Source of the DNA: Leeuwenhoekiella parthenopeia
Lineage (GTDB): Bacteria; Bacteroidota; Bacteroidia; Flavobacteriales; Flavobacteriaceae
Assembly (NCBI RefSeq): GCF_020782115.1
Contig: NZ_JAJGMW010000002.1
Coordinates: 248,001-312,000, forward strand
Length of the DNA: 64,000 nt
Direction of reading: 5' to 3'
Shown: one piece after another, positions 1-64,000 of the stretch
Numbering within the stretch: position 1 is the stretch's first letter
Layout of the letters: every line of letters begins with the position of its first letter
The notes under the pieces: generated by a model
Told to the model about the DNA's origin: nothing
The model's input: the letters and a program-made list of their open reading frames with translations, nothing else
Databases searched by the model: none
Translations under genes and position numbers: made by a program

Positions 1-157
1 AATCTTTTTTTTGATCTTCGCTCAGAAACAAAATGTCCTGCCGGGAGCCAAAGGCAATTGTAGATAAGCCGTTGCGCTCAGCCACTTCAAGAATGCTCTT
101 TAATTCACCCGGGGCAAGCACCCCGCCTTTTACGATGACTCTGGAATAGTTTTTCAT
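1..157 (-). CDS. Partial gene cut by the left edge, N-terminus resembling a nitrite/sulfite reductase ferredoxin-like half-domain
   Basis: Only the first 52 or so codons are inside the window. The start ATG (complement of 155-157) overlaps the TGA of the nitrate reductase gene as ATGA, so the two are probably translationally coupled. The visible N-terminus (MKNYSRVIVKGG, then LAPGELKSIL and IAFGSRQDILF) resembles the ferredoxin-like half-domain of siroheme nitrite/sulfite reductases. From memory, flavobacterial nitrate clusters often carry a rubredoxin-containing protein at this place, so an electron carrier for nitrate reduction is plausible. That is inference, because the diagnostic part lies outside the window. 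Confidence 0.6.
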   Translation of the reverse strand, partial: MKNYSRVIVKGGVLAPGELKSILEVAERNGLSTIAFGSRQDILFLSEDQKKD

Positions 158-3100
158 GACACAGATTGGGTTGATTCGGTTAAGAGTTCGCGAACTTCTG
201 TTTTGCAGCTTCCGCAGCCCAGGCCGGCGCCGGTTTTGTTGCAAAGTGCCGTAAAATCGGTACAGCCGCCTGCGATGGCATCGGCGATATTGCCTGCTCC
301 CACCTGACTGCACGAGCACACCAGGCGCCCCAGGACCGGAGCTTGTTTGGCACTGCCGCGCAGCAATTGATCGCGTTTTTCGGCAAGTTCAATTTTGCTG
401 TCAATCAGGTTTTTAAATTCGGCAAATTCTTTCTTATCGCCCATAAGCACAGCGCCCACCAGCAAATCATCTTTGATGATGCACTTTTTGTAATAATTGC
501 GGGCCACATCCATAAAAATTACCTCCTCATAATCGGGGTCGTTTTTAGGGATGCTGATAGTGCCAATGCTGCAGAGATCAAGATCTTCAAATTTAAGGAT
601 GTTCATAGGCACCGAACCTTCATAGGAAGTGCTGATATCACCGGATAAGTAATTGGCCAGGATTGCTGCCTGCTCTTCGGCAGCAGCGGTGATCCCAAAA
701 GTCTGATTGCGAAACTCGGCTATTTCCCCCAGTGCAAAAACCGAAGGATCTGAGGTTTGCAAAAATTCATTGACCTTTACGCCCCGTCCCATAACAAGAC
801 CGGCTTTGCGGGCAATCTCAATGTTGGGCTGGGTGCCAATGGCATAGACAATGGCGTGCGCTTCGATCAGCTTACCGCTCTTTAGGGTCACCTCGAGGGT
901 TTTGGGTTCGTCGCCCGGAAAAACGGTGCTTACCTCGTTGTCAAAATAGACCGATATACCGCGCCGCTGCACATCAAGAGCCAGCAAGCGACTGGCAACG
1001 GTGTCAAGCTGGCGTTCCATCAGGTAGGAGGAGCGTTGCACGATGGTAATATTTACCTGTTTATGTCTTAATGAGGCTGCCAGTTCGAGCCCAAGGAGGC
1101 CGCCGCCTACAAGGACCACACGCTGCTGCTCCGGCGGAATGCCTGTTTTCGCCAGGTAATCCTTAAAACGGTCGGCATCTTCCTTATCGCGCATCGTAAA
1201 GCGACCCTCCAGATCCAGGCGTGCGTCAGGCGGAACAAAAGCACGGCTTCCGGTAGCCAGGATAAGTTTGTCGTAGGTGTGGTAAATGCCGCGGCTGTCT
1301 TTTAGGGTTCGGGATTCCCGGTCAATCTGTACGACCGGGTTTCCGGAATGGATTTTAATGTTCAGGGCTTTGAGCTGATGACTTTTGGCCTTGAGGAGTT
1401 GTTCCCAACTGAGTGCTTCGGTGATGTATTCGGGCAGTAAAACACGGTTGTAAAACGGATGCTCTTCCTTCGAAAAAACGCTTATTTGATCGTCTTTATT
1501 CAGGTCGCGGTAATTCTGTACAAACCGAAACGCAGCGGCTCCCGAGCCTACCACCACAATTTTCTCCGGTTTCTTTTGGTATCGGGCAACCTTCACCGCC
1601 GTAAACTTAAAATCGGGTTCCTTGCTCTGCGGGTCAACCATATTCTGAGTCAGGTTGTTGGTGCGGTTGAGACTGGAGTTGAGTTTTTTACCCCAATGCA
1701 TCGGTAAAAATACAACTCCCTTGCGTATGCTGTCGGTAAGCCGGGCGGTCACCCGTACGTTACCGTTCTCGCTGCTTACTTCGCAGAGATTGCCTTCGCG
1801 TATGTTGAGGGCGAAAGCATCAGCGGGATGAATTTCAAGCACGGGTTTGGGATAATGGGTACGTAAGCGGGAAACCTTGCCCGTTTTGGTCATCGTATGC
1901 CATTGATCGCGCACCCTGCCCGTGGTAAGTATAAACGGAAAAGCCGCGCTGGGTTTTATCGAACGGTTCGTTACCGTTGCCGGAATATTAAAAACGGCCT
2001 TCTGTGAGGGCGTGTAAAACTTGCGGTCTTCAAAAAGGCGCGGAGTCCCGGGATGGCGGTATTCATTTACCGGCCATTGAAAGCTTCCTTCGGTTTTAAG
2101 CCGGTCGTAATTAAGATACGAAATGTCGATACTGGTACCACGGGTCATGGTGCAGTATTCCTGATAAATCTCTTCGGTATTGTAAAAATTAAAACCTCTG
2201 AAGCCCATTTTTTGGGCGAAATCACATATAATTTCTACATCAGGACGGGCTTCTCCCGGCGCATTGACTGCTTTGGGTAAATAGGTGATGCGCCGTTCAG
2301 AATTGGTCATGGTGCCTTCTTTTTCGAGCCAGCCTGCCGCCGGAAGCACCAGGTCTGCATAGGCCAACGTATCAGAACGGTTAGAGATATCCTGAACGAC
2401 TACAAAGCGGGCATTTTTCAGGGCTTTCTCTACCCGGTTTACATCGGGCAGGCTTACTGCAGGATTGGTGCAGATGATCCAAATAGCTTTGAGTTTTCCT
2501 GTTTCGAGCTCTTCAAACATTTGAGTAGCGGTGTAGCCCGGTTTGGGTGAGATAGACTCTACTCCCCAAAATTGTGCGACCTCACTCCGGTGCTCCGGGT
2601 TCGTAAGGTCTTTGTGTACCGCCAGCAGATTGGCCATTCCGCCCACTTCACGGCCACCCATGGCATTGGGTTGCCCGGTAAGTGAAAAAGGTCCGCAACC
2701 GGGTTTTCCTACCTGTCCGGTGATGAGGGAGAGGTTAAGCAAAGCGAAATTTTTATTGGTTCCTACTACGCTTTGGTTAAGGCCCATCGCCCACATACTG
2801 ATAAATCCTTTGGAGATTCCAATCCAGTCTGCGGCTTTTTTAATGTCTGCCATAGGAACGCCACAAAGTTTTGAAGCTTCCCGAAGCGACAACTTGTTTA
2901 CCTGCTCTTTGTATTGATTAAAGCCTTCGGTATGGTTGTTTATAAAGTCTTTGTCAATCAGCCCCAGCTGAAGCAGGCGCCTGCCTATCGCATTGTATAA
3001 AATGATGTCTGTTCCCGGTATGAGCTGCAGGTGCAAATCTGCGGCTGCAGCGGTATCGGTAAGCCGCGGGTCTACTGCGATAACCCGCACATCGGGGTTT

Positions 3101-3678
3101 TTCTCTTTGTGCTGCTCAAGCCTGCGGTAGAGAATAGGATGGCAATAAGCCGGGTTAGCACCGGTTATTAAAAAGCAATCGGCCAGTTCAATATCTGCAT
3201 ACGAAATAGGTACAGAATCTTCCCCGAAGGTTTTTTTATAGCCCACAACCGCGCTGCTCATACACAACCTGGAGTTGGTGTCAATATTGTTTGTGCCCAG
3301 AAATCCCTTGACTAATTTGTTTGCGATGTAATATTCTTCGGTAAGACACTGTCCCGAAACGTAGAAGCCCACACTATCGGGTCCGTGCTTTTCGATAATG
3401 CTTTTAAAAACCTGGGCGGCACGGTCCAGAGCGGTGTCCCAGTCTACGCGCTCCAGCGGGTGTGAGCGGCTCCAGCGCATTTGTGGGTACAGCAACCGGT
3501 CTGAAGTATCATTTACCACATAATGCAGGTTGCGGCCTTTAGAGCAAAGCATCCCGCGGTTTACAGGATGATCGGGATCACCGTCTACCTGAATGCGGTT
3601 TTTGGCGTCTTTGGTGATGAGCAGACCGCAGCCCACGCCGCAATACGAACAGGTAGATTTTAAGACTTTTTCGGGCAT
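154..3678 (-). CDS. Fused assimilatory NAD(P)H nitrate reductase (molybdopterin + FAD reductase + [2Fe-2S] domain)
   Basis: A 1174-aa cytoplasmic enzyme predicted to reduce nitrate to nitrite. The N-terminus has the [4Fe-4S] motif C10-x2-C13-x3-C17 with the fourth ligand C45, followed by the bis-MGD molybdopterin domain to about residue 700. SRLCMSS holds the probable Mo-ligand cysteine. A second module (about 705-1100) starts with a GxGxxA Rossmann motif and resembles the FAD/NAD reductase part of NirB/NasB. The last 50 residues are a BFD-type [2Fe-2S] domain (CSCSQ and GLGCGSCK). NasA-type enzymes of about 700 aa use a separate reductase; here both are on one chain. No signal peptide is seen, which argues for an assimilatory role. 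It lies 192 bp downstream of the transporter gene, with a hairpin between them. The specific symbol (nasA/nasC/narB type) is left open. Confidence 0.93.
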   Translation of the reverse strand: MPEKVLKSTCSYCGVGCGLLITKDAKNRIQVDGDPDHPVNRGMLCSKGRNLHYVVNDTSDRLLYPQMRWSRSHPLERVDWDTALDRAAQVFKSIIEKHGPDSVGFYVSGQCLTEEYYIANKLVKGFLGTNNIDTNSRLCMSSAVVGYKKTFGEDSVPISYADIELADCFLITGANPAYCHPILYRRLEQHKEKNPDVRVIAVDPRLTDTAAAADLHLQLIPGTDIILYNAIGRRLLQLGLIDKDFINNHTEGFNQYKEQVNKLSLREASKLCGVPMADIKKAADWIGISKGFISMWAMGLNQSVVGTNKNFALLNLSLITGQVGKPGCGPFSLTGQPNAMGGREVGGMANLLAVHKDLTNPEHRSEVAQFWGVESISPKPGYTATQMFEELETGKLKAIWIICTNPAVSLPDVNRVEKALKNARFVVVQDISNRSDTLAYADLVLPAAGWLEKEGTMTNSERRITYLPKAVNAPGEARPDVEIICDFAQKMGFRGFNFYNTEEIYQEYCTMTRGTSIDISYLNYDRLKTEGSFQWPVNEYRHPGTPRLFEDRKFYTPSQKAVFNIPATVTNRSIKPSAAFPFILTTGRVRDQWHTMTKTGKVSRLRTHYPKPVLEIHPADAFALNIREGNLCEVSSENGNVRVTARLTDSIRKGVVFLPMHWGKKLNSSLNRTNNLTQNMVDPQSKEPDFKFTAVKVARYQKKPEKIVVVGSGAAAFRFVQNYRDLNKDDQISVFSKEEHPFYNRVLLPEYITEALSWEQLLKAKSHQLKALNIKIHSGNPVVQIDRESRTLKDSRGIYHTYDKLILATGSRAFVPPDARLDLEGRFTMRDKEDADRFKDYLAKTGIPPEQQRVVLVGGGLLGLELAASLRHKQVNITIVQRSSYLMERQLDTVASRLLALDVQRRGISVYFDNEVSTVFPGDEPKTLEVTLKSGKLIEAHAIVYAIGTQPNIEIARKAGLVMGRGVKVNEFLQTSDPSVFALGEIAEFRNQTFGITAAAEEQAAILANYLSGDISTSYEGSVPMNILKFEDLDLCSIGTISIPKNDPDYEEVIFMDVARNYYKKCIIKDDLLVGAVLMGDKKEFAEFKNLIDSKIELAEKRDQLLRGSAKQAPVLGRLVCSCSQVGAGNIADAIAGGCTDFTALCNKTGAGLGCGSCKTEVRELLTESTQSVS

Positions 3679-3714
3679 GGTTTGTGTACTTACAGGATAT
3701 TTATAGAGCCTGAA

Positions 3715-3752
3715 GGCTTCAGCAGCAGCTTTTCGCTTTGCCTGCTGAAGCC
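3715..3752 (-). other. Hairpin in the transporter-nitrate reductase intergenic region
   Basis: GGCTTCAGCAG (3715-3725) and CTGCTGAAGCC (3742-3752) form a perfect 11-bp stem with a 16-nt loop. On the minus strand no T-run follows, so it is not a typical terminator. It lies in the 192-bp gap upstream of the nitrate reductase start at 3678. It could be an RNA processing or stability element or an attenuator; the sequence does not decide. Confidence 0.55.
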
Positions 3753-3870
3753 CCCGGCCAACTCTAAGTTTATTGTTTTTTCCAGATAATCAAAGCAGCA
3801 GATTGTGATTTACGAAAAATGGAATCTGATTCAGAAAAAATGCAGAAAACGGATTTTAAGCAGGTTAATT

Positions 3871-5301
3871 TTATGCATTTGATGGCACTAACTGCTCGGG
3901 TAAATCGTAGCTGAGATCTTCGGCTGCAGATTTTTCGTCAGCGGTTGAAAAGCGTATGGCAAGTGCTAAGACTCCCGCTAGAAATACTAAAATACCAATG
4001 AGAAAGTAACCGCTTGATACGGCTGTTGCTGCTGCTTCTGCCTGAGCCAGTTTTACCACTTCTTCAGCTGCACCGGCATTGGCATTTATGGCTGCCTGCT
4101 CAGCCACGGCGGCTTTCGATTTTAAGAGCAGGGCGGCGAGAAATGCACCTACGTTACCCCCGGCACCAACAATACCTGAAATAGAACCTATAGCTTTTTT
4201 GTTGATAAACGGTACTACCGAGAAGGTTGCTCCTTCAGCCATTTGTACCGAAAGACTAAAGGCTACCAAAAAGACAATACCCACAATTAAACTTGTGATG
4301 GCCGAAAAGGTAACCAGCATAACTCCCTCCAGGGCAAGAATAGCAACCAAAAAGAGCACCCGGCCGCGCAATCCCTTCAGCTTACCAAATTTATCTCCAA
4401 AATAGCCTCCCAGCGTACGGGCAAAAATATTCATCAGGGCAAAAGAAAGCACGATATTACCGGCGGTGATACGATCAAGACTGAAGGTGTTTTGAAGGTA
4501 GTCATCCATAGTGCCGTAAACGGTTAATTCGATACCAAAACAGGCGGCATAAACCACAAAGAGAATCCACACGCGGTAATCTTTTAAAGCTTCCATAAAG
4601 CCTACTTCGTCTTTTTTACCGGCTTTTACTTTTTTACCGGCTGCGCGCAGTTCGCTAAAATTACCTTCGGGCGTATCCTGAGTAAAGAAGTAATAGACAA
4701 TGCCCATCAGGAAGCAGATAATTCCTGCGATGATAAGCGAGTACCTCCAGGCGTCTGCTTCAGCAACACCCATACCGATCACGGCAGCTGCAATAAGCGG
4801 CATCCCCAGACGGTTTGCACCACCACCCAGATTACCCCAGCCTGCCGAAGTGGCGTTGGCGGTTCCTACGATGTTAGAGGCAAACATAAGCGAGGTATGT
4901 ACCTGTGTGATTACAAAGCTGGCGCCGATAAAGCCTATAAATAACCGGCAGATTAAAAACTGAAGCGGAGTTTGTACCAGTCCGCACAGGATAACGGGTA
5001 TTGCACCCAGCAGGAGCAACCAGGTATAGCACAATCTAGGGCCGTATTTGTCGCAAAGTTTACCTATTAGCAAACGGGCAAATACAGTACCTGCAACGGC
5101 CAGAATCACAGAATTCCATTTTTGATTGGGAGAAAGCCCCAGATCCCGTACGACATCGGGCATAAAAGGAACAATACCAAACCATGCGAAGAAGCATAAA
5201 AAGAATGCCACCGAAGTAATCCAAAACGTTCGCATAGGAACGCTGGTAAAATCTTTCAAATTAAGGCGGGTTGCCTTTGCGGAAGTGAATGTACGTGTCA
5301 T
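3871..5301 (-). CDS. NarK/NasA-type nitrate/nitrite MFS transporter
   Basis: A 476-aa major facilitator with about 12 hydrophobic segments, predicted to move nitrate and/or nitrite across the inner membrane. Two glycine-rich nitrate-porter signatures are seen (AGWGNLGGGANR in the fifth segment, GAGGNVGAF in the eleventh), with arginines in ARLLIG and ARTLGG at the places expected for substrate binding. An alanine-rich stretch (AAINANAGAAEEV) lies in the loop before the last helix. The start ATG is 20 nt downstream of a good -7 box. It is followed by the nitrate reductase and preceded by the NarL-like regulator gene, but has its own promoter and operator. Uptake, export or exchange cannot be told apart from sequence. 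Confidence 0.92.
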   Translation of the reverse strand: MTRTFTSAKATRLNLKDFTSVPMRTFWITSVAFFLCFFAWFGIVPFMPDVVRDLGLSPNQKWNSVILAVAGTVFARLLIGKLCDKYGPRLCYTWLLLLGAIPVILCGLVQTPLQFLICRLFIGFIGASFVITQVHTSLMFASNIVGTANATSAGWGNLGGGANRLGMPLIAAAVIGMGVAEADAWRYSLIIAGIICFLMGIVYYFFTQDTPEGNFSELRAAGKKVKAGKKDEVGFMEALKDYRVWILFVVYAACFGIELTVYGTMDDYLQNTFSLDRITAGNIVLSFALMNIFARTLGGYFGDKFGKLKGLRGRVLFLVAILALEGVMLVTFSAITSLIVGIVFLVAFSLSVQMAEGATFSVVPFINKKAIGSISGIVGAGGNVGAFLAALLLKSKAAVAEQAAINANAGAAEEVVKLAQAEAAATAVSSGYFLIGILVFLAGVLALAIRFSTADEKSAAEDLSYDLPEQLVPSNA

Positions 5302-5320
5302 AATTAAGTGTTTATACTTA

Positions 5321-5328
5321 CAAAAATA
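5321..5328 (-). promoter_or_regulatory. -7 box of the nitrate transporter promoter
   Basis: The minus strand reads TATTTTTG, matching the Bacteroidota -7 consensus TAnnTTTG. It lies 20 nt from the ATG of the transporter, so the leader should be only about 12 nt. No clear -33 TTTG is present at the usual distance, which suggests activator dependence. The nirB promoter has exactly the same spacing. Confidence 0.65.
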
Positions 5329-5343
5329 AGTAGTAATACTTAA
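5326..5343. promoter_or_regulatory. Operator-like inverted repeat upstream of the nitrate transporter, shared with nirB
   Basis: ATAAGTAG-TA-ATACTTAA is an imperfect 8-2-8 palindrome that overlaps the upstream edge of the -7 box by 3 bp. A TACGTA hexamer follows at 5350-5355. The nirB promoter carries the same arrangement at 11431-11459. ATAAGTA fits the reverse complement of the NarL/NarP heptamer TACYYMT known from enterobacteria, while TACTTAA fits all but its last base. An assignment to the neighbouring NarL-like regulator is inference. Confidence 0.6.
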
Positions 5344-5436
5344 TTATAATACGTAGTCTTGAAGAAATACGAATATTAAAATTTCAATCCGTTTTATTAT
5401 TGATTTCTGAAAATGCAGATTGAAATAGTTAGAGAT

Positions 5437-6108
5437 TTACATCAAATTGAATTCAGAAGCCTTGTTTGCCAGCTCCATAAGATTCTTAACCTCAAGCTTT
5501 TTCATCAAATTAAAGCGGTGAACTTCTGCCGTACGCTTACTGATGTTGAGGTCTTCGCCAATTTCCTTGTTGCTTTTGCCTTCAAGTACCAGTCCCAGGA
5601 TCTGGCGCTCGCGTTTGGTAAGGCTGTAGGCATCAACAATAGAGGCTTTGGGTTTTTGAACCGGAGCTGGGGCCTTGCCGGTCACAAAATTGTTGATGAT
5701 GATAGAAGACAGCTCCCCGGCAAAATACTTATCCCCCTGTTGTAAGGTGTGCAGGGCTTTTAAAAATTCTTCCTTGCTCGAACCTTTAAGCAAATACCCG
5801 TCTGCACCTGCCTGTATAGACTGTAGCACATACTCCTCACTGTCATGCATAGAAAGCACCAGGGTTTTGAGATCAAGTCCCTCATCGCGCAGTTGCTGTA
5901 CGACTTCAATACCATTAAGCCCGGGCATTCGGATGTCGACAATGAGTAAATCGGGTTTTTGCTTGCGCACGACTTCAAGGGCTTCCCTGCCGTCTGAAGC
6001 TTCATCAATTACCAGAATATCCTGCTGGTCTTCAAGCAGTGCTTTAATGCCGTCGCGTACCAGGACGTGGTCGTCTGCAAGTACGACTTTGAGCTTCTCG
6101 GTTTCCAT
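5437..6108 (-). CDS. NarL/FixJ-family response regulator
   Basis: A 223-aa DNA-binding response regulator. The receiver domain (residues 6-120) has the acidic pair D12/D13, the phospho-acceptor D58 in IVDIRMPG and the conserved lysine in LLKGS. A LuxR-type helix-turn-helix follows (about 160-215, LTKRERQIL and SNKEIGEDLNIS). Its start is 9 bp downstream of the kinase stop, so both are almost surely one operon and a cognate pair. The neighbours are nitrate/nitrite genes, so it is likely the nitrate-responsive regulator. Its targets may be the two ATAAGTA...TACTTA operators at 5326 and 11431; that link is inference. Confidence 0.9.
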   Translation of the reverse strand: METEKLKVVLADDHVLVRDGIKALLEDQQDILVIDEASDGREALEVVRKQKPDLLIVDIRMPGLNGIEVVQQLRDEGLDLKTLVLSMHDSEEYVLQSIQAGADGYLLKGSSKEEFLKALHTLQQGDKYFAGELSSIIINNFVTGKAPAPVQKPKASIVDAYSLTKRERQILGLVLEGKSNKEIGEDLNISKRTAEVHRFNLMKKLEVKNLMELANKASEFNLM

Positions 6109-6117
6109 ATTGAGCGT

Positions 6118-7908
6118 TTAATCTATGGGGATGTTGAGCACAATGCGTGTTCCCTTTCCCGGCTCCGAATTTACGAAAAGTCTTCCGTTAATGTAGTTCA
6201 TACGCTCGTGCATAAAGGTCATACCCATTCCGCCACCTTCGCGGTTCTCAAGGTCAATTCCGGAAGGGTCAAAACCTTTGCCGTCGTCGTCTATGTTAAT
6301 GCTGAGCATGCTTTTGCTGTGCCTAACGCTTACCATAATAATTTTAGAGCCTGCGTATTTTAAGGCGTTGTTGATTGCTTCCTGGGTAATGCGGTAGGTG
6401 TTAATCTCCACCAGACTGTCTAGCCGCAGGTTAAAATCGGTCTTGTTGTGCAATTGGATGTGCTTGCCGGTGAGGTTGCTGAGTTCTTTTGTGAGTTTTG
6501 CCAAAGCGGGAATAAGCCCATGGTCTGTAAGCTCAGGCGGAGTAAGGTTAAAGGTGGCGGTGCGTATGCCTTTAATAATATCCAGCGAAAGGTTTTTAAG
6601 ATGGGTGATTTTGGCCTGTGCCTTTTCAGGGTCTTTAAGGTCTATGCTTTCGAGGGTAAATTTAAGCCCCGTAAGCATCTGGCCAATGCCGTCGTGCAGA
6701 TCACGCGCAATGCGGTTTTGCTCACGCTCCTGGTTCTCGATGATTTGGCGCGAAACGTTTTTCTGCTGGCTGATGCGCTCTTCAAAGTGGGATTTGGTAA
6801 GCCGTTCAATCTCATCATGTGCCTCTTTACGCTTGGTGATGTCTATAAAAATTATGAGTAACTGATGATTTTCTTTATGTTTTAAAAACGGAAGCAATGA
6901 CATTTCAAAATAACGACGGTTCCCTTCTTTTGGGGTGGCGCTGATCTCTCCCTGCCAGCCGGTGCGTTTGTGTTCGTTTAAAAGTTGCTCCAGACGCTGC
7001 TTTTCGGGCTCGTGGGTAGAGATAACATCAGAAAGTCTGGATTGAGTTTCGAGATTTTTGGGTTTAAAGAGTTTGATAAACGGGTCGCCCGCGTGCAGAA
7101 TGTTTCCGTTGAGGTCTGTGCGTACAAAAAACAGGGTACGGTCCATCGCCTGGCTTAGTGCCTGGTATTCCCAAAGTAATTTTTCTTTAGATTCGGCTAA
7201 AGCGTCGGCGTCACGGGCCATTTTTTGAGCCTTTCGCTCTGCGGTAATAAGATCAAACATCCCGGTGCGTACCGCTTTCGCCGTAGGCCAAAAAATAAAA
7301 ATGAATTCAGCCAAAAGCAGGAGCAGGGTAAGTCCCATTAGCAGGACCTCAAGGGTGCGCAACCGCTCAATCTTGGCATCGGCCTCATACTGGTACTGAT
7401 TTACAATACGGTCCATCAGCCTTAAAAACGGGGCTTCATTGGCCAAAATGGTGTTTAAAGCGCCGAGACTGGTTACATCTGTAGTATTTTCTGCGGAAAG
7501 CAATTGTGCCGAAGCTGCGTACACCGACTCAAAATAGGGATTGATCTGATCAAAAAGCTGGTTGATGCGGGCTGTATTGACTGCCGGAATATGCAGGCTG
7601 TCACTGCCGTTTTGCAGTGCGAGATGGCTGTTGTGCCAAAGCGTGCGGGTGGCGCTCAGACTGTCTTGCAGGGCCTGAATCTTCGCGCTGTTACCGGGGC
7701 GGGTGAGGAGCAGGGCTTCTTTAGTAATCTTTTGACTCAGCATACGCTGGCGCCCTGCGATGTTGATGACGGTAGAGTCTGCCGTTTGATCGTTTAAAAA
7801 TTTACGAACCAAAACCTGGCTTGCCACTACCGATAGCGCAATAAGGCTTAGTGCGATGATGTAAAGCTTCCGGAGTTTGGAAAAAGTTTTTTGGTCTAAC
7901 GTGGCCAT
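6118..7908 (-). CDS. NarX-like membrane sensor histidine kinase (PilJ-type sensor, PAS, HisKA_3)
   Basis: A 596-aa kinase. A transmembrane helix (about 12-31) is followed by a periplasmic region with RQRMLSQKI, the P-box-like motif of the NarX/PilJ nitrate-sensing domain family. A second transmembrane helix lies at about 187-210. Next come a PAS-like region (about 250-365), a coiled linker, the HisKA_3 H-box (ARDLHDGIGQ, H near 403) and a HATPase with NITQEAINNALKYA and GGGMGM. The C-terminus lies 9 bp before the response regulator gene. The first-helix motif plus the gene neighbourhood make nitrate/nitrite the likely ligand, though residue-level ligand contacts cannot be proven from sequence. 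Confidence 0.9.
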   Translation of the reverse strand: MATLDQKTFSKLRKLYIIALSLIALSVVASQVLVRKFLNDQTADSTVINIAGRQRMLSQKITKEALLLTRPGNSAKIQALQDSLSATRTLWHNSHLALQNGSDSLHIPAVNTARINQLFDQINPYFESVYAASAQLLSAENTTDVTSLGALNTILANEAPFLRLMDRIVNQYQYEADAKIERLRTLEVLLMGLTLLLLLAEFIFIFWPTAKAVRTGMFDLITAERKAQKMARDADALAESKEKLLWEYQALSQAMDRTLFFVRTDLNGNILHAGDPFIKLFKPKNLETQSRLSDVISTHEPEKQRLEQLLNEHKRTGWQGEISATPKEGNRRYFEMSLLPFLKHKENHQLLIIFIDITKRKEAHDEIERLTKSHFEERISQQKNVSRQIIENQEREQNRIARDLHDGIGQMLTGLKFTLESIDLKDPEKAQAKITHLKNLSLDIIKGIRTATFNLTPPELTDHGLIPALAKLTKELSNLTGKHIQLHNKTDFNLRLDSLVEINTYRITQEAINNALKYAGSKIIMVSVRHSKSMLSINIDDDGKGFDPSGIDLENREGGGMGMTFMHERMNYINGRLFVNSEPGKGTRIVLNIPID

Positions 7909-7917
7909 TTTTGATTT

Positions 7918-8496
7918 TTAAGTCAGGGCCTTGGTTACGAGTTCGCGGGTCTTTGGGCTCAGGTCGAGGGAAAGCGCAGCTTTGTGGCCTGCTTCAGACA
8001 TTTTGGCCCAGGTTTTCTGAAGGATATCAATTACTTTCTCTTCCGGATGTCCTTTGGCAAAATCTTCAAAATAATAGTCCAGAAAAACCAGACAGATTAC
8101 GTCTTCAAGTTTTTGAGAATCCTCGTCTTTTTTGAGCAGTTTCTTGCGGATCAAAAAGGCCACGCGATCCCGGAATTCTTCAGTAAAGCCAAGGTTTTCA
8201 AGAATAGCGGTGGTGATAGAAGCGTGCATCTTTTTGAGGTCTTCGCGCCATTTAAGATATCCGGTACGATTCATAGGATAAGAGTCCCGGGGTATCTGCC
8301 AGCGGCAAATATGCTGGGCGCGGGCTGCGATTTGCAAGGTTTCAGGAGCCTCGGGGTCAAAATCCTGCAAACGTGCGCTCATACGCCGCGAGTAGAGCAG
8401 TTCTTTGGGGACCTGCTCTCCGTCAACGAGTTCGTAGTTAGGGTCTTCTGCGTTTTTAGCGTCTATGGCGGCAAATGCCTGCTCCAATACTGTCAT
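7918..8496 (-). CDS. DUF4202-family protein of unknown function in the nitrite reductase operon
   Basis: A 192-aa soluble, mostly helical protein that I recognise as the DUF4202 type (RMSARLQDF, AARAQHICRWQIPR, YLKWREDLKKMHA, CLVFLDYYFEDFA). Conserved histidines and acidic residues occur in HICRW, MHASI and LVFLDYYFEDF, which could suggest a metal-bound helical fold, but no function is established to my knowledge. It lies 9 bp after nirD and 9 bp before the NarX-like kinase, so it is co-transcribed with nitrite reductase. A role in nitrite reductase maturation, siroheme or ammonium handling is a guess from context only. Confidence 0.75.
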   Translation of the reverse strand: MTVLEQAFAAIDAKNAEDPNYELVDGEQVPKELLYSRRMSARLQDFDPEAPETLQIAARAQHICRWQIPRDSYPMNRTGYLKWREDLKKMHASITTAILENLGFTEEFRDRVAFLIRKKLLKKDEDSQKLEDVICLVFLDYYFEDFAKGHPEEKVIDILQKTWAKMSEAGHKAALSLDLSPKTRELVTKALT

Positions 8497-8505
8497 GGGC
8501 CTGGT

Positions 8506-8886
8506 TTATTTATCACTAAAACCAATATACACCATATTATCCTGAATTTTTACGGGATAGGTTGCAATTTGATAGCTTTCGCCATTAAGGTTAGAACCGT
8601 CCTCGAGTGAAAAGGTTTTTTTGTGAAGGGGGCAGGCCACTTTGGGAATGCCGTCTGCATCACCGGTCATCCCCCGGGATAAGACCATCTCGAGTTTGTG
8701 CGGACACAAATTCTGACAGGCATACCATTTTGAAGTCAGGCTGAAATTGAAAACCGCGATTTGAAGTTTTCCATGTTTTACGCAGGCTCCTCCATTTTCG
8801 GGGAAATCTGAAGTATGACCTACCTTGACCCAGCTCGTGGCGGTGTCAGGAAAAACGCTGGTATAGTTATTTAGTAATTCTTCCAT
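8506..8886 (-). CDS. nirD: Nitrite reductase small subunit NirD (Rieske-type)
   Basis: A 126-aa Rieske-fold protein that partners NirB in NAD(P)H-dependent nitrite reduction to ammonium in the cytoplasm. The cluster ligands are present as CPHK and CPLHKKTF, so it should bind a real [2Fe-2S] centre; the enterobacterial NirD is known to lack the ligands. It starts 18 bp after the nirB stop and ends 9 bp before the DUF4202 gene, within one operon. The start ATG at 8886 gives a normal family length. Confidence 0.93.
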   Translation of the reverse strand: MEELLNNYTSVFPDTATSWVKVGHTSDFPENGGACVKHGKLQIAVFNFSLTSKWYACQNLCPHKLEMVLSRGMTGDADGIPKVACPLHKKTFSLEDGSNLNGESYQIATYPVKIQDNMVYIGFSDK

Positions 8887-8904
8887 GTTAAAAGCTTGAG
8901 ATTA

Positions 8905-11406
8905 TTACCAGGGGCGTGGCATTTTTTGATCCCGCAGCGACACAAATTCTAGGGTGTCGTCTACGTCGTCTGAGTTTACAAAATGTTTAAATCGGGAGGC
9001 CAGTTTAGGATCTTCAATAGCCTGTTTCCACTCGCATTCGTACTTGTTTACAAGTCCCTGCATTTCGGTTTCGAGTTCTTCGGCGATACCCAGACTGTCT
9101 TCAATAACTACCTGTTTCAGGTACTCGATACCTCCATCAAGTTTTTCAAGCCAGGGTGCTGTACGCACTAAAGGACCTGCTGTGCGTATGTAAAACATCA
9201 GGAAACGATCAAGATATTTAATGCAGGTTGCGTCATCCAGTTGCTCGGCCAGTAAAATGGCGTGTTTGGGAGTTGCCCCGCCATTACCGCATACGTAAAG
9301 ATTCCATCCACCATCTACCGCGATGAGTCCAAAATCCTTGCCCCGGGCTTCGGCGCACTCGCGAATACAGCCGCTTACGCCGCCTTTCAGTTTATGCGGA
9401 GAGCGTAGGCCGCGATAGCGGTTTTCAATCTCGATAGCAAAGGAGACCGACTCGTGCATACCGTAACGGCACCAGGTTGAGCCTACACAACTTTTAACCG
9501 TACGCAGCGATTTTCCGTAGGCGTGACCGCTTTCAAAGCCGGCTTCTATAAGTTCTTTCCAGATTAGCGGAAGCTCGTGAAGGCGCGCTCCAAAGAGGTC
9601 AATACGCTGACCGCCCGTGATTTTGGTGTACAGGTTGTATTTTTTGGCTACTTCGCCCAAAACGATGAGTTTCTCGGGGCTGATCTCGCCACCGGCAACA
9701 CGCGGAACTACCGAGTAGGTCCCGTTACGCTGTATATTGGCCAAAAAACGGTCGTTAGAATCCTGAATCACCGGTTGTTTGTTTGCGGTATCCATATAAA
9801 CACTCGAGAAAATCGACGCCATTACGGGTTTGCAGATTTCGCAACCGCAGCCGCTGCCCAGACGGGCAAGGGCTTCTTCGAAGGTCTTGATCTGTTTGAT
9901 TTTGACCAGATCATAAAGTTCCTGGCGGTTGTATTTAAAATGCTCGCAAACGGTATCTTTTACTTCTTTGCCCAAAGACTTTAGGGTCTCGTTGACGAGG
10001 TCAACTACCATAGGCTTGCAGCCGCCGCAGCCGGTGGTGGCTTTGGTGCATTTGATCACGTCTTTAAGATCAGAGCAGGTACCTTCTTCAATACTCTTGC
10101 ATATACTTCCTTTTGAAACGCTTTCGCAGGAACAAATTTGAGCAGTATCGGGCAAATCGAGTACACTTCCCAGAATATTGCTGTCTCCACCGCGGGAACC
10201 CAAAATAAGATCTTCGGGATTCTGGGGCAGCTTCATCGCATTATAGTAAATCTGAAACAGGCTGTTGTAATCGGAAGAGTCGCCAACTAAGATACCACCG
10301 TACAAACGCGAACCATCGCGGGCAACATTGATGCGTTTGTAAATGCCGCTGCGTTTGTTAACGTAGGTGATAGCTGCTACTTCTTCATTTTCAATAAAGG
10401 GATCACCAAAGCTCGCCACTTCGGTGCCTATGAGTTTGAGTTGGGTAGACATATCAATGGAGGCCGCCATACTTTTGCTGCCGTCTGTAAGCTGGTGCAC
10501 CGCAACATCGGCCATTTCGTAACCGGGAGCAACCAGCCCGTAAATACCGTCATTGTACAGAGCTACCTCGCCTATTGCAAATACGTGGGGGTCTGAGGTT
10601 TTCATTTTTTCATTAACCACAATGCCACCCCGTGCACCTACCTGAATGCCGCAGGCGCGTGCCAGTTCATCCCGTGGTCGAATCCCCGCAGAAATAATCA
10701 GCATATCAACATCCAGATGGGTGTCGTCTGCAAATTCCATACGTGCTATAGCTTCGTCCCCGGCAATTTGCTGGGTGGCTTTGCTGAGGTGAATGCCTAT
10801 ACCCAGACTTTCTATTTTAGCCTGAAGCATCGCGCTTGCGGCATCGTCCAGTTGGCGTGGCATCAGGCGTGGTGCAAACTCAATCACATGGGCCTCAAGC
10901 CCCAGTTCTTTAGCGGCGTTTGCCGCCTCAAGACCTAAAAGTCCGCCCCCAAGAACAGCAGCCTTAGCACCCGACTTAAGTTTGGCAGCGTAAGCCTTCA
11001 TCGCATCGAGATCTTCAATGGTACGGTAGACAAACACGCCCTTTTTATCTGCTCCTTTTATGGGTGGAACAAATGGCGCTGAGCCTGTGGCCAGGATGAG
11101 GTTGTCGTATTCATATACGGCCTGCTTGTGAGTCGTTACCGTTTTAGCCTCCAGATCAATGGCGGTAACCAGTTCTGAGGTGTGAAGTGCAATTCCTTTA
11201 GAAGCATACCAATCCCTGCCGGCGAGGAGGAGCTGGTCTGCGGTTTTATCACTAAAATATTCACTAAGGTGAACCCGGTCGTAAGCAGGACGCGGCTCTT
11301 CTCCAAAAACAACGACCTGAAAGGCCTCAAAATCAGGATGTGCAGCTAGTTTTTCGCAAAACTTATACCCTACCATTCCATTACCAATAACGATGACTTT
11401 TTTCAT
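8905..11406 (-). CDS. nirB: NAD(P)H nitrite reductase large subunit NirB
   Basis: An 833-aa siroheme enzyme that reduces nitrite to ammonium. Residues 1-400 form the FAD/NAD module (VIGNGMVGYKF and VLGGGLLGLEAA). BFD-type [2Fe-2S] sequences follow (CSCESV and TTGCGGCK near 425-470, then GCGCEICK near 520). The ferredoxin-like half-domain and the siroheme/[4Fe-4S] domain follow, with the cluster ligands CVGSTWC (about 640) and GCIREC (about 680). Length and domain order match NirB. It is the first gene of the nirB-nirD-DUF4202-kinase-regulator operon and reads from the promoter at 11426-11433. Confidence 0.96.
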   Translation of the reverse strand: MKKVIVIGNGMVGYKFCEKLAAHPDFEAFQVVVFGEEPRPAYDRVHLSEYFSDKTADQLLLAGRDWYASKGIALHTSELVTAIDLEAKTVTTHKQAVYEYDNLILATGSAPFVPPIKGADKKGVFVYRTIEDLDAMKAYAAKLKSGAKAAVLGGGLLGLEAANAAKELGLEAHVIEFAPRLMPRQLDDAASAMLQAKIESLGIGIHLSKATQQIAGDEAIARMEFADDTHLDVDMLIISAGIRPRDELARACGIQVGARGGIVVNEKMKTSDPHVFAIGEVALYNDGIYGLVAPGYEMADVAVHQLTDGSKSMAASIDMSTQLKLIGTEVASFGDPFIENEEVAAITYVNKRSGIYKRINVARDGSRLYGGILVGDSSDYNSLFQIYYNAMKLPQNPEDLILGSRGGDSNILGSVLDLPDTAQICSCESVSKGSICKSIEEGTCSDLKDVIKCTKATTGCGGCKPMVVDLVNETLKSLGKEVKDTVCEHFKYNRQELYDLVKIKQIKTFEEALARLGSGCGCEICKPVMASIFSSVYMDTANKQPVIQDSNDRFLANIQRNGTYSVVPRVAGGEISPEKLIVLGEVAKKYNLYTKITGGQRIDLFGARLHELPLIWKELIEAGFESGHAYGKSLRTVKSCVGSTWCRYGMHESVSFAIEIENRYRGLRSPHKLKGGVSGCIRECAEARGKDFGLIAVDGGWNLYVCGNGGATPKHAILLAEQLDDATCIKYLDRFLMFYIRTAGPLVRTAPWLEKLDGGIEYLKQVVIEDSLGIAEELETEMQGLVNKYECEWKQAIEDPKLASRFKHFVNSDDVDDTLEFVSLRDQKMPRPW

Positions 11407-11425
11407 GAGCTACGTATTTAAAGTT

Positions 11426-11433
11426 CAAATATA
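11426..11433 (-). promoter_or_regulatory. -7 box of the nirB promoter
   Basis: The minus strand reads TATATTTG, a perfect TAnnTTTG. It lies 20 nt from the nirB ATG, the same distance as in the transporter promoter. The usual -33 TTTG is missing; the space is filled by the 18-bp palindrome at 11431-11448. Confidence 0.7.
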
Positions 11434-11448
11434 AGTATAAATACTTAT
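11431..11448. promoter_or_regulatory. Perfect 8-2-8 palindromic operator upstream of nirB
   Basis: ATAAGTAT-AA-ATACTTAT is a perfect inverted repeat overlapping the upstream 3 bp of the -7 box, followed by TACGTA at 11454-11459. The same block, at the same offset from the -7 box and start codon, precedes the nitrate transporter. Both half sites match the NarL heptamer TACYYMT, here pointing outward with 4 bp between them. Confidence 0.65.
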
Positions 11449-11626
11449 TTTAGTACGTATTGATTTCTAAAAAATTACGGGCAGGTTTTACAGAATTGAT
11501 AAGAAATCGGTCTGTAATTGAGTTTTTGGTGGAAGTATACCGCTTGAGGGCCTTATCTACTTAATTTGAAAACCTTCAGTTATAAGCACAAAGCTTCTAA
11601 GGGTTAAAAATAGCAGCTGTATTTTC

Positions 11627-11643
11627 CGGGTAAAATTTACCCG
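11627..11643. promoter_or_regulatory. Enhancer-type UAS palindrome for the sigma54 activator (cassette promoter)
   Basis: CGGGTAA-AAT-TTACCCG is a perfect 17-bp palindrome. A degenerate second site with an intact right half (TTACCCG, 11657-11663) lies 20 bp further, about two helical turns. The palindrome centre is about 140 bp upstream of the expected start of the sigma54 promoter at 11749. The same 17-bp motif lies at 14911-14927, at nearly the same distance from the next sigma54 promoter. Confidence 0.75.
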
Positions 11644-11748
11644 ATACGCATAGCAATTACCCGGTTGATTATTCGGTATAGGAATAAGCATTTTTTAAAG
11701 TTTTGATAATCAGTATTTTATTATGAATTTCAAGTTCCTGCGTTCTTT

Positions 11749-11764
11749 TGGAGGAATAGTTGCT
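11749..11764 (+). promoter_or_regulatory. Sigma54 (-24/-12) promoter of the sensor-kinase-activator cassette
   Basis: TGGAGGAATAGTTGCT has the GG and GC dinucleotides with exactly 10 bp between them and the TTGCT -12 box. The -24 box is TGGAGG instead of TGGCAC. Transcription should start near 11775, giving a leader of about 19 nt before the ATG at 11794. Support comes from the GAFTGA activator encoded two genes downstream and from the UAS upstream. Confidence 0.68.
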
Positions 11765-11793
11765 AACTAATGAGTAACTCAAATCTCTAAGTA

Positions 11794-12420
11794 ATGGCTA
11801 AGTCTTTAAATACCGCCCGTCGTATCAATACCATTCTGGCACTGGCTGTGGTTTTCCTGCTCGTTTTGGCTACAAATCGCATTGATCAGTATCATTTTAA
11901 AACCGCTCAGACCAATATGAATGAGGTGTTTGAAGACCGGGTGCTGGTGCAGGATTACATTTTTTCAATTTCGCGGGAATTGCATACCAGGCAACTCAAG
12001 CTCTACGATACTGTGCCGCAAACCACGAATTCAGGTTCTGAACAAACAGAGAGCGTTTCTCAGATTCTCTCCAAATTTGAAGCGACCAAGCTTACACCGG
12101 CCGAATACAATCTGCTTAAACAGTTTAAAAACGATTTCAATACTCTGGAAGGGCTGGATCGAAATCCTTCAACACAGAATAATGTTGAACTCCGGAAACG
12201 AAAAAGTGACCAACTCGCTGCCCTTCAGCAAAATTTGCTGGAGCTGAGTGAAATTCAGGTACGCGAAAGCAGGCGCCTCACCCGCGAGTCTCAAAAATCG
12301 CTTGATGTAAGTAATCTGCTGGCGAATCTGGAGATTTTCTTTTTGATCGTCATCGGGATCGCCCTGCAGGTACTTATTTTTTATAAATCGAAAAAGCTCG
12401 CGAAACAAAGCGCTGCTTAG
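11794..12420 (+). CDS. Membrane four-helix-bundle sensor protein without output domain
   Basis: A 208-aa protein with a transmembrane helix (about 11-27), a 150-residue extracytoplasmic helical region of the MCP four-helix-bundle type (many heptad leucines and charged residues, RESRRLTRESQ near the end), a second transmembrane helix (about 181-199) and a short basic tail. This is the sensor half of a chemoreceptor or kinase, with no HAMP, kinase or signalling domain attached. It is the first gene of a three-gene unit with a soluble kinase and an NtrC-type activator, so it probably acts as the detached membrane sensor for that kinase. The ligand is unknown. Confidence 0.75.
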   Translation: MAKSLNTARRINTILALAVVFLLVLATNRIDQYHFKTAQTNMNEVFEDRVLVQDYIFSISRELHTRQLKLYDTVPQTTNSGSEQTESVSQILSKFEATKLTPAEYNLLKQFKNDFNTLEGLDRNPSTQNNVELRKRKSDQLAALQQNLLELSEIQVRESRRLTRESQKSLDVSNLLANLEIFFLIVIGIALQVLIFYKSKKLAKQSAA

Positions 12421-12481
12421 GATTGTAGCACGCGGGTATTTTAAGGCTAAAGTTTTGGTCTTACACAAACAGGATGTTTAA

Positions 12482-12498
12482 CTTAGACGATCTCTAAG
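12482..12498 (+). other. Small inverted repeat just upstream of the kinase gene
   Basis: CTTAGA (12482-12487) and TCTAAG (12493-12498) form a 6-bp stem with a 5-nt loop, 8 nt before the kinase start. CGATC and GATCG overlap it as an alternative pairing. It could limit kinase translation relative to the sensor gene, but may be chance. Confidence 0.3.
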
Positions 12499-12506
12499 AT
12501 CGGCTT

Positions 12507-13601
12507 ATGAACAGCGTAGAAGCAGCTTTGAAAGAACGTATAAAAGAATTGACCTGCCTGTATGAGGTTTCTTCCATTCTGGTTAATGCCGACGAAACCA
12601 ATCACGAGGAAACCTACAGCAGTATCGCACAAAGTATTAAAATTGGATTTCAATATCCAGAAGATACCGAAGTGGTCATTGAGCAGGGGACGTTCTCCGT
12701 AAAGACCGGAAGCGTAAAAACCGATAAAAAACTCAGCAGTGCCATTCAGCTTTTTAAAAAAGAGGCCGGTTCCATCTGTGTATATCTCAACAAAACCGAA
12801 CTTGATTTTTTACCGGAAGAGCAGCCGCTTATAGACAACATTGCTTTAAAAATAGGGGATTATCTCGAGCGTTTGGCGATTAAACAAAACGAGTTGCTGC
12901 TGCGGCAGCAGATGGAGCACGCAGACCGGCTTACGATTATTGGCGAACTCACCGCCGGTATTGCACACGAGTTAAATACGCCGCTTGCAAATATTCTGGG
13001 CTTCGCCGAATTGTTACGCGATAACCTGAGTGATCACGATCCTGCTGTTTCCGACGTAGATAAAATCATCAAAAACGCTATGTTTTCTCGTGAAGTGGTT
13101 AAAAAACTGATGTTTTTTGCGCACGCCATTCCGCAGGAAAAAAAGGAAGTGAACATTATCCCGGTAGTACGGGATGCACTCGATTTACTGGATGCCGCGT
13201 TTAAAAAAGAACAGGTACGTTATGATTTTTATACAGAACAGGATCCCATTAAGCTTAAAGTAGATGCGGTGCAGCTGACTCAAATAATCATAAATTTGGT
13301 GATTAACGCGATTTACTTTTCGCCTAAAAAGGGCCTCGTAGGCATTAAGATTACACAGCAGGATGAAAACGTGGTTTTTGAAATCAGCGATGAAGGACCG
13401 GGGCTCAGCCCGGAAGCGCTGGAGAAAGTTTTTCAGCCCTTTTTTACCACCAAGCCCACGGGTGAAGGTTCGGGTCTTGGTTTAAGTGTGGTGCACGGGA
13501 TTGTAACCAGCCATAACGGAAGTATAACGGCTCAAAACAGGCCAGATCAAGGTGCGCTTTTTACCGTGCGCCTGCCCAAAGACGAATATGCGATTAAATA
13601 A
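12507..13601 (+). CDS. Soluble sensor histidine kinase, NtrB-like output
   Basis: A 364-aa cytoplasmic kinase with no transmembrane segment. Residues 1-125 look GAF-like (ELTCLYEVSSILV is a typical start). A coiled stretch leads to HisKA with H154 in GIAHELNTPLANILG. The HATPase has an N-box (NLVINAIYFSP), G1 (DEGPGL) and G2 (GEGSGLGLSVVHGI). It starts 86 bp after the membrane sensor gene and its end overlaps the activator start by 14 bp, so expression of kinase and activator is coupled. It likely phosphorylates D56 of the activator and takes its input from the membrane protein; the second point is inference. Confidence 0.9.
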   Translation: MNSVEAALKERIKELTCLYEVSSILVNADETNHEETYSSIAQSIKIGFQYPEDTEVVIEQGTFSVKTGSVKTDKKLSSAIQLFKKEAGSICVYLNKTELDFLPEEQPLIDNIALKIGDYLERLAIKQNELLLRQQMEHADRLTIIGELTAGIAHELNTPLANILGFAELLRDNLSDHDPAVSDVDKIIKNAMFSREVVKKLMFFAHAIPQEKKEVNIIPVVRDALDLLDAAFKKEQVRYDFYTEQDPIKLKVDAVQLTQIIINLVINAIYFSPKKGLVGIKITQQDENVVFEISDEGPGLSPEALEKVFQPFFTTKPTGEGSGLGLSVVHGIVTSHNGSITAQNRPDQGALFTVRLPKDEYAIK

Positions 13602-14910
13602 AGAAAACATATTGATTGTAGACGATGATCTGCATATTTTAGAACTGCTTCAGCGGCATCTGCACCGCTGGAATTACCATACCTATCGCGCAGTTTCGGT
13701 TAAGGAAGCGGTGAATATTCTACGGGATTCGCAGGTCGATTTGTTGATCACCGATTTAAAAATGCCGCAGATAGACGGCTTTGAACTCATCAAATTTGTC
13801 TCTGAACATTATCCCGATTTGCCCAAGCTCATAGTGACCGGCTTTCCTTCGGTACAGGATTCCCTCAAGGCTATTAAGTCTGGTGTGGCCGAATATCTGA
13901 CCAAGCCTTTTACACGCGACGAACTCGAAGAGGCCGTGACTAAAGCACTTTCGGCTTCCCGGGCAAAACCTAAAACACCAACTCAACCGGTGCAGCGTGA
14001 TGCGTATGGTGAAATCATTGGTTCTTCCGAAGAAATGAACGAGGTTCTTGAGGTGGTTGACCGGGTTAAAGACAATAAGGCTACGCTCTACATTAGTGGC
14101 GAAAGCGGCACCGGAAAAGAACTGGTTGCCCGTGCCGTACATTATCAGGGTAAGTTTGCCGCGGCTCCCTTTGTACCTGTGAATTGCGGCGGAATCCCCG
14201 AGACTTTACTGGAAGCTGAATTATTTGGCTACAAAAAAGGAGCATTTACCGGGGCAGAAAAAGACCGTAAAGGCGCATTCCAGTCCGCACAGGGTGGGAC
14301 TATTTTTTTAGATGAAATCGGGAATGCGTCATTGGCTGTGCAGGCCCGTTTGCTTAGGGTTTTACAGGAAAAGGAGGTGACTCCGCTGGGTTCGCACAAA
14401 CCCGAAAAAATTGATGTACGGGTCATCGCAGCTACAAATAATGACCTGGCCGAGATGATCAGAAAAGAAACCTTTAGAGAAGATTTATATTACCGCCTGA
14501 GAGTGGTGGAGATCCATATTCCGCCCCTGCGCAAACGCATGACAGACCTGCCGCTACTGGTAGATAAGTTTTTGCTCAAATACGGTTTAGAATACAAAGA
14601 CCGTTACCTGAAAATTGAACCTGATGCTTTGGAGGTACTGAAACGCTATTCCTGGCCGGGCAACATCAGGGAGCTTGAGAATGTGGTACAGCGCGCAGTG
14701 ATTATGTGTGATAAAAGCATACAGGTTAAAGACCTTCCCGATCATTTAAAGTATGCTATTGATATGCCGGAAGATGTACTTAGCTCTCTCGCAGAAATGG
14801 AGCGTAAGTACATCAAAAAAGTGCTTCGGGCTACCGGAAACAACAAAACCAGAGCTGCAGAAATTCTTCAGATTACCCGAAAAACACTACGCGAAAAGCT
14901 CAAGGAATAG
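13588..14910 (+). CDS. NtrC-family sigma54-dependent response regulator
   Basis: With the ATG at 13588 the protein is 440 aa; upstream codons in this frame overlap the kinase gene and add no conserved residues. The receiver domain has D56 in LLITDLKMP. The AAA+ domain has Walker A (GESGTGKE), the sigma54-contacting loop GAFTGA and Walker B (GTIFLDEIG). A Fis-type helix-turn-helix closes the protein (NNKTRAAEILQITRKTL). This is a full enhancer-binding protein. Its stop codon is followed at once by a CGGGTAA...TTACCCG palindrome, and the same palindrome lies upstream of its own operon, so autoregulation is likely. Confidence 0.95.
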   Translation: MRLNKENILIVDDDLHILELLQRHLHRWNYHTYRAVSVKEAVNILRDSQVDLLITDLKMPQIDGFELIKFVSEHYPDLPKLIVTGFPSVQDSLKAIKSGVAEYLTKPFTRDELEEAVTKALSASRAKPKTPTQPVQRDAYGEIIGSSEEMNEVLEVVDRVKDNKATLYISGESGTGKELVARAVHYQGKFAAAPFVPVNCGGIPETLLEAELFGYKKGAFTGAEKDRKGAFQSAQGGTIFLDEIGNASLAVQARLLRVLQEKEVTPLGSHKPEKIDVRVIAATNNDLAEMIRKETFREDLYYRLRVVEIHIPPLRKRMTDLPLLVDKFLLKYGLEYKDRYLKIEPDALEVLKRYSWPGNIRELENVVQRAVIMCDKSIQVKDLPDHLKYAIDMPEDVLSSLAEMERKYIKKVLRATGNNKTRAAEILQITRKTLREKLKE

Positions 14911-14927
14911 CGGGTAATTCTTACCCG
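14911..14927. promoter_or_regulatory. UAS palindrome for the sigma54 activator (secreted-protein promoter)
   Basis: CGGGTAA-TTC-TTACCCG is a 17-bp palindrome with the same 7-3-7 form as 11627-11643. It begins one base after the activator stop codon. A degenerate partner site lies 19 bp on (14930-14946). Its centre is about 144 bp upstream of the expected start of the 15037 promoter, against about 140 bp at the other locus. Confidence 0.75.
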
Positions 14928-14968
14928 GCCGGATCTTTTTTACGCACCGGCTGCTCATTCCGTTTTCA

Positions 14969-14986
14969 ACTTATTTGAAAATAAGT
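14969..14986. promoter_or_regulatory. Second perfect palindrome between UAS and sigma54 promoter
   Basis: ACTTATTT-GA-AAATAAGT is a perfect 8-2-8 inverted repeat. A further half site AATAAGTT lies at 14998-15005, and ATTGAA-A-TTCAAT is at 14988-15000. It lies about 85 bp upstream of the expected transcription start. The cassette promoter has no obvious equivalent, so a second regulator or a DNA-bending site is possible. Confidence 0.5.
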
Positions 14987-15036
14987 AATTGAAATTCAAT
15001 AAGTTATAATTTTATTCGGCTAAATGGCCCAGGCAG

Positions 15037-15052
15037 TGGCATACGGCTTGCT
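15037..15052 (+). promoter_or_regulatory. Sigma54 (-24/-12) promoter of the small secreted protein
   Basis: TGGCATACGGCTTGCT matches TGGCAYR-N4-TTGCW with exact spacing. Transcription is expected near 15063, about 36 nt before the ATG at 15099. It lies directly downstream of the sigma54 activator gene and its UAS. Confidence 0.8.
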
Positions 15053-15098
15053 CATTAGATGGTATTACATCTAGTAAGTAACCTTAAAAAATAGTCGT

Positions 15099-15467
15099 AT
15101 GAAAACATTTATAGCAATTGCCGCAATGGCACTGGGATTAACAACTGTACAGGCACAAAACACGTGTGAAACCCCGCAATTGAAAGCAGGTGATGTGATT
15201 AAGATCGCAAGCCCTTCACACGCTACCTACTCGCACATCAACTTCCCCAAAAGTAATTTTATCATCAAGCGAGGGGGGATAGCCAATCATAAATCGCTAA
15301 TCAACAAAGAGGTTGAGGTAACCGAAGTAAAAATGGAAAACGGATGCGTTGCTCAGATTGAAGTAAAACTGAAAGATGGCAAGAAGTTTTTTAATGTGGT
15401 GTGTGAGGTGAGTATCGATTTGGAAGATGCTCTTGCTGCAGGTGAGGTCAGGCTTTTAAAATCCTAA
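15099..15467 (+). CDS. Small secreted protein of unknown function, probable sigma54 target
   Basis: A 122-aa protein with a clear signal peptide (MKTFIAIAAMALGLTTVQAQ, cleavage around residue 20) and a mature domain of about 100 residues rich in beta strands and lysine (GDVIKIASPSH, FIIKRGGIANHKSL, VEVTEVKMENG, VKLKDGKKFF). Three cysteines remain after cleavage (TCETP, NGCVA, VVCEV). No family is recognised. The alternating strand pattern suggests a small SH3-like beta barrel, which is inference. It has its own sigma54 promoter and UAS and a strong terminator, so it is a single-gene unit, probably controlled by the upstream two-component system. Confidence 0.85.
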   Translation: MKTFIAIAAMALGLTTVQAQNTCETPQLKAGDVIKIASPSHATYSHINFPKSNFIIKRGGIANHKSLINKEVEVTEVKMENGCVAQIEVKLKDGKKFFNVVCEVSIDLEDALAAGEVRLLKS

Positions 15468-15511
15468 CGAAAATTGGTGACGTAAAGTGGTTAGTGCTTT
15501 GCGTATAATAG

Positions 15512-15543
15512 AAACCCGCTAAGATTAGGGAATTAGCGGGTTT
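15512..15543 (+). terminator. Terminator after the secreted-protein gene
   Basis: AAACCCGCTAA (15512-15522) pairs perfectly with TTAGCGGGTTT (15533-15543) around a 10-nt loop, with more T residues after it. It lies between two convergent genes and may serve both. Confidence 0.8.
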
Positions 15544-15559
15544 TCTTATTTTATAAAAT

Positions 15560-16069
15560 CTACTCTTTCAATCTTCGGGCTACATACCCGCGAATAACTT
15601 CGGTTGTTATACCAAAGGCAACATGCGCTATGAGTTCATTAACCTGAATGTTCAGGGGTATATCTGTGGGTTTATCTTTTAATCCTAATAGAGGCAGCGA
15701 GGTCTCGTGGGTACCTATCCAGGTTGTAGCGCCGTATGCAGCGCCTTCAAGAATACTTATTTCACCTTTATCCCTTTTGGCATAGCCGTAAGTAGCACCC
15801 AGACTGGCTCCAAAAGGTATGTTTATTAATTGTTCTGCCAGCTCGTGATTGGTCTCACTTATGCGTTCACCGGTAAGTTTGACCGAAAGATCATCTACCA
15901 GCTTAACCTGAGCAGACCGCGTGTTGGGTTTACGTACAGGAAGTACTTTCTCAATTGCGGTTTTAACCAGTGTGCCGGCAAGCCCGCCTAAAACACCGGA
16001 TATTAAACCTCTGGTCACATTAGAAGAAAATGAATCTTTTTCTAACCAGGCTTCTACAGCATTACTCAT
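15560..16069 (-). CDS. DUF1440/YagU-like small inner membrane protein
   Basis: With the ATG at 16069 (protein starting MSNAVEAW) the product is 169 aa. A longer reading adds 23 residues without conserved features and is less likely. It has a glycine-rich hydrophobic segment (GLISGVLGGLAGTLVKTAIEK) and others around IPFGASLGATYGYA and EGAAYGATTWIGTH, and ends in a basic tail. This resembles the DUF1440 (YagU) family linked in E. coli to acid tolerance. The assignment is from pattern memory and moderate. It is convergent with the secreted-protein gene. Confidence 0.65.
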   Translation of the reverse strand: MSNAVEAWLEKDSFSSNVTRGLISGVLGGLAGTLVKTAIEKVLPVRKPNTRSAQVKLVDDLSVKLTGERISETNHELAEQLINIPFGASLGATYGYAKRDKGEISILEGAAYGATTWIGTHETSLPLLGLKDKPTDIPLNIQVNELIAHVAFGITTEVIRGYVARRLKE

Positions 16070-16212
16070 AGTATTGGATTTTGGTTTAAATTTATAAAGA
16101 CACGAGGTAGTAGAACGCTGGTTTAACAGCTCTTTCACAGCAAATTATTTTAACATTTTGCTATTATAGTTTTTTTGAAATTAGCTTTATTTATGTGTTA
16201 GGTACTGGGATA

Positions 16213-16220
16213 TAGGTTTG
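16213..16220 (+). promoter_or_regulatory. Possible -7 box in the 16070-16365 divergent region
   Basis: TAGGTTTG matches TAnnTTTG on the plus strand, 146 nt before the ankyrin gene. A -33 element is not evident. The rest of the nearly 300-bp region between the DUF1440 and ankyrin genes is AT-rich with nothing else I can name. Confidence 0.3.
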
Positions 16221-16365
16221 ACTTATTGTTAAATTCAAATATGCAATGTTGATACACGTTTATATCACAAACTTAAGGGTATCTTGCCCGGTACGTATTG
16301 AGTTTAAGCGATGTTGCCAATCTCGTTGTTTAATCAAAACTTGAAATACATCTAACCCTAATAAT

Positions 16366-16842
16366 ATGAATTCTGAAACGCTTTTTAATGCCATACGCAC
16401 CGGCGATGGCATACAAATCAACCAAATTTTAGAAGCGCAGCCACAGCTTGTAGATGCAGTAGATCAACGCGGGTCAAGCCCTTTATTGCTGGCCAGTTAC
16501 TACGGCCATCGCGATGTTTGTGAGCAACTTATCGCACGCGGGGCTAAAATCAACGCTAAAGATGCAAGCGGTAACACTGCCTTAATGGGCGTTTGCTTTA
16601 AAGGCTATACCGAAGTAGCCCAACTTCTGGTAGAGAAGGGTGCTGATGTAAACGTTCAGAATTTTAACGGGGCGACGGCTTTGATTTATGCTGCTACTTT
16701 TAATCAAAAAGAGTTGGTTGAACTGTTGCTTTCTTATAATGCAGATGTAAACCTTCAGGACGGGAGAGGGCTTAAGGCGGTTGACCACGCCCGTATGCAA
16801 GGCCTCAATCAGATCGAAAAAATACTGGAAGATGCAGGCTGA
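16366..16842 (+). CDS. Ankyrin repeat protein
   Basis: A 158-aa protein made of about four to five ankyrin repeats. Typical units are visible from residues 37, 70 and 103 (GSSPLLLASYYGHRDV, GNTALMGVCFKGYTEV, GATALIYAATFNQKEL, each followed by L..GADVN-type turns). No signal peptide is seen, so it is probably a cytoplasmic protein-binding scaffold. From memory, bacterial proteins of this size often neighbour catalase, but no catalase is here. The stop overlaps the next gene by 11 bp, which ties it to the unknown 193-aa protein. Confidence 0.88.
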   Translation: MNSETLFNAIRTGDGIQINQILEAQPQLVDAVDQRGSSPLLLASYYGHRDVCEQLIARGAKINAKDASGNTALMGVCFKGYTEVAQLLVEKGADVNVQNFNGATALIYAATFNQKELVELLLSYNADVNLQDGRGLKAVDHARMQGLNQIEKILEDAG

Positions 16843-17413
16843 TCCTTTAGATCAATTGCATAGCATTCGATTTAGAAAACCCGGCTTAGGCTCAAAATCG
16901 GTATTAAACCCCGATCAGGAAAAGGACTTTTCGAGATTTCTTATCAATGCACTGGGTTCTGATGTTTTTGTAATAAGTACGGGTCTGGGTCTTGATGTAT
17001 ATTACAGTCATCAGCAGGATTGCTCTGCTTTTATTACTAAAAATCTATGGCTTTTTCAGGAAACTGAGATAAAAGGCGATATCGTTATCGTGTCTGAAGA
17101 AAATCACGGGCGGGATGTTTTGGATTATTTTGGTACCGTGGTAAATACGCTTGTAGATTATCCCTTGTTGCTGTTGTCCTGTTGTAAAAAATTTATGAGG
17201 CAGTATCAGGCCACACCGCATAAATCCAGATTGCATCTGTTGTTATACTCTGCTTTTCAGTTTCACATGCAGGCGCTAATTACCGATGCAAAAATCCCTT
17301 ATCTGGAAAAAATAAAAAAGCTTTTAAGCCAATCTAAAGGTCTGGATTTTGAAACCCTTGGAGACCACGATAATCTGGTAAATAAATTGCGGAAGTCTCA
17401 AAACCTAAATTAA
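16832..17413 (+). CDS. Conserved-looking protein of unknown function coupled to the ankyrin gene
   Basis: The ATG at 16832 (MQADPLDQLHSIRF) gives 193 aa and an 11-bp overlap with the ankyrin gene. Codons upstream in this frame lie inside the ankyrin gene and are unlikely to be used. No signal peptide or clear transmembrane helix is seen; a hydrophobic patch (YPLLLLSCCKKF) is present. I do not recognise a family. The overlap suggests it is made with, and may bind, the ankyrin protein. The stop overlaps the stop of the convergent exonuclease gene by 4 bp. Confidence 0.7.
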   Translation: MQADPLDQLHSIRFRKPGLGSKSVLNPDQEKDFSRFLINALGSDVFVISTGLGLDVYYSHQQDCSAFITKNLWLFQETEIKGDIVIVSEENHGRDVLDYFGTVVNTLVDYPLLLLSCCKKFMRQYQATPHKSRLHLLLYSAFQFHMQALITDAKIPYLEKIKKLLSQSKGLDFETLGDHDNLVNKLRKSQNLN

Positions 17414-18066
17414 CGGGTAAGGTCTTTTAGTCGTTTGGGTTTTTTTAGTCTGGACAAAATCTTCAGGAAAGCCAAAGCTGTAATGTACGCATCTCCAATG
17501 GCCTTATGCCGGTCTGTACGGGCAATATTGAGTTCTTCGCACAATTCGTCAAGGCTGTAAACCTTATCAGGATTTGTGATATTTACAAGATGTACCGTGC
17601 GTTTATGCAAAACTCCGGTATCTATGGTTTTGTTTTTAAGTTTAGGAGCTCCCAGTCTTTTAAGTGCATAATTTATAATACCTACATCAAAACCTATGTG
17701 ATGTCCTACCAACACGGAATTCCCGATATAATTAAGAAATTGCTTTACGGCTTCTTCTTCGCTGATTTTTTGGTATTTACTGTTCTCTTTTAAAATGCCG
17801 TGTATGGCCACGGCGTCTTTACTGAAAACTTCCTGTTCGACATAGAGCTCAAGACTGTTTGACAGGTTTATGCGGTTACCCCGCAATTCAACGGCCCCTA
17901 CACTGAGGATACGGTCTGTTTGTTTATTGAGTCCTGTAGTTTCGGTATCAAAAACCACAAAGCGTGCATCTTCGGGAGCAGGATCTTCGAGGCCCGTAAA
18001 CAGCACAGCATACTCCTTGTAAAAGGCGGGCGGATCTGGTGTTTTCTGAAAAAATGGAATTCTCAT
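17410..18066 (-). CDS. DnaQ-like DEDDh 3'-5' exonuclease
   Basis: A 218-aa protein with the three Exo motifs: FDTETTGL (Exo I), VGHHIGFDVGIIN (Exo II) and HKAIGDA (Exo III, DEDDh type). It resembles the epsilon subunit of DNA polymerase III but has no polymerase domain. It is 50 bp downstream of a cNMP/CBS/DUF294 protein. This pairing is common in bacteria and is usually next to acetate or other sodium symporters, so it is probably a regulatory or nucleic-acid-processing exonuclease and not the replicative proofreader. Confidence 0.88.
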   Translation of the reverse strand: MRIPFFQKTPDPPAFYKEYAVLFTGLEDPAPEDARFVVFDTETTGLNKQTDRILSVGAVELRGNRINLSNSLELYVEQEVFSKDAVAIHGILKENSKYQKISEEEAVKQFLNYIGNSVLVGHHIGFDVGIINYALKRLGAPKLKNKTIDTGVLHKRTVHLVNITNPDKVYSLDELCEELNIARTDRHKAIGDAYITALAFLKILSRLKKPKRLKDLTR

Positions 18067-18116
18067 AGCGATTAAAATCAGCAGGATAAGGCATTCTTAA
18101 TTCACGCCAACCCGAT

Positions 18117-20021
18117 TTATTTGAGTTGGTAGCGAACCGTCAATATTTCCTGTATATCCTGAATGGGTTTAAAGCAGCGTTTCAGTTTTAGTTTTTCGGC
18201 TTTGCTTAAAGTCGCCAGTTCTATAAAACGCCCGGAGTCACCGTGCAGAATACCCTGTCGGGTTCTAAATTTCAGGAGGGCTTTAAACGCATACGAGCAG
18301 CTTTCGTAAATCTCCTTATTATTGGTTTCAATTTCAGCAAGACGTTCAAAACGGGCAGCAGTATTGTTAATGTTGCGCAATTTATGATGCAGGCTCAATA
18401 CGCGGGCAGCATCAATAAGCGGCATTAACGCGCGGGACTTAATGTCAAAAAAATCTTTATGCTCGCCGTCTTCTTCAACCAGAAACTGCCTGAAAAATCC
18501 TAAAGGTGACGGGCTGCGTATCGCATCTTTGGCCATAACCCGATAGAACATGTTGTTCTGGTCAAGGGTGTCTAAAATATTATCAGAAAGGCGGGTGACG
18601 AGTTCGGTATCACCATAGACATAGCTGTAATCAAAGAAAATTGCAGAGAGCAACTGACTTTCAGGCGTAGGGTCTTTGATCCAGATGTCGTATTGATTTT
18701 TCCATTCCTGCACAGACTGGCACCAGCGCGGGTTACTCGCCATCATATCTGCGGGGCAGTAATCATAACCTATTTTATGCAGGGAACGGGTGATGTGACG
18801 AGCCAGTTTAATGAAGTAAGTCTGGGTTGCCTCATAATCTTCAGGAGCTACATTTTCAAATACAATGGCGTGATCCTGATCGGTAAGTAAGAGTTGCTCT
18901 TTACGGCCCTGACTACCCAATGCCAGCCATGCGAATTTGCAGGGTGGGGATACCTCCATTTTTTGAAGTGAAAGCTCAATGACCCTAACGGTGATTGCGT
19001 AATTTACTTCATTCAGAATATTTAGAATCTGAGACAGAGGCAGGTTTTGAGCCAGATACTTTTTGAGCAGTTGAGAGACTTTGAGTCTTACATTACGCAA
19101 TCTTTTGGTGCGCTTAGCCAGTTTTACCTCTTTCATAAGCACCACCGGATTGTTAGCAAAGGAAACCACGATATCGTGCTCGGTGATAAGCCCCAGCAAA
19201 TTAGAGTCTGGCGTGCCGTCTTCGGTGATACACAGGTGACTGATGTCGTTTTTGAGCATGATTAGCTGCGCCTGTGCCACGGTGGGGTCTTTATGAAAAC
19301 AGCGCACCGGCCGGGTCATAATTTGGGTTACCGGATCGGTAATATCAAATGCGCCCGTCGCGATCTTATCCCGCAAATCCTTGTTGGTTATGATGCCTCT
19401 TGGCTTATTGTCTTCCGTGACGATGATAGAGCCCACGTTGCGGTGGCTCATTTTGCTTGCAGCCACTTTGATCAGCGTTTCGGGCGTGCAGGTGAGTATG
19501 TTTTTAGAATATTTAGCTTTTTGCAGATCGAAAATTTCGCTGTTGCGCTCTACGGAATATTCGGTAAACAATTTTCCGCTTTCTTCAAGCGAGTAGGGAT
19601 CCTGAACATTGGAAGCAAAAGAGGCGATAAGGAAGTTACTCACTTCTTTGTGCTCCAGGGCAATGGGCAAAAAGAGGTCTATGGGAATGCCGTATAAGAT
19701 AGTCTCTTCATTGGCCGAAGCAGATAGTTCGTAATCTTCTTTTGTTATCAAAGGCCGAAGGCCAAAAAGATCACCCTCATCGCAAATATCCACGATTTTG
19801 GGTTCATTTTCTTCGGTACGCGAGAGTCTTACAGCACCGTCTTTAACTACATAAAAAATGCCTGTGTTTTTTTCACCCTCTTTAAATATGGCTTTGTCCT
19901 TTTCGTAATACAAGACCTGTACTTCACCCGAAATTTTAAGCAAACTCGAGGAACTCAGAAACTGGAATGGCGGGTAGTCTTTTAAAAAATCGGCTACGCG
20001 TTCTGCAATGGTGTTTTTCAT
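18117..20021 (-). CDS. cNMP-binding / CBS / DUF294 nucleotidyltransferase-like protein
   Basis: Starting at the ATG at 20021 (a TTG one codon upstream is less likely) the protein is 634 aa. Residues 15-130 form a cyclic-nucleotide-binding-type beta barrel (FKEGEKNTGIFYVVKDG). Two CBS domains follow (about 175-300, KMSHRNVGSIIVTED and ITEHDIV). A GlnD-like nucleotidyltransferase core comes next (LGSQGRKEQLLLTDQDHAI near 373) and then a DUF294 C-terminal helical domain. It resembles signal-transduction proteins of the GlnD type, but the substrate is unknown. It lies 11 bp after tadA and 50 bp before the exonuclease, so all three may form one unit. Confidence 0.88.
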   Translation of the reverse strand: MKNTIAERVADFLKDYPPFQFLSSSSLLKISGEVQVLYYEKDKAIFKEGEKNTGIFYVVKDGAVRLSRTEENEPKIVDICDEGDLFGLRPLITKEDYELSASANEETILYGIPIDLFLPIALEHKEVSNFLIASFASNVQDPYSLEESGKLFTEYSVERNSEIFDLQKAKYSKNILTCTPETLIKVAASKMSHRNVGSIIVTEDNKPRGIITNKDLRDKIATGAFDITDPVTQIMTRPVRCFHKDPTVAQAQLIMLKNDISHLCITEDGTPDSNLLGLITEHDIVVSFANNPVVLMKEVKLAKRTKRLRNVRLKVSQLLKKYLAQNLPLSQILNILNEVNYAITVRVIELSLQKMEVSPPCKFAWLALGSQGRKEQLLLTDQDHAIVFENVAPEDYEATQTYFIKLARHITRSLHKIGYDYCPADMMASNPRWCQSVQEWKNQYDIWIKDPTPESQLLSAIFFDYSYVYGDTELVTRLSDNILDTLDQNNMFYRVMAKDAIRSPSPLGFFRQFLVEEDGEHKDFFDIKSRALMPLIDAARVLSLHHKLRNINNTAARFERLAEIETNNKEIYESCSYAFKALLKFRTRQGILHGDSGRFIELATLSKAEKLKLKRCFKPIQDIQEILTVRYQLK

Positions 20022-20032
20022 CAATTCTGGGC

Positions 20033-20488
20033 TTAATTCAGATTACGGCGTTCAATAAAGAAACGTTTTAAAAGCGTTTCGGCCTCAGCTTCGAGCACAC
20101 CGCCGGTATAGACGGTTTTAGGATGCAACTGAGTACCCATTTTTATAAAACCGCGATTAGGGTCTGGTGCGGCATAGACCACGCGGGCCAGCTGGCTCCA
20201 GTAAAGAGCGCCGGCACACATCTGGCAGGGCTCAAGGGTTACATACAGCGTGCAGTCGCGCAGGTATTTTCCGCCCAGATAATTAGCTGCGGCGGTAATG
20301 GCCTGCATTTCGGCATGTGCGGTGACATCATTAAGGCGCTCGGTAAGGTTGTGCGCACGGGCAATGATGGTGTTGTTGGTGACAATTACCGCTCCTACAG
20401 GTATTTCGCCCTGATCAAAAGCGGCCTCGGCTTCCTGCAAAGCGCGTTTCATAAAATAGGTATCGTCAAAAGGGTCTAATAAAGCCAT
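20033..20488 (-). CDS. tadA: tRNA adenosine(34) deaminase-like nucleoside deaminase
   Basis: A 151-aa zinc deaminase. The motif HAEMQAI supplies the first ligand and the proton-shuttling glutamate, and TLEPCQMCAGAL supplies two cysteine ligands. Length and motifs fit TadA, which makes inosine at the wobble base of tRNA-Arg(ACG). A guanine deaminase or related enzyme cannot be fully excluded. It lies 11 bp upstream of the cNMP/CBS protein and is divergent from dxs. Confidence 0.88.
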   Translation of the reverse strand: MALLDPFDDTYFMKRALQEAEAAFDQGEIPVGAVIVTNNTIIARAHNLTERLNDVTAHAEMQAITAAANYLGGKYLRDCTLYVTLEPCQMCAGALYWSQLARVVYAAPDPNRGFIKMGTQLHPKTVYTGGVLEAEAETLLKRFFIERRNLN

Positions 20489-20587
20489 TTAAAATTTTTG
20501 TAGGATTATTGAAATGCGGCGGTTAATACGGACAAGATATAAAGTTTTGAGGATTCATTTTAAGACGTACCGACTAAATATTTCGGC

Positions 20588-20595
20588 TAACTTTG
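20588..20595 (+). promoter_or_regulatory. -7 box almost touching the dxs start codon
   Basis: TAACTTTG matches TAnnTTTG and ends only 4 nt before the ATG at 20600. If used, the transcript would start at or beside the ATG, so the mRNA would be leaderless. Confidence 0.5.
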
Positions 20596-20599
20596 TCTT

Positions 20600-22369
20600 A
20601 TGAAGTATCCCTTGCTAGAAACCATAGATTTTCCTTCCAATTTACGTGAACTTCCTGTTGATAAGCTTGAAGCTCTTGCTGCCGAAATGCGCCGGTTTAT
20701 CATTGAAGCGGTAGCAGCCAAAGAAGGACATCTGGGCGCCAGTCTGGGTGTGGTAGAACTCACCCTGGCTTTACATTATGCGTTTAATACACCCTATGAT
20801 AAACTTATTTGGGATGTGGGCCACCAGGCATACGGGCATAAAATTATAACCGGAAGGCGCAGCGTTTTTGATACCAACAGACAGTATAAGGGCATTAGCG
20901 GATTTCCGAAAATGGCCGAAAGTGAATACGACGCTTTTGGTACCGGTCACAGCAGCACTTCGATTTCTGCGGCGTTGGGAATGGCGATTGCCTCGAGATT
21001 GCAGGGCGATTCAAAAAGAGAGCATATTGCGGTGATAGGAGACGCTTCTATCGCCAGCGGAATGGCCTTTGAAGCCCTCAACCACGCTGGGGACAGCAAG
21101 GCCAATATTCTCGTGATTCTAAACGATAATGCGATAGGAATTGACCCCAGTGTGGGGGCTTTAAAAAATTACCTGACTCAGGTCAAAACCGGAAGTCAGC
21201 GCAGTGTAAACATTTTTGAGGCTTTAAACTTTAAGTATTTTGGGCCGGTTGACGGGCACGATATCGATAAATTGCTGGAGATTTTTAAAACTTTGAAAAA
21301 GATTGAAGGGCCAAAATTTCTTCACGTGATTACCACAAAGGGAAAAGGTTTGAAGCAGGCAGAAAGGGATCAGGTTAAGTACCACGCTCCCGGAAAATTT
21401 GACGCGCTGACCGGCGAGTTGAGTCCGGCTAAAGAAACACCCCAACCTCCCAAATATCAGGATGTTTTTGGTTTAACCCTGGTTGAACTGGCTAAAAAGA
21501 ATCCAAAAATTGTCGGGATTACACCGGCGATGCCTACCGGGAGTTCGATGAAATATATGATGCAGGCCTTTCCCGAAAGGGCTTTTGATGTAGGGATTGC
21601 TGAGCAGCACGCAGTAACCCTGGCAGCCGGAATCGCAGCTTCAGGCGGTATAGCCTTTTGTGCTGTGTATTCGACTTTCCTGCAGCGGGCGTATGACCAG
21701 TTGATTCACGATGTGGCCTTGCAAGAACTACCGGTGGTGTTTTGTATTGACCGTGCCGGACTGGTAGGAGAAGACGGGGCAACCCATCACGGGGTATTTG
21801 ATTTGGCCTACTTGAGGTGTATTCCTAATCTTATAATTTACGCTCCGCGAAATGAAGAAAGCCTGCGGAATATGATGTTTACGGCTCAGGCAGGTCTCGA
21901 TTTGCCGATTGCCATACGCTATCCACGAGGAAGAGGTACCGTTATAGATTGGAAAAAACCTTTTCAGAAGGTAGAATTAGGCAAAGCCGAAAAGCTCACC
22001 GAAGGCGATCAGCTAGCCTTGATTGTGACCGGCCATTTCACGGAGAAGGCTTTAAAACTAGCAGAATCCTTCAGCGGAAGCATTGCGGTGTATTATTTCG
22101 GTTTTATAAAGCCTTTGGATACCGAAACGCTTCAGGACGTTTTCAGTACGTATCACAACATCCTTACCCTTGAAGACGGAGTGCTTAAAGGCGGTCTGGC
22201 CGGTGCTGTAGCTGAAGCAGCAGTTTCTTCAAATTATAAGGGCAGCATAACCAGCCTTGGTATCCCTGATGAGTTTATCGAACAGGGAAGTACAGAAGAA
22301 CTGTATCAATCTATCGGGTTAACAGAGGCTCAGCTGAAATCCAAAATCCACGAGTTATTAGCGGAATAA
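20600..22369 (+). CDS. dxs: 1-deoxy-D-xylulose-5-phosphate synthase
   Basis: A 589-aa thiamine diphosphate enzyme that condenses pyruvate and glyceraldehyde 3-phosphate, the first step of the MEP isoprenoid route. The sequence shows the N-terminal HLGASLGVVELTLALH motif, DVGHQAYGHKI, the ThDP/Mg motif GDASIASGMAFEALNHAG with NDN, and the pyrimidine-binding domain (DVGIAEQHAVTLAAGIA). It is a little shorter than the roughly 620-aa proteobacterial enzyme, as is usual in flavobacteria. Its stop lies 1 bp from the stop of the convergent protease gene, with no hairpin between. Confidence 0.93.
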   Translation: MKYPLLETIDFPSNLRELPVDKLEALAAEMRRFIIEAVAAKEGHLGASLGVVELTLALHYAFNTPYDKLIWDVGHQAYGHKIITGRRSVFDTNRQYKGISGFPKMAESEYDAFGTGHSSTSISAALGMAIASRLQGDSKREHIAVIGDASIASGMAFEALNHAGDSKANILVILNDNAIGIDPSVGALKNYLTQVKTGSQRSVNIFEALNFKYFGPVDGHDIDKLLEIFKTLKKIEGPKFLHVITTKGKGLKQAERDQVKYHAPGKFDALTGELSPAKETPQPPKYQDVFGLTLVELAKKNPKIVGITPAMPTGSSMKYMMQAFPERAFDVGIAEQHAVTLAAGIAASGGIAFCAVYSTFLQRAYDQLIHDVALQELPVVFCIDRAGLVGEDGATHHGVFDLAYLRCIPNLIIYAPRNEESLRNMMFTAQAGLDLPIAIRYPRGRGTVIDWKKPFQKVELGKAEKLTEGDQLALIVTGHFTEKALKLAESFSGSIAVYYFGFIKPLDTETLQDVFSTYHNILTLEDGVLKGGLAGAVAEAAVSSNYKGSITSLGIPDEFIEQGSTEELYQSIGLTEAQLKSKIHELLAE

Positions 22370-22370
22370 G

Positions 22371-25064
22371 CTAGTTGATGATGAGTTTCCTGCTGGCAGA
22401 AACCGTATCATTCTTAACCTGCAGGATATAAACGCCCTGCGACAACGACGAGGTATTGATTTCTATCTGGTCAGAAAGTATTTGTTTTTGTGTTAGCACT
22501 TTACGGCCGTTAAGATCAAAAATAGTGATGTTTCCTTCCCCGAAGTTGCCATTGATAAACACATTAACCTGATTTCTGGAAGGATTTGGAAACAGGAAGA
22601 AGGCTTTGTTCGTATCATTTACATTTTCAACACCTAAAACACAATTTCCCTGAAATTCTGCGGGGACGTCAAAATTTTCTATCTGATCTAATCTGGACTC
22701 CGAACTCCCTTGCCGTGCATTGACTCCGAGACCTCTGCGAGCAAAGGCTTTCCAGATTAAACAGGCATGTTTTCCGCCATAAAGCACTTCGTCTGCCGCT
22801 AAAATAGCGTCACGGCCATCGACAAAGCCGGGTTGACAGGGCTGCATTTTCAGAGCTTGCATAACCAGTTTAAGAGAGATGGTATTACCTCCTTCACTTA
22901 AATAAACATCACTAGTAAAGCCGTAAATATCTATAAGATCCCAGGTTAAATCCCAAAGCATAGAAGCCCAAACGCTGCCTACTCCGTGTGGAGCCGAAAA
23001 TTGAGCAGTATTATTAGTATCGCCGTATGTGACAGGGTTTACAGATAAATCGGTGCTATAGGGGAAAGGTCTGATTCCTAAAGTTTCGTCATTTTCTCCC
23101 TGTACAACATAATTACCAATGGGGCGTGACTGCTGGGGAGTGTCTGAAGCTTGCATCGTAAGCAGAAGCCCCAAATAATCAGACCAGCCTTCTCCCATTT
23201 GCTCGGTAAAAGTCCCGCTCACGCAGTTGCCATCTGCATCACGCTGCGTACAGGTTTCCAGGCAATCAACTGTTTCAGGTCCTCCTGTAAGACGCATGGA
23301 GACGCCGTGACCGTATTCATGTACAATAATCACGTTGTCTAAAGAACCGTCACGTCTGTATGGGCCCACATCAACCAGAGATCCATTAACTGTAGTGCCT
23401 GCTATAAGCGCCTCGATGATTTGATCTCCGTCTGCTTTAGAAATCATTATCGAGGGAATGGTTATTTCGGGATCGCTTCCACCCATTTGAAAGATGGGAT
23501 CATCTACATTGTTGACGATGATTACGGCCAAAGCCCCTGCATTTTGGGCAAGAATTACTTTTTCTGTAAAATTACAGCCGCCTCTTCTGAAAACCGCAAT
23601 TTTATTGTTTAGTGCCGAAGCATTTGTTAAGGGATCACAGCCGTCAAATTCATCTAATGAATCGCCGCTATTGTCATCTCTGCCTAAAACTAATGCTGCA
23701 TTAATGGGCGCTTGTGGGAGGGAAGGTCCAAAGCCTGCCGGGTAACCTGTATACGAACCTGCAAGTGCCGTGGGGCTGTTTATAGAAAGGGGTTCACCGG
23801 CGGGACCAATTGCTGACCACAGAAACATCTGCATAATTGCGATTTCCCCATCGGGATCGGTACCAAAAGTTGCATTATTAAACCCATTGGGATCCTGACC
23901 CGATGCAAAAACAGGGTCGCCATCACCTATCGTTTCTGTATTTCCATTGACTACTTCTGTGCGACCTCTCCCGTAATTATTGGCCTGAAAGTTTCCACCG
24001 GCTTCATCAAAGCCATAAAAATACAGGATGTCGTGAAGCTTATTGTTAACGTAGAACAGATTTGTCAATGAAGCATCGGTATATTCCTGAGGCTGGGAGT
24101 CTGCTGCGAATGGGAAATTAAAATCCAAATCATCACCGCCACTGGGAGAATCGCCAATTGAAAAGTCGGGCTCCAAAAGAAATGCATAAACATTGTTTCC
24201 CCGGGTTATGTTATATTCGGCACCTTCCACACCGTTATCATCATGCCAGCCAAAGGGCGAGGCGGTCAGATTCTGAGGCTCAGTTACGACTTGTTGATCA
24301 CCTTCTGCCGGACTTTCTAATGGTAGCGGGAAAACCAGATAGCGCTCACCGGCAAGCGCGTTTGCATTTGGGGATTTTGAAGTTTCAAAACTGAGTTTTC
24401 TGGAGGTATTCTTACCTGAATGATATGCGGTATGATTCCCAAAGTTACACGTAAGCAGGTGATCATTTAGGTTTAAAAGTTCTCCGTTTGAAGCATCGAT
24501 TACTGCGCTCCACCAGTGTATACCTTTCGGTTCATGGATATTAATTGCGTAAGCTTTTTTTAGACTCCCTGTTTCTGTAGGAAAATATACTTTCTGAGCG
24601 GTGATGGGATCAAGCGAAATGCCTGCTGAATTGAGTTTATACGAGAAATCTTCGTGCTGCTCAAGTACTTTTAAATTTTGAATGTTACCCAGCTTTAAGT
24701 TAGCTGCTGCATTTTTTACTGCTGCTAAAACACCCTGATCTGTTGATTCGGCTTGTTTTGTGTCGAACGTAGGTGTATAGGAATCAATTGCATATACCAC
24801 CTCTTTCTTAGAATTAAGTGTATAGGAGCTTACTGCCTTAAATACGGGTAGGCCTTTATATACCTGTTGACCCACAACCTGAGTCAGGTTGTTTTGTGTT
24901 GAAGCTGCAACAACCTTCCATTCTGCAGTTACAGAGCTGGCTTTGTTTTGTTGTGAATTTAGATAAGCATCGATTATTGATTTATAATCGGTTTGCGCAC
25001 GCAGGACAAAAGGGGTACATAGAAAACAGAACCCCAGAATTAGATACAGGTAATTTTTTTTCAT
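22371..25064 (-). CDS. Secreted M36-type (fungalysin-like) metalloprotease with T9SS sorting tail
   Basis: An 897-aa protein. A signal peptide (about 1-23, ending LRAQ) is followed by an FTP-like propeptide region. The catalytic domain carries the zinc motif HEYGH (near 581) and the downstream ligand region EQMGEGWSDY. A PA-like insert (AGALAVIIVNN and ITIPSIMISKADG) precedes the active site. The last 75 residues have a type A T9SS sorting domain (FLFPNPSRNQV, ending GVYILQVKNDTVSASRKLIIN-like). It is likely exported by the Por system and anchored or released outside the cell to digest proteins. It has no evident operon partners. Confidence 0.92.
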   Translation of the reverse strand: MKKNYLYLILGFCFLCTPFVLRAQTDYKSIIDAYLNSQQNKASSVTAEWKVVAASTQNNLTQVVGQQVYKGLPVFKAVSSYTLNSKKEVVYAIDSYTPTFDTKQAESTDQGVLAAVKNAAANLKLGNIQNLKVLEQHEDFSYKLNSAGISLDPITAQKVYFPTETGSLKKAYAINIHEPKGIHWWSAVIDASNGELLNLNDHLLTCNFGNHTAYHSGKNTSRKLSFETSKSPNANALAGERYLVFPLPLESPAEGDQQVVTEPQNLTASPFGWHDDNGVEGAEYNITRGNNVYAFLLEPDFSIGDSPSGGDDLDFNFPFAADSQPQEYTDASLTNLFYVNNKLHDILYFYGFDEAGGNFQANNYGRGRTEVVNGNTETIGDGDPVFASGQDPNGFNNATFGTDPDGEIAIMQMFLWSAIGPAGEPLSINSPTALAGSYTGYPAGFGPSLPQAPINAALVLGRDDNSGDSLDEFDGCDPLTNASALNNKIAVFRRGGCNFTEKVILAQNAGALAVIIVNNVDDPIFQMGGSDPEITIPSIMISKADGDQIIEALIAGTTVNGSLVDVGPYRRDGSLDNVIIVHEYGHGVSMRLTGGPETVDCLETCTQRDADGNCVSGTFTEQMGEGWSDYLGLLLTMQASDTPQQSRPIGNYVVQGENDETLGIRPFPYSTDLSVNPVTYGDTNNTAQFSAPHGVGSVWASMLWDLTWDLIDIYGFTSDVYLSEGGNTISLKLVMQALKMQPCQPGFVDGRDAILAADEVLYGGKHACLIWKAFARRGLGVNARQGSSESRLDQIENFDVPAEFQGNCVLGVENVNDTNKAFFLFPNPSRNQVNVFINGNFGEGNITIFDLNGRKVLTQKQILSDQIEINTSSLSQGVYILQVKNDTVSASRKLIIN

Positions 25065-25125
25065 AGCAAAAAAGTCAACCCTGTAAATATCTAATTTAGG
25101 GAGCTATCTCAATATATAGTTTAGA

Positions 25126-26460
25126 TTATTTAACATCTAAACCTTTGATTTTTTTGTAGTTGCGCAGGGCTTTACCGTCGGTCATTGTAGAGACGTGCAG
25201 GCAAATCTGGATGAGATTTTGATACAGCGTGTTTTCTGGATTAAATTCGTTAATCAGTAGTTTTTGAATGAGGCGATTAAAATGATTTTCATTGTCATCA
25301 AGGGCCTTGCAGCCTGCCTCGAGAAGGGTTGATAGGATTTCGTATCCTGCAATCTCCTTTTCAATTACTTCCCGGCTGTTGTAAATACGCTCTATACTGA
25401 GGTTGATAATATCGGTGATTTGTGCCTGATAAGCACTTTTGTCTAAAAGCGAATGATGAAAAGTACCGTTTAGGATCTCATCCTCGTGCTCCATAAAGGT
25501 TTCTACCGCTTCGTTAATTAAGGTATTAATAGCTAATGCCCGCAGATAGCTTACGCGGTCTGATGTTTGAGAAAGAGCATTGTACTTGCTTCGGTCAATG
25601 GTTTTACCCACAAGCTTTACCATATATTCGAGTGCATATTCTTCGGGAATCAGACCCAGATTGATGCCGTCTTCAAAGTCTATTATTGTATAGCAAATAT
25701 CATCTGCCGCTTCCACGAGAAAAGCAAGGGGATGACGATACCAGCTTAAATCCTGTCCTGAGCTTCGTTGCAGCAGGCCTAAATCGGCGGCGACTTCTTC
25801 AAAAAAGATTTTTTCAGATTGAAAGAAGCCATATTTTTTATCGCTGATGTCGCTGGTGGGTTTGTGAGGCAGGGATTCTTTCGGGTATTTCATAAACGCT
25901 CCAAGTGTCGCGTAGGATAGTCTTAGTCCGCCTCCTGCGCCGGGTTTGCTTTGGCTTAAAATCTTAAAGCCGTTTGCATTTCCCTCAAACTTAATGAGGT
26001 CCTGATATTCTTTCGCCGTAAGGCTTTCTTTATAGCGCTTGCCGTAGCCGTTTTTAAAGAAATCGCCAATGGCTTTTTCGCCACTATGTCCAAAAGGAGG
26101 GTTGCCTATATCATGGGCCAGAGCGGCCGCGGCTACAATTGCTCCAAAGTCATTAAACTTATACCCGTGTATTTGTTCCAGATGTGGGTGTTTCTCTAAA
26201 ATGCGCCTTCCAACCATTCTTCCTAAAGACCTTCCTACAACTGAAACCTCCAGACTATGCGTCAAGCGGGTATGTACAAAATCGGTTTTTGAAAGCGGAA
26301 TCACCTGAGTTTTGTCCTGCAGACTCCTGAAGGCAGAAGAAAAAATGATACGATCGTAGTCAACTTCAAAGCCCAGGCGTATATCATCCTGCTCGCTGCG
26401 CAGTCGTTTTGAAGTGTCGCCAAACTTCTTTAAAGAGAGGAGCTGCTCCCAGTTCATCAT
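25126..26460 (-). CDS. dgt: Deoxyguanosinetriphosphate triphosphohydrolase (dGTPase)
   Basis: A 444-aa HD-domain enzyme that splits dGTP into deoxyguanosine and triphosphate. The HD residues are visible in RLTHSLEV and AAALAHDIGNPPFGHSGE. Further conserved patches are DRIIFSSAFRSLQDKTQV near the N-terminus and EAADDICYTIIDFEDG in the middle. Length fits the Dgt family. Two adjacent ATG codons compete for the start. It is divergent from the TonB-dependent receptor gene. Confidence 0.9.
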   Translation of the reverse strand: MMNWEQLLSLKKFGDTSKRLRSEQDDIRLGFEVDYDRIIFSSAFRSLQDKTQVIPLSKTDFVHTRLTHSLEVSVVGRSLGRMVGRRILEKHPHLEQIHGYKFNDFGAIVAAAALAHDIGNPPFGHSGEKAIGDFFKNGYGKRYKESLTAKEYQDLIKFEGNANGFKILSQSKPGAGGGLRLSYATLGAFMKYPKESLPHKPTSDISDKKYGFFQSEKIFFEEVAADLGLLQRSSGQDLSWYRHPLAFLVEAADDICYTIIDFEDGINLGLIPEEYALEYMVKLVGKTIDRSKYNALSQTSDRVSYLRALAINTLINEAVETFMEHEDEILNGTFHHSLLDKSAYQAQITDIINLSIERIYNSREVIEKEIAGYEILSTLLEAGCKALDDNENHFNRLIQKLLINEFNPENTLYQNLIQICLHVSTMTDGKALRNYKKIKGLDVK

Positions 26461-26633
26461 AATCTCAAGTTTTACGGCAAGTTACATTTTTTGACCGATA
26501 CTGACTGAAAACGCCTTAAAACTACTATTGGCTCAAAACTTTAAAATGAAATAGTGCAGTTGACCCTGTTGGGAAGGCAAGAGTATTTTTAAGCCCTTTT
26601 AAAGTGGCTGATTTTCAGCTGGCTGAAAATCTC

Positions 26634-26693
26634 TTAACATTTAGGTAACCATGAAGTAACCCCCAGCTTACGAATTGATAACACTGCATTAAC
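26634..26693 (+). promoter_or_regulatory. Six 11-bp-phased direct repeats (Pho-box-like array) before the TonB-dependent receptor
   Basis: The pentamer NTAAC recurs with exact 11-bp spacing: TTAAC 26634, GTAAC 26645, GTAAC 26656, CTTAC 26667 (one mismatch), ATAAC 26678, TTAAC 26689. Eleven-bp direct repeats are the form of PhoB-type binding sites (winged-helix regulators). The array ends 22 bp before a near-consensus -7 box, where it would replace the -33 element. Confidence 0.65.
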
Positions 26694-26714
26694 CCCCCGG
26701 CGAAACATTAGGGA

Positions 26715-26722
26715 CATCTTTG
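26715..26722 (+). promoter_or_regulatory. -7 box (one mismatch) of the TonB-dependent receptor promoter
   Basis: CATCTTTG differs from TAnnTTTG at one base. It is 23 nt before the ATG at 26745 and 22 bp after the phased repeats. The weak box fits an activated promoter. Confidence 0.5.
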
Positions 26723-26744
26723 CAGCGACAAATAAAAGCATAAA

Positions 26745-29525
26745 ATGAAACAAATTTATCTGGTTTTACTAGTACTTATATTTACTTCTGCAGCATTCGC
26801 TCAGGGTACAGGGAGTGTAGTAGGCGTATTGAGCGATAAAGAAATGAATAACGAACCTTTGCCTTTTGCAACTGTTCAATTAAAAGGTACAACAAAAGGA
26901 ACCACGACAGATTTTGATGGTTTATATGAGATAGCTAATGTTGATGCAGGTACTTATACTGTAGTATTTAGTTTCGTAGGTTATGAGACTGTAGAAATTC
27001 CTAATGTGGTTGTTGAAGCCGGAAAGGTGACCACAATCAATACCGGTTTAGGCGCAACAGCTGCGGCACTTGATGAGGTTGTAATTACAACCACCGTATC
27101 ACGTGAATCTGAGGTAGCCTTACTTTTAGAACAAAAGAATGCCACGGCGATTCAGCAAACTATTGGTGCAGATGAACTTGCCCGTAAAGGGGTTAGTGAT
27201 GCTGCGGCTGCGATTGCAAAAATTTCCGGGGTTTCAAAACAATCGGGCGGATCGGGTAATGTATATGTGCGTGGTCTGGGAGATCGTTATTTGAACACTA
27301 CTTACAATGGGCTTTCGCTTCCTTCAAATGATATTGAGCGTAAAAACATTGATCTTGATCTTTTTCCATCTGATATTATTCAGAATGTAGCTGTAAGTAA
27401 GGCCTATTCAACAAAGTTCTACGGAGACTTTGCTGCTTCAAACGTAGATGTAATCGCTAAGGATTATAAAGGAAAAGGCTTTTTAGACATTTCATTGGGT
27501 AGTGGAATCAACACGCGTGCAGCAGGAAAAGACTTTGTGCGTAGTGAAGGTACAGGTTACTTCGGTTTTTATAATCGTTATGATAATAACCCCTTCGCAG
27601 TTGTTCTTTCTCAACCGGTCGATCCCGTAGATGGCGGCCAGCCTATTAATCTAAACGGAAGCATAAGCGGTGGTACCTCTTTTGACTTTGGTAATGAGAC
27701 CCGTTTAAGTGTTTTTGCGACTGCTTCATTTGCAAATGATTTTGAATACCGAAGAGGTTCTAAGGCAGACTTTACCAGTGAGTACAAGCAACGCTTTGAT
27801 GATGTTGAGGAATTTGAATATTCAACCACCACCACCGCGATGGCAAATCTCATTTATCGCATCAACAGCAAGCACCGTATTTCATATAACTCCTTATTCC
27901 TGAACAGTTCTTCAGATGAAGTAGGAGATTATGGTGTTGACGGAAACGGAACAAACCGTGATGGTATTATTAGTATAGATGAGGGCTTCTTTGTTCGAAA
28001 TATTTTATTCACTCAGGATATGATTTTCGTAAACCAGCTCTCAGGGGATCATCAATTTAATGACAAGCTCGAATTGAGCTGGGGTGTAGGTTATAATCGT
28101 GTTTTTGCAAGACAGCCTGACCGTAAGCGTTTTACCTTAGAAAACTATCAATTGGCACTGGATAACGATCCTAATACCAATCCTTCATTTTTCAACAATA
28201 CCAACTTCGATAATCAGCGTTATTTTCAGGATATCCAAGACGAGGAAATTAACAGCCGTTTGAATCTGGAATACAAAGCTTCAGAAGCTATAAAATTGAA
28301 TTTCGGTTACAATGGAAGAACCAAGACTCGTGATTTCAAAAATATTCGTTATGGTTACGATCTACTTGAACCTCGTACCGAAGTATCGGATATCAATAAC
28401 CTGGATGGTGTTTTCAATCTTGAAAATTTGGGAACTATCTACGACACCTTTGTTTTTAGACCACTGGCTCCTGAGTATGGTATCGATAACCGTAATTTCC
28501 CTGGTAATTATGAAAACACCTATAATGGGAAGCTAGATATCCATGCGGGATATGTAAATGCTGAAATTACTACCGGAAAGTGGTTGTTTGTGCCCGGTTT
28601 CCGCGTAGAATCGTTCAGACAATCTATCGCTTATGATGTGATCAACCTCGGAAGCAACGGTATTGGTGAGTCTGCAGCATATAAAAACTTTTACCTGCCC
28701 AGTTTGAATGTTAAGTATGCGGTAAATGATGACTCAAACCTGCGTTTTTCAGCCTCAAAAACAGTTTCTTTCCCAGAATTTAAAGAGGTTGCACCCTTTG
28801 TATATGAGGATGTAACTCAGCGCGTAGGAGGTAACCCAGATTTGCTTAATGATCCTGCGGTTTCTAATATCTACAACCTGGATCTTAAATACGAATGGTT
28901 TTTTGGCAAAGGTGAATTGCTTTCCCTTTCAGGTTTTGGTAAAGAAATAAATGATCCTGTGAATAAGGTGATTGCAAACGACGCGACAGGAACACAGCGT
29001 TATTTCAGAACCGGGGATAAGGCAACAGTTTATGGTGTTGAATTTGAACTGCGTAAAAATTTACTTACCAATGAGGATGAGCAACCGGTTTTAGCCGCTG
29101 GTCTCAATGCGACTGTAATGAAAACAGAGCAAAAGCTGAAGAGTTCTAACGGTTCGTTTGTTTCAACTCTTGATCGTACCGACGAACTTCAGGGAGCTTC
29201 CCCTTATCTTATAAATGCAGACTTAAGCTACAGTCCTACTTTAGGTAGTTACAAACCCGTAGCAAACCTTATCTACTCTTACTTTGATGATCGTATTGAA
29301 GCTTTAGGATCTGGTCAGCTGGGTAATATTATTGAGAAAGGCGTACATAATCTTGACTTTGTTTTGCGCAATGAGTTGGGTAATAACTGGGAATTAAACC
29401 TTAGTGCTAAAAACCTGTTAGACCCGGATATTCAGTATTTCAGAGCAGAGCCTACAGGAGATATCGTAATCTCTAATTATAAGAGAGGTATTGATCTGGG
29501 TCTTTCCGTAAAATATTCATTCTAA
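26745..29525 (+). CDS. TonB-dependent outer membrane receptor with carboxypeptidase-like N-terminal domain
   Basis: A 926-aa outer membrane transporter. A signal peptide (1-19, ending AFAQ) is followed by a carboxypeptidase-regulatory-like beta domain (about 22-105, LPFATVQLKGTTKGTTTDFDG), a plug (about 130-250, VYVRGLGDRYLNTTYNG) and a barrel ending in F (LSVKYSF). It is not of the SusC length class. The next gene, 38 bp on, encodes a beta-helix lipoprotein, probably a surface partner. The phased repeats upstream suggest control by a PhoB-like regulator, so phosphate or organophosphate uptake is a reasonable but unproven role. Confidence 0.9.
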   Translation: MKQIYLVLLVLIFTSAAFAQGTGSVVGVLSDKEMNNEPLPFATVQLKGTTKGTTTDFDGLYEIANVDAGTYTVVFSFVGYETVEIPNVVVEAGKVTTINTGLGATAAALDEVVITTTVSRESEVALLLEQKNATAIQQTIGADELARKGVSDAAAAIAKISGVSKQSGGSGNVYVRGLGDRYLNTTYNGLSLPSNDIERKNIDLDLFPSDIIQNVAVSKAYSTKFYGDFAASNVDVIAKDYKGKGFLDISLGSGINTRAAGKDFVRSEGTGYFGFYNRYDNNPFAVVLSQPVDPVDGGQPINLNGSISGGTSFDFGNETRLSVFATASFANDFEYRRGSKADFTSEYKQRFDDVEEFEYSTTTTAMANLIYRINSKHRISYNSLFLNSSSDEVGDYGVDGNGTNRDGIISIDEGFFVRNILFTQDMIFVNQLSGDHQFNDKLELSWGVGYNRVFARQPDRKRFTLENYQLALDNDPNTNPSFFNNTNFDNQRYFQDIQDEEINSRLNLEYKASEAIKLNFGYNGRTKTRDFKNIRYGYDLLEPRTEVSDINNLDGVFNLENLGTIYDTFVFRPLAPEYGIDNRNFPGNYENTYNGKLDIHAGYVNAEITTGKWLFVPGFRVESFRQSIAYDVINLGSNGIGESAAYKNFYLPSLNVKYAVNDDSNLRFSASKTVSFPEFKEVAPFVYEDVTQRVGGNPDLLNDPAVSNIYNLDLKYEWFFGKGELLSLSGFGKEINDPVNKVIANDATGTQRYFRTGDKATVYGVEFELRKNLLTNEDEQPVLAAGLNATVMKTEQKLKSSNGSFVSTLDRTDELQGASPYLINADLSYSPTLGSYKPVANLIYSYFDDRIEALGSGQLGNIIEKGVHNLDFVLRNELGNNWELNLSAKNLLDPDIQYFRAEPTGDIVISNYKRGIDLGLSVKYSF

Positions 29526-29563
29526 AAAGTAACCAAAAAATTTACACTTAACACTTAAATACA

Positions 29564-30736
29564 ATGAAGACTAATTATTTATTTTCAAGCTTACTGGCGG
29601 CTGCGATACTTTTCGCATCTTGTGAAGCCGATGATACAGCTGATATCGTTATTAATGTTGACGGTAATGGAGGTACACAAACCCCGGTTGTAGGAACAGA
29701 ATTAAAGGGAACCTATACTTCAGACCTTACCCTTACGGCAGGTCAGGATTATACCCTTACCGATGCGTTGATTATGGCGCGTAATACGAAGCTTACCATT
29801 CCTGCCGGTACAACAATTAGAGCTACCAACGGAGCTAATGTGTATATCGCTATTTCTCAGGGTGCAGAGATTGATGCACAGGGTACTGCAAACAGTCCTA
29901 TCATTCTTACTTCTGCAGCAGCTACTCCTGCAGCAGGTGACTGGGGAGGATTAATACTTTTAGGTAGAGCACCTATAAATTCTACAAGTGGTTCAGCTAC
30001 TTCAACTTCAGAAATCGGAGCTCTTCCTTACGGCGGTGGAGACGCTTCAGACTACTCAGGTGTTATTAAATACGTACGTGTAGAATATTCTGGAGGTGCT
30101 GCTGACGGTCAGTCTGAAAACAACGGATTTTCATTCTACGGTGTAGGTAATGGTACTGTTGTAGATCACATTCAGGCTTTTAAAGGTAAAGATGATGGTG
30201 TAGAATTCTTTGGAGGTACCGTTAACGTAAGCTTTATTTCTGTTATTGATGCTGAAGATGATTCAGTTGACTGGACAGAAGGTTATTCAGGTACATTGAA
30301 CAACATTTATATTCAGCACGGAGCTGCACACGATAAAGGTATTGAGGCTGATGGTTATAATACTGATATAGGTAATAACTCAAATCCTGTTTATTTTTCT
30401 GCTCCTAACGTAAGAAACCTAACTATCATAGGCCAGGGTAATACTCCAGATACCGAAGCTGTACGTTTGCGTGCAGGAACTCAGGGAATCTTCACCAATG
30501 TTTTAATCGATGGTTTTGAAGAAGGTTTTGACCTTGATGGAGATAAAGGAAACAGCCCTACAGGTCAGGGAGTTCTTGATGATGAACTACAGGTTACCGA
30601 TGTGTTATTTACTAACGTAACTACAAAAATGAAAAATGATACCACCTTTGAGTTTACTATCGGTGATTTTATCACCGGAGATGGTGACGGTACAGGTACT
30701 GATTATGCCAGCTGGAGAACCGGTTGGACCAGATAA
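29564..30736 (+). CDS. Beta-helix-like lipoprotein paired with the TonB-dependent receptor
   Basis: A 390-aa lipoprotein with the lipobox FASC (Cys20) after a short signal peptide, then a low-complexity acidic linker. Repeated short strands and GxxV/I turns (LTIPAGTTIRATNG, GAEIDAQGTANSPIILTS, DWGGLILLG, VRVEYSGGAADG) suggest a right-handed parallel beta helix. From memory, homologous proteins are common beside TonB-dependent receptors in flavobacteria, often called hypothetical or multidrug transporter, the latter without basis. It likely binds the substrate of the receptor at the cell surface, as SusD does for SusC. A strong terminator follows. Confidence 0.82.
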   Translation: MKTNYLFSSLLAAAILFASCEADDTADIVINVDGNGGTQTPVVGTELKGTYTSDLTLTAGQDYTLTDALIMARNTKLTIPAGTTIRATNGANVYIAISQGAEIDAQGTANSPIILTSAAATPAAGDWGGLILLGRAPINSTSGSATSTSEIGALPYGGGDASDYSGVIKYVRVEYSGGAADGQSENNGFSFYGVGNGTVVDHIQAFKGKDDGVEFFGGTVNVSFISVIDAEDDSVDWTEGYSGTLNNIYIQHGAAHDKGIEADGYNTDIGNNSNPVYFSAPNVRNLTIIGQGNTPDTEAVRLRAGTQGIFTNVLIDGFEEGFDLDGDKGNSPTGQGVLDDELQVTDVLFTNVTTKMKNDTTFEFTIGDFITGDGDGTGTDYASWRTGWTR

Positions 30737-30760
30737 GCTTTATTTGAATTAGCTATTATA

Positions 30761-30787
30761 AAACCCCGAACCTAATGTTCGGGGTTT
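30761..30787 (+). terminator. Terminator of the receptor-lipoprotein operon
   Basis: AAACCCCGAAC (30761-30771) pairs with GTTCGGGGTTT (30777-30787) around a 5-nt loop, followed by a T-run. Confidence 0.88.
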
Positions 30788-30811
30788 TTGTTTTTCATAC
30801 CAATAAGACAT

Positions 30812-30845
30812 AAAAAAGTAGGCTCTGAAAAGAGCCTACTTTTTT
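30812..30845 (-). terminator. Terminator of aspS (may act on both strands)
   Basis: AAAAAAGTAGGCTCT (30812-30826) pairs perfectly with 30831-30845 around the tetraloop GAAA, giving a 15-bp stem with T-runs on either strand. It lies 23 bp after the aspS stop. Confidence 0.88.
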
Positions 30846-30868
30846 GTTGGTGTTTAAGGTTGTGTGAG

Positions 30869-32620
30869 TTATACAGTAACTTTCAAATTCAACTCCTTAA
30901 GCTGCTCGTCATCAATCTTAGCCGGAGCATCAATCATCACGTCACGGCCGGCATTGTTTTTAGGGAAGGCGATAAAGTCTCGTATGGTTTCCTGACCACC
31001 TAAGATAGCCACAAGACGGTCAAGACCAAAAGCCAGACCACCGTGTGGCGGGGCGCCGTACTGAAAGGCGTCCATCAGGAAGCCAAACTGTGCCTGAGCC
31101 TCTTCTTTGGTAAAGCCGAGGTAGTCAAACATTTTAGACTGCGTCTCTTTATCGTGAATACGTATAGAACCACCGCCTATTTCATTTCCGTTTAAAACAA
31201 GGTCGTAAGCATTTGCCTTTACATCGCCGGGATTGGTGTCCAGCAATTCCATCTGGCCGGGTTTGGGCGAGGTAAATGGGTGGTGCATTGCGTGATAACG
31301 TTCGGTTTCTTCGTCCCATTCTAAAAGTGGGAAATCTACCACCCAAAGCGGTGCAAACTCGTCTGACTTACGCAGACCCAGGCGGTTGGCCAGTTCCATA
31401 CGCAAGGCACTAAGCTGCGTGCGGGTTTTGTGGGTTTCTCCCGCCATAATCAAAATAAGGTCACCGGGTTTTGATTGTGCCTCTTCTGCGAAATGTTTTA
31501 AGTAGTCTTCGTCAAAAAACTTATTGACCGAAGAACTTAAGCTTCCGTCTGCATTATATTTTATCCAGATTAAACCAGTGGCGCCAATTTGAGGACGCTT
31601 CACCCAGTTGATGAGCTCGTCAATTTGCTTGCGTGAATACTCCGCACAACCTTCAACGTTAATTGCGTTTACCAATTCGGCATCGTCAAAAACGCCAAAT
31701 CCGAATGTGGTTCCCCCTTTGGGGGTTAGGGGGCAGAATTCCATCCCAAAACGAATATCCGGCTTATCGTTACCGTACTTGGCCATCGCCTCGTCATAGG
31801 TCATTCTCGGAAAGTTTTCGATCTCAAAACCAACCACTTCTTTCAGGAGGTGTTTGGTTAAGCCCTCAAAAACATTCAAAATATCTTCCTGCTCCACAAA
31901 AGCCATTTCGCAGTCAATCTGCGTAAACTCCGGCTGGCGGTCGGCGCGTAAATCTTCGTCTCTAAAGCATTTTACAATCTGAAAATACTTATCCATTCCA
32001 CCCACCATAAGCAATTGCTTAAAGGTTTGTGGCGATTGTGGAAGCGCATAAAACTGGCCTTCATTCATACGGCTGGGCACTACAAAATCACGGGCACCCT
32101 CAGGCGTAGATTTGATGAGGTATGGGGTTTCCACTTCAATAAAGCCTTTTTCAGAAAGGTAGTTGCGCACGGCAATACTTACCTTGTGTCTAAAGATGAG
32201 CTTCTCTTTTACCGGATTACGACGAATGTCGAGGTAGCGGTATTTCATACGCAAATCCTCGCCGCCGTCTGTCGCGTCTTCAATAGTAAAAGGTGGCGTT
32301 TTGGCCTCGTTTAGAATGCTGAGTTCTTCTACCAATAGCTCCACATCACCGGTAGGCATTTTTGGGTTTTTAGATTCGCGCTCAATCACTTTACCGGTCA
32401 CCTGAATCACAAATTCGCGCCCCAGGGTTTTAGCACGTTCCATCACGTCTTTGGGAGTACGCTCTTCATCAAAAATAAGTTGGGTGATCCCGTAGCGATC
32501 GCGCAGGTCTACCCAAATCATAAATCCCTTATCGCGGGTTTTTTGTACCCAACCTGCAAGGGTAACCGTTTCATTTATGTGACTGGCGCGTAATGCGCCA
32601 TTGTTATGCGTTCTGTACAT
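30869..32620 (-). CDS. aspS: Aspartate-tRNA ligase
   Basis: A 583-aa class II synthetase that charges tRNA-Asp. The N-terminal OB fold binds the anticodon ([21 protein letters not shown]). Class II motif 2 is seen as [16 protein letters not shown], a bacterial GAD insert lies between about 300 and 420, and motif 3 is [13 protein letters not shown]. The length fits bacterial AspRS. It is a single-gene unit with its own terminator. A TAAATTTG -7 box lies at 32640-32647. Confidence 0.96.
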
Positions 32621-32639
32621 GCTTGCTATTTTGAAGCTG

Positions 32640-32647
32640 CAAATTTA
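32640..32647 (-). promoter_or_regulatory. -7 box of aspS
   Basis: The minus strand reads TAAATTTG (TAnnTTTG), 20 nt from the aspS ATG. No -33 TTTG is found at 19 bp. Confidence 0.5.
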
Positions 32648-32726
32648 AGAAGATAAGGCTGTATTTGGACTTAAATACACACAAAATAGCTTGGCAGCGC
32701 CAAAAGAAAGGCTGGGGTTCAGGCAA

Positions 32727-32762
32727 AAAAAATCAGGCTACTTAGGAGAAGCCTGATTTTTT
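32727..32762 (-). terminator. Terminator after the GMC oxidoreductase/subunit 3 pair
   Basis: AAAAAATCAGGCT (32727-32739) pairs with AGCCTGATTTTTT (32750-32762). On the minus strand the T-run follows the stem, 26 bp after the subunit 3 stop. Confidence 0.85.
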
Positions 32763-32787
32763 ATCAGAATTTTCTAAAACGAGCGGA

Positions 32788-33501
32788 TTAGGTAATCAAA
32801 TTACCGTTCTCATCCCATTCGGCAATATCGCCGGCTTTAGTGGGGTCAAGACACTTGGCCAGCCATTCTTCTTCGTAAGCAACGCCATGCTGATCGAGTA
32901 CATCCTGAGGCACACCATCCCAAACATTGGGCAGATTTCCTTTATAACCTATTTCTTTTATACCGATTTCTGAAGTGTAAAAACCGGTCATCGTGAGGTT
33001 GCGCACCAGCGAAAACCAGTTCACCTGAAACGAACGCTCGCTTTGCGGTTTGTTGGGGTCGTAAAAGGCGATATCATCCAGGATTTCTTTTTGCTGGTCT
33101 GCGGTAGCTTTTTTGAACTCGGCATCAAATCTGGAGTTCGACTCATGATCGAGCCACATCAAACCACCGCGCAGCGGGTTTTGCATTTCCGGAACATCTA
33201 ATGCTGTAAACTCGATAAATTCAACTACCTCTGCGTCTGAAGCGCCGGCAAATGCATCGCTTTTAGGCAAAATAAGATCGCAAATTACACTCAGGCTCTC
33301 GCGCTCGTGCTCATTGAGAAATTCACCTTCCTTGATTTCTTCAATGCCTGCATTTTCTGCTGCGGTACGCCATTTAACACCTTCTGCCGGTTTTGTTGCA
33401 ACCGGTGCCGGCGCTTCAACATCTGGCTTGCAACCCTGAAGTGCGAGACCTCCCGCCAGAGAAGCCAGCACCATAGATTTTATACTGTCTCTTCTATCCA
33501 T
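32788..33501 (-). CDS. Gluconate 2-dehydrogenase subunit 3-like lipoprotein
   Basis: A 237-aa protein with MDRRDSIKSMVLASLAGGL and the lipobox LQGC, so probably exported and lipid-anchored; the RR in the signal also allows Tat export. The mature part (EREKLSVI-like HERESLSVICDLILPKSDAF, then QNPLRGGLMWLD) matches the gluconate 2-dehydrogenase subunit 3 family, the small partner of GMC-type membrane dehydrogenases. It starts 3 bp after the GMC oxidoreductase stop. The substrate is unknown. Confidence 0.85.
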   Translation of the reverse strand: MDRRDSIKSMVLASLAGGLALQGCKPDVEAPAPVATKPAEGVKWRTAAENAGIEEIKEGEFLNEHERESLSVICDLILPKSDAFAGASDAEVVEFIEFTALDVPEMQNPLRGGLMWLDHESNSRFDAEFKKATADQQKEILDDIAFYDPNKPQSERSFQVNWFSLVRNLTMTGFYTSEIGIKEIGYKGNLPNVWDGVPQDVLDQHGVAYEEEWLAKCLDPTKAGDIAEWDENGNLIT

Positions 33502-33504
33502 AGC

Positions 33505-35226
33505 TTAGAGATTTTGTTTTTGAAGTTGGTCAACAATATATTCGGAAGCGCGCATCGATAAAGCCAAAATGGTCCAGGTACAGTTTTTATCTGCCTGCGA
33601 GACAAATACGCCAGCATCTACTACAAACACGTTGTCCACATCGTGCAGCTGCTGAAATTTATTGGTTACCGAAGTTTTAGGATCGTCACCCATGCGCGTC
33701 GTTCCCACTTCGTGAATGATTCTTCCGGGTTTGTGCAAGCCGTAATCCTGCTCTTTCCCCGGTTTGTCACCTAATGGAATTCCGCCCAGATTGGTAAGTA
33801 CTTCCTCAAAAGTATCCTGCATATGCCTGGCCTGGTTGCGCTCCTGATCAGACCATTTGTAGTGAAAACGCAACACGGGAATACCGTATTGATCAACCAC
33901 ATTCGGGTCGATTTCGCAGTAATTTTCATAACGTGCGATAGACTCACCACGGCCGCTCATACCCACAATGGCACCATAATATTTCTTGGCATCGCTGCGT
34001 AAAATATCCCCATAGCCACCGGCCTGAGTACCAAAGAATTTATTGAAATCATTTACATTGAAGCCAAAACCGTAGCTGGGCATTCCCATACCACCCCAGA
34101 CTTCAATGTGGTAACCGCGGGCAAAATCGAGCTTGGAGTTATCGCCCCACCAGGGTGTGTACACGTGCATTCCCCCCACACCGTCTTCGTTGTATGAAAC
34201 TTTACGGTTCATCAAATCGGGCACAAATGCCATACGATCCCCACCGGTCGAATCGTGCAGATAACGACCTACCAGATTGCTGCTGTTGCCCAGACCGTTA
34301 GGGTGTTGTTTGCTCTTGGAGTTGAGCAAAATACGTGCGGTACTACAGGCTGAAGCGCCAAGAATTACAACACGTCCCTTAAGTTTATATTCTTTGCGGT
34401 CTTCTTTATTGATGTACGAAACACCTGTGGCTTTCCCTTCTTCATTGGTGGTGACTTCACGCACCATACAATTTACAAAGAGGTCAACCTGGCCTTTGCT
34501 TTTTTGCGCCGGAAAAACCAAACAGGTTCCTGCGGAAAAGTCAGCATAAGCCGAACATGCCCGTCCACATTGCCCGCAGTAAAAACATACCCCGCGCTCG
34601 TTATTGATGCGTTTGGTAAGCATAGACATGCGCGAGGGGTAAACCGGCAAATTGGTCTTACGAGCTCCTTTGATATAGAAAAGTTCGTGAAGACGCGGTT
34701 TGGGTGGTGGTAAAAAGAAACCATCGGGATCGTTAGGCAGACCCTCGTTGGTGCCAAAAACGCCGATGAGTTTATCTACCCGGTCGTAATAGGGTTTGAT
34801 GTCATCATAGGAGATGGGCCAGTTTTCACCATGACCGTCAACATCTTTGTGTTTAAAATCTTTTGGGCCAAAGCGCAGCGAAATACGCCCCCAGTGATTG
34901 GTGCGCCCACCCAGCATATGCGACCGGAACCAGTCAAACTCGGTGCCGTCTTTGTGGGTATAGGGTTCACCTTCAATTTCCCAACCGCCGTAGGCAGCAT
35001 CAAACTCCCCAAAAGGGCGGGTTTTTCCGCGACCGCGTCGCTGGGATTCATAAGGCCAGCGCAATTGGGTACGCTGATCGGGATCTGCAGGGTCAAAGAA
35101 TGGGCCGGCTTCAACCACGGCGATTTTAAGACCTGCTTCAGAGAGTATTTTGGTGGCCATACCGCCACCGGCGCCCGAACCTACGATTATGGCATCGTAG
35201 AACGTGGCATCTTCGATTATTTGCAT
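33505..35226 (-). CDS. GMC-family FAD oxidoreductase (sugar/alcohol dehydrogenase type)
   Basis: A 573-aa flavoenzyme. It has the N-terminal Rossmann motif VGSGAGGGMATKIL, the GMC region LGGRTNHWGRISLR, a cysteine-rich stretch CFYCGQCGRACSAY seen in the gluconate-dehydrogenase-like branch, and the C-terminal VVDAGVFVSQADKNCTWTILAL. It lacks its own signal peptide and may be exported with the Tat-type subunit 3 partner encoded 3 bp downstream. It probably oxidises a sugar or polyol and passes electrons to a membrane carrier. No cytochrome subunit is nearby. Confidence 0.88.
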   Translation of the reverse strand: MQIIEDATFYDAIIVGSGAGGGMATKILSEAGLKIAVVEAGPFFDPADPDQRTQLRWPYESQRRGRGKTRPFGEFDAAYGGWEIEGEPYTHKDGTEFDWFRSHMLGGRTNHWGRISLRFGPKDFKHKDVDGHGENWPISYDDIKPYYDRVDKLIGVFGTNEGLPNDPDGFFLPPPKPRLHELFYIKGARKTNLPVYPSRMSMLTKRINNERGVCFYCGQCGRACSAYADFSAGTCLVFPAQKSKGQVDLFVNCMVREVTTNEEGKATGVSYINKEDRKEYKLKGRVVILGASACSTARILLNSKSKQHPNGLGNSSNLVGRYLHDSTGGDRMAFVPDLMNRKVSYNEDGVGGMHVYTPWWGDNSKLDFARGYHIEVWGGMGMPSYGFGFNVNDFNKFFGTQAGGYGDILRSDAKKYYGAIVGMSGRGESIARYENYCEIDPNVVDQYGIPVLRFHYKWSDQERNQARHMQDTFEEVLTNLGGIPLGDKPGKEQDYGLHKPGRIIHEVGTTRMGDDPKTSVTNKFQQLHDVDNVFVVDAGVFVSQADKNCTWTILALSMRASEYIVDQLQKQNL

Positions 35227-35334
35227 GGAATGCGGATTAGAATACCGTCATAATTTAGAATTATTTTAAGAATATGAAAAACACTTTTCGACGAATACCA
35301 ACTCCGGGCAGATAGAACGATCTATTTTAAACTA

Positions 35335-35363
35335 CAAATGCCCCGGTATGAGCGGGGCATTTG
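35335..35363. terminator. Hairpin between the efflux operon and the GMC oxidoreductase gene
   Basis: CAAATGCCCCG (35335-35345) pairs with CGGGGCATTTG (35353-35363), 11 bp with a 7-nt loop. The T-run is weak on both sides. It lies in the 240-bp gap after the efflux operon, so a terminator role is plausible. A second bulged stem lies at about 35428-35459. Confidence 0.5.
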
Positions 35364-35466
35364 GATCAAATGATTTTTAGCGGCTAGGCCAAAAGGTTTA
35401 ATATTTCGGGTTTAGCCTTGAAAGTAGTGCCTGGATTCCTCCGTGGTTTCCACGAGGCAGTTTACT

Positions 35467-38400
35467 TTAGTTTGAGGCTTCGGCTTTTGCCAGTCTTTTC
35501 TCTTCTTCACGGGCTTTGCGCTTGTCTGCAAATTTTACCTTGGCACGATTGGTCAGATAAAACATCACCGGTACGATTACCAAAGTCAGGAAGGTCGCGA
35601 AAACCAATCCGAAAATAACCGTCCAGGCCAGTGGACCCCAGAAAATCACGTTATCACCACCTATGTAAATTCCCGGATCGTAATCGGTAAATAAACCAAA
35701 GAAGTCAATATTAAGACCTACCGCAAGTGGAATCAAGCCCAATACCGTAGTAATCGCAGTAAGCAATACCGGTCTTAGACGTGATTTACCTCCGGCAACC
35801 GTAAGTCTGAAGTATTCTTCACGGGTAAGATAATCTTCGTCTTCAACACCCAATTCTTCTTTTTTACGATCTATAAGAATCTGCGTATAATCGATTAATA
35901 CAATCGCATTATTCACCACGATACCCGCAAGCGAGATGATACCCATCATCGTCATCAGAATTACAAAGTCCATCTGGAAGATGATCAGACCCAGGAATAC
36001 CCCAACCAAACTCAGGATTACTGCCATCAAAATGATAATGGGTTTTGACAGTGAGTTAAACTGCGCAACAAGAATCAATAAAATAGATCCCATCGCAATA
36101 CCCAGTGCCATCAACAGGAAATTAAGGTTGTCTGCCTGCTCTTCCTGTTCTCCGGTAAAGCTGTATGAAATGCCGGCCGGAGTATTGTAGCCGCTCAATT
36201 CTTCTTTAAGCTGACCCACAATCTCGGTGGCGTTGTAGCCCTGCTCGGTAAGCACGTTAGAATACAGGGTGATTACGCGTTTCAGTTCTTTTCGTTTAAT
36301 CGCACTAAAGGCTGAAGATGCTTTTTTATCTACCAGAGCCGAAATAGGTACCTGAACAATTTGACCCTGATTGTTTCTAAAGGTAACGGGCTGATTGAAC
36401 AGCGCGTTTTCATCGTAGCGGTACTCGTCATTAAAGCGCACATTGATCTCATAATCATCATCTCCCTCTTTATAAGTCGAAGCTTCTTCACCATAAACCG
36501 AACGTCTCAAAGTCTGTCCAATCGCGGCAGTAGAGATACCCAGTTGACCCGCTTTTTCACGATTAACCGTGACACCCAGTTCGGCCTTGGAGCGGTTTAC
36601 ATCAAGTTTGAGTTCTTCAATACCGCCTATGCCCAGATCTTCAATGTAGGTACGCATGTCTTCGGCAGCGAGAAGCATCTCCTCATAGTCCTCACCGCTT
36701 ATTTCGATATTGATAGGATATCCTACCGGAGGACCGGCAGCATCTTTTTCCACAATTACCGAAGCTCCGGGAAATCCTTTTACCGCATTACGCACTTCAC
36801 TAAGCACGGTGCTACTTTTTACATCCCGGCGCAGTTTAAAGTCACGCATAGAAAGCGTGATCTTACCTTTATGCGGCATCTCGTTGCTTTGCCCACCATC
36901 GGTTTGTGGGTTTCCGGCACCCTGACCCACCTGTGAGATGGCGCTTTCTACCATAAAGTTGTATCCATCAGGATCTTCATATTTTTTAATGGCGTCAAAA
37001 ACACGTTGCTCAATTTCCTTGGTGAGGGCGTCTGTTTTTTCAATTGCGGTTCCTTCAGGATATTCGATGTACGTGATGATCTGGTTAGGTTCATTTTCCG
37101 GGAAGAACAGAACCTTCGGTTGCACGATACCAATTAGTATAAACGAAAGAACCAGCATCAGAAGGGTTCCGAAGAAAAACGCATAGGCCCGTTTTCCGCG
37201 AAGCGCAAACTTTAAAAAGCGCTCGTAGAAATTCTCCAGATCTTTAAGTGATTTGTACTGAAAGTAGCGCACAGCACGGGCAAGAAAATATTTGTAAGCC
37301 CAAAGTAATATTGCAAGAAGCAACATCAGGTTACCAATACCTCGCAGTCCGCCTGAATCGGTAATGAAACCGCTTACCAAAGCGATGATACCTACACCGG
37401 CAAGAATCAGGCTATAGCGTATCAATTTTTTCTTCGAAAGCTCTTCCTCTTCAGTTTTCATAAAACGTGAGGTAAGCATCGAGTTGATAATAAGCGCCAC
37501 AAAGAGTGACGAACTCAACACGACCGAAAGGGTTATGGGGAAGTAAATCATAAACTTACCTATCGTACCCGGCCACAGACCCAGCGGGAAGAATGCCGCC
37601 AGCGTAGTCGCTGTTGAAGCGATAATAGGCCAGGCGATCTCGCCCATACCTTGTTTGGCCGCTTTAATGCGCGACATGCCCTGATCCATCAGGGAGTACA
37701 CGTTTTCTACCACCACAATCCCGTTATCTACGAGCATTCCCAGTCCCATTACGAGACCAAAAAGCACCATCGTATTAAGCGTAAAGCCCAGCACCGAAAG
37801 AATAGTGAGGGACATAAACATCGAAAGCGGAATCGCAAAACCTACAAAAAGCGCGTTTCTAAAGCCCAAAAAGAACATCAGGACCACAACCACCAGAATC
37901 ACCCCAAAGATGATGTTGTTTACCAGGTCATCAACCTGACTTTCGGTTTTAACAGACTGGTCGTTGGTAAGGCTTATCTTTAAAGATTCCGGGTAATAAT
38001 TGGCTTCTTCCTCTTTTACAATTTTTTTGATCGATTCTACCGCTTCGATCATGTTTTTACCAGCTCGTTTTTTAACGTCGAGCATCACAACCGGCTTTCC
38101 GTACTCCCGGGCAAACGTGGTGGGGTCTTTTTCTTTAAAACGAACGGTAGCGATATCTTTCAGGAAAATGTTTCCGCCATCGCGCTTCACCACAATGTCA
38201 TTAAGCTCCTCCGGATTCTCAATTTCGCCTAAAACGCGGATGTTTTTTCGCAAGCCGTCGGTAATTACGTTACCTGCAGAAATGGTGTTGTTTTCGGCCC
38301 TGATCGCATTGAGAATGTTATCAAAACTCACCTGCGAAGCCGTCATTTTATAAATATCAACAGCTACTTCAACTTCCTGTTCTTCGGCACCGCGTATGGT

Positions 38401-38961
38401 TGCTTCTTTGATCTGCGGAAGCAATTCAATCTTATCCTGAAGGTGCTCTGCATAATCTTTAAGCTGTTGCACCTGGAAGTCACCGGTTAGGTTGATGTTG
38501 AGAATGGGTTGTTCTTCTGAAATATTCAGGTCAAAGATGTTAGGCTCAACCTTGGCACCGTTATCGAGGGTAGGCCAGGTGGTCTCGGCTTTAACCAGAT
38601 CAACTTTATCCTTTACCTTGGTTTTGGCTACGTTAACATCTACATCTTCTTCAAATTCTACGATGATGATGCTGTAATCCTGAAGGGTGGTAGAGGTAAT
38701 TTCCTTAACCCCGCCTATGTCGTTAAATTCTTCTTCAAGAGGTTCGGTGATGAATTTTTCTACATCCTCGGCAGCATTACCCGGGTTTACCGAGCTTACG
38801 TAAATTTTGGTCTCAATTATCTCGGGAAACGCCTCACGGGGCATACTGTAATAGGCTGCAAGACCACTTATGAGAATGATGGCTGTAATTACATACACCG
38901 TCATCCGGTTGTCTATCGCCCATGACGAGATGCCAAATTCTTTATAATTGTTTTTTGCCAT
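35467..38961 (-). CDS. RND-family efflux transporter permease
   Basis: An 1164-aa inner membrane pump with the RND layout: one N-terminal helix, a large periplasmic loop, six helices, a second loop and five or more helices. The proton-relay region VMGLGMLVDNGIVVVENVYSL and the second-half counterpart IVVNNAIVLIDYTQI are present. It is longer than AcrB because of an insert of extra helices around residues 510-570. With the adjacent fusion protein, TolC-like channel and TetR gene it forms a tripartite exporter for drugs or other toxic compounds. The substrate is not readable. Confidence 0.93.
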   Translation of the reverse strand: MAKNNYKEFGISSWAIDNRMTVYVITAIILISGLAAYYSMPREAFPEIIETKIYVSSVNPGNAAEDVEKFITEPLEEEFNDIGGVKEITSTTLQDYSIIIVEFEEDVDVNVAKTKVKDKVDLVKAETTWPTLDNGAKVEPNIFDLNISEEQPILNINLTGDFQVQQLKDYAEHLQDKIELLPQIKEATIRGAEEQEVEVAVDIYKMTASQVSFDNILNAIRAENNTISAGNVITDGLRKNIRVLGEIENPEELNDIVVKRDGGNIFLKDIATVRFKEKDPTTFAREYGKPVVMLDVKKRAGKNMIEAVESIKKIVKEEEANYYPESLKISLTNDQSVKTESQVDDLVNNIIFGVILVVVVLMFFLGFRNALFVGFAIPLSMFMSLTILSVLGFTLNTMVLFGLVMGLGMLVDNGIVVVENVYSLMDQGMSRIKAAKQGMGEIAWPIIASTATTLAAFFPLGLWPGTIGKFMIYFPITLSVVLSSSLFVALIINSMLTSRFMKTEEEELSKKKLIRYSLILAGVGIIALVSGFITDSGGLRGIGNLMLLLAILLWAYKYFLARAVRYFQYKSLKDLENFYERFLKFALRGKRAYAFFFGTLLMLVLSFILIGIVQPKVLFFPENEPNQIITYIEYPEGTAIEKTDALTKEIEQRVFDAIKKYEDPDGYNFMVESAISQVGQGAGNPQTDGGQSNEMPHKGKITLSMRDFKLRRDVKSSTVLSEVRNAVKGFPGASVIVEKDAAGPPVGYPINIEISGEDYEEMLLAAEDMRTYIEDLGIGGIEELKLDVNRSKAELGVTVNREKAGQLGISTAAIGQTLRRSVYGEEASTYKEGDDDYEINVRFNDEYRYDENALFNQPVTFRNNQGQIVQVPISALVDKKASSAFSAIKRKELKRVITLYSNVLTEQGYNATEIVGQLKEELSGYNTPAGISYSFTGEQEEQADNLNFLLMALGIAMGSILLILVAQFNSLSKPIIILMAVILSLVGVFLGLIIFQMDFVILMTMMGIISLAGIVVNNAIVLIDYTQILIDRKKEELGVEDEDYLTREEYFRLTVAGGKSRLRPVLLTAITTVLGLIPLAVGLNIDFFGLFTDYDPGIYIGGDNVIFWGPLAWTVIFGLVFATFLTLVIVPVMFYLTNRAKVKFADKRKAREEEKRLAKAEASN

Positions 38962-38962
38962 G

Positions 38963-40138
38963 TTACTGGTTGTTTGAATTTTGATTTTCTAAGGTCACTT
39001 CCTGCCCGTCTCTCAGGGTGCGTACCCCTTCAATAATAAGCTGATCTCCGCTTTTTAAGCCTGAAATAATTTCGACCTGTTTATCTGCGGTATAGCCTTT
39101 TTCGATCTGTACCTGTTTTGCAATAGCGCCATCACCTTGAGGTACGTAGATATAAGTAATACTGTAGCCGGCTGCATTTTGCTGAATGGTGTTTTCAGGA
39201 ATTACAATAGCATTCTCTGAAGTGTAATCGTTAACCATAACGGTAGCAATAAGGTTTGGTTTGATCGCGCTGTCTGCGTTTGGCAGGGCCACTTTCACGT
39301 CGAAAGTCCGGTTATCGGGGCTTACAAAATTACCAACCTGTCTGATTTTACCCTCGTAGGTTTTGCCTATGGAAGCCAGTCTGATTTTTACATCGGTACC
39401 TTCGTTTACCTTACCCAAATAAGCTTCAGGGATCGAAGCGTTAACGTACATATCGCTCAGGTTTATAAGTCGGATCACCGGAGTCTGACCGGCATTTACT
39501 ACCTGTCCCTGATCTGCGATAAGATTGTCAATCACACCTGAAAATGGAGCGGTAATCACGGTTTTGGAAATTCGGGAGCGCATCTGGTTTGTAGCCGCCT
39601 GCATAGCTTCGAAGTTTGTTTTAGCTTCCAGATAACTGATTTCTGAACCAATTTTTTGGTCCCAAAGACGTTTTTGACGCTCAAAAGTAGTTTTAGCCAA
39701 AGCAAGCTGAGCTTCCTGACGTGCAAGTTCGCTGCCCAAACCGCCATCATCTATACGGGCCAGACGCTGGCCTTTAGCAACGCGTTGGCCTTCTTTAACG
39801 TAAACCTGAGTCAATACTCCGGTATATTCGGGATAAAGCACGATATTCTGATCGGTTTCCACATTGCCCTGCACTTCAAAATAATGCTCAAACAAGGTAT
39901 CTTTCAGGGTAGTTGTGGTTACCAAAGCTGCTTTTTTGCTGGTGTCCTTCGCTTCAATAGCCGCTGTAAGGGAATCAATGCTCACTTTAAGCTTGGATTG
40001 CTCCTGAAGCAATTCGGTTTTCTTGGCTCGCATCTCGTCAAGACTTCCGTTTTCAATAATATCTTCAACAGAGTCTTTTTTGTTTCCGCAGGAAACAATC
40101 AAAAGACTTAGCATGATGAGTGTAACTATATTTTTCAT
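38963..40138 (-). CDS. RND efflux periplasmic adaptor (membrane fusion) lipoprotein
   Basis: A 391-aa protein with a lipoprotein signal (lipobox IVSC, Cys17). A coiled coil is present at about residues 25-65, then a split biotinyl-lipoyl-like domain (VQGNVETDQNIVLYPEYTGVL and ITAPFSGVIDNL) around an alpha hairpin, a beta barrel and a membrane-proximal domain (VIPENTIQQ). It links the RND pump and the TolC-like channel. Its stop is 1 bp from the pump start and it lies 18 bp after the channel gene. Confidence 0.92.
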   Translation of the reverse strand: MKNIVTLIMLSLLIVSCGNKKDSVEDIIENGSLDEMRAKKTELLQEQSKLKVSIDSLTAAIEAKDTSKKAALVTTTTLKDTLFEHYFEVQGNVETDQNIVLYPEYTGVLTQVYVKEGQRVAKGQRLARIDDGGLGSELARQEAQLALAKTTFERQKRLWDQKIGSEISYLEAKTNFEAMQAATNQMRSRISKTVITAPFSGVIDNLIADQGQVVNAGQTPVIRLINLSDMYVNASIPEAYLGKVNEGTDVKIRLASIGKTYEGKIRQVGNFVSPDNRTFDVKVALPNADSAIKPNLIATVMVNDYTSENAIVIPENTIQQNAAGYSITYIYVPQGDGAIAKQVQIEKGYTADKQVEIISGLKSGDQLIIEGVRTLRDGQEVTLENQNSNNQ

Positions 40139-40156
40139 AAATGACAGGTGTATGAT

Positions 40157-41536
40157 TTAATCGTTTTTTGGTTGATATATAGAGGTGTCCAGTACTTTTT
40201 CGAGAGCGGCTTTATTCGCGATAACTTCGTACATGGCTTGTAAATAATTTTGCTGAGCCTGATAGAGTTGGGTCTGGGCTTCGCTTAGCTCAAAACTGCT
40301 TGCAATACCTTCAAAGAATTTGATGGAATTCTTGTTTTCGATACGTTCTGCGAGTTCCAGATTTTTTTCCTGTGTGGCGAAATTATCAAGGGCAAACTGG
40401 TAATCGTTGCGGGCCGAAGCGATTTGCAGTTTTGCCTGATTGCGTGCCTGCTCCAGATCTTCAAGACTCTGCTGGTAGGCCATTTCTTTTTGCGCCGTAC
40501 GCGCCGCGCGCATACCGCTGCTAAAAATGGGTACGGCAAGCGAAACTCCGGCGACCGACTGCTCAAAATAGCGTTGCTCATTGCTGAAAAAGGTAAACTC
40601 GTTGCTCGCACCGGCTGTTCCATAATTCACAAACGCGGTAAGTCTGGGGAGTGCTTTACTTTTCTCCAGCTTTACCTGAATATCTGCCAGATTAGCCTGA
40701 TCCTGAGCAATCCTGAAATCGATGGTGTTCTCCGGGTCTACACTAGCTGCAAGCAGGTTGAGGTCATAATATTGCATCGCAAGATCCTGAAGTTGATCGG
40801 TCACGCGCAACTTGCTGTCAATGGGGATGCCCAATGTTAGTTTTAGCATATCATAAGCGATAGCGAGCTGGCGTACTGTATTATTCAGTTGGGTCTCCAG
40901 ATCGAGTGCGGTGATTTGCAGTTGCTCAACGTCTTCTTCTTCGGTAAGTCCGTTTTCGAAGATCTTTTGTGTATCAAACAGGTTTTTATTTATAGTCTCC
41001 AGGTTTTTCTGAAGAATGCGTACGCTTTCTTCGGCCAGAAGCACGTTTCCGTAAGCTTCAATAATGCCCTGCTTGACTTCAAGATCTGTCTTGACCTTGG
41101 CATTTTCTGAAATTTGCAATAGTGTTTTCGCAGATTGAACCCCTACTATGTAGGACCCGTCAAAGATGAGCTGGTTCCAGGTAGCGGTAGCCGAAGCACT
41201 TTGCTTGGGGCTAAATTGCACCGGAGTAAAAGTTCCGGGGGCTGCATCCGGATCAAAAAATTGAGCAGGGATAAACGATGTAGGCTGAATGAGCTGATTT
41301 TGATAAGTGATTTCACCGCTTATCTGGGGTAAACCCTGAGCGATGATTTCCCATTTTTGTTTCAGTGCAATAGCCACGTCTGTTTGTGCATTTTTTGCAC
41401 TGTAGTTATTTTCCAGACCATATATAATGGCATCCTGCAGACTCAGCGCGTAAGTCTCAACTGCCGTGCTGTCCTGAGCATTAGCAAAAAAGCCCAGACT
41501 TAAAAACAGGAGGAGAAATGTTGATTTAAATTGCAT
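40157..41536 (-). CDS. TolC-family outer membrane efflux channel
   Basis: A 459-aa protein with a signal peptide (about 1-20, ending FANAQ) and two OEP repeats (about 30-220 and 245-450), rich in long helices and small residues (LSLQDAIIYGLENNYSAKNA, QAQLQ-type repeats). This is the outer membrane exit of the efflux system. Its ATG overlaps the stop of the TetR gene by one base (TAATG), so regulator and channel are translationally coupled. Confidence 0.92.
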   Translation of the reverse strand: MQFKSTFLLLFLSLGFFANAQDSTAVETYALSLQDAIIYGLENNYSAKNAQTDVAIALKQKWEIIAQGLPQISGEITYQNQLIQPTSFIPAQFFDPDAAPGTFTPVQFSPKQSASATATWNQLIFDGSYIVGVQSAKTLLQISENAKVKTDLEVKQGIIEAYGNVLLAEESVRILQKNLETINKNLFDTQKIFENGLTEEEDVEQLQITALDLETQLNNTVRQLAIAYDMLKLTLGIPIDSKLRVTDQLQDLAMQYYDLNLLAASVDPENTIDFRIAQDQANLADIQVKLEKSKALPRLTAFVNYGTAGASNEFTFFSNEQRYFEQSVAGVSLAVPIFSSGMRAARTAQKEMAYQQSLEDLEQARNQAKLQIASARNDYQFALDNFATQEKNLELAERIENKNSIKFFEGIASSFELSEAQTQLYQAQQNYLQAMYEVIANKAALEKVLDTSIYQPKND

Positions 41537-42141
41537 TAGTCTTCGTTTGATTGGATTAGGTTATTAAGAATTTTACGCCCTTCGGGGGTGACAATACCTC
41601 TCAGGTGATATTCCAGATAGGTTTCGTGCAGTTTGGCAGGTGCAAATTGCTCTATGGGAAATAGACTTTGATCTTTAATACCCGTGATTCCTAAAAAGTA
41701 GATTCGGGAAATAAATTCAGGATCAATATTTGTGCGATAGAGCCCTTTTTCAAGACCGTGATTTAGGTTTCTAAGCACACAACGTTGCATAAACTCATAC
41801 TGGTCATTTTTAAGTTCATCATAGATAGCAGGATAATATTTTTGCATCTGTTGAATGGGATAGCTGCGCTCACCCTTCAGATAGTGCATCACATATTTTT
41901 TAATCTCATACAGTTCTTCTATGGGATTCATATGCTCACCTACAAGACATTCGATGGTTTGCTTTAAATCTGCAAGAATTTTTGAACCTACCTCGCGCAC
42001 CAATTCGGTTTTATTGGTGAAGCTGGTATAAATCGTTTTTTTAGATATGCCCATATGTGTGGCGATATCGTCCATTGTTACACTTTTAAACCCCTGGGTT
42101 AAAAAAAGCTCGCTGGAATGTTTTAAAATTTCGTCTTTCAT
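41536..42141 (-). CDS. TetR-family regulator of the efflux operon
   Basis: A 201-aa protein. The N-terminal helix-turn-helix is seen in KSVTMDDIATHMGISKKTIYTSFTNKTEL; the rest is a helical ligand and dimer domain. It is the first gene of the TetR-TolC-MFP-RND operon. An inverted repeat just upstream overlaps the promoter spacer, so it probably represses its own operon until an inducer binds. Confidence 0.9.
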   Translation of the reverse strand: MKDEILKHSSELFLTQGFKSVTMDDIATHMGISKKTIYTSFTNKTELVREVGSKILADLKQTIECLVGEHMNPIEELYEIKKYVMHYLKGERSYPIQQMQKYYPAIYDELKNDQYEFMQRCVLRNLNHGLEKGLYRTNIDPEFISRIYFLGITGIKDQSLFPIEQFAPAKLHETYLEYHLRGIVTPEGRKILNNLIQSNED

Positions 42142-42148
42142 TGCCGTG

Positions 42149-42156
42149 CAAACCTA
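42149..42156 (-). promoter_or_regulatory. -7 box of the TetR/efflux operon
   Basis: The minus strand reads TAGGTTTG (TAnnTTTG), ending 7 nt before the ATG at 42141, so the transcript is nearly leaderless. Confidence 0.55.
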
Positions 42157-42160
42157 CGGC

Positions 42161-42187
42161 GGAAACTTTAAAAACTAAAATAGTTTC
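42161..42187. promoter_or_regulatory. Probable TetR operator
   Basis: AAACTA-AAA-TAGTTT (42172-42186) is a perfect 6-3-6 palindrome, and a further AAACT copy lies at 42163-42167 within GGAAACT, mirrored by AGTTTCC. It sits directly upstream of the -7 box at 42149-42156, an ideal place for repression. Confidence 0.6.
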
Positions 42188-42301
42188 CTCGGTTTATTCT
42201 ACATTTAATATTTCCTTAACAAATCCTTTTAAGACCTTCTTTAAGTATTGTCGTTTGTGTTCGCTCAGAGTGTTTTATTTTAGCGGAAAATTAAATCGCG
42301 C

Positions 42302-43276
42302 ATGCTGCCAATTGATCAATATACCCGTCTTTTTACCGACTATCTCAATCAAAAAATCACTGCTAAAGAGCCTAAAAACCTCTACGAGCCCATAAGTTAT
42401 ATCCTGCAGTTAGGGGGCAAACGCTTGCGCCCGGTGCTTACCCTGATGGCTACTTCGGTATTTGAAGGCGATTATAAAAAAGCATTGGATGCAGCGCTGG
42501 CCGTTGAGGTGTTTCACAATTTTTCATTGGTACACGATGATATTATGGATGATGCACCCTTACGTCGCGGGCAGGAAACCGTGCATGAAAAATGGGATAT
42601 CAACACCGGTATTTTATCGGGTGATGCGATGCTGATTAATGCCTATCAGCTTTTTGAGAATTATGAGGGCGAAACCTTTAGAAAACTGGCCAAATTATTC
42701 AGTAAAACGGCCATTGAAGTCTGTGAGGGACAGCAATACGACATTGATTTTGAAAGCAGGGATGACGTCACCCTGCCCGAATATCTCAAAATGATTGAAT
42801 ACAAAACAGCCGTTCTGGTAGGTGCCGCTCTTAAAATGGGAGCGATCGTGGCAGAGACTACAGAGTCTAACTGCGAGCGTATTTACGAGTTTGGCCGCGA
42901 CCTGGGCATCGCTTTCCAGCTTCAGGATGATTACCTGGATGCGTTTGGTGATCCGGAAACTTTCGGTAAACAGGTGGGGGGTGATATTATTGAGAACAAG
43001 AAGACATTCTTATACCTAACGGCTTTAGAAGATCTCGAGCCGGAGCAAAGTGTGCAACTTCGGCATTTATTTAGTGTAAATCCGCAGGATCCTTCCGAAA
43101 AAATAGAAACGGTTAAGCAATTATTTCAGGATTCTGGTGCTGCTGCTAAAATTCAGAAAGAGATAGAAGCCTATACCCATCGTGCACTGGGCGTTCTCGA
43201 TACTATGGAAATCAAGGAGGAAGGCAAAGAGGTGCTGCGCAAATTTGCGCACGCGCTGATGCGACGCACGGTTTAA
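42302..43276 (+). CDS. Polyprenyl diphosphate synthase (short-chain trans type)
   Basis: A 324-aa enzyme that extends isoprenyl diphosphates. GGKRLRPVL, the first aspartate-rich motif (LVHDDIMDDAPLRRG) and the second (FQLQDDYLDAFGD) are intact. Residues before the first motif decide chain length; farnesyl or geranylgeranyl products are both possible, so no symbol is given. It is divergent from the efflux operon and 2 bp upstream of a small gene. Confidence 0.93.
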   Translation: MLPIDQYTRLFTDYLNQKITAKEPKNLYEPISYILQLGGKRLRPVLTLMATSVFEGDYKKALDAALAVEVFHNFSLVHDDIMDDAPLRRGQETVHEKWDINTGILSGDAMLINAYQLFENYEGETFRKLAKLFSKTAIEVCEGQQYDIDFESRDDVTLPEYLKMIEYKTAVLVGAALKMGAIVAETTESNCERIYEFGRDLGIAFQLQDDYLDAFGDPETFGKQVGGDIIENKKTFLYLTALEDLEPEQSVQLRHLFSVNPQDPSEKIETVKQLFQDSGAAAKIQKEIEAYTHRALGVLDTMEIKEEGKEVLRKFAHALMRRTV

Positions 43277-43278
43277 AG

Positions 43279-43614
43279 GTGGAAGCTATAGCGATTTTAG
43301 AGAAGGCAAAAGCCGGTGGTTTATATGATGCGTTGATCAGTCAACTCAATAAGGATTTTCTGAGAGCGGGTCTTTCAGAACAGTTTGATGAGCTTATAAA
43401 GCCGGAAGCTTTGGCGCGTAGTCTGCAGGCTACTCTGTACGATCAGATTTTATCTGATTTTGAAACCTACCTTACCCTGCTTTACACCATAGATGTTTCC
43501 GAAGCAAAAATCAAAGCTCTGCCGCCAATGGAGGTGCACGAACTTACCGGGGTCGTAAGTGCTCTGATTTTAGAGCGCGAACTTTTAAAAATTTCGTTTA
43601 AAAATAAACCCTGA
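43279..43614 (+). CDS. Small helical protein of unknown function coupled to the prenyl synthase
   Basis: The frame starts with GTG at 43279, 2 bp after the prenyl synthase stop, and codes for 111 aa. It is mostly helical (AILEKAKAGGLYDALISQLNKDF, VSEAKIKALPPMEVHELTGVV) with no signal peptide. I do not recognise a family. The tight spacing suggests coupled translation. The end overlaps the convergent gene by 17 bp. Confidence 0.65.
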   Translation: MEAIAILEKAKAGGLYDALISQLNKDFLRAGLSEQFDELIKPEALARSLQATLYDQILSDFETYLTLLYTIDVSEAKIKALPPMEVHELTGVVSALILERELLKISFKNKP

Positions 43615-44113
43615 TAAAGGGTTGTATGGCACTGGCATAGATCCCGTTAGTGTCGTCAAACAGCAGGTTGTAGCGAGCACCAAATGTCATGGGGCCGCTG
43701 CGATAACCGGCTCCCAGAAATAGCGCGGTATTCCAAAAATCCCTGTTGCGGTTTCCGCCGTCCAGTTCCTGAATTTGACTTACGTATAACTCTTCCAGTT
43801 CGGCTGAAAGCTGAATCTGACTCAAGGGGTTGAAAAGTGCAATGACACTTCCTCCGGTTATCGAAGTCTTAAAAGCACCATTTTTGATGTACGAGTAACT
43901 CAGTCCGGGTCCCAGGGCAAAATATTCGTTGAAGTTGTAAATGGCACTGGGTGCGACGTTTAGGGCAAAATAATTGCTTCCAAAATTAAGCCCAAATCCA
44001 CCCCCATATTGCACCCTGTCCCAAAAACCCGCCTCCAGCGATTGGGCTTTAAGACTCTCATTAGACAGGAATAAGCACAGCACAAATACAGAAATGAGGT
44101 TAAGAATTTTCAT
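43598..44113 (-). CDS. Small outer-membrane beta-barrel-like protein
   Basis: A 171-aa protein with a signal peptide (about 1-23, ending LKAQ) and strands rich in glycine and aromatic residues (YGGGFGLNFGSNYFALNVAPS, YFALGPGLSYSYIKNG, AGYRSGPMTFGARYNLLF) ending in F. This is the pattern of a small outer membrane barrel. From memory, flavobacterial homologues are often labelled alpha-ketoglutarate decarboxylase, apparently because they lie beside sucA. No decarboxylase motif is present. Function unknown. Confidence 0.75.
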   Translation of the reverse strand: MKILNLISVFVLCLFLSNESLKAQSLEAGFWDRVQYGGGFGLNFGSNYFALNVAPSAIYNFNEYFALGPGLSYSYIKNGAFKTSITGGSVIALFNPLSQIQLSAELEELYVSQIQELDGGNRNRDFWNTALFLGAGYRSGPMTFGARYNLLFDDTNGIYASAIQPFIRVYF

Positions 44114-44227
44114 AGTTTACGATTAAGAAGACTCGGTATACGAAAAAATACGTTTTTTCTGGCGTTCCTAAATGTTAAGGATATGTATAAATTGAAAATG
44201 CAGCACCTAAATGGATGGTAAATATTG

Positions 44228-44235
44228 TATTTTTG
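44228..44235 (+). promoter_or_regulatory. -7 box of the sucAB operon
   Basis: TATTTTTG matches TAnnTTTG, 42 nt before the sucA ATG at 44277. A -33 TTTG is not seen at the normal distance. Confidence 0.45.
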
Positions 44236-44276
44236 CCCAATTATTGCTTAAAAAATCGACAGATTTAATATATAAA

Positions 44277-47051
44277 ATGGATAGATTTTCATTTCTCAAT
44301 GCAGCTAATACTGCATATTTCGCAGAACTTTACGATAAATACCTCCAACATCCTGACAGTGTGGAGCCTAGCTGGAGAGCATTTTTCCAGGGCTTTGACT
44401 TCGGTATTGAAGAAAGCGGTATTGTCGCAGACTTCTCTGACTCGCAGCCTGATGCAGCTCCTGCACATGAGGCAGTCCCCGATCGTTTACAAAAGGAATT
44501 TCAGGTTGTAAAACTTATTGACGGCTATCGTACCCGCGGGCATTTGTTTACCAAAACAAACCCGGTTCGCGAGCGTCGTAAATACACGCCAACTCTGGCT
44601 CTGGAAAATTTCGGACTCAGCCAGAGCGATTTGGATACCACGTTTTCAGCCGGTGAAATTTTGGGGATTGGCAGTTCGACCCTGAAAGAAATTGTAGCCC
44701 ATCTTGAAAAGATCTATTGCGATTCGATAGGTGTGGAGTATATGTTTATCAGAAAGCCTGAAGAAATTCAGTGGATTCAGGATAAGCTTAACGTCAATGA
44801 CAACCATCCTGATTTTTCTGCAGACACCAAGAAGAAAATCTTAAGAAAACTCAATGAAGCGGTTTCTTTTGAAACTTTCTTACATACCAAATATGTAGGG
44901 CAAAAGCGTTTTTCCTTAGAAGGTGGAGAGAGTTTTATCCCTGCTGTAGATGCGATTATTGAAGCAGCTGCAGACCGGGGGGTTAAAGAGTTTGTGATGG
45001 GTATGGCTCACCGGGGTCGTCTCAACACACTTACCAATATTTTCGGCAAGAACGCAAAGGATATCTTTAGCGAATTTGACGGTAAAGACTACGATCAGGA
45101 AGTTTTTGACGGAGACGTAAAATACCACCTGGGCTGGACATCAAGTCGCAAAACCGATAACGGAAAAGAAATCAATATAAACATCGCCCCAAACCCATCT
45201 CACCTGGAAACTGTGGGAGCTGTGGTTGAAGGTATTGCACGGGCAAAACAAGACCGTCATCATTTTGACAAGCCTAACGAGGTATTGCCTATCGTGGTGC
45301 ACGGGGATGCTGCAATCGCCGGTCAGGGTATTGTGTATGAAATAATACAAATGGCACAACTGGATGGCTACACTACCAAAGGTACCATTCACATTGTGAT
45401 CAATAACCAGATTGGTTTTACCACAAACTATCTGGACGCACGTTCTTCAACCTATTGTACAGACGTGGCAAAAACTACGCTTTCACCGGTACTGCATGTA
45501 AATGCAGACGATGCTGAAGCTGTGGTGCACGCCTCTCTATTTGCATTAGATTTTAGAATGGAATTTGGCCGCGACGTATTTATAGACCTGCTGGGTTATC
45601 GTAAATATGGGCATAACGAAGGTGATGAGCCTCGTTTTACGCAGCCTAAACTCTATAAGGCGATTTCAAAACACGACAATGCCCGGGATATTTATGCCCA
45701 AAAGCTTATCAAACAAGGCATAATCGATGAGAATTATGTGAGCAAGCTTGAAGAAGAGTATAAAGAGAAGCTCGAAGAAAAGCTTGAAAAATCACGTGAA
45801 GAAGACACAACGCGCATCACCGCAATCATGCAGGATGAGTGGGAAGGTTTTGAACCCGCCACCGAAGATGAGATGATGCAGCCTATAGATACGACTTACG
45901 ATCTGGATGCCCTGACGGAAATAGCAGAGACCATTACTCAGCTTCCCGAGGGTAAAAAGTTTATGCGTAAGATCGTTAAGATTATCGAAGGGCGTCGCAC
46001 GATGTACTTTGAAGATAATAAAATTGACTGGGGTCTTGCCGAATTATTGGCGTACGGTTCGCTGTTAAAAGAAGGTTTTGACGTGCGTATGACCGGTCAG
46101 GACGTAGAGCGCGGTACCTTCTCCCACCGTCACGCGGTAACCAAAGTAGAAGAAAGCGAAGAAGAAATCGTACTGCTCAATAACCTGAAAGGGAAGCAGG
46201 GTCATTTTTATATTTTCAACTCGCTGCTTTCAGAATACGGTGTTGTAGGTTTTGATTATGGTTATGCCATGGCAAGCCCACAAACCCTGCCTATTTGGGA
46301 AGCGCAGTTTGGTGACTTTAGCAATGGTGCGCAGATCATGTTAGATCAATACATCTCTGCCGCTGAGGACAAATGGAAACTTCAAAACGGACTTGTAATG
46401 CTTCTGCCTCACGGGTATGAGGGTCAGGGAGCAGAACACTCTTCGGCACGTATGGAGCGCTATTTACAGCTTTGTGCCGTAGATAATATGTATGTTGCAG
46501 ACTGCACCACGCCGGCAAACTTTTACCATTTGTTACGCCGCCAGCTGAAAACCAATTTTAGAAAACCACTTATCGTATTTACGCCAAAGAGTTTGCTAAG
46601 ACATCCTAAAGTGGTTTCTACGAAAGAAGAACTGGCAAACGGAAGTTTCCAGATGACGATTGATGATGATTCGGTTGATGTAGAAAAGGTGAAAACGCTG
46701 GTTTTCGTAACCGGAAAGTTCTATTACGACCTGCTTGCGCAGCGTGAAGAACTGGGCCGTGAAGACGTGGCTTTGGTGCGTGTCGAGCAATTATTTCCAT
46801 TGCCTAAAAAAGAAATCAGAGCGGCTATTGAAAAATACAAGAATGCAGATGATGTGGTTTGGGCTCAGGAAGAACCGCGCAATATGGGGGCTTACGGGCA
46901 CCTGTTGATGCATTTACCGGAGGCTCAGAAATTCAGAATTTGCAGTCGTAAATTTTATGGTGCACCTGCCGCAGGTAGTTCTGTACGCTACAAACGCAGA
47001 CATCAGCGCGTTATTGACGACGTGTTTGACAAAAACTCAAATAACCAATAA
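44277..47051 (+). CDS. sucA: 2-oxoglutarate dehydrogenase E1 component
   Basis: The ATG at 44277 (MDRFSFLNAANTAYF) fits the family N-terminus; an upstream ATG at 44211 would add 22 residues that overlap the promoter and are unlikely. The product is 924 aa. It carries the ThDP region (HGDAAIAGQGIVYE, and INNQIGFTTN) and the C-terminal transketolase-like half (MTGQDVERGTFSHRHAV, LPHGYEGQGAEHSSAR). It decarboxylates 2-oxoglutarate in the TCA cycle. sucB follows 48 bp downstream. Confidence 0.96.
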   Translation: MDRFSFLNAANTAYFAELYDKYLQHPDSVEPSWRAFFQGFDFGIEESGIVADFSDSQPDAAPAHEAVPDRLQKEFQVVKLIDGYRTRGHLFTKTNPVRERRKYTPTLALENFGLSQSDLDTTFSAGEILGIGSSTLKEIVAHLEKIYCDSIGVEYMFIRKPEEIQWIQDKLNVNDNHPDFSADTKKKILRKLNEAVSFETFLHTKYVGQKRFSLEGGESFIPAVDAIIEAAADRGVKEFVMGMAHRGRLNTLTNIFGKNAKDIFSEFDGKDYDQEVFDGDVKYHLGWTSSRKTDNGKEININIAPNPSHLETVGAVVEGIARAKQDRHHFDKPNEVLPIVVHGDAAIAGQGIVYEIIQMAQLDGYTTKGTIHIVINNQIGFTTNYLDARSSTYCTDVAKTTLSPVLHVNADDAEAVVHASLFALDFRMEFGRDVFIDLLGYRKYGHNEGDEPRFTQPKLYKAISKHDNARDIYAQKLIKQGIIDENYVSKLEEEYKEKLEEKLEKSREEDTTRITAIMQDEWEGFEPATEDEMMQPIDTTYDLDALTEIAETITQLPEGKKFMRKIVKIIEGRRTMYFEDNKIDWGLAELLAYGSLLKEGFDVRMTGQDVERGTFSHRHAVTKVEESEEEIVLLNNLKGKQGHFYIFNSLLSEYGVVGFDYGYAMASPQTLPIWEAQFGDFSNGAQIMLDQYISAAEDKWKLQNGLVMLLPHGYEGQGAEHSSARMERYLQLCAVDNMYVADCTTPANFYHLLRRQLKTNFRKPLIVFTPKSLLRHPKVVSTKEELANGSFQMTIDDDSVDVEKVKTLVFVTGKFYYDLLAQREELGREDVALVRVEQLFPLPKKEIRAAIEKYKNADDVVWAQEEPRNMGAYGHLLMHLPEAQKFRICSRKFYGAPAAGSSVRYKRRHQRVIDDVFDKNSNNQ

Positions 47052-47062
47052 AAAGATTTTTC

Positions 47063-47076
47063 GCTTTCGCGAAAGC
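47063..47076. repeat. GCTTTCGCGAAAGC palindrome between sucA and sucB
   Basis: A perfect 14-bp palindrome in the 48-bp gap. I have the impression that this word is highly iterated in several flavobacterial genomes, but only one copy is seen in this window. As RNA it could form a small hairpin between the two cistrons. Confidence 0.5.
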
Positions 47077-47099
47077 ATAAAAGTTAACAAAGAAGAATT

Positions 47100-48392
47100 A
47101 TGGCTTTAGAAATGAAAGTCCCTTCACCGGGAGAATCGATCACCGAAGTTGAAATTGCCCAGTGGCTTGTAGAAGACGGGGATTATGTTGAAAAAGATCA
47201 GGCAATAGCCGAAGTAGACAGTGATAAAGCAACCCTTGAGTTGCCTGCAGAAGCAAGTGGTATAATTACCCTAAAAGCGGAAGAAGGTGATGCAGTTGCG
47301 GTAGGTGAAGTGGTTTGCCTTATTGATACCGATGCTCCAAAACCGGGAGGTGGTGACAAGAAAGCTTCAGGAGATGAAGGTAGTGGCGGTGATGCCGAAA
47401 AAGAACTTGCTAAAAAAGATTCTGAAAAAGCTGACACCAACGAAAAAGGTGAGGCTAAAAAAGAAGAGCCTTCAAAATCAAGCACTCCGTCTCAGTCTCA
47501 GGATAAAAAGAGCTACGCGACAGGAACACCTTCGCCTGCGGCTAAAAAGACCTTGGATGAAAAAGGAATTGATGCTAAAGACGTTAAAGGAACCGGTCGT
47601 GATGGTCGTATTACCAAAGATGATGCGGTAAACGCCAAGCCTTCTATGGGTACTCCGGGAACCGGAAGCCGTGGAGAGAGCCGTTCTAAAATGTCTATGT
47701 TGCGTCGTAAAGTAGCAGAGCGTTTAGTTACCGTGAAAAACGAAACCGCGATGCTTACTACCTTCAACGAGGTAGATATGTCTGCTATTTTTGCGCTTCG
47801 CGAAAAATATAAAGAAGACTTCAAGTCTAAGCACGGTGTAGGTCTTGGCTTTATGTCCTTCTTTACCCTGGCTTGTGTGCGTGCTTTAGATATGTACCCT
47901 GCTGTAAACTCGATGATCGACGAGAAAGAAATGGTGTCTTTCGACTTTAAAGATATTTCAATTGCTGTATCAGGACCAAAAGGACTTATGGTGCCGGTAA
48001 TCAGAAATGCCGAAAACCTCAGTTTCCGTGGTGTGGAGTCTGAAGTGAAGCGTTTGGCTTTACGCGCCCGTGACGGTCAGATCACCGTTGATGAGATGAC
48101 CGGTGGTACCTTTACCATTACAAATGGTGGAGTATTTGGCAGTATGCTTTCTACACCAATCATCAATCCTCCACAATCGGCTATTTTAGGTATGCACAAC
48201 ATCGTAGAACGTCCTATCGCTAAAGATGGGGCTATCGCAATTGCACCTATTATGTACGTTGCTCTTTCTTACGATCACCGTATTATTGACGGGAAAGAAT
48301 CGGTAGGCTTTTTAGTTGCTGTTAAAGAAGCGCTGGAAAATCCCGAAGAATTGTTGATGGATAATAATGTGCTTAAAGCTCTTGAACTTTAA
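47100..48392 (+). CDS. sucB: Dihydrolipoyllysine succinyltransferase, 2-oxoglutarate dehydrogenase E2
   Basis: A 430-aa protein. The N-terminal lipoyl domain has the lipoylated lysine in [12 protein letters not shown] long acidic/lysine-rich linker (about 80-140) follows, then the E3-binding domain ([26 protein letters not shown]) and the catalytic domain with [10 protein letters not shown]. It transfers succinyl to CoA. The E3 subunit gene (lpd) is not in the window. A terminator follows at 48413. Confidence 0.95.
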
Positions 48393-48412
48393 GTTTAGGC
48401 ATAGCATTTAAT

Positions 48413-48446
48413 AAAAAACGGGGTCTCAATTTGAGACCCGTTTTTT
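48413..48446 (+). terminator. Terminator of sucAB (also faces the orphan gene)
   Basis: AAAACGGGGTCTCA pairs with TGAGACCC-GTTTT (one bulged G), loop ATT, followed by a T-run. It sits between convergent genes. Confidence 0.8.
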
Positions 48447-48448
48447 AT

Positions 48449-49936
48449 TTACTTGAGTATGGTTATAAACCTACTTGCGCTGTTGTGGCCTATTTGTCCG
48501 TAGCCATTAGTGGTACGTGCGTGAGCGACAACATTAAAGGAATAGGCGCAGGTAACCGGCGGTATGTAAACACCGCTTGACGGAGCCTCGAGGTTATTAG
48601 CGCCCTGCCAGAGTGCGATACCCGAATCTGCGTGCGTTGCACTGCGCAGGCTTTGCGTATGACCCTCGCCGTATTTTGCATATACATTATAGCTTAGCAA
48701 ATTACCCTCACCGTCATAAGCATCAAATTTGACTTTAATACCACCGGTTGTATTACCATTTAGATTTACAATTCCGCAGGCGTTTACCTGCTGGGATCCG
48801 TGCATTATGGCGTCAATGCTTACCTGTGGCACATTATTGTCAATATAAAGAGTCAATGTTTGAATAGCATTTGAAACTTTTGAATATGTTCCCGAGCCAT
48901 ACGAGTAAAACTCCACCTGAAATTGATGTAAACCGGTTGCTAAAAGTCTGGAATCAAACTGCATCAGTAAATCATCTATCGAAAAATCATAGCTCGACGG
49001 GTTGTACAAGAAGTAATATCCGTCGCTGTTTGGTGCAATGTTTACCGGGATGTAGTTCGTGTCTACAAGGCGGTAATTAGTCCATCCTGAAGTGAAGTTT
49101 TCAAAACTTCCGCTGGTTCCTTCTCTGTGTAGAACGCGGTAATATTGCGAGCCGGCCATATCAGATACAGCCTGCATTTTAAGGCGGTTTCCGATAAGGT
49201 TGAGTGTTCCGCCAAAGGCGTGATTATTTGTTTTTACATAATAAGTGCTTGCTGTTGTCGCCCTTCCTGTAGTCGTATCTATTTGGGTAGCAGGGATGAG
49301 TCCAACACTTCCAATTTCGGGTCCTTGTAAAGACTGCGCGATAGTAGGTTTTCTCGAAAACTGAATACGATGCAGATTGCTGAACGAGGTGTAAAAATTT
49401 GCCGGAGTATCGTAGTTGAGATTAGGAGCAGAAGAATGAATACGTAAACCAAAAAAAGTATAGGGCAAATACCACCAGGTCGCCAGGCTAACATTGAGTT
49501 CGCTGAGGTCTAATTTCAATTTCCAGATGCGGTGAGGCGTTGTCGAATTTGGTGATGCGCCAAAGTCGTATCTGCAAGCCGAATCAGAAGGAGTGTTGAG
49601 TAAGCCTGTCCAACGGCCGGGTCCTAAGTACAATTGCTTACCCATCTTGTTGGGTTGATTAGGGTAAACTCCGTAATTGATATCACTATTAGGGGTTATA
49701 GCGCGATTGCGGTTGGTGTCAAAAGTGAGCCAGAAATAATCGCCGGTACCGGGGTCGTTTTGAGTGTCTTCAACGAAATCAACGGCCATATATAAAAATT
49801 CTGCATCATTCTTTGCCCAAAGAAATCCACCGGGAATTTCCATCTGATTTTCATAAGAGCCGGTCCATACTTCATCATTCAAAGACTCGGTAAGGTCTAA
49901 GGGCTCGGGAGCCCAGCTAGATTGTAGTGTTGCCAT
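48449..49936 (-). CDS. Orphan beta-rich protein with CBM9/DOMON-like N-terminus, unknown function
   Basis: A 495-aa protein rich in Tyr, Asn, Ser and Thr. The N-terminal 170 residues (LTESLNDEVWTGSYE, GFLWAKNDAEFLYMAVDF, YFWLTFDTNRNRAI) resemble the sugar- or heme-binding CBM9/DOMON type. The rest is beta-rich with Ig-like parts (GLHQFQVEFYSYGSGTYSKV, YIDNNVPQVSIDAIM, GIKVKFDAYDGEGNLLSY). No signal peptide, lipobox or T9SS tail is seen, and an in-frame stop lies upstream, so export is not explained. I do not recognise a full-length family. Confidence 0.7.
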   Translation of the reverse strand: MATLQSSWAPEPLDLTESLNDEVWTGSYENQMEIPGGFLWAKNDAEFLYMAVDFVEDTQNDPGTGDYFWLTFDTNRNRAITPNSDINYGVYPNQPNKMGKQLYLGPGRWTGLLNTPSDSACRYDFGASPNSTTPHRIWKLKLDLSELNVSLATWWYLPYTFFGLRIHSSAPNLNYDTPANFYTSFSNLHRIQFSRKPTIAQSLQGPEIGSVGLIPATQIDTTTGRATTASTYYVKTNNHAFGGTLNLIGNRLKMQAVSDMAGSQYYRVLHREGTSGSFENFTSGWTNYRLVDTNYIPVNIAPNSDGYYFLYNPSSYDFSIDDLLMQFDSRLLATGLHQFQVEFYSYGSGTYSKVSNAIQTLTLYIDNNVPQVSIDAIMHGSQQVNACGIVNLNGNTTGGIKVKFDAYDGEGNLLSYNVYAKYGEGHTQSLRSATHADSGIALWQGANNLEAPSSGVYIPPVTCAYSFNVVAHARTTNGYGQIGHNSASRFITILK

Positions 49937-50066
49937 TTGCTTGTATTTTTTATGAATAGGGAAAGTAGCAACTTCAAAATCTAGTTAAGCAGGGTAAAAT
50001 ACTGAAATTCAAGGGGTTTTTGATGCTTTGGTCGTTGGGGTTTTATCTCTGAAATGTAAAGGGGAT

Positions 50067-50375
50067 TTAAGAAGTGCCTTGTAGGGCTTCTTCAATCAAC
50101 TTTCTAAGCTCTTCTTCAAAGGGTATATCTGTATGGGTTCTCCCCGCCTTCCGATACCAGTATTTCGCATTCCAGTCGTCGCCTTCCACCCGGTGCAGAT
50201 GTGCGTGAATAAGGCTACCCATTGTGGTGTGCAGGTCCTGAGCGATATCGTGAGAAGCTTCCCAATCTCCTTTGGCCATAAACCAAAGTGCTTTTAAAGA
50301 TTCAGGCCAGTTTGCGGCTGGTTTTGAAGTTTGAAGTGAATCTTCAAATTCGGCATAGGTCTCGGGTATTTTCAT
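50067..50375 (-). CDS. Small conserved-looking protein of unknown function
   Basis: A 102-aa helical protein with many Trp and His residues (ANWPESLKALWFMAKGDWEASHDIAQDL, AHLHRVEGDDWNAKYWYRKAG). I have seen this pattern in widespread hypothetical proteins but know no function. No signal peptide. It is divergent from polA. Confidence 0.75.
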   Translation of the reverse strand: MKIPETYAEFEDSLQTSKPAANWPESLKALWFMAKGDWEASHDIAQDLHTTMGSLIHAHLHRVEGDDWNAKYWYRKAGRTHTDIPFEEELRKLIEEALQGTS

Positions 50376-50437
50376 AAGCTTTCAGCTAAATTTTAAAATG
50401 CTTAAGATAACCAAACCCATATCAAAAGACTAATTCC

Positions 50438-50445
50438 TATTTTTG
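50438..50445 (+). promoter_or_regulatory. -7 box of polA
   Basis: TATTTTTG matches TAnnTTTG, 36 nt before the polA ATG. Confidence 0.45.
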
Positions 50446-50481
50446 ATGTTCTGAATTTTTCGAACCAAACACATTCCATAT

Positions 50482-53334
50482 ATGTCCACTCAAAAACGTC
50501 TTTTTCTGCTTGATGCCTATGCTTTGATTTTCCGCGGGTATTATGCGCTTATTAAAAACCCAAGGGTAAACTCAAAAGGCCAGGACACCTCGGCGATTAT
50601 GGGTTTTGTCAATTCGCTTTTTGATGTAATTAAACGCGAGAAGCCCGATCATCTTGCGGTTGCTTTTGATAAAGGCGGAAGCTCGGAGCGTGTAGAGCTG
50701 TATGAAGACTATAAAGCCAATCGGGACGAAACACCCGAAGCGATACGTATTGCAGTTCCTATCATTCAGCAGATTCTTAAGGCGATGCATGTGCCCTGTT
50801 TGGAGATTGAAGGGGTAGAGGCAGATGACCTGATTGGTACGCTGGCCAAGCAGGCCGAGAAAGAAGGCTATCAGGTTTTTATGGTAACTCCAGATAAAGA
50901 TTATGCGCAGTTGGTGTCTGAAAATATCTTTATGTACAAACCGGCCCGAATGGGGAATGGTATTGAAATTTGGGGGATTCCTGAGGTTCAGAAAAAGTTT
51001 GAGGTGGAGCGTCCCGAGCAGGTGATTGACTATTTGGGAATGATGGGCGATGCGTCTGATAATATTCCGGGATTACCCGGAGTAGGCGACAAAACCGCAA
51101 AGAAATTCATCAAAGAATATGGCGGACTCGAAGGTTTGCTGGCCAATACCGATGATCTTAAAGGTAAGATGAAAGAAAAGGTGATCGAGAGCGCCGAGCT
51201 GGGTAGACTTTCCTACAAGCTGGCGACGATTATGACCGATTGTGACGTGAAGTTCAATGCAGAATCTTTCGAACTCTCAAAACCGGATGCCGATAAGGTG
51301 CAGGAGATTTTTGACGAACTCGAATTCCGAAGACTTAAAGATCAGTTTATCAAGATATTTTCCGGCGAAGCCGATAGCGATACAGGTGCCGCTGTAAGCA
51401 ATACCGAAACGGCTAAAAAACTGGTTTCTTCTTCTGAAAAAGCTGCCGCCGCAGGAGCCGGGCAATACAATCTGTTTGCAGACGGAAGCGATGGGATGGA
51501 GATCGAAGAACGCAATACCCGCAAGACGATTAAGGATACCGAGCATTTTTACCAAAGCGTCGCTCCGGGAATGGGGACCAAGCTCTTTTTGAAGAATCTA
51601 ATGAAGCAAACTTCGGTGTGTTTTGATACCGAAACGACTGATCTCGATCCGCTACAGGCCGAGTTGGTAGGACTTGCATTCAGTTGGGAAAAAACCAAAG
51701 GATTTTACCTTCCATTCCCGGCTGAAAAAGAGGAAGCTCAGGCTTTAATTGAAGAACTACGCCCGTTTTTTGAAGACGAAAACATTGAGAAAATAGGCCA
51801 AAACTTAAAATACGACATCAAAGTTCTGGCAAAATACAACGTGGAGGTCAAAGGAAAACTCTTTGATACCATGATTGCGCATTACCTGATCAATCCCGAT
51901 ATGCGTCACAATATGGACGTGCTGGCCGAAACCTATCTCAATTACACTCCGGTTTCTATTGAAGAACTCATTGGTAAAAAGGGTAAGAATCAAAAGTCGA
52001 TGGCAGACGTGCCGCTCGAAGAGCAGACCGAATATGCGGTGGAAGATGCAGATGTGACGCTACAGCTCAAAGAGCATTTTGAAAAGGAACTGGGCGAGGC
52101 TAATACGCAAAAATTGTTTAACGAGATCGAAATTCCACTTGTGCAGGTACTTGCCGATATGGAGCTTGAAGGAATCAATCTCGATGAAGCATTTCTCAAT
52201 AGTCTGGCGGAAGAACTTAACAATGATATCCTTTCGCTGGAAGAAAAGATCTACAAAGAAGCAGGCGAAGAGTTCAATATCGGTTCGCCGAAGCAATTGG
52301 GTGAAATCTTATTCGACAAACTTAAACTGGTAGATAAACCGAAAAAAACACGTACGGGACAGTATTCAACCGCTGAAGATGTATTGTCCTATCTGGCTCC
52401 CGATCACGAGATCATTCAGCATGTGCTGGATTATCGCGGACTTTCAAAATTGAAGAGTACCTATGTAGACGCCCTGCCCGAACAGGTAAACCCTAAAACC
52501 GGCCGCGTACATACCGATTATATGCAGACGGTGGCAGCAACCGGGCGTTTGAGTTCAAACAATCCCAACCTGCAAAACATCCCAATCCGTACTGAGCGCG
52601 GGCGGCAGGTGCGTAAAGCCTTTATTCCGCGCAATGAAGATTATGTCTTGCTCGCTGCCGATTATTCGCAGATCGAATTGCGTATCATCGCAGCCCTAAG
52701 TCAGGAAGAGACGATGATGCAGGCTTTTAAAAATGGCGAAGATATTCACACTTCAACCGCGGCCAAAGTGTTTAATGTACCTATTGACGAAGTGACCCGC
52801 GAGCAGCGTAGCAATGCCAAGACGGTAAATTTTGGTATTATCTATGGGGTTTCGGCTTTTGGGCTCAGCAATCAAACCGATTTATCCCGAAGCGAGTCAA
52901 AAGATTTGATTGACACCTATTACAAGACCTATCCCAAATTACGCAATTACATGAGCGAGCAGGTAGATTTTGCGCGCGAAAACGGCTATGTTACCACGGT
53001 GCTAGACCGTCGTCGCTATTTGAAGGATATCAACAGCAACAATGCAGTGGTGCGTGGTGCCGCAGAGCGAAACGCCGTAAACGCGCCCATACAGGGAAGC
53101 GCTGCAGACATCATCAAAATCGCGATGATCAACATCCACAGGAAACTTAAAGCTGAAAAACTACAGACTAAAATGTTGCTTCAGGTGCATGATGAATTGG
53201 TCTTTGACGTCTACAAACCCGAATTGGAACAGGTAAAAGTCATGATCAAATCTGAAATGGAAAACGCCTTTAAGATGGATGTGCCTTTAGATGTAGAGCT
53301 GGGTGTAGGGGAGAACTGGCTTGAGGCGCATTAA
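50482..53334 (+). CDS. polA: DNA polymerase I
   Basis: A 950-aa polymerase. The 5'-3' exonuclease/flap domain is at 1-300 (LLDAYALIFRGYYA, MGDASDNIPGLPGVG). The 3'-5' proofreading domain keeps its acidic residues (CFDTETTDL, GQNLKYDIKVLAKY, YAVEDADVT), unlike Taq-type enzymes. Polymerase motifs A (DYSQIELRIIAAL), B (RSNAKTVNFGIIYGVS) and C (QVHDELVFDV) are intact. It acts in repair and Okazaki fragment processing. It is a single-gene unit with a strong terminator. Confidence 0.97.
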   Translation: MSTQKRLFLLDAYALIFRGYYALIKNPRVNSKGQDTSAIMGFVNSLFDVIKREKPDHLAVAFDKGGSSERVELYEDYKANRDETPEAIRIAVPIIQQILKAMHVPCLEIEGVEADDLIGTLAKQAEKEGYQVFMVTPDKDYAQLVSENIFMYKPARMGNGIEIWGIPEVQKKFEVERPEQVIDYLGMMGDASDNIPGLPGVGDKTAKKFIKEYGGLEGLLANTDDLKGKMKEKVIESAELGRLSYKLATIMTDCDVKFNAESFELSKPDADKVQEIFDELEFRRLKDQFIKIFSGEADSDTGAAVSNTETAKKLVSSSEKAAAAGAGQYNLFADGSDGMEIEERNTRKTIKDTEHFYQSVAPGMGTKLFLKNLMKQTSVCFDTETTDLDPLQAELVGLAFSWEKTKGFYLPFPAEKEEAQALIEELRPFFEDENIEKIGQNLKYDIKVLAKYNVEVKGKLFDTMIAHYLINPDMRHNMDVLAETYLNYTPVSIEELIGKKGKNQKSMADVPLEEQTEYAVEDADVTLQLKEHFEKELGEANTQKLFNEIEIPLVQVLADMELEGINLDEAFLNSLAEELNNDILSLEEKIYKEAGEEFNIGSPKQLGEILFDKLKLVDKPKKTRTGQYSTAEDVLSYLAPDHEIIQHVLDYRGLSKLKSTYVDALPEQVNPKTGRVHTDYMQTVAATGRLSSNNPNLQNIPIRTERGRQVRKAFIPRNEDYVLLAADYSQIELRIIAALSQEETMMQAFKNGEDIHTSTAAKVFNVPIDEVTREQRSNAKTVNFGIIYGVSAFGLSNQTDLSRSESKDLIDTYYKTYPKLRNYMSEQVDFARENGYVTTVLDRRRYLKDINSNNAVVRGAAERNAVNAPIQGSAADIIKIAMINIHRKLKAEKLQTKMLLQVHDELVFDVYKPELEQVKVMIKSEMENAFKMDVPLDVELGVGENWLEAH

Positions 53335-53355
53335 GTCTTGAAAGCGATAAAAATT

Positions 53356-53387
53356 AAAACCCGCTTTAGGTATCTAAAGCGGGTTTT
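53356..53387. terminator. Bidirectional terminator between polA and the SusCD operon
   Basis: AAAACCCGCTTTAG (53356-53369) pairs with CTAAAGCGGGTTTT (53374-53387), loop GTAT, with T-runs on both strands. It serves the convergent polA and susD-like genes. Confidence 0.88.
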
Positions 53388-53427
53388 TTGGCTAGTTCAA
53401 ATTTATAATCTCAAAATCTTTGTGAGA

Positions 53428-55008
53428 CTACCACCCTGGATTTTGTTGAGCAGCAAGGGTAGGGTTATTGTTGATTTCCTGCTGAGGTATTGGCCACAGA
53501 AAGCGAAAATCATTATACGGTACAGGATCTACTCCATAAGGACCGTTGTAAGCTGTGCCTAAGGTGTAAGAAGCGGCAGGTGGAGTTCCATTAGCAACTT
53601 TTTGAGGAATACCGGCGATAGGAGCCAGATCATCTTTTTGCAAACGATGAATATCTGGCCAGCGTCTTCCTTCCATTACAAATTCAATTCTTCTCTCAGT
53701 TATGATGGCATTTACCAAGGCCGCAGGAGTTGCAAAATCAGCAGCCACATAAGCTTGTGTAGCCGGGTCTGCCAAAGAACGGTTTCTCACACGGTTAAGA
53801 GCAGTTAGAGCATTGCCTGAAGCATTGGTTCTGGCATAGGCTTCAGCCATGTTAAGAAGAACTTCGGCATAACGAATTACAGGAGAGGGATCAGTGTAAT
53901 TCACAGGATCTTTATATTTATTAGTATACTTAACTCCAGATCTTGTGGTAATTAAGGTACCTTCTTCACGTCTTAGATCATCGGCAAGCCAGGAAGGGTT
54001 CCTCCAAATAATGGGGCTAATTACAACCAGTCCACGACGGTTATACTGTGAGGCTAATGCGGCATTCACTCCGGGATTGTTTACAGCAGAATTTTCAATT
54101 GAAAAAATAGATTCTGTATTCCCGTATCCGCCAGCAAAAGGCCCATTAGGTGTGTCTGTAAGGCTAAATCTAGAATTGAGCTTTACACCCTCTTGAATTA
54201 CCATTGGCCAATTGCGCATATGCAGATAAGCTCTGGTTTTGAAAGCTATTGCAGCTTCTTTGGTAGCGCGGGTAATAGCCTGACGTGCGTCTGCACGATC
54301 ACCTGCGGCAGGAAGAGCAGCTTCGGCATCATTTAAATCCTGAATAATACGCTGATAGCATTCTGCAACTGTATTACGACCTTGAGCTTCAGCAGCTGCT
54401 AAGGTTTCTATACTGTTAATTGCGAAATCACGATAAGGAACGCCCAAATGGCTTGCATCCGGAGTGTCATTATAAGGTCTGGCAAAATGGAACAAGAGCT
54501 CTAAATGTCCTGCAGCTCTTAAAAATTTAGCTTCGCCTGTGTAAATTTGGGCAACTTCAGGAGTCAAAATTTCATTTTCCAATGCTCTAGCAACACCTTC
54601 AATCACAATATTGGTACGGTTAATCATTCGATAGGTGTCACTCCAGTAAAACACGTTGTTTGCAGTTGTAGGGTCATACGTTGCCGTATAGGTTAATTGG
54701 TAGAATGTAGCTACGTTTACCACATCTTCCCCACGATTGTCACCCTGTTGTACAAAGGCGGCTCCAAAAGGGTAACCTCTTCCCTGTCCGTTATAATCTC
54801 CTCTTTGAGCACCATTATACATACCGGTTACCGAAAGTGCCACTAGATCAGCAGTTGAAAAGGCTGCATTTTCTGAGATGTCATTGTACGGCTCTAGATT
54901 AAGCAAGTTGTCGTCGTTACAACCTGCCAAAACAAGCAGCAATCCTATGGCGACAGAAATACTTTTTAATTTATAATTCATTTTCGTTATTGTTTTATTT
55001 CTTTTCAT
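53428..55008 (-). CDS. SusD/RagB-family nutrient-binding outer membrane lipoprotein
   Basis: A 526-aa lipoprotein with lipobox LAGC. Two starts are possible: the ATG at 55008, or the ATG at 54981, which gives a more usual 20-residue signal (MNYKLKSISVAIGLLLVLAGC-like). Conserved SusD features include LNLEPYNDISENAAF, AEAYARTNASGNALTALNRVRNR and the C-terminal RRIEFVMEGRRWPDIHR. It caps the SusC barrel and binds a glycan or peptide. No glycoside hydrolase is nearby, so the substrate cannot be inferred. Confidence 0.93.
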   Translation of the reverse strand: MKRNKTITKMNYKLKSISVAIGLLLVLAGCNDDNLLNLEPYNDISENAAFSTADLVALSVTGMYNGAQRGDYNGQGRGYPFGAAFVQQGDNRGEDVVNVATFYQLTYTATYDPTTANNVFYWSDTYRMINRTNIVIEGVARALENEILTPEVAQIYTGEAKFLRAAGHLELLFHFARPYNDTPDASHLGVPYRDFAINSIETLAAAEAQGRNTVAECYQRIIQDLNDAEAALPAAGDRADARQAITRATKEAAIAFKTRAYLHMRNWPMVIQEGVKLNSRFSLTDTPNGPFAGGYGNTESIFSIENSAVNNPGVNAALASQYNRRGLVVISPIIWRNPSWLADDLRREEGTLITTRSGVKYTNKYKDPVNYTDPSPVIRYAEVLLNMAEAYARTNASGNALTALNRVRNRSLADPATQAYVAADFATPAALVNAIITERRIEFVMEGRRWPDIHRLQKDDLAPIAGIPQKVANGTPPAASYTLGTAYNGPYGVDPVPYNDFRFLWPIPQQEINNNPTLAAQQNPGW

Positions 55009-55019
55009 GATGTTGATTT

Positions 55020-58000
55020 TTAGAATCCAACGTTAAGTCCGAACGAGAATACACTAGACCTTGGTGTTCCGTTCAGATCAACCCCAGCAGATTCCATTTC
55101 AGGGTCTAACCCGGAATAGTCTGTGATGATCCAAAGGTTTTGTCCTTGCAGATAAAGCCTAAATCTGGAAAGTCCAAGTCTTTCTATAGTCTCAGTAGGG
55201 AAGGTATAGCCTAAAGTGATGTTGTCAAGTTTAATAAAATCTCCATCTTCCAAGAACCTTGAAGTAGCTAAAGAAGTGAGGTTTGTAGTCGTGTTTGTGC
55301 TGGCATACAGTCTAGGTGTCCACCCATCTCCGGGGTTTTCAACACTTTGCCATCTTCCTAGTATCTCAGTGCTATTATTGGTAAAGTTTTGGTTTAATAA
55401 ATCTCTGCGTGTAGCATTGAAGATCTTGTTACCTCCACTAAATCTAAATAAAAAGCCTAAATCAAAGTTTTTGAAGTTCATATTTGAATTAAAACCTCCG
55501 AAGTATTTCGGAAGCGATTGTCCTAAAACAACGCGATCATCAGCAGCGCTTAGAGAAGAAGCTTGAGAAACGTCTGCGGGGTTGTTGGGGTCAAATACTG
55601 CATAAGAGGCCCCGGGTAAGAGTCCCTGTACCAAGCTACCATCTGCTTTATAATAAACAGGGTTTCCATTCTGTGGGTTTGTACCGTAGTAACGTATTCC
55701 ATAAATAGAATTAATAGGTTCGCCTTCTCTCACAATTGTATTAGTGCTAATTCGGTCAGCGCCATCAACAAGAGTTATAACTTCGTTGTCTATAAAAGAA
55801 ACGTTGGCTGATACTTCCCATTTAAAAGCGTTATCAAGTAGCCGGGCAGTAGCGGCAAATTCCAATCCACTGTTCTCAATATTTCCAATATTTGCATTAT
55901 AACTGTTACCAGGGATACCGAAAGACTGTGGAGTTTCAACCTGAAGAATAAGATCTTCTGTTTTATTTATGAAATAATCCGCTGTAAGTGTAAATCTGTT
56001 TTGAAATAGTCCTAAATCAATACCTCCATCATATTTAATGCTAGTTTCCCATCTTAAGCTATTATTTCCAAACTGACTGTAAGCTATACCATTATTATCT
56101 GCATAACGAGCTGGGGAATACAGTCCGAGGTATGGATAATTGCCTATGTCAACATTTCCTACTTTTCCATAAGATCCTCTCAGTTTAAGATCTGTAATAA
56201 CATCGCTGTTTTTTAAAAATTCTTCGTTGCTCATAGTCCATCCAAATGAGGCTCCGGGAAAAGTACCCCAACGGGTTGTGGTAGGTAATGAGGATAAACC
56301 GTCTCTTCTAAGAGTTCCCTGAATATAATAGCGCTGTTTGTAATTATAGTTTAATCTGCCGGCAAAGGAAATGAAGCCATTTTCAGTCAAGCCACCGCCA
56401 GATCCCTGGACGCCATATGAACCACTTACTAAAGCTTTACCGAAAAATTCATTACTTAAATCTGTTCCTGTAGCAAAGAAGCTTTGATTTCTTTGTTTTT
56501 GGTATTCGCTAACAGCTGTAAAGGATACATTGTGAGCCTCTGCAAAAGTTTGGTTATAGCTCAAAATATTTTGCCAGTTCCAACGGGTTAAATCAGTATT
56601 ATTGCTTTGAACACGCCCGTTTGAACCATTACCATCACCATGAATTGGGCTCCAGAAAAGGAAGCCATTTGTGTTGGCTTTATCAATACTTACCTGAGTT
56701 CTAAAATTAACGGATGATATAGGTTTAATATCTGCATATACATTACCGATTAAGCGGTTGATTTTTGAGAAATATTCGTTATTCTCGATGGCAAAAATAA
56801 TATTTGGAATGTTGTCACCTACTGTTTCCAGGTTTGAACCACGTCCCATGCGGTCAGGAAATGTGTCATCTAAATTATATCCCGTTGGGTCGTTAGGATC
56901 ATATGGAGATACGTTAGGGTGCTGACGGGTAGCATTGAAAATATTTCCTGATAGGGAGTTGGTTCCGGTATTCAGCCCAAAATATTCAGATTGAGTAAGT
57001 CCAGCATTAACGCCTACAGATACCCAGTCCTTGATTTTTTGTTCCAAATTTGCGCGGTAGCTAAAGCGTTTAAATTCGTTAGGTCTGGCAATACTTTCCT
57101 GTTCGGTATAGCCTATAGATAAATAGTATTTTAAAAATTCTGTACCTCCGGTAAAGGAAAGGTTATGATCTTGTTGGAAAGCGTTGTCGTTCAAAACCAG
57201 ATCCTGCCAGTCTGTATTGAATTCTGTCCCGGCAGCCCAATCAGACTGTCCACGATTGGATCTTTTTTCGTTTGAAATGGTCACAAAATCATTTGCTCCC
57301 AATAAACTAAATTTATTAACAGGTCTTGCAAAGCCGGTTGTCATGTTGTAATTGGTAGCAATGCGACCTTCTTTTCCTTTTTTGGTGGTGATAAGAACTA
57401 CTCCATTTGCTGCGCGTGAACCGTAAATCGCTGTTGCAGATCCGTCCTTGAGAATTTCTATAGACTCAATGTCGGCTGGGTTGATATCTCCAAGGGCGTT
57501 ATTTGATGCATAACCTCCAAGATCGCCGGTGTAAATAGGAACTCCGTCCACTACAAATAATGGGTATGTACCTGACGTGATCGAAGCTATACCTCGAATT
57601 CTAAAACGAGGGGTTTCCCCAATAATACCAGATTGCGTGGTTACCTGCACACCCGCAGCGCGGCCAGCTAGTTGCTGATCAAAGCTTGAAGTCACCAAAT
57701 TGGAGATGTCTTCTCCTTTTACCTGAGAGATTGATGCTGTTAAGTCTCTTTTGCGCTGAACACCGTAACCTACAACAACAACTTCATCAAGCGCTTCGGT
57801 GTCTTCTTGAAGTGTTACGTTTATTAGGTTTTGAGCGCCTACAGTGGTTTCCTTTTTTTCAAAACCAACATAAGAAAAGACAAGCGTTTGACCTGATTCT
57901 ACCTGGATCGAATAGTTTCCGTCAAAATCGGTTTGTGTTCCGCTAGTGGTGCCTTTTACAACTACACTAACTCCCGGGAGGGGCATACCGGTAGCTGTTG

Positions 58001-58085
58001 TAACAGTTCCGGTAACGGTTTTTTGTTGAGCAAAAGCTGCCATACTTAAGCTGAACAAAATCATAAAAAATAAATTTTTTATCAT
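55020..58085 (-). CDS. SusC/RagA-family TonB-linked outer membrane transporter
   Basis: A 1021-aa protein with a signal peptide (ending AAFAQ), a carboxypeptidase-like domain (GTVTTATGMPLPGVSVVVKG), the SusC TonB-box region (LDEVVVVGYG), a plug (VDGVPIYTGDLGG, LKDGSATAIYGSRAANGV) and a barrel with a C-terminal aromatic strand (FSFGLNVGF). It starts the SusCD unit; susD follows 11-38 bp downstream. The DNA here seems richer in A+T than the neighbouring genes, an impression that needs a calculation. Confidence 0.95.
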   Translation of the reverse strand: MIKNLFFMILFSLSMAAFAQQKTVTGTVTTATGMPLPGVSVVVKGTTSGTQTDFDGNYSIQVESGQTLVFSYVGFEKKETTVGAQNLINVTLQEDTEALDEVVVVGYGVQRKRDLTASISQVKGEDISNLVTSSFDQQLAGRAAGVQVTTQSGIIGETPRFRIRGIASITSGTYPLFVVDGVPIYTGDLGGYASNNALGDINPADIESIEILKDGSATAIYGSRAANGVVLITTKKGKEGRIATNYNMTTGFARPVNKFSLLGANDFVTISNEKRSNRGQSDWAAGTEFNTDWQDLVLNDNAFQQDHNLSFTGGTEFLKYYLSIGYTEQESIARPNEFKRFSYRANLEQKIKDWVSVGVNAGLTQSEYFGLNTGTNSLSGNIFNATRQHPNVSPYDPNDPTGYNLDDTFPDRMGRGSNLETVGDNIPNIIFAIENNEYFSKINRLIGNVYADIKPISSVNFRTQVSIDKANTNGFLFWSPIHGDGNGSNGRVQSNNTDLTRWNWQNILSYNQTFAEAHNVSFTAVSEYQKQRNQSFFATGTDLSNEFFGKALVSGSYGVQGSGGGLTENGFISFAGRLNYNYKQRYYIQGTLRRDGLSSLPTTTRWGTFPGASFGWTMSNEEFLKNSDVITDLKLRGSYGKVGNVDIGNYPYLGLYSPARYADNNGIAYSQFGNNSLRWETSIKYDGGIDLGLFQNRFTLTADYFINKTEDLILQVETPQSFGIPGNSYNANIGNIENSGLEFAATARLLDNAFKWEVSANVSFIDNEVITLVDGADRISTNTIVREGEPINSIYGIRYYGTNPQNGNPVYYKADGSLVQGLLPGASYAVFDPNNPADVSQASSLSAADDRVVLGQSLPKYFGGFNSNMNFKNFDLGFLFRFSGGNKIFNATRRDLLNQNFTNNSTEILGRWQSVENPGDGWTPRLYASTNTTTNLTSLATSRFLEDGDFIKLDNITLGYTFPTETIERLGLSRFRLYLQGQNLWIITDYSGLDPEMESAGVDLNGTPRSSVFSFGLNVGF

Positions 58086-58511
58086 TTAATATTAATTTTG
58101 GTTATAAATCGGAAATTAAGTTAAATGATTATTAAATAATCAGTCAGGTGTATTATTACTGAATATTCATAAAAATTGATTTCGATATTTTGGTTTTTTA
58201 ATAATAATTATTAAAAAAGCCTTTTTTTTTAATGAAATTTCAATAATTAATAATTAGTGTATTGATAACACTTTTGTGTAAAGGGATGTGTTTTTGGCTT
58301 TTTTTTGAAGAAATTGAATACATCGGTAGTCTAAATGTTGCAGGCTCTTTCTCACTAGTGTTTTTTTGGAGGGTAGGCAGTTGGTTTAATTTATATTTTT
58401 GATTGGTATAAAGGGAAGACATATTTTATGTCTGGCCAAGGATTGATTGTTGCTTTTTTTGGTGGAAGAGAATGATCTTTAATCAGAAATAGTGTTTTAA
58501 ATAATTCTAGT
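58086..58511. other. 426-bp AT-rich divergent region between susC-like and DUF3667 genes
   Basis: No gene is seen; short open frames here are AT-rich and lack codon bias. On the susC side I find no CAAAnnTA (TAnnTTTG on minus) within about 200 bp, so a different sigma factor or an activator may be used. On the other side TATTTTTG at 58394-58401 could be a -7 box for the DUF3667 gene. Homopolymeric T-runs occur (58221 region). Confidence 0.5.
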
Positions 58512-59333
58512 ATGTTACCTGCAAATCAAATAACTTTTCAGCCTATAGATACCTGTCTCAACTGCGGCATGCAGTTTGACAACGAAGATCATTTTTGTCG
58601 AGGCTGCGGAGCAAAAAAAATCGAAGAGCGCTTTACGGTTCGGCGGGTGATGCACGAAGCGGGAGAGCGTATATTCAATTTAGACAATAGATTTCTGCGC
58701 ACATTTAAAGATTTGTTCTTGAAGCCGGAAGCAGTTATTGGTGGTTTTCTCGCGGGCCTGCGCAAAAGATATCTCGATGCCTTTAGCTATTTTACCATTG
58801 CGATTACTATTTCGGGATTTCAGGTATTTGTACTGAAGCGTTTTTATCCTGATATCATTAAAGAGATGAGTTCTTTGGATGGTCAGAATAATGCGTTAAC
58901 TGAAATGATTCAGAATTCAACGATGGAATATCAACCCGTCGTGATGTTTTCGACCATTCCAATATTGGCATTTATGGGTTGGCTCACGTTTCTTACTTTG
59001 AAGAAACATAACTATACGGAGCACTTAATTATTCAAATGTATAGCTATTCCCATTTGTCTATTTTGGGATCTATCCTTGGGATTGTTTTTTTGATTACGG
59101 GGATGAATTACCTGCTTTTCGGGTTGCTAACTATTCCCCTTTATATCATTTATAATGTATATATTTTTAAACGCCTTTATACATTGAGCGTAAAGGGTAT
59201 TCTACTGCGTACGTTGTTTTTCTTGGCAATTCTTCTTTTTTGGTATGTAGCTCTTGTACTAATTGTATTAGCAGTCTTGTTTATAACTGATCCTAATGTT
59301 TTTGTAGAACTGGCCAATCAAAACGCCGGTTAG
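58512..59333 (+). CDS. DUF3667 membrane protein with zinc ribbon
   Basis: A 273-aa protein. The N-terminus has CLNCGMQF and CRGCGAKK, a CX2C...CX2C zinc ribbon. RRVMHEAGERIFNLDNRFLRTFKDLF follows, the typical DUF3667 start, then about four to five transmembrane helices (about 90-260). Function unknown; the domain is common in Bacteroidota. Confidence 0.82.
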   Translation: MLPANQITFQPIDTCLNCGMQFDNEDHFCRGCGAKKIEERFTVRRVMHEAGERIFNLDNRFLRTFKDLFLKPEAVIGGFLAGLRKRYLDAFSYFTIAITISGFQVFVLKRFYPDIIKEMSSLDGQNNALTEMIQNSTMEYQPVVMFSTIPILAFMGWLTFLTLKKHNYTEHLIIQMYSYSHLSILGSILGIVFLITGMNYLLFGLLTIPLYIIYNVYIFKRLYTLSVKGILLRTLFFLAILLFWYVALVLIVLAVLFITDPNVFVELANQNAG

Positions 59334-59443
59334 GCTTCAAATTCCTTTTGACTGTACTCCGGTTTTTATTCTTCTTTAAAACGGGTCTTATAGAGTATTG
59401 ACAATCAAACTGATTAAGGTCTTAAAATTAAGTCAAAGCCCCG

Positions 59444-59474
59444 TTTGTCAAATCAATATATAATTGTACATTTG
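59444..59474 (+). promoter_or_regulatory. rplM-rpsI promoter with both -33 and -7 boxes
   Basis: TTTG (59444-59447), 19-bp spacer, TACATTTG (59467-59474): a full match to the Bacteroidota housekeeping promoter form. Transcription should start near 59481. Confidence 0.8.
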
Positions 59475-59478
59475 CAGC

Positions 59479-59508
59479 CCTGTTTTCACGCGTGAGCGCG
59501 GGAGCAGG
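59479..59508 (+). ncRNA. 5' leader hairpin of the rplM mRNA, possible autoregulatory element
   Basis: CCTG...CAGG closes a stem with an inner CGCG (59489-59492) / CGCG (59497-59500) helix and loop TGAG, with a small bulge and one mismatch. It lies at the very 5' end of the expected transcript, about 32 nt before the start codon. Ribosomal protein leaders are often feedback sites; direct evidence is lacking. Confidence 0.4.
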
Positions 59509-59540
59509 AAATGGAATGTTTAATAATTAAATAAAACAGT

Positions 59541-59996
59541 GTGGACACATTAAGTTACAAAACAGTATCTGCCAACAAGAACACCGTTAATAAGGAGTGG
59601 GTTGTTATTGATGCTGAAGGACAAACGTTGGGTCGCATGTCTACTATCGTTGCAAAATTTTTGCGCGGAAAGTACAAGCCTAACTACACACCACACGTTG
59701 ATTGCGGAGACAATGTAATTGTTATCAATGCCTCTAAAATCAACTTAACAGGAAACAAGTGGGATTCTAAATCTTACATCCGTCATACGGGTTATCCTGG
59801 TGGTCAAAGAAGCCTAACTGCAAAAGAAATGTACAGCAAAGACCCTGCGCGTCTTGTTGAAAATGCAGTAAAAGGTATGTTGCCTAAAAACAAATTAGGT
59901 GCAGCGATCTATCGCAATTTAAAGGTTTATGCCGGTGCAGATCACGGGCAGGAAGCGCAAAAACCTAAAGTAATCAACATTAACGAACTCAAGTAA
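59541..59996 (+). CDS. rplM: 50S ribosomal protein L13
   Basis: A 151-aa ribosomal protein read from a GTG start at 59541. Signature regions include WVVIDAEGQTLGRM, FLRGKYKPNYTPHVDCGD, YIRHTGYPGGQRS and AVKGMLPKNKLG. It starts an operon with rpsI, which begins at the base after the rplM stop. Confidence 0.97.
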   Translation: MDTLSYKTVSANKNTVNKEWVVIDAEGQTLGRMSTIVAKFLRGKYKPNYTPHVDCGDNVIVINASKINLTGNKWDSKSYIRHTGYPGGQRSLTAKEMYSKDPARLVENAVKGMLPKNKLGAAIYRNLKVYAGADHGQEAQKPKVININELK

Positions 59997-60383
59997 ATGG
60001 AAGTAATTCACAAAATTGGTCGTAGAAAGACCGCCGTTGCTCGTGTTTATTTAGCTCCTGGTTCTGGTAACATCACCATTAACAAGCGTGATCTTAAAGA
60101 CTACTTTACTACAGGAACTTTACAGTACAAAGTACACCAGCCATTAGTAATGACTGAGAATGACAAAAACTTTGACGTTAAAGTAAATGTATACGGTGGC
60201 GGAATTACCGGTCAGGCAGAAGCTGTACGTCTTGCTCTTTCCAGAGCAATGTGCGAAGTAGACGCAGAGAACAGAGCTATCCTTAAGCCTGAAGGTTTAT
60301 TGACCAGAGATCCAAGAATGGTAGAGCGTAAGAAATTCGGTCAGAAGAAAGCGCGTAAGAAATTCCAATTCTCAAAACGTTAA
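59997..60383 (+). CDS. rpsI: 30S ribosomal protein S9
   Basis: A 128-aa protein with the start KIGRRKTAVARVYL and the basic C-terminal tail ending QFSKR that contacts the P-site tRNA. It directly follows rplM with no gap, the usual bacterial order. Confidence 0.97.
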   Translation: MEVIHKIGRRKTAVARVYLAPGSGNITINKRDLKDYFTTGTLQYKVHQPLVMTENDKNFDVKVNVYGGGITGQAEAVRLALSRAMCEVDAENRAILKPEGLLTRDPRMVERKKFGQKKARKKFQFSKR

Positions 60384-60468
60384 GAAAACGTGTTTTTCAA
60401 TCCTTGCGGATTTTATTTTCCGTCTGGTTTTTGAAAACAAAAAGAAATTAATTTAATAAATGTCCTTG

Positions 60469-60484
60469 TCCCGATACGTCGGGA
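60469..60484 (+). other. Hairpin in the rpsI-rpsB intergenic region
   Basis: TCCCGA-TACG-TCGGGA is a perfect 6-bp stem with a UACG (UNCG-type) loop. A weaker AATCC/GGATT stem followed by T-rich DNA lies at 60399-60412. No clear TAnnTTTG box is found in this 191-bp gap, so rpsB may depend on read-through or an unusual promoter; this hairpin may belong to the rpsB leader. Confidence 0.45.
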
Positions 60485-60574
60485 AATGAGTTTAGCATCT
60501 AAATAGCTAAGGCGCGGTTTAAAACCAACCACTTAACTATTGCTACTACAACGGGAACGTAAACGAATTTTAAA

Positions 60575-61363
60575 ATGGCAAAAACAGAAAATGTAAAGGA
60601 TTTACTGGATGCTGGTGTACACTTTGGTCACCTAACCAGAAGATGGGATCCTAACATGGCACCATATATCTATATGGAGCGCAATGGTATTCACATCATA
60701 AATCTGTACAAAACAGCTGCAAAACTTGCTGAGGCTTCAGAAGCACTTAGTAAAATCGCAGCTTCAGGTAGAAAAATACTTTTTGTAGCTACCAAAAAAC
60801 AAGCAAAAGAAATTGTTGCAGATCACGCAAGCCGTGCTAAGATGCCTTACATCACAGAGCGCTGGCCGGGTGGTATGTTAACCAACTTTGTAACCATACG
60901 TAAAGCGGTTAAGAAAATGCAGACCGTAGACCGTATGAAGCAGGATGGTCGTTTTGACAGCTTGTCTAAAAAAGAGCAATTACAAATGAACCGTATGCGT
61001 GACAAACTCGAGAAGAACTTAGGTTCTATCGAAGATATGACACGTCTTCCGGGAGCTTTATTTGTAGTTGACATCAAGCGTGAACACATTGCGATTAAAG
61101 AAGCTCAAAAATTAAACATTCCAATCTTTGCGATGGTAGATACCAACTCAGACCCACGTCAGGTTGACTTCGCCATCCCATCTAATGACGATGCTTCTAA
61201 ATCTATTGAGAAAATCATCGCTAACGTAGCAGACGCTATCGAAGAAGGTCTTTCTGAGCGTAAAGCAAACAAAGACAAAGACGATAAGCCAAAAGTTAAA
61301 AAAGCTGACAAGCCTGCAAAAGCTAAAAAAGCTAAAGCAGTAACTAGCGACGAAGAAGAATAG
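60575..61363 (+). CDS. rpsB: 30S ribosomal protein S2
   Basis: A 262-aa protein with [42 protein letters not shown] and [17 protein letters not shown] lysine-rich C-terminal tail of about 35 residues extends past the core, as is common in Bacteroidota. tsf follows after 95 bp, the usual order. Confidence 0.97.
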
Positions 61364-61387
61364 TATTTAACAATTTGATAATAGCTG

Positions 61388-61430
61388 AAGTCGTTTAGTA
61401 TATTGCATTCTGCACTAAACTAAGCGACTT
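61388..61430 (+). terminator. Hairpin between rpsB and tsf, attenuator or partial terminator
   Basis: AAGTCGTTTAG (61388-61398) pairs with CTAAGCGACTT (61420-61430), 11 bp with one G-U pair and a 21-nt loop, followed by TTGTTTT. It could reduce tsf read-through relative to rpsB. Confidence 0.5.
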
Positions 61431-61458
61431 TTGTTTTAACTCATAAAACGTAAATAAC

Positions 61459-62424
61459 ATGGCAAAAATAACAGCCGCAGAAGTAAATAAACTAAGACAG
61501 GCTACCGGTGCCGGTATGATGGATTGTAAAAATGCATTGGTAGAGGCAGACGGGGATTTTGACAAAGCAATTGCTGTACTTCGTAAGAAAGGTCAGAAAG
61601 TTGCTGAAAAGCGTGCAGATCGCGATTCAAGCGAAGGTGTTGTTGTGGCAAAAATCAACGACGCTAACAATAAAGGTGTGGTGTTTTCTTTAAACTGTGA
61701 GACCGACTTTGTTGCGAAAAATGATACCTACGTAGAATTGGCTACAAAATTGGGTGAAATCGCAATCAACCACGACTCAAAAGAATCATTCCTTGAAGCA
61801 GATTTTGGTGGAATGACCGTTTCTGAAAAACTAATTGAGCAAACCGGTGTTATCGGTGAGAAATTAGAAATCGGCGGTTTTGAAGTGCTTGAAGCTCCTT
61901 TCGTTGGTTCTTATGTGCACGGAAACAAAATCGGTGCGTTGACCGGTCTTTCTAAAGCTACTGACAATGCTGAAGAAACTGCGAAAGTAGTATCTATGCA
62001 GGTTGCTTCTATGGGTGCAACCACGTTGTCTTACAAAGATTTTGATCCTGAATTTGTAGCTAACGAAACCGAAGCGCGTATCGCAGCTATCGAAAAAGAA
62101 AATGAAGAGCTGGGACGTTTAGGTAAAACCAAAAAGAACGTACCGCTTTACATCTCTATGTCTCAGTTAACTCCTGAAGTTATGGCTAAGGCAGAAGCAG
62201 ATATCAAAGAAGAGTTGAAGGCAGAAGGCAAGCCTGAGCAAATCTGGGATCGTATCGTTCCCGGTAAGTTAGAGCGTTTTGTTGCAGACAACACTACCCT
62301 TGACAATGAGAAAGCATTACTAGACCAGGTATTTATTATGGACGACAGCAAGAATGTTGCTCAGTACGTAAAAGATCAGGGTGATGCAGAAGTTGTAGGC
62401 TTTAAGCGTGTAAGCTTGGCTTAA
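61459..62424 (+). CDS. tsf: Elongation factor Ts
   Basis: A 321-aa guanine nucleotide exchange factor for EF-Tu. The N-terminal UBA-like domain (NKLRQATGAGMMDCKNALVEADGDFDKA) and the TDFVAKN core are present (ETDFVAKNDTYV). It follows rpsB; a terminator comes after the gene. Confidence 0.97.
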   Translation: MAKITAAEVNKLRQATGAGMMDCKNALVEADGDFDKAIAVLRKKGQKVAEKRADRDSSEGVVVAKINDANNKGVVFSLNCETDFVAKNDTYVELATKLGEIAINHDSKESFLEADFGGMTVSEKLIEQTGVIGEKLEIGGFEVLEAPFVGSYVHGNKIGALTGLSKATDNAEETAKVVSMQVASMGATTLSYKDFDPEFVANETEARIAAIEKENEELGRLGKTKKNVPLYISMSQLTPEVMAKAEADIKEELKAEGKPEQIWDRIVPGKLERFVADNTTLDNEKALLDQVFIMDDSKNVAQYVKDQGDAEVVGFKRVSLA

Positions 62425-62452
62425 TTCGTTTAGACGAAATTATATAATTAAG

Positions 62453-62479
62453 AAGGCTGCCAATTGGCGGCCTTTTTTT
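62453..62479 (+). terminator. Terminator of tsf
   Basis: AAGGCTGCC-AATT-GGCGGCCTT (one G-U pair) followed by seven T residues, 28 bp after the tsf stop. Confidence 0.88.
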
Positions 62480-62518
62480 GTTTGCAATTACCCCTTTTAC
62501 CACAAGCCTAATTAACCG

Positions 62519-62526
62519 TATATTTG
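62519..62526 (+). promoter_or_regulatory. -7 box of pyrH
   Basis: TATATTTG matches TAnnTTTG, 19 nt before the pyrH ATG at 62546; no -33 box at 19 bp. Confidence 0.5.
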
Positions 62527-62545
62527 CCCAAAATTTTCTACAGCC

Positions 62546-63253
62546 ATGCAATACAAGCGCATTCTACTCAAATTATCAGGTGAAGCATTAATGGGAAAAC
62601 GCCAGTACGGCATTGACCCCGATCGTTTAGCAGAATATGCAGATGAGATCAAAAGTGTTTTAGATAAAGGCGTAGAAGTGGCTATCGTAATTGGTGGCGG
62701 AAACATCTTTAGAGGCGTAGCCGGTGCCAGCCGCGGGATGGACCGCGTGCAGGGCGATCATATGGGGATGCTGGCAACCGTAATCAACGGTTTGGCCTTA
62801 CAAAGCGCCCTTGAAGAAGCCGGTATTCAAACCCGTCTGCAAAGTGCTATAAAAATAAATGAAGTGGCAGAGCCGTTTATCCGCCGTCGTGCGATACGTC
62901 ACTTGGAAAAAGGACGTGTGGTGATTTTTGGTGGGGGTACGGGTAACCCGTATTTTACAACCGATTCTGCTGCGGTATTGCGCGCTATAGAAATCAATGC
63001 AGACGTGATCCTTAAAGGAACCCGTGTAGACGGTATTTATACCAGTGATCCGGAGAAAGACAGCAAAGCCGTGAAGTTTGACTTCATCAGTTTTGAAGAT
63101 GTGCTGCAAAAAGGCCTGAAAGTAATGGATACCACAGCATTCACATTAAGTCAGGAAAATGAATTGCCTATTATCGTTTTTGATATGAACAAACAGGGCA
63201 ATCTGCTTAAAGTGGTTGAGGGCGAAAACATAGGTACTACCGTAAACCTCTAA
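62546..63253 (+). CDS. pyrH: UMP kinase
   Basis: A 235-aa amino-acid-kinase-fold enzyme that phosphorylates UMP to UDP. Motifs include [38 protein letters not shown] and [11 protein letters not shown]. It has its own -7 box after the tsf terminator and is followed by frr, the usual order. Confidence 0.96.
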
Positions 63254-63320
63254 CAGGCCAAATCACGAATTAAAAACCGTGCATTTTTTTGCGCAGCGGT
63301 TATTACCAAAATGATTTTAC

Positions 63321-63328
63321 TATTTTTG
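63321..63328 (+). promoter_or_regulatory. -7 box of frr
   Basis: TATTTTTG matches TAnnTTTG, 35 nt before the frr ATG. Confidence 0.45.
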
Positions 63329-63363
63329 ACTGGTTTTTTTAAAAAGCTAAAATTCTAAAAGCT

Positions 63364-63927
63364 ATGAACGAAGACATTCAATTTATACTAGACGAGGCTA
63401 AAGAAGCGATGGAAAATGCCATCGTTCACCTGAAGAAGCAATTTGCAAACATTCGCGCAGGTAAGGCCAGTCCGTCGATGGTGGGTAGTGTGATGGTTGA
63501 CTATTACGGCAGCCAGACTCCGCTTACGCAGGTGGCCAACGTAAACACTCCGGATGGTCGTACGTTGTCTATTCAGCCCTGGGAAAAAGCGATGATTCCT
63601 GAAATTGAAAAGGCGATTATGAACTCAAACCTGGGTTTTAACCCAATGAATAACGGGGAGAGTGTGATCATCAACGTACCGCCACTTACTGAAGAACGTC
63701 GTAAAGACCTGGTAAAACAAGCCAAAGCAGAAGCCGAAGATTCTAAAATCGGGGTGCGTAACGATCGTAAGAATGCCAATAATGAGATTAAAAAACTCGA
63801 GAAAGAAGGTCTGGCAGAAGATTTATGCCGTAATGCCGAAGTAGATGTTCAGGAGCTTACCGATATTCATATTAAAAGAATAGACGAGCTGCTTGCGGTA
63901 AAGGAAAAAGAAATTCTTACCGTATAA
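63364..63927 (+). CDS. frr: Ribosome recycling factor
   Basis: A 187-aa protein that, with EF-G, splits the post-termination ribosome. Family features are FANIRAGKASPSMVGSVMVDYYGSQTPL, MIPEIEKAI, and RKDLVKQAKAEAEDSKIGVRNDRKNAN. Length is normal. A terminator follows at 63950. Confidence 0.96.
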   Translation: MNEDIQFILDEAKEAMENAIVHLKKQFANIRAGKASPSMVGSVMVDYYGSQTPLTQVANVNTPDGRTLSIQPWEKAMIPEIEKAIMNSNLGFNPMNNGESVIINVPPLTEERRKDLVKQAKAEAEDSKIGVRNDRKNANNEIKKLEKEGLAEDLCRNAEVDVQELTDIHIKRIDELLAVKEKEILTV

Positions 63928-63949
63928 CAGACGTTAAACTACTCCTAAG

Positions 63950-63971
63950 AGCGACCCAAGGGTCGCTTTTT
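63950..63971 (+). terminator. Terminator of frr
   Basis: AGCGACC-CAAG-GGTCGCT stem-loop followed by a T-run, 22 bp after the frr stop. Confidence 0.88.
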
Positions 63972-64000
63972 TTATCCTAATTTTAGACATTTGGCTTGAA

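Follow-up and report, generated by a model that had tools for sequence, protein, structure and literature searches.

A candidate self-activating NtrC-type sigma54 two-component circuit in Leeuwenhoekiella parthenopeia

The locus described here very probably encodes a self-activating NtrC-type sigma54 two-component circuit, in which a response regulator would drive both its own operon and a neighbouring gene for a small protein (SSP). It lies in a window of 64,000 nucleotides (i.e., the whole stretch of DNA that was analysed, whose coordinates are used throughout), where two tandem pairs of palindromes, each followed by a sigma54-type -24/-12 site, flank a cassette of genes for a four-helix-bundle (4HB) membrane protein, a histidine kinase and an NtrC-type regulator. 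We propose that a signal would reach the soluble kinase, perhaps via the co-encoded 4HB membrane protein, and that the kinase would then phosphorylate the regulator. Two regulator dimers would occupy the tandem dyads (two copies of YGGGTAAN3TTACCCR at 18-20 bp from each other) and assemble an AAA+ ring, and with the 85-90 bp up to the -24/-12 site looped out, RNA polymerase-sigma54 would be activated. At the upstream site (UAS-A) this would raise expression of the 4HB, kinase and regulator genes, amounting to positive feedback; at the downstream site (UAS-B) it would switch on SSP.

Sequence elements of the locus and their rarity in the genome

All of the features described below lie on the plus strand. 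UAS-A consists of an intact dyad (11627..11643, CGGGTAAAATTTACCCG) and a degenerate one placed 20 bp from it (11647..11663, CGCATAGCAATTACCCG), and is followed by predicted promoter A (11749..11764, TGGAGGAATAGTTGCT). UAS-B begins one base past the stop codon of the regulator gene and has the same organisation, with an intact dyad (14911..14927, CGGGTAATTCTTACCCG), a degenerate dyad 19 bp on (14930..14946, CGGATCTTTTTTACGCA) and predicted promoter B (15037..15052, TGGCATACGGCTTGCT). The palindromes, their degenerate partners and the GG-N10-GC elements of both promoters were all found where the initial annotation had placed them. The distance of 140-144 bp reported there is correct when measured from the centre of the palindrome to the presumed +1, but from the start of dyad 1 to the start of the TGG the distances are 122 bp (A) and 126 bp (B). 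Promoter B scored 22.5 as a -24/-12 match and promoter A was weak, at 18.0 of 22.5; the case for promoter A is one of position and of relatives, 8 other loci having a counterpart ahead of this gene at spacings of 113-125 bp. Matches on the minus strand that might have served as a divergent sigma54 promoter for nirB were weak (18.5 inside nirB and 15.0 overlapping the UAS), and none is claimed.

Between the two sites lie three genes. The first (11794..12420) encodes a membrane four-helix-bundle sensory protein with two hydrophobic helices by hydropathy and a match to PF12729 (E 6.3e-06) which, at 26.3 bits, is slightly below the curated cut-off of 27; no output domain was found in it, and it may act as a sensor. 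The second (12507..13601) encodes a histidine kinase with HisKA and HATPase_c domains and no membrane-spanning stretch (no 19-residue hydropathy window above 1.6). Its N-terminal alpha/beta domain had no Pfam match and gives the impression of being GAF-like in a predicted structure (pLDDT 75.5, pTM 0.44) whose best match among solved structures was ZraS. The third (13588..14910) encodes the regulator, with a receiver domain (PF00072, E 3.6e-25), an AAA+ sigma54-interaction domain (PF00158, E 1.4e-69) and a C-terminal Fis-type DNA-binding domain (PF02954, E 1.9e-13). The literal GAFTGA string is present in 36 of 37 orthologues including the one in the window, the regulator of G025 being the one that lacks it. 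An NtrC-type activator with GAFTGA and a Fis helix-turn-helix does therefore lie between the sites, as had been described. Taking the domains together with the paired dyads, the -24/-12 sites and the presence of one rpoN in the genome, we assign the protein, at the level of sequence, to the NtrC-type sigma54 activators of the response-regulator subclass.

The exact palindrome CGGGTAAN3TTACCCG is confined in the 4.42-Mb genome to 11627 and 14911, each copy lying before a -24/-12 site, meaning that it is neither frequent nor unrelated to sigma54 sites. Allowing up to two mismatches gave 29 places, compared with 12 for the reversed pattern. For the other 27 of these, the best -24/-12 match within 250 bp scored 16-18.5 of 22.5 (18.0 and 22.5 in the window), and a tandem-dyad scan of the surrounding stretches (83 kb) found no match. 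One of these candidates (L084), with a -24/-12-like site of 18.5 at 118 bp from a two-mismatch palindrome, was set aside, lying as it does in a 583-codon open frame without a tandem dyad; this match in coding sequence scores slightly above promoter A. The exact pattern TGGCAYRN4TTGCW occurs at three places, namely at 15037, within a coding sequence, and before another gene without this palindrome. With one mismatch it occurs at 80, fewer than the 112 of the reversed control, so the element carries little information by itself and only the three exact places were taken further. A loose combined scan for sigma54 sites and palindromes was too noisy for use. Finally, two scans anchored on half-sites and covering 13 Leeuwenhoekiella genomes pointed to 14 places in this genome beyond the two in the window, and no paired dyads were seen by eye in the stretch shown for each.

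Conservation of layout and spacing in relatives

We compared 37 orthologous loci (761 kb in all), comprising the window, 17 relatives and 19 of 27 further loci; of the remaining eight, L105 and L106 were G004 and G002 again, and L126-L131 were distant relatives. Tandem dyads 18-20 bp apart with a sigma54 site at 110-140 bp were found at 46 sites in 34 of the 37 loci (L108, L124 and L125 fell below threshold), and six other spacing bands in the same sequence gave 4, 3, 5, 2, 0 and 0 sites. The 46 sites precede a 4HB membrane-protein gene (9), a target operon (34) or a separate SSP gene (3). The initial annotation had taken a single palindrome as the binding site of the regulator, and while its location holds, the predicted unit is two dyads.

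The consensus and thresholds were set after reading the 37 loci, and only a held-out set of 60 is independent of that choice. These 60 were drawn from 63 regulator copies not used before (minus G291, G177 and G135), represent 59 genomes (G206 twice), and include no 200-base probe identical to any of the 37 loci. The layout was recovered in 51 of 60, at spacings of 120-127 bp, and control spacings gave 1, 2, 2, 1, 2 and 0 of 60; a 0.9 kb stretch further downstream, the reversed pattern and the other strand gave 0 each. Six of the nine negative loci have a -24/-12-like site by eye and three do not (L215, L225, L270). The loci are related by descent, meaning that none of these counts are independent. 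Spacings were compiled by hand; for G023 two registers were possible (118 and 138) and 118 was taken, and L124 and L125 were included although below the scan threshold. The spacing from dyad to -24/-12 site is nearly fixed in relatives from many genera, and the enhancer geometry of the putative circuit is unusually well resolved.

Regulator specificity and alternative explanations

The sequence of the dyads varies with that of the regulator. Among 84 regulators (51 from the held-out set and 33 of the 37, with G007, G012, L108 and L124 left out for a weak first match), position 5 of the half-site was T in 82% of 60 half-sites for regulators with T at one recognition-helix position, and for those with D there it was T in 44% and G in 39% of 260 half-sites (both uncorrected for kinship). 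In G206, which has one regulator copy of each type (T and D), the numbers of G in 4 half-sites were 0 and 2, respectively. The conserved layout and this covariation favour the earlier proposal that the regulator binds the palindrome and would drive its own operon and SSP.

This bears on the improbable reading that another enhancer-binding protein of the cell acts on the dyads and the adjoining regulator is not their activator. The genome does encode numerous such proteins (28 scored matches), but the dyads lie near the orthologue, or after the regulator, in most loci of both samples, half-site sequence tracks the recognition helix even between two copies in one genome, and neither the pattern scans nor the 27 near-palindrome stretches revealed a further copy of the layout in this genome. 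It is harder still to credit that the palindromes arose as chance repeats or work at the RNA level, as terminator hairpins or otherwise: although the one at 14911 abuts a stop codon, a terminator position, and a terminator scan lists it on the minus strand, it is not among the plus-strand terminators listed, and in that orientation it lacks a following T-run. In addition, Rfam gave no match within the window at gathering scores, and the near-fixed distance from dyad to -24/-12 site in relatives argues against this reading.

A reading that is unlikely but deserves more weight concerns UAS-A. UAS-B could be real while UAS-A lacks an active sigma54 promoter, in which case the 4HB, kinase and regulator genes would depend on a housekeeping promoter for their transcription and, at UAS-A, the regulator might, for instance, act as a repressor. 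This would fit the poor -24/-12 match of promoter A, a one-mismatch Bacteroidetes-type -33/-7 match at 12454 before the kinase gene (about what chance would give, on a rough estimate), and the finding of no site ahead of the kinase gene in the loci outside Leeuwenhoekiella. By contrast, a tandem dyad and an above-threshold -24/-12 site precede the 4HB gene at 113-125 bp in 9 of 12 loci (G007, G010 and G011 being without), including G012, where the gene is on the other strand, and UAS-A-type sites keep the same spacing as the strong promoters. In the set of 37, only Leeuwenhoekiella loci were found to have a site in front of an operon that continues into the kinase and regulator genes; there it precedes the 4HB gene, and autoregulation therefore appears to be secondary. 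With these alternatives weighed, a self-activating sigma54 circuit remains our preferred interpretation.

Target genes, known systems and implications

The putative target gene at UAS-B (15099..15467) encodes SSP, a protein of 122 aa with a signal-like N-terminus by eye, which is probably exported. SSP matched no Pfam family at 0.001 (PepSY_2, at E 0.29, was the only weaker match), its structural model is poor (mean pLDDT 65.3, and below 50 for 39 of 122 residues), searches for similar folds gave weak matches (best E 0.028) and a profile search found only designed proteins (E 0.07), and for these reasons we assign it no function. A search of plasmids for SSP gave no match. Strict co-occurrence with the regulator was rejected, SSP relatives being found in 88 of 299 genomes and the regulator in 69 of 299. 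Among the 21 SSP matches of at least 127 bits, 19 lie less than 4 kb from the regulator (by eye; the exceptions are G138 and G154), and in G003, G005 and G009, where the SSP gene stands separate from the operon, it is preceded by a UAS and a sigma54 site of its own. The proposal that SSP is a target is favoured for the window, judging by its predicted site, but SSP is not the usual target: most relatives have genes for a Cys-rich small protein, glutamate dehydrogenase and a GreA-like protein there. In this genome the Cys-rich protein is absent and glutamate dehydrogenase has no close copy, leaving SSP and the regulator's own operon as predicted targets. In its evolution, the locus seems to be a cut-down form of a module of Flavobacteriaceae that normally targets the operon for these three proteins.

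Our candidate circuit resembles ZraPSR in pairing an NtrC-type regulator with predicted sigma54 control of its own kinase-regulator operon and of a small, putatively exported protein, but it is ZraPSR-like in layout only, and by score not a member. Specifically, its proteins miss the equivalog cut-offs (ZraR 375.1 of 760 bits, ZraS 151.8 of 479 bits). The ZraPSR sensor kinase is membrane-bound, whereas the kinase in the window has no membrane span by hydropathy and is accompanied by a 4HB membrane protein from a gene of its own. SSP has no Pfam match that would make it a ZraP-type zinc-binding protein, and the predicted promoters are in tandem rather than divergent. The regulator also shares with NtrC and AtoC the REC-AAA+-Fis order with GAFTGA and dyads upstream of -24/-12 sites, but it misses both equivalog cut-offs (NR-I, 405.6 of 558.6 bits; AtoC, 398.5 of 714 bits), its family differs in the near-invariant dyad-promoter spacing across genera, and its dyad sequence presumably differs from theirs. 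As described in the parts of the literature considered here, NtrC-type enhancers usually lie 80-150 bp upstream (PMC4987338), and in ZraPSR of E. coli and Salmonella an NtrC-type regulator and sigma54 control the kinase-regulator operon and exported ZraP, with few direct targets (PMC4987338, PMC7657598). For Flavobacterium psychrophilum, of the same family as the host of the window, the consulted portions of a transcriptome study describe a sigma54 motif (SM4) with -24/-12 promoters, three proteins with a sigma54-interaction domain, and targets in protein quality control, envelope stress, gliding and exported proteins; they name neither an activator nor an enhancer site (PMC9723704).

More tentatively, and as a possibility rather than an expectation, the Flavobacteriaceae module may have kept dimer-dimer-promoter distance and helical phase near-constant (~124 bp, occasionally shifted by roughly one helical turn) in dozens of genera even as its targets changed. 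In Leeuwenhoekiella, a regulated membrane-sensor gene might then have landed before the kinase and regulator genes, thereby making a self-activating three-component system out of a one-way switch, with 4HB as a sensor in trans for the soluble kinase. For a family in which that study, as far as its consulted portions go, names no sigma54 activator (PMC9723704), the locus offers a candidate activator, binding motif and target genes, and in most of the relatives examined it links one regulator with the Cys-rich small protein, glutamate dehydrogenase and the GreA-like protein. Natural variants of the near-fixed dyad-promoter distance would allow tests of looping distance and helical phase, and the locus suggests how a self-activating loop may originate, namely by a target gene landing upstream of its regulator.

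Palindromes and sigma54-type sites around the cassette

The cassette comprises genes for a four-helix-bundle membrane protein with two hydrophobic segments (4HB; 11794-12420), a histidine kinase without a long hydrophobic segment (12507-13601), an NtrC-type regulator (13588-14910; nearest named orthologue in L. nanhaiensis, 97% identity) and SSP, a small protein whose N-terminus is signal-like (15099-15467). The genome (4.42 Mb, 58 contigs) carries a single rpoN, which shares the cassette's contig and is located approximately 58 kb further right. SSP has no Pfam match and belongs to a small family of proteins; its profile matched in 88 of 299 genomes of the bacterial family, and since the regulator was not found in many of these, unlinked SSP paralogues exist. 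The cassette is flanked on its left by a nitrate/nitrite cluster (154-11406) on the opposite strand, which includes DUF4202, nirD and nirB genes as well as what we take to be a molybdopterin oxidoreductase-like gene (154-3678), a transporter-like gene (3871-5301) and a two-component pair (5437-7908). The part from 5437 on also adjoins the cassette in genome G004. In G003, roughly 2 kb separate nirBD from the 4HB gene, and no nirBD was found in the fetched stretches of G005 and G009.

The exact palindrome CGGGTAAN3TTACCCG was found twice genome-wide, at 11627 and 14911 of the window, each copy being followed by a weaker second dyad (together, the upstream activating sequence or UAS) and a -24/-12 site (11749-11764 and 15037-15052, respectively). 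Allowing up to two mismatches, we found 29 places in the whole genome vs. 12 for the reversed pattern. Around the 27 other near-palindromes, the best -24/-12 sites at up to 250 bp scored 16-18.5 out of 22.5 (18.0 and 22.5 for the window's two), and the neighbour scoring 18.5, located inside a long open frame and without a tandem dyad, was rejected. A tandem-dyad scan of these 27 stretches (83 kb) gave zero matches.

The -24/-12 consensus TGGCAYRN4TTGCW had three exact matches in the genome: at 15037, within a coding sequence, and before a SIMPL-type gene (presumably encoding a SIMPL-domain protein). The last of these (TGGCATAGCTCTTGCT, position 1501 of fetched locus L050) has no cassette-type palindrome or UAS, and is possibly a target of another activator. 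With one mismatch the consensus was found at 80 places, fewer than its reversed control (112), meaning that the pattern alone says little. Further scans, for an intact half-site combined with an appropriately spaced TGGN8TTGC, gave 14 places in this genome in addition to the two of the window; no paired dyads were seen by eye in the truncated stretches listed for these 14. The pairing of palindrome and sigma54 site proposed in the initial annotation was thus borne out in this genome, with exact copies confined to the window and the layout absent at the 27 near-palindromes.

Conservation of the enhancer-promoter layout

Orthologues of the regulator were obtained from a search of 60 genomes and from named genomes. 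In the 37 loci read, a recurring layout was seen after the regulator stop codon: two dyads (YGGGTAAN3TTACCCR) whose centres are 18-20 bp apart (19 bp in 32/48), and then a -24/-12 site. When all 37 loci were scanned on both strands (761 kb), 46 places had a spacing of 110-140 bp, vs. 4, 3, 5, 2, 0 and 0 for six alternative spacing ranges. These 46 sites were spread over 34 loci: 9 precede the 4HB gene, 34 the target operon and 3 a separate SSP gene. Measured from the start of the first dyad to TGG, 39/48 cases fell at 122-127 bp, four at 113-114 bp, four at 136-137 bp and one at 118 bp; the shifts amount to about one helical turn. As they stem from a handful of lineages (three Formosa, one Psychroflexus, three related Leeuwenhoekiella and one genome of another family), a helical-turn reading is suggestive only.

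Across the family, the regulator (E up to 1e-120) was found in 69 of 299 genomes and 57 of 236 genera. We then used the region after 60 of 63 previously unused regulator copies as a held-out set, leaving consensus, thresholds and spacing unchanged. Of these 60 loci, 51 had the layout at 120-127 bp, all but one of them at 122-127 bp; other spacings gave 1, 2, 2, 1, 2 and 0 of 60, and a stretch further downstream, the reversed sequence and the other strand gave 0 each. Six of the nine misses had a -24/-12-like site by eye, and none was seen in the remaining three (L215, L225 and L270). The sequence arrangement originally described is real, and its predicted autoactivation and control of SSP are well supported by the comparison of loci (34/37 and 51/60 with the layout).

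Putative binding protein, mechanism and targets

A literal GAFTGA motif is present in 36 of the 37 orthologues (the exception being in genome G025), and the regulator's helix-turn-helix has a mean conservation of 0.78 per column. The recognition-helix residue preceding an R/K-K-T motif is T in Leeuwenhoekiella, whereas most other orthologues have D. Next to T-type regulators, 82% of 60 half-sites have T at position 5; next to D-type regulators, 44% of 260 half-sites have T there and 39% have G; four held-out T-type regulators had one G among 16 half-sites. Genome G206 has two regulator copies (at loci L241 and L268), one T-type and one D-type, with G in 0/4 half-sites of the T copy and 2/4 of the D copy. 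This covariation, which is not corrected for relatedness, favours the neighbouring regulator as the putative binder of the dyads, and the two G206 copies offer natural material for specificity tests.

Given the distribution of hydrophobic segments between kinase and 4HB protein, and given that no output domain was found in the latter, 4HB could feed the kinase; our guess is that it passes a signal on. The phosphorylated regulator would then bind both dyads, assemble into a ring and activate sigma54 polymerase via looping.

The neighbourhood of the regulator contained genes for glutamate dehydrogenase (GDH; 28/37 loci), a GreA-like protein (29/37) and a small Cys-rich protein (25/37), with Pfam assignments made for representatives only. 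Within 2.4 kb in the held-out loci, the respective counts were 48/60, 51/60 and 44/60, and one or more of the GDH, Cys-rich, SSP and GreA-like genes occurred in every locus (60/60). The Cys-rich gene comes first in the operon in many relatives. Its conserved product (e.g., L035:9874-10032) has 38-73 aa in the loci listed and a CxxC...C...CSEY/F pattern; the one member scanned had no Pfam family above cut-off. Also linked in relatives are a Na+/H+ antiporter gene (by Pfam) and, presumably, chloride-channel-, HPP- and Usp-like genes; together with GDH, these hint at nitrogen or ion stress as a possible signal.

The window genome, G004, G002, G011 and G010 have no match to the Cys-rich gene and no close GDH (best identity 32-33%); at the locus they retain SSP together with the 4HB, kinase and regulator genes. 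SSP stands apart from the operon, with its own UAS and sigma54 site, in G003, G005 and G009. G007 and G012 carry the 4HB and NhaA genes on the opposite strand (the G012 pair having its own site); in G001, G003, G005, G008 and G009 these two genes are found directly upstream of the kinase. We infer that a target gene landed upstream of its regulator, creating a self-activating loop.

Relation to known sigma54 systems

The system is of a known kind (sigma54 transcription is reviewed in PMC7057263). In ZraPSR, ZraR with sigma54 controls zraSR and zraP (PMC4987338; PMC7657598); here too, a regulator and sigma54 are predicted to control the regulator's own kinase-regulator genes and a small protein. 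However, the cassette is not a ZraPSR by score, kinase topology or target protein, and its regulator does not reach the NtrC and AtoC equivalog cut-offs. A transcriptome study of F. psychrophilum delineates sigma54 promoters and puts the number of activators at three; the available passages say nothing of enhancer sites (PMC9723704). A survey of sigma54 regulons places GDHs under sigma54 in Bacillota (PMC12316311). By title or abstract start, no paper on this system's regulator or motif was found in the open-licence literature. Its notable features are the close and widely conserved distance between enhancer and promoter and the change of targets around this arrangement.
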